Below are positions 1 through 64,000 of a DNA stretch of 64,000 nucleotides, piece by piece. The stretch comes from Trichuris trichiura (taxonomy: Eukaryota; Nematoda; Enoplea; Trichinellida; Trichuridae), in the NCBI GenBank assembly GCA_037903355.1, contig JBAJFE010000022.1, forward strand, positions 54,387 to 118,386. The letters are read 5' to 3'. Position 1 is the stretch's first letter. Each line of letters starts with the position of its first letter. The translations under genes were made by a program, and so were the position numbers. The notes beneath the pieces were generated by a model. That model did no database searches. It saw only the letters and a program-made list of their open reading frames with translations, and had not been told where the DNA came from.

Positions 1-9
1 GCACGGCTT

Positions 10-972
10 GTGTCACTCACGTCGACCAACAGAGAAGCGCACCGTTCAGAAAGTTCAGTGCATTCATGTTTTTCCTTGAGCGTCACGGAAATGGCGAGCT
101 TTCCGTCGGAATTATCGTTAACAAAGAGTCGACTCCCAGACTGGCGCGAAAACCGGAAGATCTGGGTGTCCTTGGAAGTAAACGGTATCCCGCTGATTTT
201 TCAGGTAGACACGGGCGCTACTTCGTCCATGGTTGGCCTCCGCGGGTGGCGGCAACTAGGGTCCCTGCCGTGCAGACCCACTAACCAGAAACTTTTCGCA
301 TATGGTGGTATCACAGTTCCGCTCAAGGGACAGGCGAATGTGCGCGTTATCCTGGGAGAACAGGCACGACAGCTGACCTTGCTAGTGACTGACTTGGGAC
401 AAGGCTCCAACCTGATGGGACTGGACTGGTTGGATGCGTTCGGCCTCCGTTTGTCACCCTATGACTCTACCTCTTTGATTGAGGAAGAGCAGATGGGAGC
501 GGCTATTAAGGACATCAAATATAAACGCGGGACGCACCATAACAACGCTGATGCTCTATCTCGTCTACCGATGGGTCCAGACCCGGAGTTCGACAAGGAA
601 GAAGCCCACTGGACTGAGTTGACGGACGCCGACCTAGACTCTGATCTCTTTCCCGTTGATCGATCTCAGGTAGCTGAGGCAACTGCAAGGGACCCAGTTC
701 TGAAGCAAGTGCTACGTTTTGTAACATCGGCATGGCCACTATCTGTCAAAGCAGTTGCAGAAGAAATACGGCCTTATTGGAACAAGCGCAATGTGATCGG
801 TTTTCAAAAAGGTGTCTTGCTTTACAAAACCGAATTCAATCGAGTCATTGTGCCCTTAGAACTGCAAGGAAAGGTCGTCGCGTTGCTCCATCAGGGACAT
901 TGGGGAATTGCGCATGAAACAAATTGCGCGTCGTTATTGTTGGTGGCCAACTCTCGATGCAGAAATAGGTAA
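10..972 (+). pseudogene. Ty3/gypsy pol fragment: protease fused to RNase H tail and start of integrase
   Basis: This is the retrotransposon polyprotein region. The aspartic protease is visible at residues 61-145, with active-site DTGA at 67-70 and the flap/dimer region ending in MGLDWL. At about residues 155-165 the frame jumps into the C-terminal end of RNase H (YKRGTHHNNADALSRLP, residues 171-187), so the reverse transcriptase and most of RNase H are missing through an internal deletion near nt 475-505. The integrase N-terminus follows, with the first half of the HHCC zinc finger (LLHQGHWG, residues 292-299), and is lost to a frameshift near nt 911-915. No gag or 5' LTR lies in the window. 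Family assignment is from protease, RNase H and integrase motifs and is firm; the lineage within Ty3/gypsy is not determined. Confidence 0.9.
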
Positions 973-1795
973 AGTCGGGAGTCGTTGTTCTTCGTGCACC
1001 GCCGTTGCAGCGGATCCGCCCAGCGAGTATCAGCCGTAGCCCATCCCGAAGGACCCATGGGAAAGGGTACATATTGATTACGCTGGCCTGTTTTGGGGCC
1101 AAATGTGGTTGGTCTGCATAGACCCCTTTCCATACGTCTCGCCTATGTCAAGGACGACTACAAGGGCAACTGTGCTAGCACTTCAAACCATTTTTGCGAT
1201 TGAAGGACTTCCCCGAACAATTGTGTCCGATAACGCGCCGCAGCTGGTCGCATCGAGTTTTCAAGATTTCTGCAAAATGAACGGAATGGAGCATATCACG
1301 ACAGCCCCCTTTCACCCTGCATCAAATGGCGTTGCTGAAAGATTTGTTCGCACCTTTAAAGATGCGATGAAGAAAGAAGCCAAGGCAGGCACTTGTAAGA
1401 CAGAGGCACTCAAGAGGTTTCTCGTGACGTATAGGACTACGCCTGACCCGAGCACCGGGTTGTCTCCAGCGGAAGTCCTCCACGGCCTACAGCCAAGGAC
1501 TTTGCTAGCGTTGATGCTGCCGTCAGACATGCCTAAGGCCAACCCAAGAAGTCGCAGGACGCTCAGCAGCGGCAAAGGTCGCGAATTCGTCGAAGGCCAA
1601 ATTGTAATGGTGAAAAACTTTGCTGCAGGCGACAGGTGGTTACGAGGAACTGTAGTCAAGCGACTCGGTAGCATGCTCTATCAGGTCACAACGGCAAATG
1701 GCCTGCTCAGGCGCCATCAAAATCAACTTCGTCGCATCGCGCCAAATTTGGCTCGGGAGGAGATGAAGTGTTTGACCCGCCTGAGCATCACTTAG
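911..1795 (+). pseudogene. Ty3/gypsy integrase, frameshifted and with an internal stop
   Basis: This continues the element above in another frame. It resumes in the HHCC domain (RRYCWWPTLD, then CSSC), meets a TAG at 1037-1039, then runs open to 1795. Catalytic residues are Asp at 1076-1078 (HIDYAG), Asp at 1229-1231 (SDN) and Glu at 1337-1339 (NGVAERF). The last two are 36 codons apart, giving the usual D,D35E spacing. The first two are only 51 codons apart, about five or six fewer than usual, which suggests a small deletion after WLVCIDPF. The C-terminal GPY/F-type module lies near 1590-1740 (VEGQIVMVKN...WLRGTVV...HQNQLRRI). At least one frameshift and one stop make it inactive. Confidence 0.9.
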
Positions 1796-1965
1796 TGTGC
1801 TGGCTGCTCACCAAAGCGTTTGCTGCGGTTGGCTTACGTTGGGCGAATCGTTTTGCAGCATACCGTAAAAACCAGTCTTACGCAGTGTGTTTCGTTTTCG
1901 TCGGCTGCGCTAGCGATATAGTTGTGTCTTGCTTCGGTAGTAAACGTTTCGCGGGGCTTCAGACA
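1796..1965. other. Non-coding tail after the gypsy integrase, possible LTR start
   Basis: This short stretch follows the integrase stop and ends abruptly where the R repeat begins. It contains TG-initial sequence that could open a 3' LTR, but no second LTR copy exists in the window to prove it. Confidence 0.25.
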
Positions 1966-3335
1966 CAACAATCGTATTTATTTTTTCAGAAGCGAAATTA
2001 ATATGTTTCGAACCCACCGAATTGTTTCTTTCGCGGTTTAGCGGTTTTCTAAATGCTCAAGCCGACCACTTCCGCTTGCTTCTACGGGCCGTTTTGGGTT
2101 GCAGACGGACCATTTTACGCTATCGAAAACACATTTAAATTCAGGGGTGCGTAACCTTTTTCCGCCGTGGGCTGTTCAGGCGTTTGTATGGCCATTCCCA
2201 GGCCGTGAAGAGTACTCGACCGAACTACATAACCGGCTTTGTTTGCATGTATGTTCATTTAAGTCGGCCCTCTAACAATGCGATATGATGAGATAAGAAT
2301 AATATTTTGGGTCGGTAGGCGGCATGAGGTGCACGCTGCCTGCGCGCACATTAGCGCCGCTTACTGCTTGCCTCCGAAGACTGACGACGTCGGTTTGTCC
2401 ACTGGGAGCCGACACATGGCGTTCTTCATTGCCGAGCTACTGCTCCCTGCTTGTTAGTCAAGATTTACGTTATTACTAGGCTTCACATACAATAAGCTTA
2501 CCCCATTTTAAAAACATAATCTCCCACAGTCACATTTCGTTCAATCACGCATGCAAGTGCAGCTGCCTCAGCGGCTGGAAGGGAATGGTTCGTGGGCCAG
2601 AGATTTCCCGTCCCTGCTTTGAAGGTTTTTCGATTAAATCTACCTATACGTGATTAAACCACTGTTAGATAATTCAATGCATAGTTATTTATGCTTTACC
2701 GATGTTCGGGGAACATTCTTTGTTTGCGCATTCCCGCTCAGTGTTTTCAAACCGCATACGCTGCCTGAGGCCGATTCACCATTACTTAATGCTCATTGTA
2801 CATTTTGTAACTGCTCAGTGTTTTAGGAAGAGAAGACGCCCATTTCTTCCAGCGACTCCTTTGTACATATAGGCAGCAGCACGAATACGACAACCATTCG
2901 ATCAATTGAAGACCAAATCAAAAGAGTTTGCTGATGAGATGGAAAACTCCTCTGCTTAGTGTAGTTCGCTGTACACGTTGAATTCGTGAGCAGGCCACTG
3001 GCTCAGCCCCAGTCGCGGTGATAGCGATTCCGCAACAAAGGATAGTTCGCTTTTGTACATTCGCAAACCTTGCGTCCCTTTGAGAAATACCTCTAGCCAA
3101 CAACTGCCGGTGGGAGAATCGTCCAGATAACGCAGCTATAGCAATACCAGCCAGTCAGCAGAAGTTGAGAGGATGAAATTCAGTTTCTTATACAAGCACT
3201 GTTTCAGATCTAGCGAGGACGCGTACGCAGCCTTGATGGAACATTGCAACAACATATGGAAATCAGAAAACTGTTTATGGCTTCCTAAATCGTCAGTAGA
3301 CCTGTGATAATTCAATCGAAGTTTTACACGAAAAT
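1966..3335 (+). repeat. R repeat, copy 1 (5' truncated)
   Basis: This is the first of five copies of a long non-coding repeat in the window (others at 10629-12622, 23708-25695 inverted, 34656-36620 and 52348-54335). It is truncated at its left side against the gypsy relic. It contains a hAT MITE at 2142-2616. No long open frame is convincing. The right part, about 2700-3120, is conserved in all copies, and its minus-strand frames are probably chance. Its origin is unknown. Confidence 0.8.
2142..2616 (+). mobile_element. hAT-type MITE (475 bp), copy 1
   Basis: The left end reads CAGGGGTGCGTAACC and the right end, reverse-complemented, reads CAGGGACGGGAAATC; these are short hAT-style terminal inverted repeats starting CAGGG. 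Orthologous copies sit at the same place in each R repeat (11427, 24421, 35450, 53147), so insertion predates amplification of R. Flanks of the better copies (CTTTAAAG / CTTTGAAT) are a decayed 8 bp target duplication. It has no coding capacity. Confidence 0.75.
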
Positions 3336-4040
3336 ATTTAGTTTGGTCTATTTTATTCTCCTTTTTTCTCCTTGCTGACCGGTGCGCTATTCATAATAAA
3401 AAAATTTTTGCGGCTTTACTACCAGTTTGCTAAAAACCTTTTATTCTCAAACGTTTCACCCGCGAAGCTTACGGGCCACATCAGGGCTCGTCATCAGCGC
3501 TAGGTGCGCCGCCCGCCGGATGGGTCATTATGTTAGCAACCCGCCCTGTCGGACCGGCCTTGGCGAGGGGACCTCAGCCATCAGGTTCATTTTGACCCGT
3601 CAAGCGTTAGTTCAACCTGGTCAGAGAGGCTTTGCGGCAAGCTCCAAACTGACCTTCCACAACGGCGGCAGCACTAATGACAAGGAACGGGCATACAAAC
3701 GAGATATCAGTCGGTTTCTAACAGACGGTTTTTAAACTTTCTTTCTTCCAGGTCACTATCTTCTTTCTTCTGAGCCACTCGTTGTCCTCTTTGTTGTCCT
3801 TCCCCGCGCATACACAGATACTAATTTTTTTCTTCTTTTTTTCCTTGCTAACCGGTGTGTTATTCAGGATAAAATGGTCGGTCGGACGTCGGAGTTTGCT
3901 AACATAGTGACCAACCCGACGGGCCGCGCAATTTTCACTGATGACGGGCGCCGGTGTTGCTGGTTTTGGATTTTCGAAATAGTTTTTGTTAATTTTAAAG
4001 CTTTAAAAATGTGTACCTCACTATCATTAAGTTACGGTAT
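3336..4040 (+). repeat. F repeat, copy 1 (hammerhead-like motif family)
   Basis: This is a GC-rich composite with two similar head segments, each opening with a T-rich tract and a conserved GTGCGTTATTCAGAATAA-like box. The first segment carries a hammerhead-like core on the minus strand, and its middle has a box around ACCTTCCACAACGGCGGC that is shared with the 706 bp palindrome at 39591-40296. Other copies are at 20558-21189 (inverted), 36621-37260 and 56854-57485. No protein is encoded. Confidence 0.7.
3466..3498 (-). ncRNA. Hammerhead-ribozyme-like core in F repeat, decayed
   Basis: Read on the minus strand, the block has CTGATGACGAGC, a stem-forming segment, then GTAAGC where GAAAGC is expected. 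The second conserved box therefore carries an A-to-T change in this copy. It is probably inactive. Confidence 0.4.
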
Positions 4041-5460
4041 CGCAGGCCTACAGTAGGACTGGCACCTGAATATCCTTTGCAATTTTAACTTTTGAGCCCT
4101 GACTTTCTTATCTTTCCACTTTTCTAATTTCAAACGTTTCTGATTTCCTTCTTGCTTATTCTAAATTTTCTCGCTTCGGTTTTTGTAAATTTTAAGAGAG
4201 TTCTAAATTTGCGCCAGATTATCACAAAGTTACACTATCCAAGATCTACAGCAGAACCGCAGCCTCACTATCATTTTCTAATTTTAACCTTTCAGTCCCG
4301 ATTATTATGTTTTATTTTAAGACGTTTTTAACTTAATTTTTGCTTGCTCTGAATCTTCGAACTTCTTGTTTGCTAATTTGTGACAACACGAGGACTGGTG
4401 GCTGAATATCCCTCGCAATTTGGAGTTTGCAGCCCTGAGTTAGCAGCCCTCTAAGCTACACCATCCGAGACCTACACCAGGACTGGTAGGGGAATATCCC
4501 TCGCAAATTTGAGTTTGCAGCCCTGAATTCTTCATTGGGTTGCTTCTGTCTTATACGGATTTTGTGTCCCGTGAAAACTTTTATTACTAAGTTGTCCGTA
4601 GCTTTCGGGTCCAAACGCGACCTGTCGTCAGAGGTCTTAATTTGACGTATGAATAAAGTGCACGAGTGACGTTCAAAGTGTAGTAGCCGTTTCAAGAGCA
4701 TGTGCTTTAAAGTGATCCATATAGTTCTTCCTTTGTCTGTCAGCAGTTCGAGCGGGTGTATCCATTTAGTTGAGTGAGCAGCAATTCGAGCGGGTGGACT
4801 GCTCTTGGTTCGAAGCGTACGGTGCCCACATTGTTCTGTATTTTCTCTTACAATTTGCTCATCCATTCGTTGGTAGAGCACTTTGAAGTTTCCCTACAGA
4901 TACATCCAACAGGCCAAAATCGTCAATCAGTAGATCAACTATAGTGTTATACGAATTCTCAATGTAAGTTGAGGAGTAGCAAAGAGCTGTTCTCGGGTAA
5001 CATAGAATTCACCGTTAAACGTGATTAAAAACACGTATTTGTAGTAGGATGAATATGTCGCCGAAGTCGCAGTCAAAGTTGACTTGTGCAGTTCTGCTTT
5101 TGAACTTCTATGTATGCAAACATTAATAAAGAATCCTCTCTTTCTCCTCATGTACGCTTCATCGGCTTTATAGAAACGATTCTTTGGAGAAAGATATGTT
5201 CCGGGCTGCCAGGCAGACCGAGCGCGAAGCAAGAACAGCTTAATGGCAGGAGCAGCGCAGCAGAGCAAGCAGCTGATCTGAACGGGTACAAGCACACAGG
5301 GTGAGGGAACAGTCCAGCAAAGAGAAGCGCCTTACTTATCTCCGCGTGTACTATGCAAATTCCTGCTATGCAGTGACTAATGTCCCGAAAGTAGGTCGCT
5401 AATTTCCTGTGCCGTGAGGCACTCTTATTGACGTGTGTTCGGCGGCTATTTTCTAACACC
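4041..5460. repeat. Unit segment, AT-rich non-coding
   Basis: This is part of the 9.3 kb unit; the matching segment is 37261-38715. It has pyrimidine-rich and purine-rich blocks that recur locally, such as the CTACAGTAGGACTGGCACCTG and CACCAGGACTGGTAGG variants near 4050, 4390 and 4475. These suggest short degenerate tandem copies of about 200-330 bp. The frames at 4456-4881 and 4939-5295 on the minus strand are not preserved in the second copy and have no recognisable motif, so I do not call them genes. Confidence 0.5.
4600..4631 (-). ncRNA. Hammerhead-ribozyme-like core, unit copy 1
   Basis: The minus strand reads CTGACGACAGGTCGCG, a loop, CGACCC-like pairing partner, then GAAAGC. Both conserved boxes are present and helix II can form. 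The second copy, at 37837-37867, keeps the same boxes with compensating context. Confidence 0.45.
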
Positions 5461-6147
5461 TTTCCTTTTGGTTGGCTAGAATACGTACGCGTTTTAAAGC
5501 ATTTCTGTGCTTTTGTCTCACATCCTTTCGTTCCTTTTTGTACGTTAAGTCAGTGCCAGCAATGTCAGATTTCAATCTCGAGAACAACTATCGTCAGCAT
5601 ATAACAGCTCTTGAGCTGTCATTGCACAAGATCGCCTGCGCTAAACAGAACGCAAAACTCAATACGGAAGCTGTATGGGATTCCTACTTGCCCATAATTT
5701 TATTACGTTGCATTGCTCAACCCACGTGAAGAAAGATGTACATCGGTCCTTTGCCCTACAAGTCTGCTACTTGCGTCTACGGGAGCAGGAACTTATCGAT
5801 CAGGTTGGAACAATATCAAACTCGAAGAACCACAACTTGTTCCAAAGGAGTGCCTCCTGCAACAGGATTTAGGTAAACCTGCTAGTAGAACTAATGCAGT
5901 TCGCTTTAGGAAGTCGACCAAGGGAGAGCATTAGGAAATTTCGCCTTCTATTGCGCTTTGACTTTATACTTTCAGATTTCTCTTAGCTATGTTTTTAAGC
6001 CGTTTCTAAGGATGCTCTGCGGAAATTTCTACAAACAGTTGCTAAAGCGAGTGGAAACGGCAACCGTTGTTGGGAGGAATTCCGGGACTTGCTTAATAGG
6101 TGTGTTCTTCACGTTCTGTGAGCGCGTATTAATCAGCTCCCTCGCAG
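5461..6147 (+). repeat. Unit segment upstream of the relict multi-exon gene
   Basis: This corresponds to 30776-31260 (partial) and 38716-39430. All three copies share a block near 5670-5930 and another near 5960-6140. Frames differ between copies through small indels, so coding here is uncertain. A likely splice acceptor (CTCGCAG at 6141-6147) ends the segment and leads into the conserved frame described next. Confidence 0.45.
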
Positions 6148-6735
6148 ATTTTACCTGTTTGATGATGAACCATGGGAATCGCCCAGCGTTTTCTTAAATA
6201 TTGACGACGACGCTCTGCGAAGGGCAATGTTTCTGTTTGCTGATATCAAAATACATGAACATTTTAAGGTAAGGTGACAATGAAACTTAATTGCAGAAGT
6301 CTATTGTTGTTCCATTCAGGCTTCAACCACCGTACCTTGCGCGTTTGAAGAATATGACGAGGAAGACATTCTGCACGATCTTTTAGGAAAGAAGGGACTG
6401 CATTTTTCCGATACTGTATATCGTTTTAGACGTCTGCTTTTTCTGTTAGTTGTGATTTACTTAGGTGTCCATACGCCGTCCTTGCCCTTTGTCAGATCCA
6501 GACACTTTAGCCTCGTGTACAAGTCTTACGGCTAACTTAAGCGACGAAGAGGAGAAACTCACTGCGTCACTTGCAGGCAGTTCCTGCTCGACGCATTCCT
6601 TTTTTGGCAGCTGAAGCGTAGGAATGATCTGTACAGTATGTCGTATGCTGCAGCTTGCTAACGTAATGAAGGACCGGATGGGCAGCACAAATTGCGCTGA
6701 AGACTGGCCACGGGGAACCACGAGTAGTTGGCATT
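6148..6735 (+). pseudogene. Unrecognised relict gene with at least two introns, copy 1
   Basis: An open exon at 6148-6268 encodes LFDDEPWESPSVF through ADIKIHEHFK. A 51 bp GTAAGG...TTCAG intron follows at 6269-6319, and the frame resumes in phase 0 as ASTTVPCAFEEYDEED, then LLGKKGLHFSDTVYRFRR. A further acidic stretch (LSDEEEKLT) lies near 6540 in another frame, reached through a possible second intron ending at about 6495. Copy 1 also carries a one-base loss before the expected LKRRNDLY motif, which the copies at 31430-31740 and 40310-40636 retain. I recognise no family. Conservation of frame and splice sites in three copies argues for a once real gene, possibly an element gene. Confidence 0.45.
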
Positions 6736-7770
6736 AAACGCTTATTAAAAAACGGGCTGACAATTCTGATTCGAAGAGATTAGAACAGAATGAGACAAAA
6801 GTGGTACAAAAACTGAGGGAAGAGAACATCAGGCGCATGTTAGCGGAACTGAGGTGCTTTGCTGCTGAAAACTGCTCAAAGATGCTGAGCAGGATAGCTG
6901 GAGTGGAGGCCGCCTTTACAGCTTATGTTGGTAGTAAGAAGTGGCAGACTGGAATTGACCCCTTTTTAAGCAAGCATTGCAACCCCTTCAGCAAGCGTAT
7001 ATATGATTCTGCAGTGTTATTTTTACGCACCTCGCTATAAAATAGCCGGTGTGCAGTAGATGAAAGCGCGTACAGACACTAAACTATTCAGTCGGTCCCC
7101 CTTTTACCCACAACCTCCTTATGCCGACTAGTTTTCTTCCGCCTCTTTGCTAGTCGATTTACCGATGTTTAACTGCAGCTTTATAGTTCTGCCGCTGAAG
7201 AGCAGTGAAGGTGAAACGCTTGAAAGCTGAAGCTTTACTAAGGTTCCAACAAGACTATCTCTGGAAATAACATTCCGCCTCATGAACGTTTATGATCCGG
7301 TAAGGAAAAGAGTATCTGTACGCTGAATAGATTAGTATCTGTACGCGTGTTTTCTGCTGCACAGCGGCTACTTTATAGCGAGGTGCGTAAAACTAACACT
7401 GCAGAACCATATACACGTTTGCTGAAGGGGCTGCAATGCCTGCTGAAAAAGGTGTCAATTCTAGTCTGCTACTTCTTACTACCAACATAAGCGGCATAGG
7501 CGGCCTCCGCTCCAGCTACCCTCGCTCAGCATCTTTGAGCACTTTCCAGCAGCAAAGCACCTCAGTTCCGCTAACATGCGCCTGATGTCTTCTTCCCCCA
7601 ATTTTATACCACTTCTGTCTCATTTTGTTCTAATCTCTTCGTATCAGAATTGTCAGCCCGTTTTTTAATAAGCGCTCAATGCCAACCATTCGGAGCCCCC
7701 GTGGCCAGTCTTCAGCGCAATTTGTGCTACCCATCCGATCGTTCATTACGTTAGCAAGCTGCTCCGTACG
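6655..7770. repeat. Inverted repeat with ~420 bp arms and ~280 bp spacer
   Basis: The block 6655-7080 is repeated in reverse complement at about 7360-7770, leaving a spacer at about 7081-7359. The left arm includes an 80-codon open frame (6801-7040, starting MVQKLREENIRRMLAEL, mostly helical by eye) which the right arm carries on the minus strand with breaks. Unit copy 2 holds only the right-arm equivalent (about 41990-42420), so the left arm is an extra inverted copy in this unit. The frame could be the 3' exon of the relict gene just upstream. Confidence 0.7.
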
Positions 7771-7925
7771 TCCGACGTTGGCGGAGATCTCAGCCGTCAG
7801 GTCGACCTGGTACCCGTCGTGCCTTGGTCCCATCTAGTCAATCAGATTTCGCAGGGAGCAGCCGACCGACCTTCCACGATGGCGTCACACTACATTACTA
7901 AACTTCGCGCAATAAACGTTAATTC
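7771..7925 (+). repeat. F-family remnant
   Basis: The stretch has the GCCGTCAGGTCGACCTGG and ACCTTCCACGATGGCG boxes seen in the F repeats and in the palindromic element. The matching piece in copy 2 is about 42440-42605. It is truncated and lacks a hammerhead-like core. Confidence 0.5.
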
Positions 7926-7929
7926 ATAA

Positions 7930-9480
7930 AGGAGCTGAAAAATCCGCTATGAAAAAGTTGGAAGAAAATCTCATAACGTCAGTTAGAAGAAAACATAGAA
8001 GATGCCATCTCTGTGTCATTGTCACTTTCTTCATCAGCGTCGTCTGCTGCGCTACTTGCTTCTACGCTTGTTCCCGTATCTGCTAGCGTAGAGTAGACGA
8101 CTGCCTGCAGTTAGCTTCGGTAGAAGTGGCCGCCTCATCATCAATGGCAACGAAGTGTTCCAAGTATAATCCCTCAATCTGTGCCCCGCCAGTCGGACTA
8201 CAAGGCTTGTGCTCGACATTATCTTTTTCTCACTGACGAATCAAGTTCTCCTGAAGTACTTCCTTATTGCTTCCAGTTGAGCCATGTTCCAGGAAAAATC
8301 TATCTGGAGTATGGCTTCCAAATCATTAAAGGTCGCAGCAGTAGAAGTCGCTGCCACAGATGAGGTGGTTACTTCTGCTTTGCTAAAAACTCACTGCACA
8401 AGCTGGGTACGGTGTACCGCTTTAAATGTCTTAATTACTCCTTGATATATGGGCCGGGATTTGCAGCAGCTGCTTGGAGGCAGGAACGTCAACGTGACGT
8501 TTATAAGGATCCTCACGCAGGGTGGCTCATGCTGATGTCCACTAAAAATAAGACGGAACGTCTCTTCTATTAATCAGTCGGTCGACACGTCCTACCCACT
8601 CTTCCTTGAATTTGGCGAATGTCATCCAGGCGCATTTATTTGGTCTACAAGTGACAGGAAGGCTGTCAGGGTTCAAGTTCGTAAATGCGTCAGGTTTCGC
8701 TGATTTACAGCTTTAACGCTTCCCAATGGCTTTAACGTTTCCCCTACTGCCCTAACGCATTGAAACATAATGAAGCGTTCGCATTGTCCACCTGCCCGCT
8801 TTTGCGTTTACCGCCTTTTAGTACAACGCATCTATCAGGCATTGCCTTGAAGAACATGCCCTAGTCATCAGCATTGGAAACGTCTCCTTCCTTGAAACCA
8901 CCGGCGAAATAACGAAACGTCGCGACGAAGTCCACCAAGACAGGAACTTCGTCAGATTCGGCGCGTAAGGTTTTCTGGCAATTTCATAATGGAGATTGAA
9001 CTTCGCGAGTCAATTGCCTGATGCTTGAAAACCTGTCAACCTGAATTCCACGGCGCGTCTTTTGGCAACAGCCTTGATCCTTAGGCCACACGTTCGTGCA
9101 TGCTCTCATTTACTTAAACCAACCTAACGCCAACCTAACGCTGCTTCACTGACCTGATCGAGGGCGGTTCATCTCCTGTTTCGCAGCGCGCATCCCCTTT
9201 TTTATCATGTCTTTCCAAGTGTTCACGTTTACTTCTTTGGATGTTGTATATGTAGTTTTGCTGACATGGATCCGTTCCGCTGTCTACCTTTGACTATTGG
9301 TTTCGAACTAGCGGATAAGAAGCACCTTTTCTTTCAGTGTCAACTCTCTTTATTATTTTCCTTTGGCCGTTGTGCGATCCGTAAGCCGGCTGGCAGCTAT
9401 TACTGCGTAAGCGAGAATAGTTCTCAAGACACGCTATGGCTGCCAGTGATGTTGTCTCCCCACCAGAAGTACGGGCGGTA
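7930..9480 (-). pseudogene. Tigger/pogo transposase relic, copy 1
   Basis: Minus-strand translation gives fragments of a Tc1/mariner-superfamily pogo/Tigger transposase. Near 8650-8580 the frame reads KCAWMTFAKFKEEWVGRVD, matching the conserved WMT...F..W....D block of the DDE domain. Near 9266 the start region reads RNGSMSAKL, as in the N-terminal helix-turn-helix. The acidic tail lies near 8230-8030. Many stops and indels are present. The same gene in unit copy 2 (42617-45919) is better preserved and is split by a Merlin insertion; here the site is empty (near 8765-8795). Confidence 0.75.
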
Positions 9481-10628
9481 AATTCAAATTTCGCTAACTG
9501 GCAATTATTACGTCAGATGAACAATGGCTGACCTAGGCTACTGTTCACCGTGCACTGATGCGAGCGATGCGTATCAGCGAAGGAGTGCAGCGCACCTGGA
9601 AACAGATGACCGTTCTGGTAATTGTTTCTATGTGCGTGCTATAACCGGCCGGCCATCCTGTGCTGCGCTAGCCTAAGCCTAAACCTTAACATGACGTGTG
9701 TTCGTTGCTGCTGTTGGGTTTTGCAGTTTTGACCGTGGCGCAAAGTACAAGAAGCATAGCCCAAAGTAACGTTATTTAGCGATCGCTGAGCACGCGAGCA
9801 ATGAGTAACGCAAGAACGGAATAAGTATACGTACTGCTAACGCAGGCGCTCAGAATGACGAAGGCGAAGCGTCGATTTTGCTGGAGGCGCATCTTTCGGG
9901 TTCTCTCGGATGTCCACAATCAGGCAGAAGGCGCCTGTGCCTCCTTACGGTGGCTCCACTTGTCGATGGAAAGTTGTCACTACATCCCGTAACAGACATA
10001 ACGCAGAATGAGATTTTTCCTGTCTACCAAGGTAAGCCGCAGCCCGACAGTTGGCCTGCGACGTTTTTCAAGAATTGCTGGACGAAATCTCAGGTTGAAC
10101 ACCTGCACAACCCTTGTGTTTCCCGGAACCTCAGTGCATGCGCACCTGCTTAGTTCCATGCATTCATTGAACCTAACGAAAAGTTGGACCCGGTGTGCCG
10201 ATAGCAAACATTTATTACGCTGTAGAGTCGCAGATTACGCGTTGAAGCAGCCGCCTCAACTACCGGTGGGGGACAACACCACAAACCCCTTGATTCGTCG
10301 TATTTCGTTCCATGGGAGAAAGCTGCTGACGCGAACGTGAGCAGTTATGTAATTGAGGAAACGCGCAAGTTGCGCCGGCACGCATGAGTATTGCATTATC
10401 AACGGGACTGAACCGGTTGTCTCCTCTGGAATCTGCAGTGCACGTTAATGAAAAATTTCGTTGCGTTGAGTAATAGCACACTGAGGCAATGATGGTTAAC
10501 AGCCGCTGGCGACCGACACTGCAAACTGAAGTGGAAAACGCGAAAGGGCCAACAAGCTGTGAGTCCGTATACCACGTCATGGCTAAACCGCTCAACTTCG
10601 CAACTAAGGAGATGGTCAATGAATAGAG
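9481..10628. repeat. Merlin-derived non-coding segment, copy 1
   Basis: This aligns with 33406-34655, 45990-47258 and the interior of the Merlin-type element at 13664-15236. It lacks the short coding remnant that the last copy keeps at 14511-14708. It ends at GAATAGAG (10621-10628), which is the unoccupied equivalent of the hAT target GTATAGAG found at 47259 and 52340. Confidence 0.6.
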
Positions 10629-12622
10629 GCTGTCCTTGCGCAAATTCATGTGCGGACCAACCAACTTGTCAAATTTCAGTCAACTTAAGGAGCTGGTCAG
10701 CTCGGAGGTAGAATTCTATAATGCAATTTTGGTAGATATGAAACAGCCGGAAATATTGGGTTTGAATGAAGTTCTAACGTGGCTTTCTGTAAATAAATTT
10801 GTACTCCGTTTTTGTCTTTGTTATCGTTGATGCATATTCGAAGATAGAGCACAGCTTCACTGACATTTTGAAGCAAGAAAACGGATGATATTCCGTTCAC
10901 TGGTCTACGCTTTGAAACATTTCAGTTTGGGGAATACTCAGGAAGGACGAATAAATCTTAGTGCGAAATATAGTTCTGCCGTGTAATTTTATGCAAAGGA
11001 AATAACTTCTGAATGCTTTCCTGGATGCGAGCCTCCGTTTTATGGGCACTATGTTCTGAATTAAGGAGAATATACAGTTCAGGAAAGAACTGTTGTCAAC
11101 AGAATAGTTGATGGGAGGCACAATACTCGCAACTTTCGCTTTTTAATTCATCAATATCGCACACTTTTTAGCGACGTGAACTATATTGACTGATTTGCTT
11201 CATGGGGCGGTCAATGTTTGTTTGCCTTTTCTTGTTTTCTCTATTGGGCAGCAATATCGTACTTATTTTTTCAGAAGCGAATTTTATACGTTTCGAACCC
11301 ACCAAGTTGTTCCTTCTGCGGTTTAGCGGTTTTCTAAATGTTCATGCCGACCACTTCCGCTTGCTTCTACGGGCCGTTTTGGGTAGCAGATGGACCATTT
11401 TACGCTATCGAAAACACATTTTAAAGCTAGGGTGGGTAAACTTTTTGCAGCCGTGGGCTGTTCAGGCGTTTGTATGGCCATTTTCAGGCCGTGAAAACTA
11501 CTCGACCGAACAACATAACCTGCTTTGCTAGCATGCATGTTCATTTAAGTCGCCGCTCAAACAAGGCGATAAGGTCAGATAAGAATAATACTTTGGGTCG
11601 GTAGGCGGCATGTGCTGCACGCTACCTACGCGCACATTAGCGCCGCTTACTGCTTGCCTCCGAAGACTGACGACGTCGGTTGTCCACAGAGAGCCGACAC
11701 AAGGCGCTCTTCCTAGACGAGCTACTGCTCCCTGCTTGTTAGTCAAGATTTACGTTATTACTGGGCTTCACATACAATAAGTTTACCTCATTTTAAAAAC
11801 ATAATCTCCCATAGTCACATTTCATTGAACCTCGCATGCAGGTTCAGCTGCCACACCGGCTGGCAGGGAATGCCTCGCGGGCCAGACATTCCCCATCCCT
11901 GCTTTGAAGGTTTTGCAATTACATCTACCAATACGTGATTAAACCACTGTTAGATAGTTCAATGCAAAGCTATTTATGCCTTACCGATGATGGGGGAACA
12001 TTCTTTGTTTGGTATTCCCGCTCAGTGTTTTGAAACAGCATACGCTGCGTGAGGTCGATTCACCTTTAGTTAATGCTCACTGTACATATTGTAAGTGCTC
12101 GGTGTTTTTGGAAGAGAAGACGTCCATTTCTTCCAGCGACTCCTTTGTACATACAGGCAGCAGCTCGAATACGACAACCATTCGATCAATTGAAAAACAA
12201 ATCAAAAGAGTTTCCTGATTAGATGGAAAACCACTCTGCTTAATGTAGCGCGCTGTAGACTTTGAATTCGTGAGCAGGCCACTGGCCCAGCCCCAGTCCC
12301 GTTGATAGCGATTCCGCAACAAAGGATAGTGCGCTTTTCTAAATTCACGAACTTTGCGTCCCTTTGAGAAATACCTCTAGCCAACAACTGCCTATGGGAG
12401 AATCGTCCAGATAACGCAGTGGTAGCAATACCAGCCAGTTAGCAGAAGGTGAGAGAATGAAATTGAGTTACTTATGCAAGCACTGCTTCAGATCTAACGT
12501 GGACGCGACCGCAGCATTGACGTAACATTGCAACAAAATATGGAAATCAGAAAACAGTTTATGGCTTCCTAAATCATCAGTAGACATGTGATACTTCAAT
12601 CGAAGCTTTACACGAAAATAAT
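10629..12622 (+). repeat. R repeat, copy 2 (full length)
   Basis: This is the most complete direct copy adjoining the left inverted-repeat arm. It carries the hAT MITE at 11427-11901. It ends at the TA where fold-back FB1 begins; in uninterrupted copies (36610) the sequence instead runs into the F repeat. The last 77 bp (12546-12622) match the reverse complement of the window end, which sets the minimum outer limit of the left arm. Confidence 0.8.
11427..11901 (+). mobile_element. hAT-type MITE (475 bp), copy 2
   Basis: Its ends are CTAGGGTGGGTAAAC and, reverse-complemented, CAGGGATGGGGAATG. Flanks are TTTTAAAG on the left and CTTTGAAG on the right, a decayed 8 bp duplication. It is the same insertion as in the other R copies. 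Confidence 0.75.
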
Positions 12623-12987
12623 TACCGTATATTACCACGCATAGGAACTCCCCTCTGCGCTAGCGAAGGACGGTAATGATTGGCCCAGGAACGATGACGT
12701 TCATTGCTCAAGTCTAGATCAATTCTGATTGGTCAGTTTTCCATGAATGCTAATCGGCCATTCAATTGAAACTGTCTTGCCTAAAGTGGAACACAAAAAC
12801 TGATCAGCTGTTGCTTAGCGCGCGTTGTAGAGCATTGCGTAGGCTACGAGAAACGAATTGTGTTGAATAGGTTTACTGGACGTCTATTACAACTGTTGCA
12901 TATAAAACACGAAAGAACGGATTGTAGAAGCGGAAAGAAAGGATACATGTCGCCGAAAACATTAAGTGCAGTGCTAAAACGGTAAAG

Positions 12988-13284
12988 CTAACAGTGGTCT
13001 TGATCACTGTTCGGCATTTGGTCGTCCTCTGTGTCCTCCAACAGGGCAGAAATGGCGCACTTTTGGAAAGACTTTATAACAGTTTCCGTTTTTACATTGC
13101 TCCACGCCTTTATAACGAACTGGCACAGCAAGCTGAGCGATGGAACTCGCGTTGGTCCGCTGGCTGTGTACGTCTTCTGCCCGTTCGCCATCCATTCTTT
13201 CCACTCTTCTCGCACGTAGTCTTTAAAGGGCTTGTTAATGCAGACGTCCAGCGGCTTTATAGCTTTTCCTTTTTCATCGCTCAC
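12988..13284 (-). pseudogene. C-terminal fragment of pogo/Tigger-type transposase (FB1 outer arm)
   Basis: The 98-codon frame contains PLDVCINKPFKDYV, then EEWKEWM, and near the end VIKSFQKCAIS, with an acidic tail ending DQDHC. This matches the C-terminal end of the pogo/Tigger DDE domain (QPLDV..NKPFK...F..W......A...I..SF..CGIS) found also in POGK-like proteins. The upstream two thirds, including the first catalytic residues, are absent, so it cannot be active. It reads outward toward the FB1 left terminus. This copy is within the 1.58 kb that the right arm has lost. Confidence 0.8.
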
Positions 13285-13663
13285 GTGCAGAATGCAAAAG
13301 TAAAACTGAAAAATTCTTTCTTTAAGGAAACGTATTCTTCCTTAGTCACATGGTTTTTTCAGTTGCTACTGAGAGAGTGATACAAAGCGACGCGCGATAC
13401 GCGGAGACAAACGTAGACGAAAATGAAGAAAGCAAGTGTGTTCAAACTGTCCCACTACGCCACCGTTACGTACGAACGAACGAAGCACAGTCGTCAGTAG
13501 AAGCAACCTCATCCCACTTTAAGCGCCAACGCTTAGGTAGCACCGAGTAATTTCTACAAGCACAAACCGAACGGAGATGTAAACTGTTCAACAGTTCGGC
13601 GAAAGAACAACACATTTCCTTCTCATTGGTTACTATCATCTAACATGCCGCGTTACTCTTGTC

Positions 13664-15236
13664 GGGTCTTTGTTCCCACGGCGGCGCCGGAAGTAGATGG
13701 CGGCAACATCAAAGGAGGTCAAGTGGGGATTATTGCGTCACCGAAACAATTGGTGACCTAAGCCATTGTTCACTGCGCACTGATGCGAACGACACGTATT
13801 AGCAAAAGACCGATGAACACCTGGAAACAGTTACCCGTTCTGGCAATTGTTTCCAAGTGCCAGCTATGACTGTGCCGGCCATCGTGCTCTGCTCTAGCCT
13901 AAGCCTAAACCTTAACACAACCCGTGTTCGTGGCTACTTTTGGGTTATGCAGTTTCGCCCGTTTTGGCAATTGTTTCCAAGTGCCAGCTATGATTGTGCC
14001 GGCCATCGTGCTCTGCCCTAGCCTAAGTCAAAACCTAAATACAACCCGTGTTCGTGGCTGCTTTTGGGTTATGCAGTTTTGACCGTGGCGCAAACGACAA
14101 GAAGCATGGCGCAAAGTAACGTTATTTAGCGATCATGCGCGATGCGCATTAGCGAAAGAAAGCTGCACACCTGGAAACAGTTGCCCGTTCAGGCAATTGT
14201 TTTCAAGTGCGAGATATAACGACGCCGGCCATCGTGCTCTGCCCTAGCCTAAGCCTAAACCTTAACATAACGCGTGTTCGTTGCTGCTGTTGACCGTGGC
14301 GTAAACGACAAGAAGCATAGCGCAAAGTAACGTTATTTAGCGATCACTGAACAAGCGAGGATTGACTAACGCAAAAAGGGAAAAAGCATACGTACTGCTA
14401 ACGCAGGCGCTCAGCTTGATGAAGGCGACGCGTCAATTTCGCTATAGGCGCATCCGACGGGTTCACTGGGGTGTACCTAATCAGGCAGAAGGCGTCAGAG
14501 GAAGTAAACGTTAACGCTTGACATACCATTGACTGTGACAACGGCTGTGGCGCTGGCGGCTCGTCCTGTCAGGGTGGGTGCAACCGAAGGAGCTCTGGCT
14601 GTGCAGCAGTCCCTTGCCGCGCAGGGAAAGCACAGCCGCATTTTCGTCAGGCACTATCTCCTGCAGCCAGTCGATGCCCCTACGAATATTGCGCCTTCTT
14701 CGTGCCACATTTACGCTGCCTTCACTTGTCGATGGGAAGTGGCCACTAGATCCCGGGACAGACTTAACGCAAAATGAGATTTACCGTGTCTACCAAGGCA
14801 CGCCGAAGCTCGGTTGACCTACGACAGTTGACCTCCGATGTTTTTCTCAAATTGCTAGACGAGGTCTCAGCTTGAACACCTGCACGCCCCATTGTGTTTT
14901 CCGTACCTTCAATGCATGCGCAGGTGCTAAATTCCATCACCTTCGCTGATTGCTACAGGTCACTAAACGCATCAGTGACACAAACAGACGCTATTACATT
15001 GCACTGTAGCAAAATATATCGGCGCTAATCCGTTACACCGATAACCGAGTCACTGAATGTGTCCCTGATGCTCCATTGTGCTGGCGACGCCAACAACTCA
15101 GCACGTGTTCACTAAACCTGCCGACAATGTCCCTCCCGTTGTGCAGCTAATAACCTGTTATGACGCTGCAGAGTGACAGATTACGCTATGAACTAGCCGC
15201 CTGACACTTCCGGCACCGCCGTGGGATCATAGAGCC
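13664..15236. mobile_element. Merlin-type non-autonomous element (1573 bp) nested in FB1
   Basis: Terminal repeats are GGGTCTTTGTTCCCACGG on the left and GGCTCTATGATCCCACGG on the right (15 of 18 equal), extending through GGCGCCGGAAG. A perfect 8 bp target duplication CTCTTGTC flanks it (13656-13663 and 15237-15244). FB2 shows the empty site near 22225. Ends starting GG, an 8 bp duplication and an internal Merlin coding remnant support the assignment. The interior includes duplicated blocks near 13840-13900, 13955-14020 and 14180-14240. Confidence 0.8.
14511..14708 (-). pseudogene. Merlin transposase N-terminal remnant
   Basis: The frame WLQEIVPDENAAVLSLRGKG (near residues 14-33), continuing LLH, parallels WLMQLVPDEKAAAQFLCDKG in the larger Merlin gene at 43821. 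The zinc-binding CxxC that follows in that gene is not preserved. Only this first-exon piece remains, surrounded by non-coding element sequence. Confidence 0.65.
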
Positions 15237-15244
15237 CTCTTGTC

Positions 15245-15696
15245 TGTCTGAGGCAGCAAAGGATGGGAAATCACAGCTCCTTGAAGTTTGGTGATAACAC
15301 GGCGTGACCTCTATCGATGATATCTGTAAGCTCAACCGATGACGGCTGCACGCTCAGTCAGTGGGTGCTCCTGCACCTGTAAGTATGCGCAATGGCTGTT
15401 GAAGTTTGATGATAACGCTGCTTGACCTATATCAATGATAATTGTTAGCTGAATCGACGAGAACTTTGCGCCCGTTCAGAGCCGAGCTTTTAGTCATCCT
15501 CGATAAAGGTCAAACACCGTTATCATGAAACTTCAACAGCCATTGCGCATACTTACAGCTGCAGGAGCACCCACCGACTGAGCGTGCAGCCGTCGTCGAT
15601 TGAGCTTACAGATATCATCGATAGAGGTCAGGCCGTGTTATCATCAAACTTCAAGCAGCTGTGATTTCCCATCCTTTGCTGCATCAGACAGACAAG
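15245..15696. repeat. Central palindrome of FB1
   Basis: Two ~220 bp halves meet near 15470 as reverse complements. Blocks such as CTGTAAGCTCAACCGATGAC and GGGTGCTCCTGCACCTGTAAG have their complements at 15600-15540. FB2 has the same core at 22235-22670. It is probably the hinge of the fold-back element. Confidence 0.8.
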
Positions 15697-16005
15697 AGTA
15701 ACGTGACATGTTAGCTGATAGTAACCAAGGAGGATGGAATGTGTTGTTCTTTGGCCGAACTGTTGAACAGTTTACATCTCCGTTCGCTTTGTGCTTGTAA
15801 AAATCAGGCGGTGCTCCCTAAGCTTTGGCACTTAAAGTGGGATTGAAGTTGCTTCTACGGACGACTGCGCTTCGTTGGTTCAAACGTAACAGTGGTGTAC
15901 TGGGACAGTTTGAACACACTTGCTTTCCTCATTTTCGTCTAAATTTGTCTCCGCGTATCGCGCGTCACTTTGTATCACTCTGTCAGTAGCAACTGAAAAA
16001 ACCAT

Positions 16006-16359
16006 GTGACTAAGGAAGAACAAGTTTCCTTAACGAAAGAGCTTTTCAGTTTTACTTATTGCATTCTGCACGTGAGCGATGAAAAAGGAATAGCTATGCA
16101 GCCGCTGGACATCTGCATTAATAAGCCCTTTAAAGACTACGTTCTAGAAGAATGGATGACGAACGGGCGGAAGACGTACACAGCCAGCGGACAAATGCGA
16201 GCCCCATCGGTCAGCTTGCTGTGCCAGTTCGTTATAAAGGCGTGGAGCAAAGTAAACACGGAAACTGTTATAAGGTCTTTCCAAAAGTGCTCCATTTCTG
16301 CCCTGTCAGAGGACACAGAGGACGACCAAATGCCAAACAGTGACCAAGAGCACTGTTAG
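16006..16359 (+). pseudogene. C-terminal fragment of pogo/Tigger-type transposase (FB1 inner arm)
   Basis: The fragment carries PLDICINKPFKDYV, a shortened EEWM (9 bp, three codons, lost relative to the EEWKEWM of every other copy) and VIRSFQKCSIS, ending DQEHC. A possible polyadenylation signal AATAAA follows at about 16470. It reads outward toward the right end of FB1. The first part (16006-16075) is shared flank rather than a known domain. Confidence 0.8.
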
Positions 16360-16724
16360 CTCTACCGTTTTTGCACTGCACTTAATGTTTTCGGCGTCAT
16401 GTGTCCTTTCTTTCCGCTTCTACAATCTGTTCATTCGTGTTTTACATGCAACAGTTGTAATAGACGTCCAATAAACCTATTCAACACAATTCATTTCTCG
16501 TAGCCCACGCAATGCTCTACAACGCGCGCTAAGCAGCAGCTGATCAGTTTTTGCGTTGCACTTTGGGCAAGACAGTTTCAGTTGAATGGGCGACTGGCAT
16601 TCACGGAAAACTGACAAATCAGAATTGATCTAGACTTGAGCAATGAACGTCATTGTTGCTGGGCCAATCATTACCATCCTTTGCTAACGCTGGGGGGAGT
16701 TCTTATGCGTGGTAATATGCGGTA

Positions 16725-18491
16725 AGTTCCGGCTTTAGATATTCAGGATCACAGATATTGATTGCCCTGTGAACCATTCCGGAGAAGATACCACGCATTA
16801 CTGATCGTGGATGACGAGATGAGAAGTTGAGATATTGGTCAATCTGCGTGGGTTTTCTATAGACTCTTGTTTTAAGCCCTTCATTAGTGCCTATAATTAG
16901 CACGTCTAGAAAGGGGAGGGTTTTGTTTTCTTCTTTTTCCATGGTGAAAACTATTTGGTTTGGACGCATGTTGTTGAGAAATTGCAGAAATTGTTCTTCT
17001 TTTCCGGCCTTAATAATTACAAAGATATCGTCCACATATGTTTTGAAGAGGAGTTGGGCGATTTGTCTGTCGATAGTTTCGAAAATTTCTTTTCGAGGTT
17101 CTCCATAAAAACTTCTGCTAAGACTGGGGATAAAGAGCTACCCATTGGAACTGCACTGGATTGTTTGTAGTATTTGTTATCAAAGGTGGAGTAATTGCCA
17201 TCTTGCATGCAGAAAGAAAGCAGCTTGATAATGTGAAAGGGATTCAATTTTATTCTGCTGGTTAGGCTTGTATCTGCATTGAGTAGACTGTACAACATCT
17301 CCAATGTGTCTGGCACTGGAATGCTCGGGAGTAATTCTTTTACATCGTAACTAACTAGAATCTCATCGGGTTTCAAGTGATGGTTTCTTATTTCATTGAC
17401 GAAAGTTTTGCTATTTTTGACGAAAGAGGGTTTCTTTGCCGGTTAAGGGTTTGATGATCTTTTTTTAGGTATCTACTGAGTTCGGTTGTAGTGCTGTTCA
17501 TTGTAGAAACTATTGGTCTTAATGGGACATCCGGTTTGTGTACTTTTGGAAGACCGTATAGCTCAGGGGGTCTATAATTCGACGCAAACTTCAGACGTGT
17601 TGCTAATTTGAGTATTTCTGATTCTTTGGTCTCTGCGGCAAACGTAACGAGAAGAGATCGGAGATTTTTTCGAGACTCATCTGTAGGGTCGGCGGGTAGA
17701 CGTGTGTAATTTTCTATCTTTAACTTAGTTGTCATCTTTTCAGTGTAGGTGCTTCTGTCAAGTAGAACTATTCTATTCCCTTTATCTGCTTTTGTGATAA
17801 TTCTGTTGGATTGCCTTTTTAGTTGATGTAAGCAATTCATCTCATATCGGTTTAAGTTTGGAGTGGCGTTAAAGCTGTGACATAAGATAATTGAAGACAA
17901 ACTATTCCTAACCCGTGTGGCTGTCTCTGGGTCGACTGAAGATAGGCTGTCCTCAATGGAGACAATGATGTCGTGAAAGGGTGGCTTTTTTGGGGTTGGG
18001 ACAAAGTTTAGTCCTTTCTCCAGTATGGTCTTCTCACTTTCATTCACAGGTATAGAGCTAAGATTGATTACCGCTGTGCTTAGTTTTGACGCAGTGTTTC
18101 TACGTGGAGAACCTCTGTGAGAATGTGAAGAAGTTGTCTGAAGTCTGATTTGAAGGCGGTCGAATTTTCTTTTGAGTACCTGTTTTTGTGAAGAGCATGC
18201 GGTTTCTGTGGCGAATTCCACGTGCTGGACCAGGGTTTAGTAGATATTTTTATGTAACCATGTTCTGAGGAAATCCAGCGTGTCAATGTAATCTGCTCGT
18301 CGTTTTGCTAGTGTAGATCTGTGCTTCTTTATAACAGTTCGCAGTAGAGATAAACGCGCGGTAAATAAGATTCTTTTGGTTTGATTGTTTTCGTACTGGC
18401 CCAATTTTAACTTGAAGCAATTGGGCAGAATTCCATGGTCTCTATATTTAAGCAGGAAGGTTAGTTGACCTTGCGTAAGTCCTGCTTTCAC
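16725..18491 (-). pseudogene. Penelope-like element copy A: N-terminus and reverse transcriptase, truncated
   Basis: Read on the minus strand, the gene starts at 18491 (LTQGQLTFLLKYRDHG). It meets a TAA at 18239-18237, then continues in the same frame from 18221 with RT fingers ITKADKGNRIVLLDR and YGLPKVHKPDVPLRPIVS. One frameshift lies near 17400 and another near 17030. Palm motifs LVSYDVKELLPSIP, AVPMGSSLSPVLAEVF (Ala where Gly is usual) and VDDIFVI follow. The gene is cut at 16725, where FB1 begins, so the thumb end and GIY-YIG domain are absent. The mirror copy is 59552-61318. It is unable to make an active enzyme. Confidence 0.9.
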
Positions 18492-18776
18492 ACGTATGTT
18501 TACCAGATGTCGTGCAGCTCACAGAAGGGATACGTACTCACCCTTTATAGTCTTGAAAATGCGATGTTTTGGTACGGGACTGTATGTTTTCATAGTTCAG
18601 CGCCTTTATTACGGTAGCTGTGTCCCGTTGGTAAGCACAAAAAAAGGGAAAGAGAATAAAGAACTTCCAGAGCTTTCGGGACTGTCGCGACCCGTCGTCA
18701 GCGGTCAATATCTGTGTAATGTATGCGGGGAGATCTCTCTTGCATCGTTTTCCATCATTTAAACCGAGGAATTTAA
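18492..18776 (-). repeat. Penelope-like pseudo-LTR / 5' leader of copy A
   Basis: This leader lies upstream of copy A and forms an inverted pair with 20370-20545 downstream of copy B. It carries a hammerhead-like core at 18661-18704. On the minus strand a GTGAGT follows ACTATAAAGG near 18540, which could be a 5' leader intron donor, as known in Penelope pseudo-LTRs; I see no certain acceptor. Confidence 0.65.
18661..18704 (-). ncRNA. Hammerhead-ribozyme-like motif in Penelope pseudo-LTR (copy A)
   Basis: On the minus strand the order is CTGACGA, C, GGG...CCC as helix II, GAAA, then AGC / GTT as a short helix III closing a 7 nt loop, ending in a permissible NUH (UUC). One unpaired C sits between the first box and helix II. 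Penelope-like elements are known to carry hammerheads in their pseudo-LTRs. A convincing helix I is not visible within this monomer. Confidence 0.55.
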
Positions 18777-20278
18777 AGTCCTCTTTCGTCCAAAATAGCA
18801 AATCTTTTGTCAATGAAATACGAAACCATCACATGAAACCCGATGAGATTCTAGTTAGTTACGATGTAAAAGAATTATTCCCGAGCATTCCAGTGCCAGA
18901 CACATTGGAGATGTTGTACAGTCTCCTCAATGCAGATACAAGCCTAACCAGCAGAATAAAATTGAATCTCTTTCACATTATCAATCTGCTTTCTTTCTGC
19001 ATGCAAGATGGCAATTACTTCACCTTTGATAACAAATACTACAAACAATCCAGTGGAGTTCCAATGGGCAGCTCTTTATCCCCAGTCCTAGCAGAAGTTT
19101 TTATGGAGAACTTCGAAAAGAAAATCTTCGAAACTATCGATAGACAAATCGCCCCACTCCTCTTCAAAACATATGTGGACGATATCTTTGTAATTAAGGC
19201 CGAAAAAGAAGAACAATTTCCGCAATTTCTCAACAACATGCGTCCAAACCAAATAGTTTTCACCATGGAAAAAGAAGAAAACAAAACCCTCCCCTTTCTA
19301 GACGTGCTAATTATCCGCACTAATGAAGGGCTTAAAACCAGAGTCTATAGAAAACCCACGCAGACTGACCAATATCTCAACTTCTCATCACATCGTCCAC
19401 GATCAGTAATGCGTGGTATCTTCTCCGGAATGGTTGACAGGGCCATCAATATCTGTGATCCTGAATATCTAAAGCCGGAACTTAACTACATTAGAAAAGT
19501 CTTTTACAAAAACCACTATCCTAAATCCTTCATTGACCAAGTTTTGAAGTACAAACTCCAAAAACGTGAACCCCCTGTTCCAAACATTTCATACACTCCA
19601 CATTTAGTTGTTCCGTATGTAGTAGGACTAGGCGAGAAATTTATCCAATTAGGAAAAAGATTAGGCTTCAGAGTCTATTTCAAGAATTTCGCCAATCTCA
19701 GATCGATTCTTCGTACCGGCAAAAGAAAAATTCCTACAACCGAGAAAACAGGCCTAGTATACGCAGTTGAATGTACGTTCTCAGGAGTTTACGTCGGAGA
19801 AACAGGCAATACTTTAGAAAGCAGATTCAGCCAACACATCAAAAAGCTAAACTCTTACAGAAAAGCAAAAAACATCCTCGACAATAGTGGCACCCCAGTT
19901 GCCCAACGCGGAAGACCAATCTCAAGTCCAAGAATCACCATGGACAAAGCTACTCAAGCTTCCGCTGTGGTGGAACACGCGATACACTGCAAACAACCCC
20001 TCCGGCCCAAGGTTCTTTGTTACGAAAGCTACCTGCGTTTAAGAAAACTCAAAGAGTCCCACTACATCAAACGCAACACAACCTTCAACCGCGATCAAGG
20101 GGCGGATATAAGTGATGTATGGACAAATATTATCACCCGCCACAACTGCTGCACACTTGATGGGAAAGATACAAAAACACAGGACAAAGTTAAAGAAGTC
20201 ACTACAAGCATGGAACAAATGGAAACTTATAGGAACCACAAATCATCTGGAAAGAACAAAAGGACAAAAAATGGATGA
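18719..20278 (+). CDS. Penelope-like element copy B: reverse transcriptase C-terminal part plus GIY-YIG endonuclease, 5' truncated
   Basis: This 519-codon open frame is the longest in the window. Residues 1-19 are antisense pseudo-LTR; true protein starts near residue 20. RT palm: LVSYDVKELFPSIP with catalytic Asp49, GVPMGSSLSPVLA at 113-125, TYVDDIFVI with the Asp pair at 154-155, LPFLDV at 191-196. GIY-YIG nuclease: GLVYAV at 345-350, VYVGETG at 357-363, Arg369, His373, Glu419 (VVEH) and the NRDQG tail at 457-461. The fingers motifs (ADKG, YGLPKVHK) present in copy A are missing, so B is a 5'-truncated insertion. It is open and undamaged otherwise, and its translation is identical to that of the right-arm copy at 57765-59324. 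Confidence 0.93.
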   Translation: MYAGRSLLHRFPSFKPRNLKSSFVQNSKSFVNEIRNHHMKPDEILVSYDVKELFPSIPVPDTLEMLYSLLNADTSLTSRIKLNLFHIINLLSFCMQDGNYFTFDNKYYKQSSGVPMGSSLSPVLAEVFMENFEKKIFETIDRQIAPLLFKTYVDDIFVIKAEKEEQFPQFLNNMRPNQIVFTMEKEENKTLPFLDVLIIRTNEGLKTRVYRKPTQTDQYLNFSSHRPRSVMRGIFSGMVDRAINICDPEYLKPELNYIRKVFYKNHYPKSFIDQVLKYKLQKREPPVPNISYTPHLVVPYVVGLGEKFIQLGKRLGFRVYFKNFANLRSILRTGKRKIPTTEKTGLVYAVECTFSGVYVGETGNTLESRFSQHIKKLNSYRKAKNILDNSGTPVAQRGRPISSPRITMDKATQASAVVEHAIHCKQPLRPKVLCYESYLRLRKLKESHYIKRNTTFNRDQGADISDVWTNIITRHNCCTLDGKDTKTQDKVKEVTTSMEQMETYRNHKSSGKNKRTKNG

Positions 20279-20557
20279 AAATTTAAAAAGGAATAGACTA
20301 TAAAAAGAATAAACAAGCAGCCGACAGTCGCAGAAGAAATCTCCAACAGAGAACATTAAAATCCTCGGTTTAAATGACGGAAAACGATGCAAGAGAAATC
20401 TCCGCGCATACATTACACGGATATTGACCGCTGACGACGGGTCGCGACAGACCTGAAAGCTCTGGAAGTTCTTTATTCTCTTTTCCTTTTTTTGTGCTTA
20501 CCAACAGGACACAGGTACCGTAATAAAGACGCTGAAAATTTAAAATTAGCAAAAGCT
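20279..20557 (+). repeat. Penelope-like 3' pseudo-LTR of copy B
   Basis: This follows the stop of copy B directly. The part at 20370-20545 is the reverse complement of about 18600-18775, so copy B is framed by inverted pseudo-LTRs. It holds a hammerhead-like core at 20428-20471 and then gives way to the F repeat. Confidence 0.7.
20428..20471 (+). ncRNA. Hammerhead-ribozyme-like motif, 3' pseudo-LTR of copy B
   Basis: CTGACGA lies at 20431-20437, GAAA at 20455-20458, then AGC...GTT as helix III. Helix II here is weaker (GGGTC...GACCT) than in the 5' copy because CCC has become CCT. Layout is otherwise the same. Confidence 0.5.
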
Positions 20558-21189
20558 AAATTCGAAAATTCGGAACCAGCAACACCGGTGCCCGTCATCA
20601 GCGATAAGGGGGCCGCCCGGGGGGTCGGTCATGATGTTAGCAATCTGCTCCGTCCGACCGACCTTCTTATTCTGAATAACGCACCCGTTAGCAAGGAGAA
20701 AAAAGAAGAATAAAATTAATATGTGTGCGTGCGGGCACGGACAACAAAGAGGACAACGAGTGGCTGAGAAGAAAGCAGGTAGAGACTTGGAAAGAAGAGA
20801 GTTTAAAACCAGTTTCTTTAAAACAGACGGGTTTATCATTTATATGCTCGTTGCTTCTCACTGTTAGTGCTGCCGCCGTCGTGGAAGGTCAGTTTGGTGC
20901 TCGCCGCGAAGTCGAACTGACCAGGTTCGACTAAGGCCCGACAGGTCAGGATGGACCTGACGGCTGAGGGCCCCTCGCCATGGCCGGTCGGACAGAGCGG
21001 CTTGCTAACATAAAGACCAACCCGACGGGCGGCGCACTTAGCGCTGATGACGAGCACTGGTGTGGCCCGTAAGCTCCGCAGGTTAAACGTTTGGAAATAA
21101 AAGAACGAGTAGTTATGCCGCAGAAATTTTTTATTCTGAATAACGCACCCGTCAGGAAGGAGAAAAAAGAAGAATGAAATCAACTAAGC
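20558..21189 (-). repeat. F repeat, inverted copy in left arm
   Basis: This is the reverse complement of the layout at 36621-37260. It holds a hammerhead-like core on the plus strand (CTGATGA at 21044-21050, GTAA at 21069-21072 in place of GAAA). The right limit is the TA used by FB2, and the R repeat resumes on the other side of FB2. FB2 therefore inserted into a continuous F-R junction. Confidence 0.75.
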
Positions 21190-21649
21190 TACCGTATATT
21201 ACCACGCATAAGAACTCCCCCTGCGTTAGCGAAGGATGGTAATGATTGTCCCAGCAACAATGACGTTCATTGCTCAAGTCTAGATCAATTCTGATTTGTC
21301 AGTTTACCGTGAATGCTAGTCGCCCATTCAATTGAAACTGTCTTGCCCAAAGTGCAACGCAAAAACTGATCAGCTGCTGCTTAGCGCGCGTTGTAGAGCA
21401 TTGCGTGGGCTACGAAAAATGAATTGTGTTGAATAGGTTTATTGGACGTCTATTACAACTGTCGCATGTAAAACACGAATGAACAGATTGTAGAAGCGGA
21501 AAGAAAGGTTACATGACGCCGAAAACATTAAGTGCAGTGCCAAAACGGTAAAGCTAACAGTGCTCTTGGTCACTCTTTGGCATTTGGTCGTCCTCTGTGT
21601 CCTCTGAAAGGGCAGAAATGGAGCACTTTTGGAAGGACTTTATAACAGT

Positions 21650-21916
21650 TTACGTGTTTACTTTGCTACACGCCTTTATAACGAACTGGCACAGCAAGCT
21701 GAGCGATGGAGCTCGCATTTGTTCGCTGGCTGTGTAGGTCTTCTGCCCGTTCGTCATCCCTTCTTTCCACTCTTCTCGCACGTAGTCTTTAAAGGGCTTA
21801 TTAATGCAGACGTCCAGCGGCTGTATAGCTTTTCCTTTTTCACCGCTCACGTGCAGAATGCAATAAGTAAAACTGAAGAATTCTTTCGTTAAGGAAACTT
21901 GTTCTTCCTTAGTCAC
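21650..21916 (-). pseudogene. C-terminal transposase fragment, FB2 left arm
   Basis: It carries PLDVCINKPFKDYV and EEWKEGM, and is cut by a stop after KVNT (TAA near 21650) before the VIKSF block, which remains in sequence downstream. It is otherwise as in the other fold-back arms. Confidence 0.75.
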
Positions 21917-23045
21917 ATGGTTTTTTCAGCTGCTACTGACAGAGTGATGCAAAGTGACGCGCGATACGCGGAGACAAATTTAGACGAAAATGAGGAAAGC
22001 AAGTGTGTTCAAACTGTCCCAGTACACCACTGTTACGTTCGAACTAACGAAGCGCAGTAGCCCGCAGAAGCAACTTTAAACCCACTTTAAGTGCCAAAGC
22101 TTAGGTAGCACCGCATAATTTTTACAAGCACAAAGCGAACGGAGATGTAAACTGTTCAACAGTTCGGCGAAGGAACAACACATTTCATCCTCTTTGGTTA
22201 ATATCAGCTAACATGTCGCGTTACTCACGTCTGTCTGATGCAGCAAAAGATGGGAAATCACAGCTCTTTGAAGTTTGATGATAACACGGCGATGATATCT
22301 GTAAGCTCAACCGATGACGGCTGCACGCTCAGTCAGTGGGTGCTCCTGCACCTGTAAGTATGCGCAATGGCGGTTGAAGTTTCATGATAACGCTGCTTGA
22401 CCTATATCAATGATAATTGTTAGCTGAATCGATGACAACTGTGCGCCCGCTCAGAACCGAGCTTTTAGTCATCCTCGAAATAGGTCAAGCAGCGTTATCA
22501 TGAAACTTCAACAGCCATTGCGCATACTTACAGCTGCAGGAGCACCCACCGACTGAGCGTGCAGCCGTCGTCGATTGAGCTTACAGATATCATCGATAGA
22601 GGTCACGCCGTGTTATCATCAAACTTCAAGGAGATGTGATTTCCCATCCTTTGCTGCATCAGACGGACATGAGTAACGTGACATGTTAGCCGATAGTAAC
22701 CAAAGAGAACGAAACGTGTTGTTCTTTCGCCGACCTGTTGAACAGTTAACATCTCCGTTCGCTTTGTGCTGGTAAAAATTACGCGGTGCTACCTAAGCTT
22801 TGGCACTTAAAGTGGGATGAGGTTGCCTCGACTGACGACTGTGCTTCGTTAGTTCGTACGTAACGGTGGCGTAGTGGGACAGTTTGAACACACCTGCTTT
22901 CCTCATTTTCGTCTAAGTTTGTCTCCGCGTATCGCGCGTCGCTTTGTATCACCCTCTCACTAGCAACTGAAAAAACCATGTGACTAAGGAAGAATAAGTT
23001 TCCTTAGCGAAAGAATTTTTCAGTTTTATTTTTTGCATTCTGCAC

Positions 23046-23342
23046 GTGAGCAATGAAAAAGGAAAAGCTATACAGCCGGTGGACGTCTGCATTAATAAGC
23101 CCTTTAAAGACTACGTGCGAGAAGAGTGGAAAGAATGGATGGCGAACGGGCAGCAGACGTACACAGCCAGCGGACGAATGCGAGTTCCATCGCTCAGGTT
23201 GCTGTGCCAGTTCGTTATAAAGGCGTGGAGCAAAGTAAAAACGGAAACTGTTATAAAGTCTTTGAAAAAGTGCTCCATTTCTGCCCTGTTGGAGGACGCA
23301 GAGGACGACCAAATGCCAAACAGTGATCAAGACCACTGTTAG
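23046..23342 (+). pseudogene. C-terminal transposase fragment, FB2 right arm
   Basis: The 98-codon fragment has PVDVCINKPFKDYV (Pro-Val where Pro-Leu is usual), EEWKEWM, VIKSLKKCSIS and DQDHC. It reads outward to the right FB2 end, and an AATAAA follows at about 23453. Confidence 0.8.
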
Positions 23343-23707
23343 CTTTACCGTTTTGGCACTGCACTTAATGTTTTCGGCGACATGTATCCTTTCTTTCCGC
23401 TTCTACAATCTGTTCATTCGTGCTTTACATGCAACAGTTGTAATAGACGTCCAATAAACCTATTCAACACAATTCATTTCTCGTAGCCTACGCAATGCTC
23501 TACAACGCGCGCTGAGCAACAGCTGATCAGTTTTTGCGTTCCACTTTAGGCAAGACAGTTTCAATTGAATGGCCGATTAGCATTCACGGAAAACTGACCA
23601 ATCAGAGTTGATCTAGACTTGAACAATGAACGTCATCGTTGCTGGGCCAATCATTACCGTCCTTCGCTAGCGCAGGGGGGAGAGCTTATGCGTGGTAATA
23701 TATGGTA

Positions 23708-25695
23708 ATTATTTTCGTAAAACTTCGATTGAAGTATCACAGGTCTACTGTGACTTAGGAAGCCATAAACTGTTTTCTGATTTTGTTCCAATGTTCCATC
23801 AAGGCTGCGGACGCGTCAACGTTAGATCTGAAACAGTGCTTGCATAAGTAACTGAATTTCGTTCTCTCAACTACTGCTGACTAGCTGCTATTGCTGCCAC
23901 TGCGTTATCTGGACGATTCTCCCACCGCCAGTTGTTGGCTCGAGGTATTTTTCAAAGGGACGCAAGATTCGTGAATGTAGAAAAGCGAACTATCCTTTGT
24001 TGCGGAACCGCTATCACCGGCACTGGGGCTGAGCCAGTGGCCTGCTCACGAATTCAAAGTCTGCAGCGCTACTACATTAAGCACAGGGGTTTTCCATCTC
24101 GTCAGCAAACTCTTCTGACTTGGTCTTCAATTGATCGAATGGTTGTCGTATTCGTGCTGCTGCCTATATGTACAAAGGAGTCGCTGGAAGAAATAGACGT
24201 CTTCTCTTCCAAAAACACCGAGCACTTACAAAATGTACAGTGAGCATTAACTAAAGGTGAATCCTCCTTACGCAGCGTATGCAGTTTCAAAACACAGAGC
24301 GGGAATACGCAGACAAAGAATGTTCCCACAAACATCGGTAAGGCATGATTAACTTTGCATTGAATTGCGTAACAGTGGTTATGCCACGTATTGGTAGATG
24401 TAATCCCAAAACCTTCAAAGCAGGGATGGGGAATGTCTGGCCCGCGAAGCATTCCCTGCCAGCCGCTGAGGCTGCTGCAGTTGCATGCGGGATACAGTGA
24501 AATGTCACTATGGGAGATTATGTCTTTAAAATGAGGTAGACTTATTGTATGTGAAGCCTAGTAATAACGTAGGTCTTGACTAACAAGCAGGGAGCAGTAG
24601 GTCGGCTAGGAAGAGCGCCTTGTGTCGGCTCCATGTGGACAAACCGACGTCGTTAGTCTTCGGAGGCATGCAGTAAGGGGCGCTAATGTGCGCGTAGGTA
24701 GCGTGCACCACATGCCGCCTACCGACCCAAAGTACTATTCAAATCTCACCTTATCGCCTTGTTAGAGGGGCGACTTAAATGAACATACATGCAAAGAAAG
24801 CAGGTTATGTTGTTCGGTCGAGTAGTCTTCACCGCCTGAAAAAGGCAATACAAACGCCTGAACAGCCCACGGCAGCAAAAAGGTTAACCACCCCTGCTCT
24901 AAAATGTGTTTTCGATAAAGTAAAATGCTCCGTCTGTTACCCAAAACGGCCCGTATAAGCAAACGGAAGTGGTCGGCTTGAACATTTAGAAAACCGCTAA
25001 ACCGCAGAAGAAACAATTCGGTGGGTTCGAGACGTATAAATTTCGCTTCTGAAAAAATAAATACGATATTGCTGCGCAATAGAGAAAACAAGAAAGGGCA
25101 AACAAACAGAAACCGCGCCAAGAAGCAAATCAGTCGACATAGCTCACATCGCTAAGAAGTGTCACGATTTTGATGAATTAAAAAGCGAACGTTGTGAGTA
25201 TTGTGCCTCCCTTAAACTATCCTGTTGCCAACAGTTCTTTCTTGAACTGTATATTCTCTTTAATCCAGAACATCGTGCCCATAAAACGGAGACTGGCATC
25301 CGGGAAAGCATTCAGAAATTATTGCGGTAGCGTTAAATTACAAGGCACAACTATATTTCGCACTAAGATATATTTCTCCTTCCTGAGTATTCCTCAAACT
25401 GAAATGTTTCAAAGCGTAGACCAGTGAACGCAATATCATCCGTTCTCTTGCTACAAAATGTCAGTGAAGCTGTGGTTTATCTTCGAATATGCATCAACGA
25501 TAACAAAGAGAAAAACGGAATACAAATGTATTTACAGAGATCCACGTTAGAACTTCATTAAAACCCAGTATTTTCGGCTGTTTCATTTTTACCAAAATTC
25601 CATTATACAGTTGTGCCTCCGAGCTGACTACCTCCTTAAGTTGACTGAAATTTGACAAGTTGGTTGGTCCGCACATGGATTAGCGCAAGGACAGC
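23708..25695 (-). repeat. R repeat, inverted copy in left arm
   Basis: This runs in reverse from the FB2 edge to the hAT target duplication. It carries the hAT MITE at 24421-24896. Against its right-arm partner (52348-54335) it shows a few substitutions, e.g. near 24367 and 24380. Confidence 0.85.
24421..24896 (-). mobile_element. hAT-type MITE, inverted copy
   Basis: It starts CAGGGATGGGGAATG and ends, reverse-complemented, CAGGGGTGGTTAACC. Flanks CTTCAAAG and CTCTAAAA are a decayed 8 bp duplication. Confidence 0.75.
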
Positions 25696-25734
25696 CTCTA
25701 TACCAGTGATTCCCAACGTGGGCCCCAGGGACCC

Positions 25735-25860
25735 CTTGGGGGCCCTGGAACACTTGAAGGGGGCCCTGTGAAGGATTGGGGATTTAGGGGGTCCCTGGGA
25801 GCTTAGGGGGGCCCCAGGGGGTCCCTGGGAGCTTAGGGGGGCCCCAGGGGGTCCCTTGTA
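25735..25860. repeat. hAT subterminal tandem repeats
   Basis: A ~30 bp unit containing GGGGTCCCTGGGAGCTTAGG is repeated about twice with a partial third copy. hAT transposases often bind subterminal repeats, so these may be binding sites. An apparent proline-rich frame over them (25636-25971, minus) is an artefact of the repeat. Confidence 0.6.
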
Positions 25861-28241
25861 TTCGGTGCCGCAGGACGAGAGCGCGCAACCGTGCGTGTAC
25901 GTAGTTTGGCTATGGAAATTAGCGAGACTCGTGTATCGTACCCCCCGCTGAAGTTGACGCGGCAACATCAAGGGAGGTCAAGTGAAGGTTACGCCGTCAC
26001 AGTAACAATGGTTCGCATTCTTTAACCGTGCCGGCCGTCCTGTTAGCCTAAGCCTAAGACTGAACATGTGTTCTTCGATGTTATTGTGAGACGTTGGCGA
26101 GCTTGATACCTAAGCGTAGCGCGCTATGACAGTTAACGTAAATAAGCGTCCATTTGATGCTGCCGTCTCCGTTTCTGGCGGGGAAAAGATACACGAAATC
26201 CCATAGCTTGTTATCATTGCCCTGTCGTTTACCCTGATGTATCGGGCGAAAGTTTTTCTTACTATATTACGCTGCGTAGCGAATTCCAGCTACACTACAA
26301 AAAATGCCATTAGCGAAGGATAGCCTGACCGAAAGGCGAATTGTCCGATTTCTGTGCTTCGCCATCTGCTGCTGTGCCAAAGCGCAATTCAAAATGAATC
26401 TTTTTGATTTTTTTTCGCATTAGCGTACCACCCTGGCTCAAATCGGAGGGCTCGGAAAACTACAACCTGCGGGGGGCGATGACAGCTTCGCGGGGGCGGA
26501 CAAGCGCGCCTGGGGAGTAATGGCGGGGAAAATGCTCAGTAGACACTGATTATTCTCTCCTGTGCGTTGACGGTGGAAAGTAATAATAGCTCTGCGATCC
26601 TTCTTGTGTCTTGTTTCCTCAGTGCTGTAGTTCTCATCTATTCAGCTATCCTGTTATATCAGCTGTTAGGAAACTGCTTTGTCGCGACTACGGACCTCTC
26701 CTGAAGTTCGACGACTTTTTTAAAAATAGAAAGGTAAGTGTCTTGTAAGATTCTAGTTGAAACATGGCTCACGTTACCAGGAGATCAGCATTGCTTGAGC
26801 ATTAAAATAGATTCAGTCGCAACCATAGGAGTATCTGTAAGAATAATAAGCTCTGATCTGCTAGTTTAGTGAGTACAGGGGATCGTTGACTGACGGCGGT
26901 CCTTCTGACTGTCCCAATGCGTCCCATCCTTCTTTAATACGTCGGCGGTAGCTTAACCCCCGAGCCCTCATCAACGCGAAAGGCACATCACATCACAGTT
27001 TTGTACAGGTTACCTTTTACATGTCTGAAACACTTGCCGTGGCTCTTCACTTAACGGGGACATCTTATAAGCACTACTTCTCAATTTGATTTCTACATCT
27101 AGTGCAGATACCTAACGGGATTTCAAGAAGTCATATGCTCGCTACTACGGGTACTTAAACGACGAAGTGTGCCCATTTCATGACTATAGTGGACGTCTTT
27201 TTCTTGGCCGCTAACAGGCACGTCGGGCGCTATGTATTGTGCCTGAAGCTTATCGCCCGCGGGACTTCGGCAACGCCTAGTGCCGCTCCTTGTGATCATA
27301 TTTCCCAGAGAAACTAAGCCACAGGCAGTGCTTTCTAAGAAACGCGCTCCGTAAACGCCAGCAGGTTTGCGCGACGACTCTCACGGCGAGTCAGGCTTCA
27401 GGACAGCCGACAGGGTCCGTCGCGGTAGTCTTAACCTAAGTTATAGCGCTCGACGACGTCACCCATTTTGCTATGCTTGGGCTTTGAACTAGCATCAGCC
27501 TCCGGTTGTTCGTCAACTTTTTCGGGAAAGGATTAGTTTGCTTATGTTTAACCACGCCTATGTTTAAGTAGCGAATGACAAACCCACAAGTTCAGTAGCG
27601 CTCACCAGCAAAAAGGAGAATACACGCCCAGTTTGCTTTACAGGTGGGAGCATCTTACGACCGTCTGCCTTCCTTCCATACGCATGGCCTTGCGGTTCGC
27701 AAAAAGAGCAAGGACAATAGGCCTAGTACGGGAGGTGTAGATCTGTTTGAAGCAGTACTCAGTCAAACATTTGTATCCCCCACTCTTCACTGGTTTGATA
27801 TCTAAAAAGACAGCCAGTAGCGGAGAGTTCGTCGTTGAACTGCGGGCTTTGTTTGCCATCAGACTTTGGTGGGCGGAAGTATTTCCGAACTTGAAACCGT
27901 GCGAAATCTTGTCAGCCAGCCTACCTTCTCAAACATGGCACGACAACACCAGGGAGAGGGAGGATGTCCGCAAACCTGGGCAGAACATTTTATCGCGTGC
28001 TTTCCGTTGTCCACCGCGCGAGGACAAGAACGACCCTGTCGCAACCTCATGCTTCATAGACTTATTTTGAGCCTATTTGTCCGTCGCTACCATCAGAAAA
28101 GAGCGGGGTGATCACATGAAAGCGATTTGCTCCCGCTTCCAGGACCGACGTAGAGGGACAGTGCCGTCCGGTATGGAATCCCCTGTGTTCTTACTGCGGG
28201 AGCTTAGATGACGCCTGGCTAATTGATTTCTTAATACCACT

Positions 28242-30075
28242 GTGCTACTGTCTGGCTCTGAACTTGTTAGTAACGGATGTAAATTTCTACAGATGGCAGA
28301 AGCAAAAAAGAAATGTAGGCAATACAACGTCGAGTATCTAAGATACGGTTTTATACCGTCACCCTCGAATTCGCAGCAACCATTTTGCTTGATCTGGGAA
28401 AAGGCTTTTGCGAATGAACTGATGAAGCCCTCAAAATTAGTAAAACACCTGAAAACGATGCACGGTGACAAGGCCAATAAAAACCTTTCTTACTTTCAAT
28501 CTCTTCAAGATAACTTCCAAAAGCGACCTAAATTGCCAGGGATTTTTTCATCCGCATCAAGATGAAACACCGACGGATTGCGCGCGTCCTATAACATCTC
28601 CCTCTTAATCGCAAAATCTGGAAAGCCGCATGCCATCGGAGAAGAACTGATACTGCCGGCTGTTTCGGAAGTGCTGCGTACTGTGTTGCGCATTCCTGCA
28701 ACTGAAATAATTAAAAAGATTCCCTTAAGCAACAATACGGTGCAGCGACGTATTGATGAAATGAGCGCTGATGTGGAGAATACGCTCTGCAAGCTCTTGA
28801 GAACAGAGGAATTTTCTTTACAGGTGGATGAGTCGACGTAGCCACATAACGAAGCGCTGCTGCTGGCCTATGTTAGGTTCATCAAGGAAGGCAAGTTAGT
28901 TCAGGAGTTACTCTTCGCAAGAGAACTGCTGACTGACACTAGAGGAGAGTCAATATTTCGTACTGTAGAAGACTTTTTTAAAGAGAAGGAGATACCACTA
29001 ACGAACGTAATCGCTGTCGCGACGGATGGAGCCCCGTCAATGCTTGGACGCCATCGCGGGTTCCTTTCGTATCTAAAAGAAAAGGTAGCGGATTTGCTGG
29101 CCGTGCACTGCGTAATTCACCGGCAACATCTGGTGGCGAAGCGGCTCAGTGACAGACTGCACCGTTCGCTGCAGTACGTGATCACTGCGGTTAATAAAAT
29201 CAAAAGCAGTGCCTTGAGAGAGAGAGAGATTGTTCAGCCAACTGTGTGAAGAAAATGACGACGATTCTAACCGGCTCCTGCTTCACACAGAAGTACGCTG
29301 GCTTTCAAGGGGCGCCTGCTTGAGCCGCTTCTATGCCCTTTTTGACACCGTCATACAGTTTCTCAAAACTGAAGATACGGAATTACGCGACAACGTGGAG
29401 AAATCGAGAGCTGAAATAGCTTTTATGGCGGACCTCTACTTAAAGTTTAACAAGATGAATTTGCAGTTGCAAGGAGATCAACTGAATCTTATCAAGACGA
29501 AGACGGTTGTAAAGGCTTTCATTGACAAGCTTTCCATTTTCCGACAAAACCTGGGGCGCGGAGAGTACCGCCAGTTCCCTATCCTTGACGACCTCAAGAA
29601 GAATGGCGGCCTCCCTGACGATGTCATACGCTCCTTCTGTAACCATCTCAGCATGCTCCATGAGGACATGTGCGAAAGGTACAGAGATATTTTGTCCATG
29701 ACGATACTGGACTGGATTTTGGACCCGTTTACCTGCTTCGCCGAGGTTGAAGTGGCTTACCAGGAAGAGCTCATTGAGATGCAAGCCAACGAGGAGCTAA
29801 AGCTCAAGATGAAGAGCGGCTATACCAGTTTCTGGCTGCAGCAAGAAATCAGACAGCTGTATCCCAGGCTATGGAACGTAGCTAAGAAGTTCCTCATCCC
29901 TTTTCCGTCGTCCTATTTGGCTGAACGCGGATTTAGTGCGGTAACGGACCTTCTCGGAAAAAAAAGAAACCGCTTGCATATAGTCAGGCGAGGCGACTTG
30001 AGATTACTTCTGACGACTATCGAGCCGGACGTGGATAAATTATTAGCATTGCACCAGACCCAACCGTCGCACTAA
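28242..30075 (+). pseudogene. hAT transposase (ZBED-like), inactivated
   Basis: This is a DNA-binding and cutting enzyme of the hAT superfamily, related to the ZBED/SCAND3-type group. A BED-finger region near residues 45-70 shows FCLIWEKAF, then MKPSKLVKHLKTMH; the second zinc Cys of CxxC has become Trp. Two in-frame stops (TGA 28563-28565, TAG 28839-28841 after LQVDEST) and a frameshift in a GA run at 29216-29229 break it. The RNase H-like core includes NVIAVATDGAPSM and CVIHRQHL. The last 281 codons (29230-30075) hold the C-terminal dimerisation region YLAERGFSAVTDLLGKKRNR. All defects are shared with the right-arm copy. Confidence 0.88.
29216..29229 (+). repeat. GA microsatellite causing transposase frameshift
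   Basis: A run of GA repeats separates the two coding frames of the hAT transposase. It is identical in length in both arms. Confidence 0.6.
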
Positions 30076-30775
30076 GTGAGGTAAGATCAAGCGGCTGTCG
30101 TCATGCTCCGAGGAAATATTGAATTTAGATTCATTGTTGCGCAGCACTGAGAACAACATTGGAGCCTCACTTACAATTTGCGCTACCATTGCTAACAGCC
30201 CGAAAAATTAAGGAAGAGGAAACCCAATGCCGCGCTTGTACTCTGAATGCTCCCTGATCTGCAGTTAGACGGGTTAAGTCCAGTAATACGAAAAGAACGC
30301 CTTCAGTGCCAAATAAAGAATTTATGGCGTTAACGGCTTCGAATATCGCTAGGAGCATTCGCCGTATATGGCAGCTGGCTGGCTTCCTTACTAGCCATTT
30401 TGCTCTAGTGTAGAAAAGAAATTCAGCGTCGACTTCGCATCGTCAAGTTTTCCAGCCGCACACTCAACTTTCACAGCGCAAACCATGGGGTCCTACTTGC
30501 GGCTGACAAGATCCGCAGGTTAATAAGGTTTTTAAAGATGGCCCAGCTTAACTGTTTTTTCTTTGGCAAATACGGTAGGCAGCGAAGTCAATTCTACATT
30601 CTGCCGGCTCTTTCAAGTGCTGAACTACTTGTACAAATTGACAACAACCTAACCACAGTAGGCGCACCTGAGGATAACAGAAGCAGGAGAATTACGTTGG
30701 GGAGAATGACAGGGGGCCCCGGCAAGTTGAAGGTCGCGAAAGGGGGCCCTGGCTCAAAAATGTTCGGAAACACTG

Positions 30776-31741
30776 CTGCAAGCGATTCCTATTTGCCCAT
30801 AATGCTATTACGTTGTCTTGCTCAACCAAGGAGAAGAAAGATGTACATCGGTCGTTTGCCCAACAAGCGTGCTACTTGCGTTAACGGGAGCAGCAACTTA
30901 TCGATCAGGTTGTGACAATATCAATCTCGAAGAACCACAACTTGTCCCAATAGGAGTGCCTCCTCCAACAGAATTCAGGTAAACTTGGCGGTAGAACTAA
31001 GGCAACTCGGATTAGAAAGTCGACCAAGGAAGAGCATTAGGAAGGTTTCGCCTTCTATTGCACTTTACCTTTATACTTTGAGATTTCTATTAGCTATGTT
31101 TTTCAGCCGTTTCTAAGGATGCTCTGCGGAAATTTCTTCAAAAAGTTGCTAAAGCGAGTGGAAACAGCAGCCGTTGTTGCGAGGAGTTCCGGAGCTTGCT
31201 TAACAGGTCTGTTCTTCACCTTCTGTGAGCGCCTATCAATCAGATCCCCGCACAGTTTTCCTGTTTGATGATGAACCGTGCGAATCGCCCAGTGTTTTCT
31301 TAAATATTCACCACGACGCTCTGCGGAAGGCCATTTTTTTGTTCGCTGATATGAAAATACATGAACATTTTAAGGTAAGGTGACAATGCAACTTAAGTGC
31401 AGAAGTCCATTATTGCTCCATTCATGCTCCAACCACCCTACCTTACGCGCTTGAAGATTATGACGAGGAAGAGATCGTGCACGATCTTTTAGGAAAGAAG
31501 GGACTGCCTTTTTCCGATACTGTATATCGTTTTAGACGTCTGTTTTTTCTGTTAGTTGTGATTTGCGTAGGTGTCCATACGCCGTCCTTGCCCTTTGTCA
31601 GATCCAGACACTTTAGCCTCGTGTACAAGTCTTACGGCTATCTTAAGCGACGAAGAGGAATAACTCACTGCGTCACTGGCAGGCAGTTCCTGCTCGACGA
31701 ATTACTTTTCTTGGCAGCTGAAGCGTAGGAATCATCTGTAT
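30776..31741 (+). repeat. Partial unit starting at the inverted-repeat breakpoint
   Basis: This begins exactly where the hAT ends and corresponds to unit position 5671 onward. It carries the relict multi-exon gene (see 31261-31741). The 39591 palindrome insertion site is empty here (AAGTCCATTATT near 31403-31414). Confidence 0.8.
31261..31741 (+). pseudogene. Unrecognised relict gene, copy 2
   Basis: Here the exon block near 31261-31374 ends with HEHFK at a GTAAGG donor. After a ~51 bp intron it continues as LLGKKGLPFSDTVYRFRR, and a later frame keeps WQLKRRNHLY just before the MITE insertion at 31742. An 83-codon frame, 31477-31728, runs through the putative second intron. The match to copies at 6148 and 40310 is good. 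No family is recognised. Confidence 0.45.
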
Positions 31742-32674
31742 CAGGCATTCTCAACGGGGGCCTGGGGCACCCAAGAGGGGCCGAGAGGGTGTCAGGGGGG
31801 CTGAAATCGAAAAGCTTACAGGTGGTGGCGGGGTGGGGGGGGGGGGCAGGATGCCGTCCGGATGGCTGAAAAGCCTTATTGGAGCAAGCGTAGTTAGGTA
31901 GATCGGAAGGGTGAAAATTTGTACGAGTCCTCTGTAGAGGATTGGTTAACCCATGGCAGCATCCCTTTTTACAGGATTGGCATAAATTCTCACTTGGCTA
32001 GACGGAGTGCTTTCATTGTTAGTTTCGAAGAACCCCAAGTGCTCCTTTCAAATGATATGACGACTATGTATTCGCATTGTATCATTTTGAAAACGGGGTT
32101 TCTTGGTACGGGAACAAATCTTTTCATAATGAAGAAGTTTATTACGGATAATTCCCGTTTGTTCTGTATATGTGGAACACGTCCGGAGCTTTCAGGTCAT
32201 TCGATACCCGTCATCAGGTGTCTTAGGTTGTTGATATGATTCATGTCAGCGAGTGTCCTAATGTTTCTGAGGAGTTTAAAGTGTGCATTTTTAAAGTTTT
32301 CTGTTCGTTGGTTCTGGATTCAGAGGCAAAACATTAAAAATGCACACTTTAAAATCTTCAGAAACATTTGGGCACTCGCTGCCATGAATCACATCAACAA
32401 CCTAAGACCGCTCATGACGGGTCTCGAACGACCTAAAATCTCCGGATGTATTCTACATATGCAGAACAATTGGGAATTATCCGTGATAAACTTCTTCATT
32501 ATGAAAACGCATTGTATGGCTGCATTAACTGGATCCTAGGAGGATGCCGTTGAAAGATGATTCACTGCTATACCAAAAACGCAAAAATTATTTCGACCAA
32601 TAGGGAAAGGGGGTCCTGGCATATGAGGACACCTAGCAAGCTGGGCCCAGGGCAGAAAAGTTTGAGAATGGCTG
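31742..32674 (+). mobile_element. hAT-type non-autonomous element (933 bp), second family, copy 1
   Basis: The left end is CAGGCATTCTCAAC and the right end, reverse-complemented, is CAGCCATTCTCAAAC. Flanks ATCTGTAT and AACTGTAC are a decayed 8 bp duplication; the empty site in unit copy 1 reads ATCTGTAC at about 6636-6643. The interior carries a ~380 bp palindrome with hammerhead-like cores. The same insertion is present at 40637-41553, so it predates duplication of those two units. Confidence 0.8.
32128..32507. repeat. Palindrome with hammerhead-like cores inside the 31742 element
   Basis: The arms, about 32128-32300 and 32335-32507, are reverse complements. The left arm holds an intact core on the minus strand (32187-32217: CTGATGACGGG ... 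CTGAAAGC). The right arm has CTCATGA and TAAAATC and is decayed. Confidence 0.65.
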
Positions 32675-33250
32675 AACTGTACAGTTGGCTGGATTATATC
32701 AAGAATAATGCAGAAATGGAGCCATCTTTCGTTTCAAGTCGCTTCATATAGGGAGACGTGCATTTTATTTTTGTAACTCATTAATCAGATTGTAGCCCTT
32801 CAATGATTTAGGGTGGAAGCAATGTATTACGTGCTGCAACAGAAACGAAGATGGAAAGTGACCAACGCTGACTTGCATTGGTAAGAAGACGATTTCATGT
32901 ACTTCCCTTTGAGGACAACTTTTCTTTACCGGATCATAAAACCTCATGTGGCGGAATGTTACTTACAGAGAAAGTCTTGTTGGAACTTTAGCAAAGCTTC
33001 AGCTTTCAGGCGTTTCATCTTCACTCCTCTTCAGCGGCTGAACTACAAAAGTACAGTTGAATTTCCGTAAGTTGACTAGCCCCAAGAGGCGGAAGAAAAC
33101 TAGTCAGCATAAGGATGTTGTGGGTATAAGGGGGACCGACTGAACAGATTAGTATCTGTACGCGTGTTTTCTGCTGCACAGCGGCTATTTTATAGCGAGG
33201 TGCGTAAACATAACACTGCAGAGTCATATATACGCTTGCTGAAAAAGGTG
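32675..33250. repeat. Unit segment, non-coding
   Basis: This matches 41554-42110. I see no gene. The end near 33140-33240 overlaps the sequence of the inverted repeat at 7330-7440. Confidence 0.5.
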
Positions 33251-33405
33251 GTATTACTCAACGCAACGAAATTACCAACCTGCTATACCATACGGAGGAA
33301 TTTAACACATTAAACGGGAACTACTCCGTAATAAAACCTTTGCGTTATGAAAACATACGTTCCCGTACGAAGAAACTACGTTTTCAAACCAAAGCCTAAG
33401 CCTAA
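33251..33405 (+). repeat. Penelope-like 5' leader fragment
   Basis: GCGTTATGAAAACATACG and ACTACGTTTTCAAA match the copy A leader at 59440-59495. Only this short piece remains, replacing the Tigger relic expected here in the unit order. Confidence 0.5.
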
Positions 33406-34655
33406 ACCTAAACATGACGCGTGTTCGTTGCTGCTGTTGGGTTTTGCAGTTTTGACCGTGGCGCAAACGACAAGAAGCATAGCGCAAAGTAACGTTATTT
33501 AGCGATCACTGAACAAGCGAGCAATGAGTAACGCAAAAAGAGGAAAAGCATACGTACTGCTAACGCAGGGGCTCACCCTGACGATGGCGACGCGTCGATT
33601 TCGCTGCAGGCGCATCCGGCGGGTTCACTCGGGTGTACCTAATCAGGCAGAAGGTGTCAGTGCCTCCTTACGGTGCCTCCACTTGCCGATGGCAAGTTGT
33701 CACTAGATCCCGGGACAGACATAACGAAGAATGAGATTTCCCCTGTCTACCAAGGCACGCCTCAGCTCGGAAAGTTGACCTGCGATGTTTTTCACGAATT
33801 CCTACACGACGTCTCAGCTTGAACACCTGCAGGCCCCATTGTGTTTCCCGTTACTTCAATGCCTGCGCATCTGCTAAATTCCATGCTTTCAGTAAACCTG
33901 ACGATAACGTCCGTCTTGTTGCGCCGATAACAGCCATTCATTACGCCGTAGATTCGCAGATAACGCTTTGAAGTAGCCGGCTCCACTTTCCGCGCCCTCG
34001 AAACATACTAGACGCGTTGTTACTATATCCCGTAACAGACAACGCAGAATGAGATCTTTCCTGTCTACCATGGTACGCCCCAGCTGCGACAGTTGACCTG
34101 CGATGTTTTCAAGAATTGCTGGTCGAAATCTCAGCTTGAACACCTAAACAACCCTTTTGTTTCCCGGAACTTCAATGCATGCGCAGCTGCTTAATTCCAT
34201 GCATTCCACGTCGGTCCCGGTGTGCCGATAACAACCATTTACTACGATGTAGAGTCGCAGATTACGCGTTGAAGTACCCACCTCAGCTTCCGGTGGGGGA
34301 CAACACCACAAACCCCTCGATTCACCGTATTTCGTCCCACGGGAGAAAGCTGCCGACGCATAGGTGAGGGGTTACGTTATTGAGGAAACGCGCAAGTTGC
34401 ACCGGGATGCATGAGTACTGCACTATCAACGCGACTGAACCGGTTGTCAGTTCAGGAATCTCCAATGCACGTTAGCGAAAACTTTCGATGCGCTGAGTAA
34501 TAGCACACTGAGGCAATGATGGTTAACAGCTCCTAGCGATCGACAGAGCAATCTGAAGTGGTCAAGGTGAAATGGCCTAGAAGCTTTGAGGCCGTATACC
34601 ACGTCATGGCTGAAGCGCTCAACTTCCCAATTATGGAGATGGACAATGTATAGAA
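33406..34655. repeat. Merlin-derived non-coding segment, copy 2
   Basis: This aligns with 9690-10628. It includes a local duplication (about 33720-33960 against 34020-34300). It ends at GTATAGAA (34648-34655), the unoccupied equivalent of the hAT target. Confidence 0.6.
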
Positions 34656-36620
34656 GCTGTCCTTGCGCTAATCCAAGTGCGGACCAAGCAACTTGTCAAA
34701 TTTCAGTCAACTTAAGGAGGTAGTCAGCTCTTAGGTAAAACTGTATAATGGAATTTTGGTAAAAATGAAACAGCCGAAAATACTGGGTTTTAATGAAGTT
34801 CTAACGTGGCTTTCTGTAAATAAATTTGTATTCCGTTTTTCTCTTTGTTAAAGTTGATGCATATTCGAAGATAAAGCACAGCTTCATCTTCATTTTGAAG
34901 CAAGGGAACGGCTGATATTGCGTTCACTGGTCTATGCTTTGAAACATTTCAGTTTGAGCAATACTCAGGAAGCAGAAATATATCTTAGTGCGAAATATAA
35001 TTTTGCCGTGTAATTTCATGCTACCGCAATAACGTCTGAATGGTTTCCCGGATGCGAGCCCCCGTTTTATGGGCACGATGCTCAGAATTAAGGAAAATAT
35101 ACAGTTCAGGAAGGAACTGTTGGCAACAGGATAGTTTAAGGGAGGCACAATACTCACAACTTTCGCTTTTTAATTCATCAAAATCGTGACACTTTTTAGC
35201 GACGTGCACTATGTCGACTGATTGTCTTCTTGGCGTGGTTAATGTTTGTTTGCCTATTCTTGTTTTCTCTATTGCGCTGCAATATCGTATTTATTTGAAG
35301 CGAAATCTATACGTCTCTAACCTACCGAATTGTTTCCTCTGCGGTTTGGTGGTTTTCTAAATGTTCAAGCCGACCACTTCCGCTTTCCTATACGGGCCGT
35401 TTTGGGTAACAGACTGAGCATTTTACGTTATCGAAAACACACTTTAAAGCAGGGGTGGGTAAACGTTTTCCGGCCGTGGGCTGTTCAGACGTTTGTGTGG
35501 CCATTTTCAGGCCGTGAGGACTACTCGACTGAGCAACATAACCTCCTTTGTTTGCGTGTATGTTCATTTAAGTCGCCCCTACAACAATTCGATAAGGTGA
35601 GATAAGAATAATACTTTGGGTCGGTAGGCGGCATGTGGTGCACGCTACCTACGCGCACATTAGCGCCGCTTACTGCTTGCCTCCGAAGGCTGACGACGTC
35701 GGTTTGTCCACAGGGAGATGACAAAAGGCGCTCTTCCTAGCCGTCCTACTGCTCCCTGCTTGTTAGTCAAGATTTACGTTATTACTAGGCTTCAGATACA
35801 ATAAGTTTACCTCATTTTAAAAACATAGTCTCCCATAGTCACATTTCATTGAACCTCGCATGAAAGTGCAGCTGCCTTAGCGGCTGGCAGGGAATGCTTC
35901 GCGGGCCAGACATTCCCCATCCCTGCTTTGAATGTTTTGGGACTACATCTACCAATACGTGATTAAACCACTCTTAGATAACTCAATGCAAAGTTATTTA
36001 CGCGTTACCGATGTTTGGGGGAACATTCTTTGTTTGCGTATTCCCGCTCAGTGTTTTGAAACTGCATACGCTGGGTGAGGAGGATTCACCTTCAGTTAAT
36101 GCTCACTGTACATTTTGTAAGTGCTCGGTGTTTTTGGAATAGAAGACGTGCATTTCTTGCAGCGACTATTTTGTACATATAGCCAGCAGCACGAATACGA
36201 CAACCATTCGATCAATTGAAGACCAAATCAAAAGAGTTTGCTGATGAGATGGAAAACCCCTCTGCTTAATGTAGTGCGCTGTAGACTTTGAATTCGCGAG
36301 CAGGCCACTGGCTCAGCCCCAGTCCCGGTGACAGCGATTCCGCAACAAGGGATAGTTCGCTTTTCTGCATTCACAAGCCATGCGTCCCTTTGAGAAATAC
36401 GTCTAGCCAACAACTGGCGGTGGGAGAATCGTCCAGATAACGCAGTGGTAGCAATACCAGCCAGTCAGCAGAAGTTGAGGGAATGAAATTCAGTTACTTA
36501 TGCAAGCACTGTTTCAGATCTAGCGTGGACGCGTCCGCAGCCATGATGCAACATTGCATCAAAATATGAAAATCAGAAAACAGTTTATGTGAAACTTCAA
36601 TCGAATTTTTACACGAAAGT
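34656..36620 (+). repeat. R repeat, copy 3, uninterrupted junction with F
   Basis: A direct copy with the MITE at 35450-35925. It runs on without interruption into the F repeat near 36620, showing the ancestral order that FB1 and FB2 disrupt elsewhere. It lacks roughly 20 bp near 36590 present in other copies. Confidence 0.8.
35450..35925 (+). mobile_element. hAT-type MITE, copy 3 (best preserved duplication)
   Basis: Ends are CAGGGGTGGGTAAACG and, reverse-complemented, CAGGGATGGGGAATG. Flanks are CTTTAAAG and CTTTGAAT, an 8 bp duplication with two changes. Confidence 0.8.
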
Positions 36621-37260
36621 AATTAGCTTAGTTGATTTTATTCTTTTTTTCTCCTTGCTGACGGGTGCGTTATTCAGAAACAAAAATTTCTGCGGCGTGA
36701 CTACCCGTTCTTTTATTTCCAAGCGTTTAACCTGCGGAGCTTACGGGCCACCCCAGGTCTCGTCACCACCGCTAAGTGCGCCGCCCGTCAGGTTCGTCAT
36801 TATGTTCGCAAGCCGCTCTGTCCGACCCACCTTGGCGAGGGGCCCTCAGCCGTCAGGTCCATCCTGATCTGTCGGGCCTTAGTCCAGCCTCCTCAGTCAA
36901 ACATTGCGGCGAGCACCAAACTGACCTTCCACGACGGCGGCGGCACTAACAGTGAGAGGCAACGAGCATACAAATGATATACCCGTATGTTTTAAACAGA
37001 CTGGTTTTAAACTCTCTTCTTTCCAGGTCTCTACCTTCTTTCTTCTCAGCCACTCGTTGTCCTCTTTGTTGTCCGTGCGCGCACACACACGCATTAATTT
37101 TATTCTTCTTTTTTCTCCTTGCTAATGGCTGCGTTATTCAGAATAAAAAGGTCGGTCGAACAGAGCGGATTGCTTGCATCGTGCCGACCCGACGGACGGC
37201 CCACTTATTGCTGATGATGGGCACCGGTGTTGCTGGTTCTGAATTTTCGAATTTGGTTTT
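36621..37260 (+). repeat. F repeat, copy 3
   Basis: Two head segments, at 36640 and 37105, each start with the T-rich tract and GCGTTATTCAGAA box. The hammerhead-like core of the first (36738-36771, minus) is damaged (GGTGGTGACGAG), and the second (37207 onward, plus) keeps CTGATGATGGGC without a clear GAAA. Confidence 0.7.
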
Positions 37261-38715
37261 TGTTAATTTTAAATGTTTTAAAAGTGTGTACCTGATTATC
37301 ACTAAGGTACGGTGTCGCCGACCTACAGTAGGACTCGCCCCTGAATATCCTTTGCAATGTTAAGTTTTGAGCCCTGATTTTCCTATCTTTCATTTTTTTT
37401 AATTTCAAACGTTTCTGGTTTCCTTTTTGCTTATTCTGAATTTTATAACTTCGCTTTTGTAAATTTTAAGAGATTTCTGAATTTGCGACGGATTATCACA
37501 AGGTTCCACTATCCGATAGCTGTAGCAGGACCGCTACCTCACCATCCTTTTCTAACTTTAAAATTTCAGCCCCGATTTTTACTTTTTGATTTTAAAACGT
37601 TTTCAACTTAATTTTTGCTCGCTCTGAATACTCTAACTTCATGTTTGTTAATTTGTAAAATTTTGAAAATTTGTGACTGATTATCACTAAGCTACACTAT
37701 CCGAGACCTACACCAGGACCGGTAGCCGAATATCCCTCGCAATTTTGAGTTTTCAGCCCTGATTTTTTCATGGGGTTGCTTCCTTCTCATACAGATTTTG
37801 AGTCCCGTTGAAAACTTTTATTACTAAGTTGGCCGTAGCTTTCGGGTCGAAACGCGACCTGTCATCAGCGGTCCTAATTTGACGTATGAATAAAGTGCAG
37901 TATTGACGTACAAAGGGTAGTAGCTGTTTCAAAACAAGTGCTTTAAAGTGATCTTTATACTTTCGTTGTCTGTCGGCAGTTCGAGCAGGTGTATCCATTT
38001 AGTTGAGTGAGCAGCAATTCGAGCGGGTGAACTGCTCTTGTTCCCCAGCGTACGGTGTCCACATTGTTCTGTATTTTCTCTTACAATTTGCTCATCCATT
38101 CGTTGGTAAAGCACTTTTAAGTTTACCTACAGATACATCCAACAGGCGAAAACCGCAAATCAGAAGATCAACTGTAGTCATATACGAATTCTCAAAGCAA
38201 ATTAAGGAGTAGCAAAGAACTCTCGCCGGGTAACTTAGAATGTATATAGGAAACAAGAAGTTCACGGTTAAACGTGATTAAAAACACGTATCTGTAGCAG
38301 GATGAATATGTTGTTGAAATCGCATGCAAAGTTGACTTGTCCTGTTCTGGTTTTGAACTTCTTTGTATACAAACATTAATAAAGAATCCTCTCCTTCTCC
38401 TCTTGTATGTTTCAACGGTTTTATAGTAACGTTTCTTTGGAGAAAGATATGTTCCAGGCTAGCACGCAGACTGAGCGCGTAGCAAGAACAGTTTAATGAC
38501 AGAAGCAGCGCAGCAGAGCAAGCAGCTGATCTGAACGGGCACGTCAAAGAGGTTGAGGGAACAGTGCAGAAAAGAGAAACGCCGTTCTTATCTCCGCGTG
38601 TACTATGTAAATTCTTTGTATGCAGTGACTAATGACCCGAAAGTAGGTCGTTAACTTCCTGTGCCGTGAAGCACTCTTATTGACGCGTGTTCCGCGGCTA
38701 TTTTCTAACACCTTT
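37261..38715. repeat. Unit segment, AT-rich non-coding, copy 2
   Basis: This is the match to 4041-5460. A hammerhead-like core lies at 37837-37867. I see no gene. Confidence 0.5.
37837..37867 (-). ncRNA. Hammerhead-ribozyme-like core, unit copy 2
   Basis: Minus strand: CTGATGACAGGTCGCG, loop TTT, CGACCC, GAAAGC. The GGTCG/CGACC helix is intact and both boxes are canonical. Confidence 0.5.
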
Positions 38716-39578
38716 CCTTTTGGTTGGCTAGAATACGTACGCGTTTTAAAGCATTTCTTTGGTTTTGTCTCCCATCCTTTCGTTCCTAGAGAATGAAATC
38801 CGACATTGCTGGCACTGACTCAGTTTAAGTCTGTGCCAGCAAAGTCGGATTTATTCTCGGCAAGAACTATCGTCAACATATAATAGCTCTTGAGCTGGAT
38901 TGCTCAAGGTCGCCTGCGCTGAACACAACGTAGAACTGAATACGGAAGCAGTAAGCGATTCCTATTTGCGCATAATGTTATTACGTTGTATTGCTCAACC
39001 CAGGGGAATTAAGACGTACATCGGTCCTTTGCCCAACATGTCTGCTACTTGCGTTAACGGGAGGAGCAACTTATCGATCAGGTTGAAACAATATGAATCT
39101 TGAAGAACCACAACTTGTCCCAACAGGAGTGCCTCCTCGAACAGAATTTAGGTAAGCTTAGGAGTAGAATTAATGCAACTCGGTTTAGAAAGTCGACCAA
39201 GGGAGATCATTAGGAAAGTTTCGCCTTCTATATTGCATTTTAACTTTATACTTTGAGATTTTTCTTTGCTGTGTTTCTATGCCGTTTCTAAGGATGCTGT
39301 GCGGAAATTTCTTCAAAACGTTGCTAACTCTAGTGGAAACAGCAACCGCTGTTGCGAGGAATTCCGGGACTTGCTTAACAGGTCTGTTCTTCGCGTTCTG
39401 TGAGCGCCTATTAATCATCTCCCCAGCAGAGTTTACCTGTTTGATGATGAACCATGCGAATCGCCCAGTGTTTTCTTAAATATTAACCACGACGCTCTGC
39501 GTAATGCCATTTCTTTGTTCGCTGATATCAAAATAGATGAACATTTTAAGGTAAGGTGACAATGCAACTTAAGTGCAG
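38716..39578 (+). repeat. Unit segment with first half of relict gene, copy 3
   Basis: This corresponds to 5461-6296. A short perfect hairpin sits near 38794-38856 (a sequence containing GAATGAAATCCGACTTTGCT and its inverse, with small differences). The exon ending HEHFK / GTAAGG donor lies near 39430-39551. The palindromic element then interrupts the following intron. Confidence 0.5.
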
Positions 39579-39699
39579 AAGTCTATTATTTTCTTTTTTC
39601 TTTTTTCCTCTTCGTAACGGGTATTGTAAATTTTTATTCTGAATGTTTTCGCGGAATTTTGGAACCCGTTCTTCTAAAAGTTTATTTTATTCTAAAGAA

Positions 39700-39741
39700 A
39701 ACCTAACGGAGCTTTCGGGCTTCTCCGTCTCCCGTCATCAG
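39700..39741 (-). ncRNA. Hammerhead-ribozyme-like motif, left arm of palindromic element
   Basis: Minus strand: CTGATGACGGGAG ... CCCGAAAGC TCCGTTAG GTT T. Helix II GGG/CCC and helix III AGC/GTT are both possible and the base after GTT satisfies NUH. This is the most complete fold apart from the Penelope copy. Confidence 0.55.
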
Positions 39742-40188
39742 CGTAATTGTACCGCCAGTCGGGGCGGTCTTTAGGGTTGCCAGCCGCCCCATCCGAACAA
39801 CTTTGGCAGAGACCTATCGCCGTCAGCTCTCCCTTGAGCCGTCAGGTTTCGGTCCCGTCTAGTCAGTCAGACGGCGCAGCGAGCTTCCAACCGACCTCCC
39901 ACGACGGCGGCACGCGAACAAATGAGAGGCGGGAAAGCATGTTTAAAATCTGTTTGCTTGTTTAAAACAAAACGGGCAAACGTCGATTGAATGCTCGTTG
40001 GTTCTCATTTGTTCGCGTGCCGCCGTCGTGGGAGGTCGGTTGGAAGCTCGCTGCGCCGTCTGACTGATTACGCGGGACGGTAACCTGACGGCTCAAGGTA
40101 GAGCTGACGGCGGTAGGTCTCTGCCAAAGTAGGTCGGACGGGGCCACTTGCAACCATAAAGACCGACCCGACTGGCGGTACAATTACG

Positions 40189-40230
40189 CTGATGACGGGC
40201 CACGGAGAGGCCCGAAAGCTCCGTTAGGCT
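40189..40230 (+). ncRNA. Hammerhead-ribozyme-like motif, right arm of palindromic element
   Basis: CTGATGA at 40189-40195, helix II GGGCC/GGCCC with a 7 nt loop, GAAA at 40214-40217, then AGC...GCT as helix III. Relative to the left arm, helix II has gained pairs while keeping the core. Confidence 0.58.
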
Positions 40231-40308
40231 TTTTTTTAAATAAAATAAACTTTTAGATGAACGGGTTCCAAAATTCCGAGAACAAATTCAGAATACAAGT
40301 CTATTATT

Positions 40309-40636
40309 GTTCCATTCAGGCTCCAACCACCCTACCTTACGCGCTTGAAGATTATGATGAGGAACAGATCCTACACGGTCCTTTAGGAAACAACGGACTG
40401 CCGTTTTCCGTTACTGTATATCGTTTTAGACGTCTATTTTTTTCTGCTAGTTCTGATTTACTTAGGTGTCCATACGCCGTCCTTGCCCCTTGTCAGGTGC
40501 AGACAGATTAGCCTCGTGTAGAAGTCTTACGGGTAACTTAAGCGACGAAGAGGAGAAACTCACTGGGACACGTGTGGGCAGTTCCTCCTCGACGCATTCC
40601 GTTTCTTCGCACCTGAAGCGTAGGAATGATCTGTAT
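40309..40636 (+). pseudogene. Unrecognised relict gene, copy 3 (3' part)
   Basis: After the inserted palindrome the frame continues with APTTLPYALEDYDEEQILHG, GNNGLPFSVTVYRFRR and, further on, LSDEEEKLTGTR and SSHLKRRNDLYQ. The intron acceptor TTCAG is kept. It parallels 6320-6640 and 31430-31741. Confidence 0.42.
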
Positions 40637-41553
40637 CAGCCATTCTAAACGGGGCCTGCGGCCCCCAAGAGGGGCCGAGAGGGTGTCAGGGGGGCTGAGG
40701 TCGAAAATTTTTCAGAGGTGTTGGGCGGCCGGAAGTCGTCAAGGAGCGGGGTTTGACATGCCTTATTGGAACAAACGTAGTTTGGTAGATCGGAAGGGTG
40801 AAAATTTATGCCAGTCCTCTACAGAGGGTTGGTTAACCCTTAGCAGCATCTCTTTATAGAGGATTGGCATACATACTCACTTGACTCGACGGAGTGGTTT
40901 CATTGTGAGTTTCGAAGAACCGAAAGTGCTCTTTTCAGAGGATATGACGACTCTGCATTCGCATTGTATCATTTTGAAAACGGGGTTTCTTGCTACTGGA
41001 CTCTATGTTTTCATAATGAAGAAGTTTATTACGGATAATTTCCTGTTTGCTCTGTATATGTCCGGAGCTTTGAGGTCATTCGAGACCCTTCATCAGCGGT
41101 CTTAGGTTGTTGATATGATCCATGGCAGCGACTGCCCTAATGTTTCTGAGGACTTCAAAGCGTGCATTTTTAAAGTTTTTTGTTCGTTGGTTCAGGCACC
41201 TGAGGCAAAACTTTAAATATACACGCTTTAAAATCCTCAGAAACATTAGAGCACTCGCTGCCGTGAACAATATCAACAACCTAAGACCGCTGATGACGGG
41301 TCTCGAATGACCTGAAAGTTCCGGATGTATTCTACATATACAGAACAAACGGGAATTATCCGTGATAAACTTCTTCATTATGAAAACGCGTTGTATCATT
41401 GCATTAACTGGATCCTAGGAGGTTGCCGTTGAAAGCTGATTCACTGCTATAGAAAAAAACGCAAAAATTAATCGACCAATAGGAGAAGGGGGGCCTGGCA
41501 CAATAGGACACCTACGACGCTGGGCCTAGCGCAGAAAAGTTTGAGAATGGCTG
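40637..41553 (+). mobile_element. hAT-type non-autonomous element (917 bp), second family, copy 2
   Basis: Ends CAGCCATTCTAAAC and, reverse-complemented, CAGCCATTCTCAAAC; flanks ATCTGTAT / AACTGTAC as in copy 1. The internal palindrome at about 41020-41400 carries an intact hammerhead-like core in the right arm. Confidence 0.8.
41290..41330 (+). ncRNA. Hammerhead-ribozyme-like motif inside the second hAT-type element
   Basis: CTGATGA at 41290-41296, GGGTC...GACCT as helix II with loop TCGAAT, then GAAA at 41314-41317. The facing copy on the minus strand (41066-41096) has CAAA in place of GAAA. Confidence 0.5.
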
Positions 41554-42616
41554 AACTGTACAGTTGGCTGAATTATATCAGGAATAACGCAGAAATGGAG
41601 CAATCTTTCGTTTCAAGTCGCTTCATATAGGGAGACGTGCATTTTATTCTTGTAACTCATTAATCAGCTTGTAGCCCTTCAATGATTTAGGGTGGAAGCA
41701 ATGTCTTACGTGCTGCAACAGAAACGAAGATGGAAAGTAACCTACGCTGACTTGCATTGGTAAGAAGACGATTTCATGTACTTCCCTTTGAGGACATAAC
41801 TTTTCTTTACCGGATCATAAAACTTTATGTGGCGGAATGTTACTTACAGAGATAGTCTTTTTGGAAGTTTAGCAACGCTTCAGCTTTCAGGCGTTTCACC
41901 TTCACTCCTCTTCACCGGCTGAACTATAAAAGTACAGTTGAACTTCCGTAAGTTGACTAGTCCCAAGAGGCGGAAGAAAACTAGTCAGCATAAGGAGGTT
42001 GTGGGTATAAGGGGGACCGACTGAACAGACTGTATCTTTACGCCAGTTTTCTGCTGCACAGCGGCTATTTTATAGCGAGGTGCGTAAAAATAACACTGCA
42101 GAATCATATATACACTTGCTGAAGGGGCTGCAATGCTTGCTGAAAAAGGTGTCAATTCTAGTCTGCTAATTCTTACTACCAACATAAGCGGCAAAGGCGG
42201 CCTCCGCTCTAGCTACCCCGCTCAGCATTTTTGAGCATTTTTCCACAGCAAAACACCTCAGTAGCGCTAACATGCGCCTGATGTTCTCTGCCCTCAGCTT
42301 TGGTACCACGTTTGTCTCACTTTCTTATAATCTCTTCGTATCAGAATTGTCAGCCCGTTTTTTAATAAGCGTTTAATGCCAACCATTCGTTTGTCGCCGT
42401 GGCCACTCTTCAGCGCAATTTGTGCTGCCCATCCTGTCGTTCATTACGTTAGCAAGCTGCTCCATACGTCCGACTTTGGCGGAGATCTCAGCCGTCAGGT
42501 CGACCTGGTACCCGTCGTGCCTTTTCCCATCTAGTCAATCAGACTTCGCAGGGAGCAGCCGACCGACCTTCCACGACGGCGGCACACTAACTTAGTAAAC
42601 ATTGACGCAAGAAACG
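41554..42616. repeat. Unit segment, non-coding, with F-family remnant
   Basis: 41554-42110 matches 32675-33250. About 41990-42420 matches the right arm of the 6655-7770 inverted repeat, and 42440-42605 is an F-family remnant. I see no gene. Confidence 0.5.
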
Positions 42617-43471
42617 TTAATTCAAAAACGAGCTGAAAATTCCGCTATGAAGTAATTGGAATAAAATCTCTGAACGTCCGTTAGAAGAAAAGAAAGAAGA
42701 TAACATCTCTGTGTTATTGTTACTTTCTTCATCAGCGTCGTCTCTTGCGCTACTTGCTTCTACGTTTATTCCTGTATCGGCTAGCGTAGAGTAGACGACT
42801 GCTTGCGGGTTAGATTCGGTGGAAGTGACCGTTTCATCATCAGTGGCAACGGAATGTTCAAAGTTTAATCCCTCAATCTGTGCCCCGCCAGTCGGACTAT
42901 AAGGCTTGAGCTCGACATTATCTTTTTCGTCACTGACGAATCCAGTTCTCCTGAAGTACTTCCTCATTGCTTCCAGTTGAACCATATTCCAGGAAAAATT
43001 TATCTGGAGTACGGCTTCCAAATGGATAATGGTCGCAGCGGTCGAAGTCGCTCCCACAGATGAGCTGGTGACTTCTGCTTTGCTAATAATTCACTGCAGA
43101 ACCTGGGTACGGTGTTTCGCTTTAAATGTCTTAATTACTCTTTGATATATGGGCTGGGCTTTGCAGCAACTGTTTGGAGGCAGGAACTTCAACGTGACGT
43201 TTGTAAGGTGCGTCACGTGTGGTGGCTCAGGCTGATGTCTTCTTCCAATAAGATGGAACGTCTCTTCTGTTCATCAGTCGGTCGAGACGTCTTACCCATT
43301 TCTCGAATATGGTGACTGTCATCCAGGCGCATTTATTTGGTCTCCAAGAGACAGGACGCTTGTCAGGGTTCAAGTTCGTAAGTGCGTGAGGTTTCGCTGA
43401 TTTACAGCTTTAACGTCTTCCAGTGGCTTTATCGTTTCCCCTATTGCCCTAACGCATTGAAACTTAGTGTA
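42617..43471 (-). pseudogene. Tigger/pogo transposase relic, copy 2, C-terminal half
   Basis: The 147-codon frame at 42617-43057 covers the region after the DDE core: NMVQLEAMRKYFRRTGF, as in the A...I...F...GF segment of pogo proteins, then an acidic serine-rich tail. Further upstream (43060-43471) the frame is broken but collinear with copy 1. The N-terminal half lies beyond the Merlin insertion. Confidence 0.7.
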
Positions 43472-43820
43472 GCTTTCTCGGATCTCGTGGAACAGTGGCC
43501 CACCACTAACGGCACGCGGCAATTACAAAGCGTAATGCTTCTTTCGAGTGCCTAGTGAACTGTTAATAGCTGTGCCCCTGCGAAGTTATTTTCGTTCGCC
43601 TTACTTATTCATTAGTGTAGGTGTCATTGACGCAGTTACTGATCCGTGGAAAATAGTATTAGCGAAAGATGCAGCTGCGCATCCTTGCAAGGCAGGCAAA
43701 ACACAATAGCTAGCGCAACGCGAAAAGTTGAGGCGTCTGTTAGCAACTCACAAAAGCAAGGAAGGTCAACAGTCTTAGTCGCTTTGTGCTACGGCAAATT
43801 GTCACAGCTCATTCTGCAAA

Positions 43821-44941
43821 ATGTCCATGGAAGCGAGCAGTGAAGACGTCCCTAGAACAAGCCAGGAAAGCGCCACTGTGCCAAGTGGTACTCGGAAATG
43901 GCGAAAGAGAATCCACGGGAACATCGTGTGGTTGATGCAATTGGTGCCGGACGAGAAGGCGGCGGCCCAGTTCCTGTGCGACAAGGGACTGTTGCACAGG
44001 GAGCGGCTGTGTCGGTTGTGCGGACAAGCGATGCACATAGGGCGTGGTGGCTTGGCCTGGCAATGCAGCAGACGGACTTGCCGCAAGGAACTGTGAGTAT
44101 GCACGGGCACGTGGTTCGACGGTAAGTACCTCCAGCGCCGTGGCCGTTTTGGCTGATGAACGATGCAATCTGTTCGTTGCAGTTCCTCGCGAAAGGATAA
44201 AGCTGCAGAAAGCTATCCAAATACTGTACCACTGGAGTCGCGGGTACACAACAATGAAGTTCTGCGAAGTCGAGCTCGGTTAGTGATCCGCGAGACTTTT
44301 ATTGGACACGTCTGAAGTGTATATTCTCCAGGCCTGTCTAACGCAACTGCAGTGCGTTGGTGCAGGTCCCTGCGGTAGCTTACAGCTGACGCGCTTGCTG
44401 CAGCACCCGTTCAACTGGGTGGACCCGGGATGATGGTCGTGCTGGACGAGTCGCTGTTCTCCCGGAGTAAGTACAATCGAGGGCGGCGGTACCCAGGACA
44501 GTGGCTTTTCGCCGGTGTATGCCGGAACACCAGCTTAGCCCACGTGGAAACCGTGGAGAACCGCTCGTCTGAAACATTGGTGCCCGTTATCGAGTCGCGT
44601 GTGCGGCCTGCGTCCGCACTGATGACGGACGAATGGCGCGCGTACCGGTGTCGGGCCGTAAGGGATACCATCACTCGCGAGTGAATCACTCGCAGAATTT
44701 CGTGGACCCAGACACCGGCGCCCATACGCAGACCGTTGAATAGCTGTGGGCGCAGTTGAAAGCGGGCAACAAGCGCCGTCGTGGGACGCAACGGAGCGCA
44801 CTCCCTCTGCACATCTCTGAATTCCTTTGGAGGAGGCAGTTGGGAGACGCTGATGCGTTCGACGGCATCCTCGACGTCATCCGCCGGTTGCATCCACCCG
44901 AAGAAGACGATCTGCAATCGCCACCATCGTTGCCGCAGTGA
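43821..44941 (+). pseudogene. Merlin transposase, three exons, inactivated
   Basis: This is the DDE transposase of the Merlin superfamily (IS1016/ISXO2-like). Exon 1, 43821-44121, has zinc pairs CRLC and CSRRTC, an in-frame TGA at 44094-44096 and then TGTWFD. Intron 1 is 44122-44182 (GTAAGT...TTGCAG, 61 bp). Exon 2, 44183-44278, contains RERIKLQKAI and HWSRGYTTMKF. Intron 2 is 44279-44331 (GTTAGT...CTCCAG, 53 bp). Both introns are phase 1 and splicing restores frame. Exon 3 has a TAG at 44376, then catalytic Asp 44445 (LDES), Asp 44628 (TDEW), a frameshift near 44681, [15 protein letters not shown] with Glu at 44738, and a TAG at 44741 directly after it. Confidence 0.87.
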
Positions 44942-45064
44942 ACGGTTTGTCGTTGTTCTATGTTTACTGTCACTAATTGCGTTTCTGTGATGAGGTCGAA
45001 GTCGCCTCGATCGTAGCCACCGTCTGCAGCGCGTCCTCCTGCCTGAGTGTCCGGAATGTACGCT

Positions 45065-45160
45065 TCCTCACGTTACATTAAATTCTTGTTCACGTTGCAT
45101 TAAATTCCTGTTCACGTTACATTGAATTCCTCTTCACGTTACATTACATTGCTGTCGGCA
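45065..45160 (+). repeat. Short tandem repeat in Merlin 3' region
   Basis: A ~27 bp unit with CACGTTACATT / AAATTC / TTGTT is repeated about four times with small changes. Confidence 0.6.
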
Positions 45161-45392
45161 TTCGAAGCTGTGAACGGTAATGTCGCTTCACGCGCTGCGC
45201 TAGGTGCTCATACTCCGGCTTAGGCTTAGGCAATGATTCAGTGTTCCAAGTACACGCAATCGCCCGCACAGGTGCGCGGCTTAACGCATTAGCGGAGCCA
45301 TTGCTCCGAATGCGCAATAATCCCCACTTGATGTCTTTTGAAGTCGTCGCCTCACTTCCCGAGGGCCACTGCTACACGAGACACGCGTTTTC

Positions 45393-45919
45393 TTTGGAGA
45401 GCTGCCCGCTTTTGCATTTACCGCCTTTTACTACAACGCATCTATCAGGCATGGCCTTGAAGAACAAGCCGTAGTCATCAGCATTGGAAATGTCTTCTAC
45501 CTTGAAACCACTGGAGAAATAACGAAACGTCGTGACGAAGTCTTCCAAGACAGGAACTTCGTCAGATTCGGCGCGTAAGATTTTCTGGGGATTATTTAAC
45601 CGAGATTCAACATCTCGAGTCAATTGCTCCTGCTGATGCTTGAAGACCTCTCAACCGGAATTCCACGGCGCGTCTTTTAGCAACAGCTTGGATCATTAGC
45701 TTAAACCAGCGTAACGCTGCTTCATTGACTTGGTCGAGGGCGGTTCTTCTCTTGTTTCGCAGCGCGCATCCTCTTTTTTACAATATCTTTCCGAGTATTC
45801 TCGTTTACGTCTTTGGATGTTGCTATAAGTAGTCTTGCTGACATGGAACCGTTCCGCTGTCCACCTTTGACTATTGGTTTCCAGCTAGCGGATAAGATGC
45901 ACCTTTCCTTCAGTGCCAA
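45393..45919 (-). pseudogene. Tigger/pogo transposase relic, copy 2, N-terminal half
   Basis: Minus strand from 45919: GSMSARLLIATSKDVNENTR, resembling the CENP-B-type helix-turn-helix, then KKRMRAAKQEKNRPRPSQ and a stop. A second open stretch (45623-45372) has VEDISNADDYGLFFKAMPDR, matching the conserved NADETGLF..LPDR block with the first catalytic Asp, then KSGQLSKEN. The gene is split from its C-terminal half by the Merlin insertion. Confidence 0.75.
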
Positions 45920-47258
45920 CTCTCTTCATTCTTTTCGTTTGGCCATGGTGCGATCCGTAAGCCGACTGGTAGCTATTACTGCGTAAGCGAGAATACCTTT
46001 AGTTCACAAGAAACGCTAAGGCTACCACCCGCGCCGGTACAGCAGAGCGGAAGAATAGAGTTGGGCTCGACTTGTGTCTGTGATGTTGTCTCCCCACCAG
46101 AAGTGCAGGCGGTAAACTCAAATGGCGACAACTGGCAATTAATACGTCACATGAACAATGACTGTCCTAAGCTTTTGTTCACCGTGCACTGCTGCGAGCG
46201 ATGCGTGTCTGCGAAGGAACGCAGCACACCTGGAAACAGTTGACCGTTCTGGTAATTGTTTCCATGTGCGTGCTATAACGGTGCCGGCCATCCTGTCCTG
46301 CGCTCGCCAAAGCCTAAACCGTCACATGACGCGTTTTCGTTGCTGCTGTTGGGTGTTGCTGTTTTGACCGTGGAGCAAATGACAAGAAGCATAGCGCAAA
46401 CTAACGTTATTTAGCGATCGCTGAACACGCGAGCAATGAGTAACGCAAGAAGGGAATAAGCATACGTACTGCTAACGCAGGCGCTCAGCCTGACGAAGGC
46501 GAAGCGTCGGTTTCGCTGGAGGCGCATCCAACGGGTTCACTCGGGTGTACCCAATCAGGCAGAAGGCGCCAGTGCCTCCTTACGGTGGCTCCACTTGTCG
46601 ATGGAAAGTTGTCACTATATGCCGTAACAGACACAACGCAGAATGAGATTTTTCCTGTCTACCAAGGTACGCCCCAGCTGCGACGGTTGACCTGCGACGT
46701 TTTCAAGAATTGCTAGACGAAATCTCAGATTGAACACCTGCTCGCCCCTTCTGTTTCCCGTAACCTCAATGCATGCCCGGCTGCTTAATTCCATGCATTC
46801 ATTAAACCTGACGTAAGGTCCGTCCCGGTGTGCCGATAACAACAACCATTTATTACGCTGTAGAGTCGCAGATTACGCGTTGAAGTAGCCGCCTCAGCTT
46901 CCGGTGGGGGACAACACCAGAAACAACTCGGTTCGTTGTATTTCGTTCCATGAGAGAAAGCTGCCGACGCATAGGCGAGGGGTTATGTAATTGAGGAAAC
47001 GCGCATGTTGCGCCGACAAGCATGAGAATTGCATTATCAACGCGACGGAACCGGTTGTCCCTTCAGGAAACTCCAATGCACGATAATGAAAACTTTCGTT
47101 GCGTTATGTAATACCACACAGACTCAATGATGGTTAACAGCTGCTAGCGACCGATACAGCAAACTGAAGTGGTCAACGTGAAAGGGCCAACAAGGTTTGA
47201 GTCAGTAGACTAAGTCATGGCTAAAGCGCTCAACGTCCCAATGAAGGAGACGGTCAAT
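45920..47258. repeat. Tigger edge and Merlin-derived segment, copy 3
   Basis: This aligns with 9300-10620 in direct order, showing that the right-arm hAT lies within an otherwise intact unit. No gene is seen. Confidence 0.6.
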
Positions 47259-47266
47259 GTATAGAG
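47259..47266 (+). other. hAT target site duplication, left copy
   Basis: GTATAGAG, identical to 52340-52347. Unoccupied equivalents are GAATAGAG at 10621 and GTATAGAA at 34648. Confidence 0.95.
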
Positions 47267-50200
47267 CAGTGTTTCCGAACCTTTTTTGAGCCAGGGCCCC
47301 CTTTCGCGACCTTCAACTTGCCGGGGCCCCCCGTCATTCTCCCCAACGTAATTCTCCTGCTTCTGTTATCCTCAGGTGCGCCTACTGTGGTTAGGTTGTT
47401 GTCAATTTGTACAAGTAGTTCAGCACTTGAAAGACCCGGCAGAATGTAGAATTGACTTCGCTGCCTACCGTATTTGCCAAAGAAAAAACAGTTAAGCTGG
47501 GCCATCTTTAAAAACCTTATTAACCTGCGGATCTTGTCAGCCGCAAGTAGGACCCCATGGTTTGCGCTGTGAAAGTTGAGTGTGCGGCTGGAAAACTTGA
47601 CGATGCGAAGTCGACGCTGAATTTCTTTTCTACACTGGAACAAAATGGCTAGTAAGGAAGCCAGCCAGCTGCCATATACGGCGAATGCTCCTAGCGATAT
47701 TCGAAGCCGTTAACGCCATAAATTCTTTATTTGGCACTGAAGGCGTTCTTTTCGTATTACTGGACTTAAGCCGTCTAACTGCAGATCAGGGAGCATTCAG
47801 AGTACAAGCGCGGCATTGGGTTTCCTCTTCCTTAATTTTTCGGGCTGTTAGCAATGGTAGCGCAAATTGTAAGTGAGGCTCCAATGTTGTTCTCAGTGCT
47901 GCGCAACAATGAATCTAAATTCAATATTTCCTCGGAGCATGACGACAGCCGCTTGATCTTACCTCACTTAGTGCGACGGTTGGGTCTGGTGCAATGCTAA
48001 TAATTTATCCACGTCCGGCTCGATAGTCGTCAGAAGTAATCTCAAGTCGCCTCGCCTGACTATATGCAAGCGGTTTCTTTTTTTTCCGAGAAGGTCCGTT
48101 ACCGCACTAAATCCGCGTTCAGCCAAATAGGACGACGGAAAAGGGATGAGGAACTTCTTAGCTACGTTCCATAGCCTGGGATACAGCTGTCTGATTTCTT
48201 GCTGCAGCCAGAAACTGGTATAGCCGCTCTTCATCTTGAGCTTTAGCTCCTCGTTGGCTTGCATCTCAATGAGCTCTTCCTGGTAAGCCACTTCAACCTC
48301 GGCGAAGCAGGTAAACGGGTCCAAAATCCAGTCCAGTATCGTCATGGACAAAATATCTCTGTACCTTTCGCACATGTCCTCATGGAGCATGCTGAGATGG
48401 TTACAGAAGGAGCGTATGACATCGTCAGGGAGGCCGCCATTCTTCTTGAGGTCGTCAAGGATAGGGAACTGGCGGTACTCTCCGCGCCCCAGGTTTTGTC
48501 GGAAAATGGAAAGCTTGTCAATGAAAGCCTTTACAACCGTCTTCGTCTTGATAAGATTCAGTTGATCTCCTTGCAACTGCAAATTCATCTTGTTAAACTT
48601 TAAGTAGAGGTCCGCCATAAAAGCTATTTCAGCTCTCGATTTCTCCACGTTGTCGCGTAATTCCGTATCTTCAGTTTTGAGAAACTGTATGACGGTGTCA
48701 AAAAGGGCATAGAAGCGGCTCAAGCAGGCGCCCCTTGAAAGCCAGCGTACTTCTGTGTGAAGCAGGAGCCGGTTAGAATCGTCGTCATTTTCTTCACACA
48801 GTTGGCTGAACAATCTCTCTCTCTCTCAAGGCACTGCTTTTGATTTTATTAACCGCAGTGATCACGTACTGCAGCGAACGGTGCAGTCTGTCACTGAGCC
48901 GCTTCGCCACCAGATGTTGCCGGTGAATTACGCAGTGCACGGCCAGCAAATCCGCTACCTTTTCTTTTAGATACGAAAGGAACCCGCGATGGCGTCCAAG
49001 CATTGACGGGGCTCCATCCGTCGCGACAGCGATTACGTTCGTTAGTGGTATCTCCTTCTCTTTAAAAAAGTCTTCTACAGTACGAAATATTGACTCTCCT
49101 CTAGTGTCAGTCAGCAGTTCTCTTGCGAAGAGTAACTCCTGAACTAACTTGCCTTCCTTGATGAACCTAACATAGGCCAGCAGCAGCGCTTCGTTATGTG
49201 GCTACGTCGACTCATCCACCTGTAAAGAAAATTCCTCTGTTCTCAAGAGCTTGCAGAGCGTATTCTCCACATCAGCGCTCATTTCATCAATACGTCGCTG
49301 CACCGTATTGTTGCTTAAGGGAATCTTTTTAATTATTTCAGTTGCAGGAATGCGCAACACAGTACGCAGCACTTCCGAAACAGCCGGCAGTATCAGTTCT
49401 TCTCCGATGGCATGCGGCTTTCCAGATTTTGCGATTAAGAGGGAGATGTTATAGGACGCGCGCAATCCGTCGGTGTTTCATCTTGATGCGGATGAAAAAA
49501 TCCCTGGCAATTTAGGTCGCTTTTGGAAGTTATCTTGAAGAGATTGAAAGTAAGAAAGGTTTTTATTGGCCTTGTCACCGTGCATCGTTTTCAGGTGTTT
49601 TACTAATTTTGAGGGCTTCATCAGTTCATTCGCAAAAGCCTTTTCCCAGATCAAGCAAAATGGTTGCTGCGAATTCGAGGGTGACGGTATAAAACCGTAT
49701 CTTAGATACTCGACGTTGTATTGCCTACATTTCTTTTTTGCTTCTGCCATCTGTAGAAATTTACATCCGTTACTAACAAGTTCAGAGCCAGACAGTAGCA
49801 CAGTGGTATTAAGAAATCAATTAGCCAGGCGTCATCTAAGCTCCCGCAGTAAGAACACAGGGGATTCCATACCGGACGGCACTGTCCCTCTACGTCGGTC
49901 CTGGAAGCGGGAGCAAATCGCTTTCATGTGATCACCCCGCTCTTTTCTGATGGTAGCGACGGACAAATAGGCTCAAAATAAGTCTATGAAGCATGAGGTT
50001 GCGACAGGGTCGTTCTTGTCCTCGCGCGGTGGACAACGGAAAGCACGCGATAAAATGTTCTGCCCAGGTTTGCGGACATCCTCCCTCTCCCTGGTGTTGT
50101 CGTGCCATGTTTGAGAAGGTAGGCTGGCTGACAAGATTTCGCACGGTTTCAAGTTCGGAAATACTTCCGCCCACCAAAGTCTGATGGCAAACAAAGCCCG

Positions 50201-52339
50201 CAGTTCAACGACGAACTCTCCGCTACTGGCTGTCTTTTTAGATATCAAACCAGTGAAGAGTGGGGGATACAAATGTTTGACTGAGTACTGCTTCAAACAG
50301 ATCTACACCTCCCGTACTAGGCCTATTGTCCTTGCTCTTTTTGCGAACCGCAAGGCCATGCGTATGGAAGGAAGGCAGACGGTCGTAAGATGCTCCCACC
50401 TGTAAAGCAAACTGGGCGTGTATTCTCCTTTTTGCTGGTGAGCGCTACTGAACTTGTGGGTTTGTCATTCGCTACTTAAACATAGGCGTGGTTAAACATA
50501 AGCAAACTAATCCTTTCCCGAAAAAGTTGACGAACAACCGGAGGCTGATGCTAGTTCAAAGCCCAAGCATAGCAAAATGGGTGACGTCGTCGAGCGCTAT
50601 AACTTAGGTTAAGACTACCGCGACGGACCCTGTCGGCTGTCCTGAAGCCTGACTCGCCGTGAGAGTCGTCGCGCAAACCTGCTGGCGTTTACGGAGCGCG
50701 TTTCTTAGAAAGCACTGCCTGTGGCTTAGTTTCTCTGGGAAATATGATCACAAGGAGCGGCACTAGGCGTTGCCGAAGTCCCGCGGGCGATAAGCTTCAG
50801 GCACAATACATAGCGCCCGACGTGCCTGTTAGCGGCCAAGAAAAAGACGTCCACTATAGTCATGAAATGGGCACACTTCGTCGTTTAAGTACCCGTAGTA
50901 GCGAGCATATGACTTCTTGAAATCCCGTTAGGTATCTGCACTAGATGTAGAAATCAAATTGAGAAGTAGTGCTTATAAGATGTCCCCGTTAAGTGAAGAG
51001 CCACGGCAAGTGTTTCAGACATGTAAAAGGTAACCTGTACAAAACTGTGATGTGATGTGCCTTTCGCGTTGATGAGGGCTCGGGGGTTAAGCTACCGCCG
51101 ACGTATTAAAGAAGGATGGGACGCATTGGGACAGTCAGAAGGACCGCCGTCAGTCAACGATCCCCTGTACTCACTAAACTAGCAGATCAGAGCTTATTAT
51201 TCTTACAGATACTCCTATGGTTGCGACTGAATCTATTTTAATGCTCAAGCAATGCTGATCTCCTGGTAACGTGAGCCATGTTTCAACTAGAATCTTACAA
51301 GACACTTACCTTTCTATTTTTAAAAAAGTCGTCGAACTTCAGGAGAGGTCCGTAGTCGCGACAAAGCAGTTTCCTAACAGCTGATATAACAGGATAGCTG
51401 AATAGATGAGAACTACAGCACTGAGGAAACAAGACACAAGAAGGATCGCAGAGCTATTATTACTTTCCACCGTCAACGCACAGGAGAGAATAATCAGTGT
51501 CTACTGAGCATTTTCCCCGCCATTACTCCCCAGGCGCGCTTGTCCGCCCCCGCGAAGCTGTCATCGCCCCCCGCAGGTTGTAGTTTTCCGAGCCCTCCGA
51601 TTTGAGCCAGGGTGGTACGCTAATGCGAAAAAAAATCAAAAAGATTCATTTTGAATTGCGCTTTGGCACAGCAGCAGATGGCGAAGCACAGAAATCGGAC
51701 AATTCGCCTTTCGGTCAGGCTATCCTTCGCTAATGGCATTTTTTGTAGTGTAGCTGGAATTCGCTACGCAGCGTAATATAGTAAGAAAAACTTTCGCCCG
51801 ATACATCAGGGTAAACGACAGGGCAATGATAACAAGCTATGGGATTTCGTGTATCTTTTCCCCGCCAGAAACGGAGACGGCAGCATCAAATGGACGCTTA
51901 TTTACGTTAACTGTCATAGCGCGCTACGCTTAGGTATCAAGCTCGCCAACGTCTCACAATAACATCGAAGAACACATGTTCAGTCTTAGGCTTAGGCTAA
52001 CAGGACGGCCGGCACGGTTAAAGAATGCGAACCATTGTTACTGTGACGGCGTAACCTTCACTTGACCTCCCTTGATGTTGCCGCGTCAACTTCAGCGGGG
52101 GGTACGATACACGAGTCTCGCTAATTTCCATAGCCAAACTACGTACACGCACGGTTGCGCGCTCTCGTCCTGCGGCACCGAATACAAGGGACCCCCTGGG
52201 GCCCCCCTAAGCTCCCAGGGACCCCCTGGGGCCCCCCTAAGCTCCCAGGGACCCCCTAAATCCCCAATCCTTCACAGGGCCCCCTTCAAGTGTTCCAGGG
52301 CCCCCAAGGGGTCCCTGGGGCCCACGTTGGGAATCACTG
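47267..52339 (-). mobile_element. hAT transposon, right copy (5073 bp) with perfect target duplication
   Basis: This is the mirror of 25704-30775. It is flanked by GTATAGAG on both sides, inside a collinear unit, so it is the original insertion. Differences from the left copy include a one-base length change in an A run and an adjacent substitution near the inner terminus, plus about five substitutions over the inner 700 bp. Confidence 0.95.
47968..49801 (-). pseudogene. hAT transposase, right copy, inactivated
   Basis: The translated segments are identical to those of the left copy, with the same Cys-to-Trp change in the BED finger, the same two stops and the same GA-run frameshift. The enzyme was therefore already dead before the arms duplicated. 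Confidence 0.88.
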
Positions 52340-52347
52340 GTATAGAG
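52340..52347 (+). other. hAT target site duplication, right copy
   Basis: GTATAGAG, identical to 47259-47266. Its reverse complement CTCTATAC adjoins the outer end of the left hAT copy. Confidence 0.95.
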
Positions 52348-54335
52348 GCTGTCCTTGCGCTAATCCATGTGCGGACCAACCAACTTGTCAAATTTCAGTC
52401 AACTTAAGGAGGTAGTCAGCTCGGAGGCACAACTGTATAATGGAATTTTGGTAAAAATGAAACAGCCGAAAATACTGGGTTTTAATGAAGTTCTAACGTG
52501 GATCTCTGTAAATACATTTGTATTCCGTTTTTCTCTTTGTTATCGTTGATGCATATTCGAAGATAAACCACAGCTTCACTGACATTTTGTAGCAAGAGAA
52601 CGGATGATATTGCGTTCACTGGTCTACGCTTTGAAACATTTCAGTTTGAGGAATACTCAGGAAGGAGAAATATATCTTAGTGCGAAATATAGTTGTGCCT
52701 TGTAATTTAACGCTACCGCAATAATTTCTGAATGCTTTCCCGGATGCCAGTCTCCGTTTTATGGGCACGATGTTCTGGATTAAAGAGAATATACAGTTCA
52801 AGAAAGAACTGTTGGCAACAGGATAGTTTAAGGGAGGCACAATACTCACAACGTTCGCTTTTTAATTCATCAAAATCGTGACACTTCTTAGCGATGTGAG
52901 CTATGTCGACTGATTTGCTTCTTGGCGCGGTTTCTGTTTGTTTGCCCTTTCTTGTTTTCTCTATTGCGCAGCAATATCGTATTTATTTTTTCAGAAGCGA
53001 AATTTATACGTCTCGAACCCACCGAATTGTTTCTTCTGCGGTTTAGCGGTTTTCTAAATGTTCAAGCCGACCACTTCCGTTTGCTTATACGGGCCGTTTT
53101 GGGTAACAGACGGAGCATTTTACTTTATCGAAAACACATTTTAGAGCAGGGGTGGTTAACCTTTTTGCTGCCGTGGGCTGTTCAGGCGTTTGTATTGCCT
53201 TTTTCAGGCGGTGAAGACTACTCGACCGAACAACATAACCTGCTTTCTTTGCATGTATGTTCATTTAAGTCGCCCCTCTAACAAGGCGATAAGGTGAGAT
53301 TTGAATAGTACTTTGGGTCGGTAGGCGGCATGTGGTGCACGCTACCTACGCGCACATTAGCGCCCCTTACTGCATGCCTCCGAAGACTAACGACGTCGGT
53401 TTGTCCACATGGAGCCGACACAAGGCGCTCTTCCTAGCCGACCTACTGCTCCCTGCTTGTTAGTCAAGACCTACGTTATTACTAGGCTTCACATACAATA
53501 AGTCTACCTCATTTTAAAGACATAATCTCCCATAGTGACATTTCACTGTATCCCGCATGCAACTGCAGCAGCCTCAGCGGCTGGCAGGGAATGCTTCGCG
53601 GGCCAGACATTCCCCATCCCTGCTTTGAAGGTTTTGGGATTACATCTACCAATACGTGGCTTAACCACTGTTAGGCAATTCAATGCAAAGTTAATCATGC
53701 CTTACCGATGTTTGTGGGAACATTCTTTGTCTGCGTATTCCCGCTCTGTGTTTTGAAACTGCATACGCTGCGTAAGGAGGATTCACCTTTAGTTAATGCT
53801 CACTGTACATTTTGTAAGTGCTCGGTGTTTTTGGAAGAGAAGACGTCTATTTCTTCCAGCGACTCCTTTGTACATATAGGCAGCAGCACGAATACGACAA
53901 CCATTCGATCAATTGAAGACCAAGTCAGAAGAGTTTGCTGACGAGATGGAAAACCCCTGTGCTTAATGTAGTAGCGCTGCAGACTTTGAATTCGTGAGCA
54001 GGCCACTGGCTCAGCCCCAGTGCCGGTGATAGCGGTTCCGCAACAAAGGATAGTTCGCTTTTCTACATTCACGAATCTTGCGTCCCTTTGAAAAATACCT
54101 CGAGCCAACAACTGGCGGTGGGAGAATCGTCCAGATAACGCAGTGGCAGCAATAGCAGCTAGTCAGCAGTAGTTGAGAGAACGAAATTCAGTTACTTATG
54201 CAAGCACTGTTTCAGATCTAACGTTGACGCGTCCGCAGCCTTGATGGAACATTGGAACAAAATCAGAAAACAGTTTATGGCTTCCTAAGTCACAGTAGAC
54301 CTGTGATACTTCAATCGAAGTTTTACGAAAATAAT
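52348..54335 (+). repeat. R repeat, copy 4 (right arm, direct orientation)
   Basis: This continues the unit after the hAT in the ancestral order. It holds the MITE at 53147-53622 and ends at the TA used by FB2'. Confidence 0.85.
53147..53622 (+). mobile_element. hAT-type MITE, right-arm copy
   Basis: Mirror of 24421-24896; same ends CAGGGGTGGTTAACC and CAGGGATGGGGAATG. Confidence 0.75.
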
Positions 54336-54700
54336 TACCATATATTACCACGCATAAGCTCTCCCCCCTGCGCTAGCGAAGGACGGTAATGATTGGCCCA
54401 GCAACGATGACGTTCATTGTTCAAGTCTAGATCAACTCTGATTGGTCAGTTTTCCGTGAATGCTAATCGGCCATTCAATTGAAACTGTCTTGCCTAAAGT
54501 GGAACGCAAAAACTGATCAGCTGTTGCTCAGCGCGCGTTGTAGAGCATTGCGTAGGCTACGAGAAATGAATTGTGTTGAATAGGTTTATTGGACGTCTAT
54601 TACAACTGTTGCATGTAAAGCACGAATGAACAGATTGTAGAAGCGGAAAGAAAGGATACATGTCGCCGAAAACGTTAAGTGCAGTGCCAATACGGTAAAG

Positions 54701-54997
54701 CTAACAGTGGTCTTGATCACTGTTTGGCATTTGGTCGTCCTCTGCGTCCTCCAACAGGGCAGAAATGGAGCACTTTTTCAAAGACTTTATAACAGTTTCC
54801 GTTTTTACTTTGCTCCACGCCTTTATAACGAACTGGCACAGCAACCTGAGCGATGGAACTCGCATTCGTCCGCTGGCTGTGTACGTCTGCTGCCCGTTCG
54901 CCATCCATTCTTTCCACTCTTCTCGCACGTAGTCTTTAAAGGGCTTATTAATGCAGACGTCCACCGGCTGTATAGCTTTTCCTTTTTCATTGCTCAC
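54701..54997 (-). pseudogene. C-terminal transposase fragment, FB2' left arm
   Basis: Mirror of 23046-23342, with PVDVCINKPFKDYV and VIKSLKKCSIS. Confidence 0.8.
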
Positions 54998-56126
54998 GTG
55001 CAGAATGCAAAAAATAAAACTGAAAAATTCTTTCGCTAAGGAAACTTATTCTTCCTTAGTCACATGGTTTTTTCAGTTGCTAGTGAGAGGGTGATACAAA
55101 GCGACGCGCGATACGCGGAGACAAACTTAGACGAAAATGAGGAAAGCAGGTGTGTTCAAACTGTCCCACTACGCCACCGTTACGTACGAACTAACGAAGC
55201 ACAGTCGTCAGTCGAGGCAACCTCATCCCACTTTAAGTGCCAAAGCTTAGGTAGCACCGCGTAATTTTTACCAGCACAAAGCGAACGGAGATGTTAACTG
55301 TTCAACAGGTCGGCGAAAGAACAACACGTTTCGTTCTCTTTGGTTACTATCGGCTAACATGTCACGTTACTCATGTCCGTCTGATGCAGCAAAGGATGGG
55401 AAATCACATCTCCTTGAAGTTTGATGATAACACGGCGTGACCTCTATCGATGATATCTGTAAGCTCAATCGACGACGGCTGCACGCTCAGTCGGTGGGTG
55501 CTCCTGCAGCTGTAAGTATGCGCAATGGCTGTTGAAGTTTCATGATAACGCTGCTTGACCTATTTCGAGGATGACTAAAAGCTCGGTTCTGAGCGGGCGC
55601 ACAGTTGTCATCGATTCAGCTAACAATTATCATTGATATAGGTCAAGCAGCGTTATCATGAAACTTCAACCGCCATTGCGCATACTTACAGGTGCAGGAG
55701 CACCCACTGACTGAGCGTGCAGCCGTCATCGGTTGAGCTTACAGATATCATCGCCGTGTTATCATCAAACTTCAAAGAGCTGTGATTTCCCATCTTTTGC
55801 TGCATCAGACAGACGTGAGTAACGCGACATGTTAGCTGATATTAACCAAAGAGGATGAAATGTGTTGTTCCTTCGCCGAACTGTTGAACAGTTTACATCT
55901 CCGTTCGCTTTGTGCTTGTAAAAATTATGCGGTGCTACCTAAGCTTTGGCACTTAAAGTGGGTTTAAAGTTGCTTCTGCGGGCTACTGCGCTTCGTTAGT
56001 TCGAACGTAACAGTGGTGTACTGGGACAGTTTGAACACACTTGCTTTCCTCATTTTCGTCTAAATTTGTCTCCGCGTATCGCGCGTCACTTTGCATCACT
56101 CTGTCAGTAGCAGCTGAAAAAACCAT

Positions 56127-56393
56127 GTGACTAAGGAAGAACAAGTTTCCTTAACGAAAGAATTCTTCAGTTTTACTTATTGCATTCTGCACGTGAGCGG
56201 TGAAAAAGGAAAAGCTATACAGCCGCTGGACGTCTGCATTAATAAGCCCTTTAAAGACTACGTGCGAGAAGAGTGGAAAGAAGGGATGACGAACGGGCAG
56301 AAGACCTACACAGCCAGCGAACAAATGCGAGCTCCATCGCTCAGCTTGCTGTGCCAGTTCGTTATAAAGGCGTGTAGCAAAGTAAACACGTAA
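56127..56393 (+). pseudogene. C-terminal transposase fragment, FB2' right arm
   Basis: Mirror of 21650-21916, including the same premature stop after KVNT. Confidence 0.75.
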
Positions 56394-56853
56394 ACTGTTA
56401 TAAAGTCCTTCCAAAAGTGCTCCATTTCTGCCCTTTCAGAGGACACAGAGGACGACCAAATGCCAAAGAGTGACCAAGAGCACTGTTAGCTTTACCGTTT
56501 TGGCACTGCACTTAATGTTTTCGGCGTCATGTAACCTTTCTTTCCGCTTCTACAATCTGTTCATTCGTGTTTTACATGCGACAGTTGTAATAGACGTCCA
56601 ATAAACCTATTCAACACAATTCATTTTTCGTAGCCCACGCAATGCTCTACAACGCGCGCTAAGCAGCAGCTGATCAGTTTTTGCGTTGCACTTTGGGCAA
56701 GACAGTTTCAATTGAATGGGCGACTAGCATTCACGGTAAACTGACAAATCAGAATTGATCTAGACTTGAGCAATGAACGTCATTGTTGCTGGGACAATCA
56801 TTACCATCCTTCGCTAACGCAGGGGGAGTTCTTATGCGTGGTAATATACGGTA

Positions 56854-57485
56854 GCTTAGTTGATTTCATTCTTCTTTTTTCTCCTTCCTGACGGGTGCGT
56901 TATTCAGAATAAAAAATTTCTGCGGCATAACTACTCGTTCTTTTATTTCCAAACGTTTAACCTGCGGAGCTTACGGGCCACACCAGTGCTCGTCATCAGC
57001 GCTAAGTGCGCCGCCCGTCGGGTTGGTCTTTATGTTAGCAAGCCGCTCTGTCCGACCGGCCATGGCGAGGGGCCCTCAGCCGTCAGGTCCATCCTGACCT
57101 GTCGGGCCTTAGTCGAACCTGGTCAGTTCGACTTCGCGGCGAGCACCAAACTGACCTTCCACGACGGCGGCAGCACTAACAGTGAGAAGCAACGAGCATA
57201 TAAATGATAAACCCGTCTGTTTTAAAGAAACTGGTTTTAAACTCTCTTCTTTCCAAGTCTCTACCTGCTTTCTTCTCAGCCACTCGTTGTCCTCTTTGTT
57301 GTCCGTGCCCGCACGCACACATATTAATTTTATTCTTCTTTTTTCTCCTTGCTAACGGGTGCGTTATTCAGAATAAGAAGGTCGGTCGGACGGAGCAGAT
57401 TGCTAACATCATGACCGACCCCCCGGGCGGCCCCCTTATCGCTGATGACGGGCACCGGTGTTGCTGGTTCCGAATTTTCGAATTT
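56854..57485 (+). repeat. F repeat, right-arm copy
   Basis: Mirror of 20558-21189. The hammerhead-like core on the minus strand lies at 56963-56999 with GTAA in the second box. Confidence 0.75.
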
Positions 57486-57764
57486 AGCTTTTGCTAATTT
57501 TAAATTTTCAGCGTCTTTATTACGGTACCTGTGTCCTGTTGGTAAGCACAAAAAAAGGAAAAGAGAATAAAGAACTTCCAGAGCTTTCAGGTCTGTCGCG
57601 ACCCGTCGTCAGCGGTCAATATCCGTGTAATGTATGCGCGGAGATTTCTCTTGCATCGTTTTCCGTCATTTAAACCGAGGATTTTAATGTTCTCTGTTGG
57701 AGATTTCTTCTGCGACTGTCGGCTGCTTGTTTATTCTTTTTATAGTCTATTCCTTTTTAAATTT
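57486..57764 (-). repeat. Penelope-like 3' pseudo-LTR of copy B'
   Basis: Mirror of 20279-20557, with a hammerhead-like motif at 57572-57615 on the minus strand. Confidence 0.7.
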
Positions 57765-59324
57765 TCATCCATTTTTTGTCCTTTTGTTCTTTCCAGATGA
57801 TTTGTGGTTCCTATAAGTTTCCATTTGTTCCATGCTTGTAGTGACTTCTTTAACTTTGTCCTGTGTTTTTGTATCTTTCCCATCAAGTGTGCAGCAGTTG
57901 TGGCGGGTGATAATATTTGTCCATACATCACTTATATCCGCCCCTTGATCGCGGTTGAAGGTTGTGTTGCGTTTGATGTAGTGGGACTCTTTGAGTTTTC
58001 TTAAACGCAGGTAGCTTTCGTAACAAAGAACCTTGGGCCGGAGGGGTTGTTTGCAGTGTATCGCGTGTTCCACCACAGCGGAAGCTTGAGTAGCTTTGTC
58101 CATGGTGATTCTTGGACTTGAGATTGGTCTTCCGCGTTGGGCAACTGGGGTGCCACTATTGTCGAGGATGTTTTTTGCTTTTCTGTAAGAGTTTAGCTTT
58201 TTGATGTGTTGGCTGAATCTGCTTTCTAAAGTATTGCCTGTTTCTCCGACGTAAACTCCTGAGAACGTACATTCAACTGCGTATACTAGGCCTGTTTTCT
58301 CGGTTGTAGGAATTTTTCTTTTGCCGGTACGAAGAATCGATCTGAGATTGGCGAAATTCTTGAAATAGACTCTGAAGCCTAATCTTTTTCCTAATTGGAT
58401 AAATTTCTCGCCTAGTCCTACTACATACGGAACAACTAAATGTGGAGTGTATGAAATGTTTGGAACAGGGGGTTCACGTTTTTGGAGTTTGTACTTCAAA
58501 ACTTGGTCAATGAAGGATTTAGGATAGTGGTTTTTGTAAAAGACTTTTCTAATGTAGTTAAGTTCCGGCTTTAGATATTCAGGATCACAGATATTGATGG
58601 CCCTGTCAACCATTCCGGAGAAGATACCACGCATTACTGATCGTGGACGATGTGATGAGAAGTTGAGATATTGGTCAGTCTGCGTGGGTTTTCTATAGAC
58701 TCTGGTTTTAAGCCCTTCATTAGTGCGGATAATTAGCACGTCTAGAAAGGGGAGGGTTTTGTTTTCTTCTTTTTCCATGGTGAAAACTATTTGGTTTGGA
58801 CGCATGTTGTTGAGAAATTGCGGAAATTGTTCTTCTTTTTCGGCCTTAATTACAAAGATATCGTCCACATATGTTTTGAAGAGGAGTGGGGCGATTTGTC
58901 TATCGATAGTTTCGAAGATTTTCTTTTCGAAGTTCTCCATAAAAACTTCTGCTAGGACTGGGGATAAAGAGCTGCCCATTGGAACTCCACTGGATTGTTT
59001 GTAGTATTTGTTATCAAAGGTGAAGTAATTGCCATCTTGCATGCAGAAAGAAAGCAGATTGATAATGTGAAAGAGATTCAATTTTATTCTGCTGGTTAGG
59101 CTTGTATCTGCATTGAGGAGACTGTACAACATCTCCAATGTGTCTGGCACTGGAATGCTCGGGAATAATTCTTTTACATCGTAACTAACTAGAATCTCAT
59201 CGGGTTTCATGTGATGGTTTCGTATTTCATTGACAAAAGATTTGCTATTTTGGACGAAAGAGGACTTTAAATTCCTCGGTTTAAATGATGGAAAACGATG
59301 CAAGAGAGATCTCCCCGCATACAT
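57765..59324 (-). CDS. Penelope-like element copy B': RT C-terminal part plus GIY-YIG endonuclease
   Basis: Translation identical over all 519 codons to 18719-20278: same RT palm motifs, YVDD, GIY-YIG (VYVGETG) and NRDQG tail. It is 5' truncated in the same place, so it cannot encode a complete reverse transcriptase. Perfect agreement of the two frames shows how recent the inverted duplication is. Confidence 0.93.
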   Translation of the reverse strand: MYAGRSLLHRFPSFKPRNLKSSFVQNSKSFVNEIRNHHMKPDEILVSYDVKELFPSIPVPDTLEMLYSLLNADTSLTSRIKLNLFHIINLLSFCMQDGNYFTFDNKYYKQSSGVPMGSSLSPVLAEVFMENFEKKIFETIDRQIAPLLFKTYVDDIFVIKAEKEEQFPQFLNNMRPNQIVFTMEKEENKTLPFLDVLIIRTNEGLKTRVYRKPTQTDQYLNFSSHRPRSVMRGIFSGMVDRAINICDPEYLKPELNYIRKVFYKNHYPKSFIDQVLKYKLQKREPPVPNISYTPHLVVPYVVGLGEKFIQLGKRLGFRVYFKNFANLRSILRTGKRKIPTTEKTGLVYAVECTFSGVYVGETGNTLESRFSQHIKKLNSYRKAKNILDNSGTPVAQRGRPISSPRITMDKATQASAVVEHAIHCKQPLRPKVLCYESYLRLRKLKESHYIKRNTTFNRDQGADISDVWTNIITRHNCCTLDGKDTKTQDKVKEVTTSMEQMETYRNHKSSGKNKRTKNG

Positions 59325-59551
59325 TACACAGATATTGACCGCTGACGACGGGTCGCGACAGTCCCGAAAGCTCTGGAAGTTCTTTATTCTCTTTCCCTTT
59401 TTTTGTGCTTACCAACGGGACACAGCTACCGTAATAAAGGCGCTGAACTATGAAAACATACAGTCCCGTACCAAAACATCGCATTTTCAAGACTATAAAG
59501 GGTGAGTACGTATCCCTTCTGTGAGCTGCACGACATCTGGTAAACATACGT
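59267..59551 (+). repeat. Penelope-like pseudo-LTR / leader of copy A'
   Basis: Mirror of 18492-18776. The hammerhead-like motif lies at 59339-59382 (plus), and a possible GTGAGT donor lies near 59502. Confidence 0.65.
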
Positions 59552-61318
59552 GTGAAAGCAGGACTTACGCAAGGTCAACTAACCTTCCTGCTTAAATATA
59601 GAGACCATGGAATTCTGCCCAATTGCTTCAAGTTAAAATTGGGCCAGTACGAAAACAATCAAACCAAAAGAATCTTATTTACCGCGCGTTTATCTCTACT
59701 GCGAACTGTTATAAAGAAGCACAGATCTACACTAGCAAAACGACGAGCAGATTACATTGACACGCTGGATTTCCTCAGAACATGGTTACATAAAAATATC
59801 TACTAAACCCTGGTCCAGCACGTGGAATTCGCCACAGAAACCGCATGCTCTTCACAAAAACAGGTACTCAAAAGAAAATTCGACCGCCTTCAAATCAGAC
59901 TTCAGACAACTTCTTCACATTCTCACAGAGGTTCTCCACGTAGAAACACTGCGTCAAAACTAAGCACAGCGGTAATCAATCTTAGCTCTATACCTGTGAA
60001 TGAAAGTGAGAAGACCATACTGGAGAAAGGACTAAACTTTGTCCCAACCCCAAAAAAGCCACCCTTTCACGACATCATTGTCTCCATTGAGGACAGCCTA
60101 TCTTCAGTCGACCCAGAGACAGCCACACGGGTTAGGAATAGTTTGTCTTCAATTATCTTATGTCACAGCTTTAACGCCACTCCAAACTTAAACCGATATG
60201 AGATGAATTGCTTACATCAACTAAAAAGGCAATCCAACAGAATTATCACAAAAGCAGATAAAGGGAATAGAATAGTTCTACTTGACAGAAGCACCTACAC
60301 TGAAAAGATGACAACTAAGTTAAAGATAGAAAATTACACACGTCTACCCGCCGACCCTACAGATGAGTCTCGAAAAAATCTCCGATCTCTTCTCGTTACG
60401 TTTGCCGCAGAGACCAAAGAATCAGAAATACTCAAATTAGCAACACGTCTGAAGTTTGCGTCGAATTATAGACCCCCTGAGCTATACGGTCTTCCAAAAG
60501 TACACAAACCGGATGTCCCATTAAGACCAATAGTTTCTACAATGAACAGCACTACAACCGAACTCAGTAGATACCTAAAAAAAGATCATCAAACCCTTAA
60601 CCGGCAAAGAAACCCTCTTTCGTCAAAAATAGCAAAACTTTCGTCAATGAAATAAGAAACCATCACTTGAAACCCGATGAGATTCTAGTTAGTTACGATG
60701 TAAAAGAATTACTCCCGAGCATTCCAGTGCCAGACACATTGGAGATGTTGTACAGTCTACTCAATGCAGATACAAGCCTAACCAGCAGAATAAAATTGAA
60801 TCCCTTTCACATTATCAAGCTGCTTTCTTTCTGCATGCAAGATGGCAATTACTCCACCTTTGATAACAAATACTACAAACAATCCAGTGCAGTTCCAATG
60901 GGTAGCTCTTTATCCCCAGTCTTAGCAGAAGTTTTTATGGAGAACCTCGAAAAGAAATTTTCGAAACTATCGACAGACAAATCGCCCAACTCCTCTTCAA
61001 AACATATGTGGACGATATCTTTGTAATTATTAAGGCCGGAAAAGAAGAACAATTTCTGCAATTTCTCAACAACATGCGTCCAAACCAAATAGTTTTCACC
61101 ATGGAAAAAGAAGAAAACAAAACCCTCCCCTTTCTAGACGTGCTAATTATAGGCACTAATGAAGGGCTTAAAACAAGAGTCTATAGAAAACCCACGCAGA
61201 TTGACCAATATCTCAACTTCTCATCTCGTCATCCACGATCAGTAATGCGTGGTATCTTCTCCGGAATGGTTCACAGGGCAATCAATATCTGTGATCCTGA
61301 ATATCTAAAGCCGGAACT
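59552..61318 (+). pseudogene. Penelope-like element copy A': N-terminus and RT, truncated by FB1'
   Basis: Mirror of 16725-18491, with the same TAA after HKNIY, two frameshifts and truncation at the FB1' terminus. Coding segments include 59822-60655 (fingers, ADKG and YGLPKVHK), 60667-61026 (palm) and 61008-61340 (VDDIFVI onward, whose last codons run into FB1'). Confidence 0.9.
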
Positions 61319-61683
61319 TACCGCATATTACCACGCATAAGAACTCCCCCCAGCGTTAGCAAAGGATGGTAATGATTGGCCCAGCAGCAATGACGTTCAT
61401 TGCTCAAGTCTAGATCAATTCTGATTTGTCAGTTTTCCGTGAATGCCAGTCGCCCATTCAACTGAAACTGTCTTGCCCAAAGTGCAACGCAAAAACTGAT
61501 CAGCTGCTGCTTAGCGCGCGCTGTAGAGCATTGCGTGGGCTACGAGAAATGAATTGTGTTGAATAGGTTTATTGGACGTCTATTACAACTGTTGCATGTA
61601 AAACACGAATGAACAGATTGTAGAAGCGGAAAGAAAGGACACATGACGCCGAAAACATTAAGTGCAGTGCAAAAACGGTAGAG

Positions 61684-62046
61684 CTAACAGTGCTCTTGGT
61701 CACTGTTTGGCATTTGGTCGTCCTCTGTGTCCTCTGACAGGGCAGAAATGGAGCACTTTTGGAAAGACCTTATAACAGTTTCCGTGTTTACTTTGCTCCA
61801 CGCCTTTATAACGAACTGGCACAGCAAGCTGACCGATGGGGCTCGCATTTGTCCGCTGGCTGTGTACGTCTTCCGCCCGTTCGTCATCCATTCTTTCCAC
61901 TCTTCTAGAACGTAGTCTTTAAAGGGCTTATTAATGCAGATGTCCAGCGGCTGCATAGCTATTCCTTTTTCATCGCTCACGTGCAGAATGCAATAAGTAA
62001 AACTGAAAAGCTCTTTCGTTAAGGGAACTTGTTCTTCCTTAGTCAC
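61684..62046 (-). pseudogene. C-terminal transposase fragment, FB1' inner arm
   Basis: As 16006-16359, but it retains the EEWKEWM codons lost in the left arm and has a Pro for Ser change near its start. Ends DQEHC. Confidence 0.8.
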
Positions 62047-62999
62047 ATGGTTTTTTCAGTTGCTACTGACAGAGTGATACAAAGTGACGCGCGATACGCG
62101 GAGACAAATTTAGACGAAAATGAGGAAAGCAAGTGTGTTCAAACTGTCCCAGTACACCACTGTTACGTTTGAACCAACGAAGCGCAGTCGTCCGTAGAAG
62201 CAACTTCAATCCCACTTTAAGTGCCAAAGCTTAGGGAGCACCGCCTGATTTTTACAAGCACAAAGCGAACGGAGATGTAAAGTGTTCAACAGTTCGGCCA
62301 AAGAACAACACATTTCATCCTCCTTGGTTACTATCAGCTAACATGTCACGTTACTCTTGTCTGTCTGATGCAGCAAAGGATGGGAAATCACAGCTGCTTG
62401 AAGTTTGATGATAACACGGCCTGACCTCTATCGATGATATCTGTAAGCTCAATCGACGACGGCTGCACGCTCAGTCGGTGGGTGCTCCTGCAGCTGTAAG
62501 TATGCGCAATGGCTGTTGAAGTTTCATGATAACGGTGTTTGACCTTTATCGAGGATGACTAAAAGCTCGGCTCTGAACGGGCGCAAAGTTCTCGTCGATT
62601 CAGCTAACAATTATCATTGATATAGGTCAAGCAGCGTTATCATCAAACTTCAACAGCCATTGCGCATACTTACAGGTGCAGGAGCACCCACTGACTGAGC
62701 GTGCAGCCGTCATCGGTTGAGCTTACAGATATCATCGATAGAGGTCACGCCGTGTTATCACCAAACTTCAAGGAGCTGTGATTTCCCATCCTTTGCTGCC
62801 TCAGACAGACAAGAGGGCTCTATGATCCCACGGCGGTGCCGGAAGTGTCAGGCGGCTAGTTCATAGCGTAATCTGTCACTCTGCAGCGTCATAACAGGTT
62901 ATTAGCTGCACAACGGGAGGGACATTGTCGGCAGGTTTAGTGAACACGTGCTGAGTTGTTGGCGTCGCCAGCACAATGGAGCATCAGGGACACATTCAG

Positions 63000-63143
63000 T
63001 GACTCGGTTATCGGTGTAACGGATTAACGCCGAAGAATTCTGCTAAACTGCATTGTAGTAGGCTCACGCAGTGACCCGGTTATCGGTGTAACGGATTAGC
63101 GCCGATATATTTTGCTACAGTGCAATGTAATAGCGTCTGTTTG
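63000..63143. repeat. Diverged 72 bp tandem pair, right arm only
   Basis: Two copies of a ~72 bp block each begin with CGGTTATCGGTGTAACGGAT. They differ at many positions, so the pair is old. The left arm retains one hybrid copy near 15010-15060, consistent with deletion between the direct repeats there. Confidence 0.75.
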
Positions 63144-63415
63144 TGTCACTGATGCGTTTAGTGACCTGTAGCAATCAGCGAAGGTGATGGAATTTAGCAC
63201 CTGCGCATGCATTGAAGGTACGGAAAACACAATGGGGCGTGCAGGTGTTCAAGCTGAGACCTCGTCTAGCAATTTGAGAAAAACATCGGAGGTCAACTGT
63301 CGTAGGTCAACCGAGCTTCGGCGTGCCTTGGTAGACACGGTAAATCTCATTTTGCGTTAAGTCTGTCCCGGGATCTAGTGGCCAGTTCCCATCGACAAGT
63401 GAAGGCAGCGTAAAT

Positions 63416-63613
63416 GTGGCACGAAGAAGGCGCAATATTCGTAGGGGCATCGACTGGCTGCAGGAGATAGTGCCCGACGAAAATGCGGCTCTGCTTTCCC
63501 TGCGCGGCAAGGGACTGCTGCACAGCCAGGGCTCCTTCGGTTGCACCCACCCTGACAAGACGAGCCGCCAGCGCCACAGCCGTTGTCACAGTCAATGGTA
63601 TGTCGAGCGTTAA
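63416..63613 (+). pseudogene. Merlin transposase N-terminal remnant, right-arm copy
   Basis: Mirror of 14511-14708: WLQEIVPDENAALLSLRGKG (Leu for Val), with a few other substitutions. Confidence 0.65.
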
Positions 63614-63923
63614 CGTTTACTTCCTCTGACGCCTTCTGCCTCATTAGGTACACCCCAGTGAACCCGTCGGATGCGCCTATAGCGAAATTGACGCGTCGCC
63701 TTCATCAAGCTGAGCGCCTGCGTTAGCAGTACGTATGCTTTTTCTCTTTTTGCGTTAGTCAATGCTCGCTTGTTCAGTGATCGCTAAATAACGTTACTTT
63801 GCGCTATGCTTCTTGTCGTTTACGCCACGGTCAACAGCAGCAACGTTTCCATCGTTGCTGGGCCAATCATTACCGTCCTTCGCTAGCGCAGAGGGGAGTT
63901 CCTATGCGTGGTAATATACGGTA

Positions 63924-64000
63924 ATTATTTTCGTGTAAAGCTTCGATTGAAGTATCACATGTCTACTGATGATTTAGGAAGCCATAAACTGTTTTCTGAT
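63924..64000 (-). repeat. R repeat, inverted, start of right-arm outer copy
   Basis: The last 77 bases equal the reverse complement of 12546-12622, including copy-specific bases, and run off the window. Confidence 0.85.

Follow-up and report, generated by a model that had tools for sequence, protein, structure and literature searches.

The window, i.e. the whole 64,000-nucleotide stretch of Trichuris trichiura DNA analysed here, forms the terminal 64 kb of contig C30 (118386 bp) in a genome assembly of 72.7 Mb and 62 contigs. It is largely a tandem array with units of ~9 kb, the copies of which are roughly 85-92% alike, and related array units occupy long stretches of contigs C9, C28, C60 and C61, in steps of roughly 7-8 kb, reaching the contig ends on C9 and C28. 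The window also contains a large inverted repeat, whose features are listed in Table 1. Comparison of the window with itself aligned 47265-63061 with the reverse of 30777-14991 at 99.785% identity over 15.8 kb, 63069-63845 with 15055-14279 at 98.7%, and 63850-64000 with 12696-12546 at 99.3%; indels lie between these blocks, and the match runs up to the contig end. The sequence-only reading of this DNA had described an inverted repeat with 18-kb arms; the repeat is indeed there, but the end of its right arm could not be placed, as the window ends where the contig ends and the outer breakpoint lies beyond the data.

Table 1. Features of the inverted repeat and of the hAT elements at its hinge (positions in the window)
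Feature	Position	Strand	Basis
Left arm, as far as its counterpart is visible	12546..30775	-	self-comparison, arm alignment
Right arm, cut by the contig end	47267..64000	+	self-comparison, contig end
Spacer of forward array units, from inner octamer to right hAT	30776..47266	+	self-alignments
Right-arm hAT, 5073 bp, original insertion	47267..52339	+	8-bp duplication GTATAGAG on each side; uninterrupted sites
Target duplication GTATAGAG, left side of right hAT	47259..47266	+	
Target duplication GTATAGAG, right side of right hAT	52340..52347	+	
Left-arm hAT, inverted, 5072 bp; innermost ~504 bp unlike right hAT, remainder identical	25704..30775	-	
Outer octamer of left hAT, CTCTATAC, reverse complement of GTATAGAG	25696..25703	-	
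Inner octamer CTGCAAGC, adjoining the 5' terminus of left hAT	30776..30783	+	nnnTAnnn in 33/38 array copies
Uninterrupted site of right-hAT insertion in a paralogous unit (GAATAGAG)	10621..10628	+	
Uninterrupted site of right-hAT insertion in a second unit (GTATAGAA)	34648..34655	+	
Intact counterpart of inner target in another unit (CTGTATGG)	5671..5678	+	
Intact counterpart of inner target in another unit (CAGTAAGC)	38949..38956	+	
Inner edge, 6 substitutions and 1 indel between arms (counterpart 30273-30775)	47267..47770	+	
Core, 9 substitutions in 15.6 kb, zero in 47771-53660	47771..63384	+	
Outer edge, in a dispersed repeat, 9 substitutions in 460 bp, then ~1.58 kb found in the left arm only	63385..63844	+	

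Several other elements are carried by the array. A 2.5-kb element that is ~90% alike to its own reverse complement lies in the array unit, once per arm (54336-56853 and 21190-23707), and pieces related to it are found at 12622-13663, 15237-16725 and 61318-62815. Each arm also contains a 519-codon open reading frame (ORF) with reverse transcriptase and GIY-YIG domains (18719-20278 and 57765-59324), which we take to be Penelope-like. Immediately ahead of the first array unit, aspartic protease-like and integrase-like frames at 10-1795 are perhaps the remnant of an LTR-type element. The best-named relatives of the reverse transcriptase and hAT frames of the window come from Trichuris suis, T. muris and T. 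trichiura, and Rfam and tRNA scans of the 64-kb window found nothing.

At the hinge, each arm begins with a hAT element. The top match of a 281-aa ORF at 29230-30075 is a T. muris HAT C-terminal dimerisation domain-containing protein (74%), other Trichuris proteins match it at up to 84%, and it has no match to a Pfam family at 0.001. Family copies were taken as the best 40 of 257 candidates, 2 of which lie in the window, and loci were available for 28 of the 38 outside it. In 27 of these 28 other copies (24 of 25 distinct octamers) the 5' end adjoins an octamer of the form nnnTAnnn, while TA occupies the centre of 5.4-5.7% of octamers at random positions. The 8-bp target consensus of TcBuster is given as nnnTAnnn in the available text of PMC3499496, and the family thus appears to be Buster-like, judged from these targets and the hAT transposase relative. 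As the sequence-only reading had stated, the right hAT has the same octamer, GTATAGAG, on both sides, and the left one is flanked by its complement, CTCTATAC, on the outer side and by CTGCAAGC on the inner side. The right copy represents the original insertion, its site being uninterrupted in three other C30 units, two of them checked base by base; a fourth unit, at C60:218423, was seen as a search match that starts at the same base. The unmatched octamers of the left hAT are of the kind expected after ectopic recombination.

The inner breakpoint had been placed at a hAT terminus, and CTGCAAGC does directly abut the end of the element. The sequence beyond it is not unrelated to the arms, as had been claimed: in the self-comparison it is the same tandem-array unit in a different phase. 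A search for the joint with up to 3 mismatches returned 40 places, of which those on C7 and C20 (3 mismatches each) were set aside as un-unit-like. Most array copies read GAAG-CTGTAAGC-GATTCC at this place; of the 38 copies left, 33 have TA at positions 4-5 of the octamer, and the other five, on C60 and C61, read CTGCAAGC, preceded by C. TA is also present in each of the four further units of the C30 type that span the joint (C30:47800, 60050 and 93328, and C60:213624, the last known from a search match alone). With TA in 33/38 array copies and 27/28 family copies, the inner octamer resembles a genuine hAT target, either altered by a later T-to-C change or representing a CA variant. That the element joins this octamer without an extra base is correct in that the join is exact to the terminus, although its position is ambiguous over a microhomology of 3 bp (GCT), CT being shared with the natural flank and G preceding the octamer in array copies of the same type. 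Microhomology of at least 3 bp is expected at 5.3-5.5% of all positions and at 6.4-7.6% of TA-centred ones, and end-joining was therefore kept among the candidates. An element end joined exactly to a target-like octamer is also what alternative transposition would leave. A joint that fell on the hAT end by chance was rejected, as the join is exact to the terminus, the octamer is target-like, and a hAT terminus forms the edge of another inverted repeat, on C1 (see below).

Asymmetric octamers are common in this family among the matches listed. The 5' and 3' octamers were paired from the best 100 of 145, 100 of 333 and 100 of 183 places, giving 99 5' and 97 3' entries; the left C30 hAT is absent from the octamer list (best 100 of 145 places). 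Among the matches listed, 11 pairs from the 22 distinct elements of 4.5-6.5 kb were matched, one was a near match and 10 were unmatched, so that asymmetry by itself does not point to a special event; elements of about 0.9 kb gave 17 matched and 7 unmatched pairs out of 24. With the near match excluded, unmatched octamers are not significantly more frequent in the long class than in the short one among the matches listed (10/21 versus 7/24, p = 0.23). Comparison of the remaining 43 3' entries with the 49 unpaired 5' entries yielded a single extra pair, C1:4445736 (5967 bp, unmatched), which stands outside the main counts and would bring the long class to 11/22 unmatched, near match again excluded (p = 0.23). 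A matched pair of 10.1 kb at C60:298608 falls in neither length class. Among random octamer pairs, 2.4% share at least 7 of their 8 bases. TA is central in both octamers in 5 of the 10 unmatched full-length copies among the matches listed.

Differences between the C30 arms are unevenly spread, amounting to 1.2% at the inner edge, 0.058% in the core and 2.0% at the outer edge, the two edges being similarly divergent (p = 0.44). Indels of 9 bp and 72 bp also lie in the core, and one further substitution is found at 63857. A core more alike than its edges is the pattern of a palindrome with arm-to-arm gene conversion, and a patchwork of haplotypes would look the same. Within the hAT itself the change is abrupt: the innermost 504 bp contain 6 substitutions and 1 indel, and the other 4569 bp none (Fisher's exact p = 9e-7 for the substitutions), a step that gene conversion would produce just as a chimeric element would. 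Polarised with the 28 other copies, four of the seven differing sites of the inner edge changed on the left lineage and three on the right, which indicates that two aged copies were involved; the changes are not all private, the one at 47332 being found in 3 other copies and the one at 47640 in 2 (one per lineage). Four derived bases are common to the left and right 5' ends and absent in the 28 other copies examined. When the outer edge was compared with four dispersed copies of the repeat in which it lies, 4 changes were private to the right arm and 3 to the left, 2 were undecided, and 4 derived bases were common to both arms. C/G transversions account for 8 of the 24 arm-to-arm substitutions between 47282 and 63764, which is seemingly many.

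Two simple accounts of these differences were rejected. The 5' end of the left hAT does not come from a distant family member, since its distance to the right copy (6/513) is smaller than that to any of the 28 others (10-22) and since the four shared derived bases also contradict such a source. Nor can a chimeric read have folded the right arm back unchanged, given the private changes in both arms. The variant hAT end occurs at 2 places in the 72.7 Mb, with no third exact copy, and no second source copy for a chimeric left hAT was found.

A second inverted repeat lies at C1:7802965-7829661 (loci L028, L043, L027 and L044), with arms of at least 11.26 kb and a spacer of 4.18 kb. Its hinge consists of two family copies in opposite orientation with the same 5' octamer, and its inner edges are the 3' terminus of the hAT, beyond which the alignment extends 5 bp because the octamers agree at 4 of 5 bases. 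The octamer outside is TGCTACAC on both copies; those inside are AGCTATAC, identical to the outer octamer at 6 of 8 bases, and ATCTAGAA. The pair shows 28 differences, all of them in hAT positions 2484-5057 (the inner 2.6 kb, 1.1%), whereas hAT positions 1-2483 and 1.5 kb of flank are identical between the arms; over the next 4.7 kb the bit score against the other arm equals that against itself, so that at least 8.68 kb in total is without a difference. Polarised by the C30 hAT alone, the inner differences comprise 23 changes in one element and 5 in its partner (binomial p = 0.0009). Contig C1 (7841923 bp) ends 23.5 kb past the inner end of the right-hand hAT.

Arrangements of another kind occur once on C36 and twice on C24 (loci L020, L017 and L021). 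In each of the three, the 5' end of a hAT abuts ACGTAAGT within a hAT of opposite orientation, near position 3336, and their 5' flanks are 98.1-98.8% alike. Among the matches listed, CCTTAACA lies beyond each of the two outer 3' ends on C36 and at C24:1114393-1121236, and the outer octamers at C24:1188403-1195185 are unequal (CTCTGTAC and CCTTAACA).

The reading we favour, with a probability of about 0.38, is that homologous exchange between two inverted sister hATs gave rise to the chimeric left hAT and the inverted duplication. It would have started from two closely related Buster-like hATs in opposite orientation, 16.5 kb apart in the array: hAT1 at GTATAGAG, which corresponds to the right copy, and hAT2, presumably once a complete element, at CTGYAAGC. 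Homologous exchange inside the element, at least about 500 bases from the 5' end, whether unequal, between chromatids or homologues, or by break-induced copying, would have joined the spacer and the 5' end of hAT2 to the 3' part of another copy of hAT1 with its flank. The product would be reversed flank, chimeric hAT, spacer, hAT1 and flank, in that order. CTGCAAGC would be the ordinary insertion site of hAT2, and what the sequence-only reading called an asymmetric target duplication would be what a recombinant element typically shows. For telling ectopic recombination from the insertion of a hybrid element, a published criterion is the presence of chimeric copies whose duplications have been exchanged (PMC2775673, available text). 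The exchange fits both repeats, as it predicts that one copy supplied the inner part and the other the outer part along with the flank. For it speak the divergence step in the left hAT, the canonical inner octamer and the C1 repeat with its like step, which, together with the junction, are present in the assembly, as well as the frequency of unmatched octamers in the family (10/22 distinct long copies among the matches listed). One point against it is that the four shared derived bases, absent in 28 other copies, require hAT2 to have been a sister of hAT1 from the same neighbourhood. Against the exchange also stands the outer edge, which is as divergent as the inner one and has private changes in both arms: a recent single exchange should have left it nearly identical, unless the flanks came from different haplotypes. 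The five array copies that read CTGCAAGC without TA also count against it, so the target may be non-canonical, and neither an unrearranged hAT2 nor a partner junction was found.

The exchange would have taken place in the animal, but the same geometry would arise if real inverted sister hATs and their spacer had been misassembled, i.e. if the assembler had switched inside the element and put a reversed copy of the flank, perhaps misattached from the other haplotype, on the wrong side. We regard such a fold-back as somewhat unlikely, though it is a serious alternative because of the proximity of contig ends and the 8.7 kb free of differences in C1. Both repeats lie near contig ends, C30 ending within the right arm, 16.7 kb after the start of the right hAT, and C1 as close to its hinge as given above; moreover, the long identity in C1 adjoins an inner half of the hAT that differs by 1.1%. 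Genuine long inverted repeats break assemblies too, however, and the C30 arms outside the inner edge differ by 19 substitutions and by indels of 9 bp, 72 bp and ~1.58 kb. With private changes in both arms, the right arm is no simple copy of the left, and a mixing of haplotypes would be required. The joint might instead have formed by microhomology-mediated joining or a replication template switch at GCT, or a later adjacent deletion might have trimmed an older inverted repeat to the hAT end. The 3 bp at the joint agree with the former and an adjacent deletion leaves the same joint, but either event would have had to coincide by chance with both the terminus of a hAT and an octamer resembling a target, and with a hAT terminus once more in C1; we consider this origin very improbable.

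The sequence-only reading had proposed a hAT-driven alternative transposition or a break at the hAT end. The breakpoint at the terminus and the canonical target hold, but transposition itself as the cause is not supported: the innermost 504 bp of the hAT differ while the remaining 4569 bp are identical, and C1 repeats the pattern at the other end of the element. A recent one-step event is disfavoured, since it predicts identity up to the hinge and the hinge-side part is divergent in both repeats. Alternative transposition, one-ended or with a hybrid element, is tenable only if the event is old and the arms were later homogenised against each other; a flank-attached hAT 5' end would have joined CTGYAAGC on the sister chromatid or homologue and later conversion would have homogenised the core. 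We think this unlikely, although an older repeat with a converted core fits the 2% at the outer edge, so that an origin by aberrant transposition may still stand. A join exact to the terminus at an octamer of canonical form in most array copies, edges similarly divergent around a far more uniform core, and four derived bases common to both 5' ends, as if from one element, are in its favour; so are the 5' ends joined to ACGTAAGT in inverted hATs on C36 and C24 and the equal outer 3' octamers on C36 and at C24:1114393-1121236 (among the matches listed). Sister-chromatid transposition of Ac reportedly yields inverted duplications (PMC3744419, available text). On the other side, conversion must have left the inner edge untouched in C30 and C1 alike, the inner differences of C1 are lopsided, the outer octamers at C24:1188403-1195185 differ (among the matches listed), and we reason that the sister-chromatid products we derive would keep the right hAT intact only if a third element or a homologue took part. 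The partner junction that had been predicted is absent from C30 and the known array stretches among 57 places with up to 2 mismatches to CTGYAAGC followed by CAGTGNTTCC, and from the matches listed of 206 places in a further search; incompleteness of the assembly may account for the miss. Trichuris chromosomes may be monocentric (PMC9071541, available text), in which case a simple U-type product would call for one more outer breakpoint, beyond the data. A broader version, which we hold to be distinctly doubtful, is that this hAT family repeatedly makes inverted duplications, with a flank-attached end joined to a canonical 8-bp target and the arms kept alike by conversion that stops short of the hinge, a natural Ac-like alternative transposition in an animal; its cases would be C30 at the 5' end, C1 at the 3' end, and C36/C24 inside the sister element.

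The arms of human Y palindromes are reportedly kept alike by arm-to-arm gene conversion. A near-identical core between arms is likewise described for Caenorhabditis inverted repeats with arm-to-arm gene conversion (PMC1803023, in part); here, unlike in those repeats and the Y palindromes, divergent edges flank the core, for which a recent origin is possible. Unmatched target duplications and elements of mixed history are likewise found at the breakpoints of the Galileo inversion 2z3 in Drosophila buzzatii, in the portion of PMC2775673 available, but 2z3 is a simple inversion with two chimeric copies of a P-superfamily element, produced by ectopic recombination, whereas in the present inverted duplication one hAT is intact and the other apparently chimeric, and there is no unrearranged chromosome for comparison. 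Sister-chromatid or reversed-ends transposition of maize Ac/Ds shares the hAT element, the 8-bp target, the breakpoint at an element end and the inverted duplication (PMC3744419, same text); the differences are the divergence step in the element, the lack of a partner junction and the lack of a new 8-bp duplication at both joints. Animal hAT-derived elements have also been found at inversion breakpoints in Atlantic cod, where ectopic recombination was held responsible (PMC12368964, in excerpt), but those are large chromosomal inversions with tandem MITEs, and here a kilobase-scale inverted duplication is hinged on full-length hATs. The supposition that no animal example had been described thus holds for the exact arrangement, of which we found none in the literature searched, and not for animal hATs at breakpoints in general, the cod being a case (PMC12368964, excerpt). 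The literature search, which extended to few subscription journals, found no animal inverted duplication with a hAT end as its hinge.

Long inverted repeats destabilise chromosomes and break assemblies. If the assembler made the exchange, inverted sister transposons near contig ends can yield false inverted duplications with plausible transposition signatures. Where inverted repeats originate from DNA transposons, it is rarely decidable afterwards whether copies recombined or transposition went astray; two repeats in one genome, at opposite ends of the same hAT family and each with a step inside the element, make this question testable.
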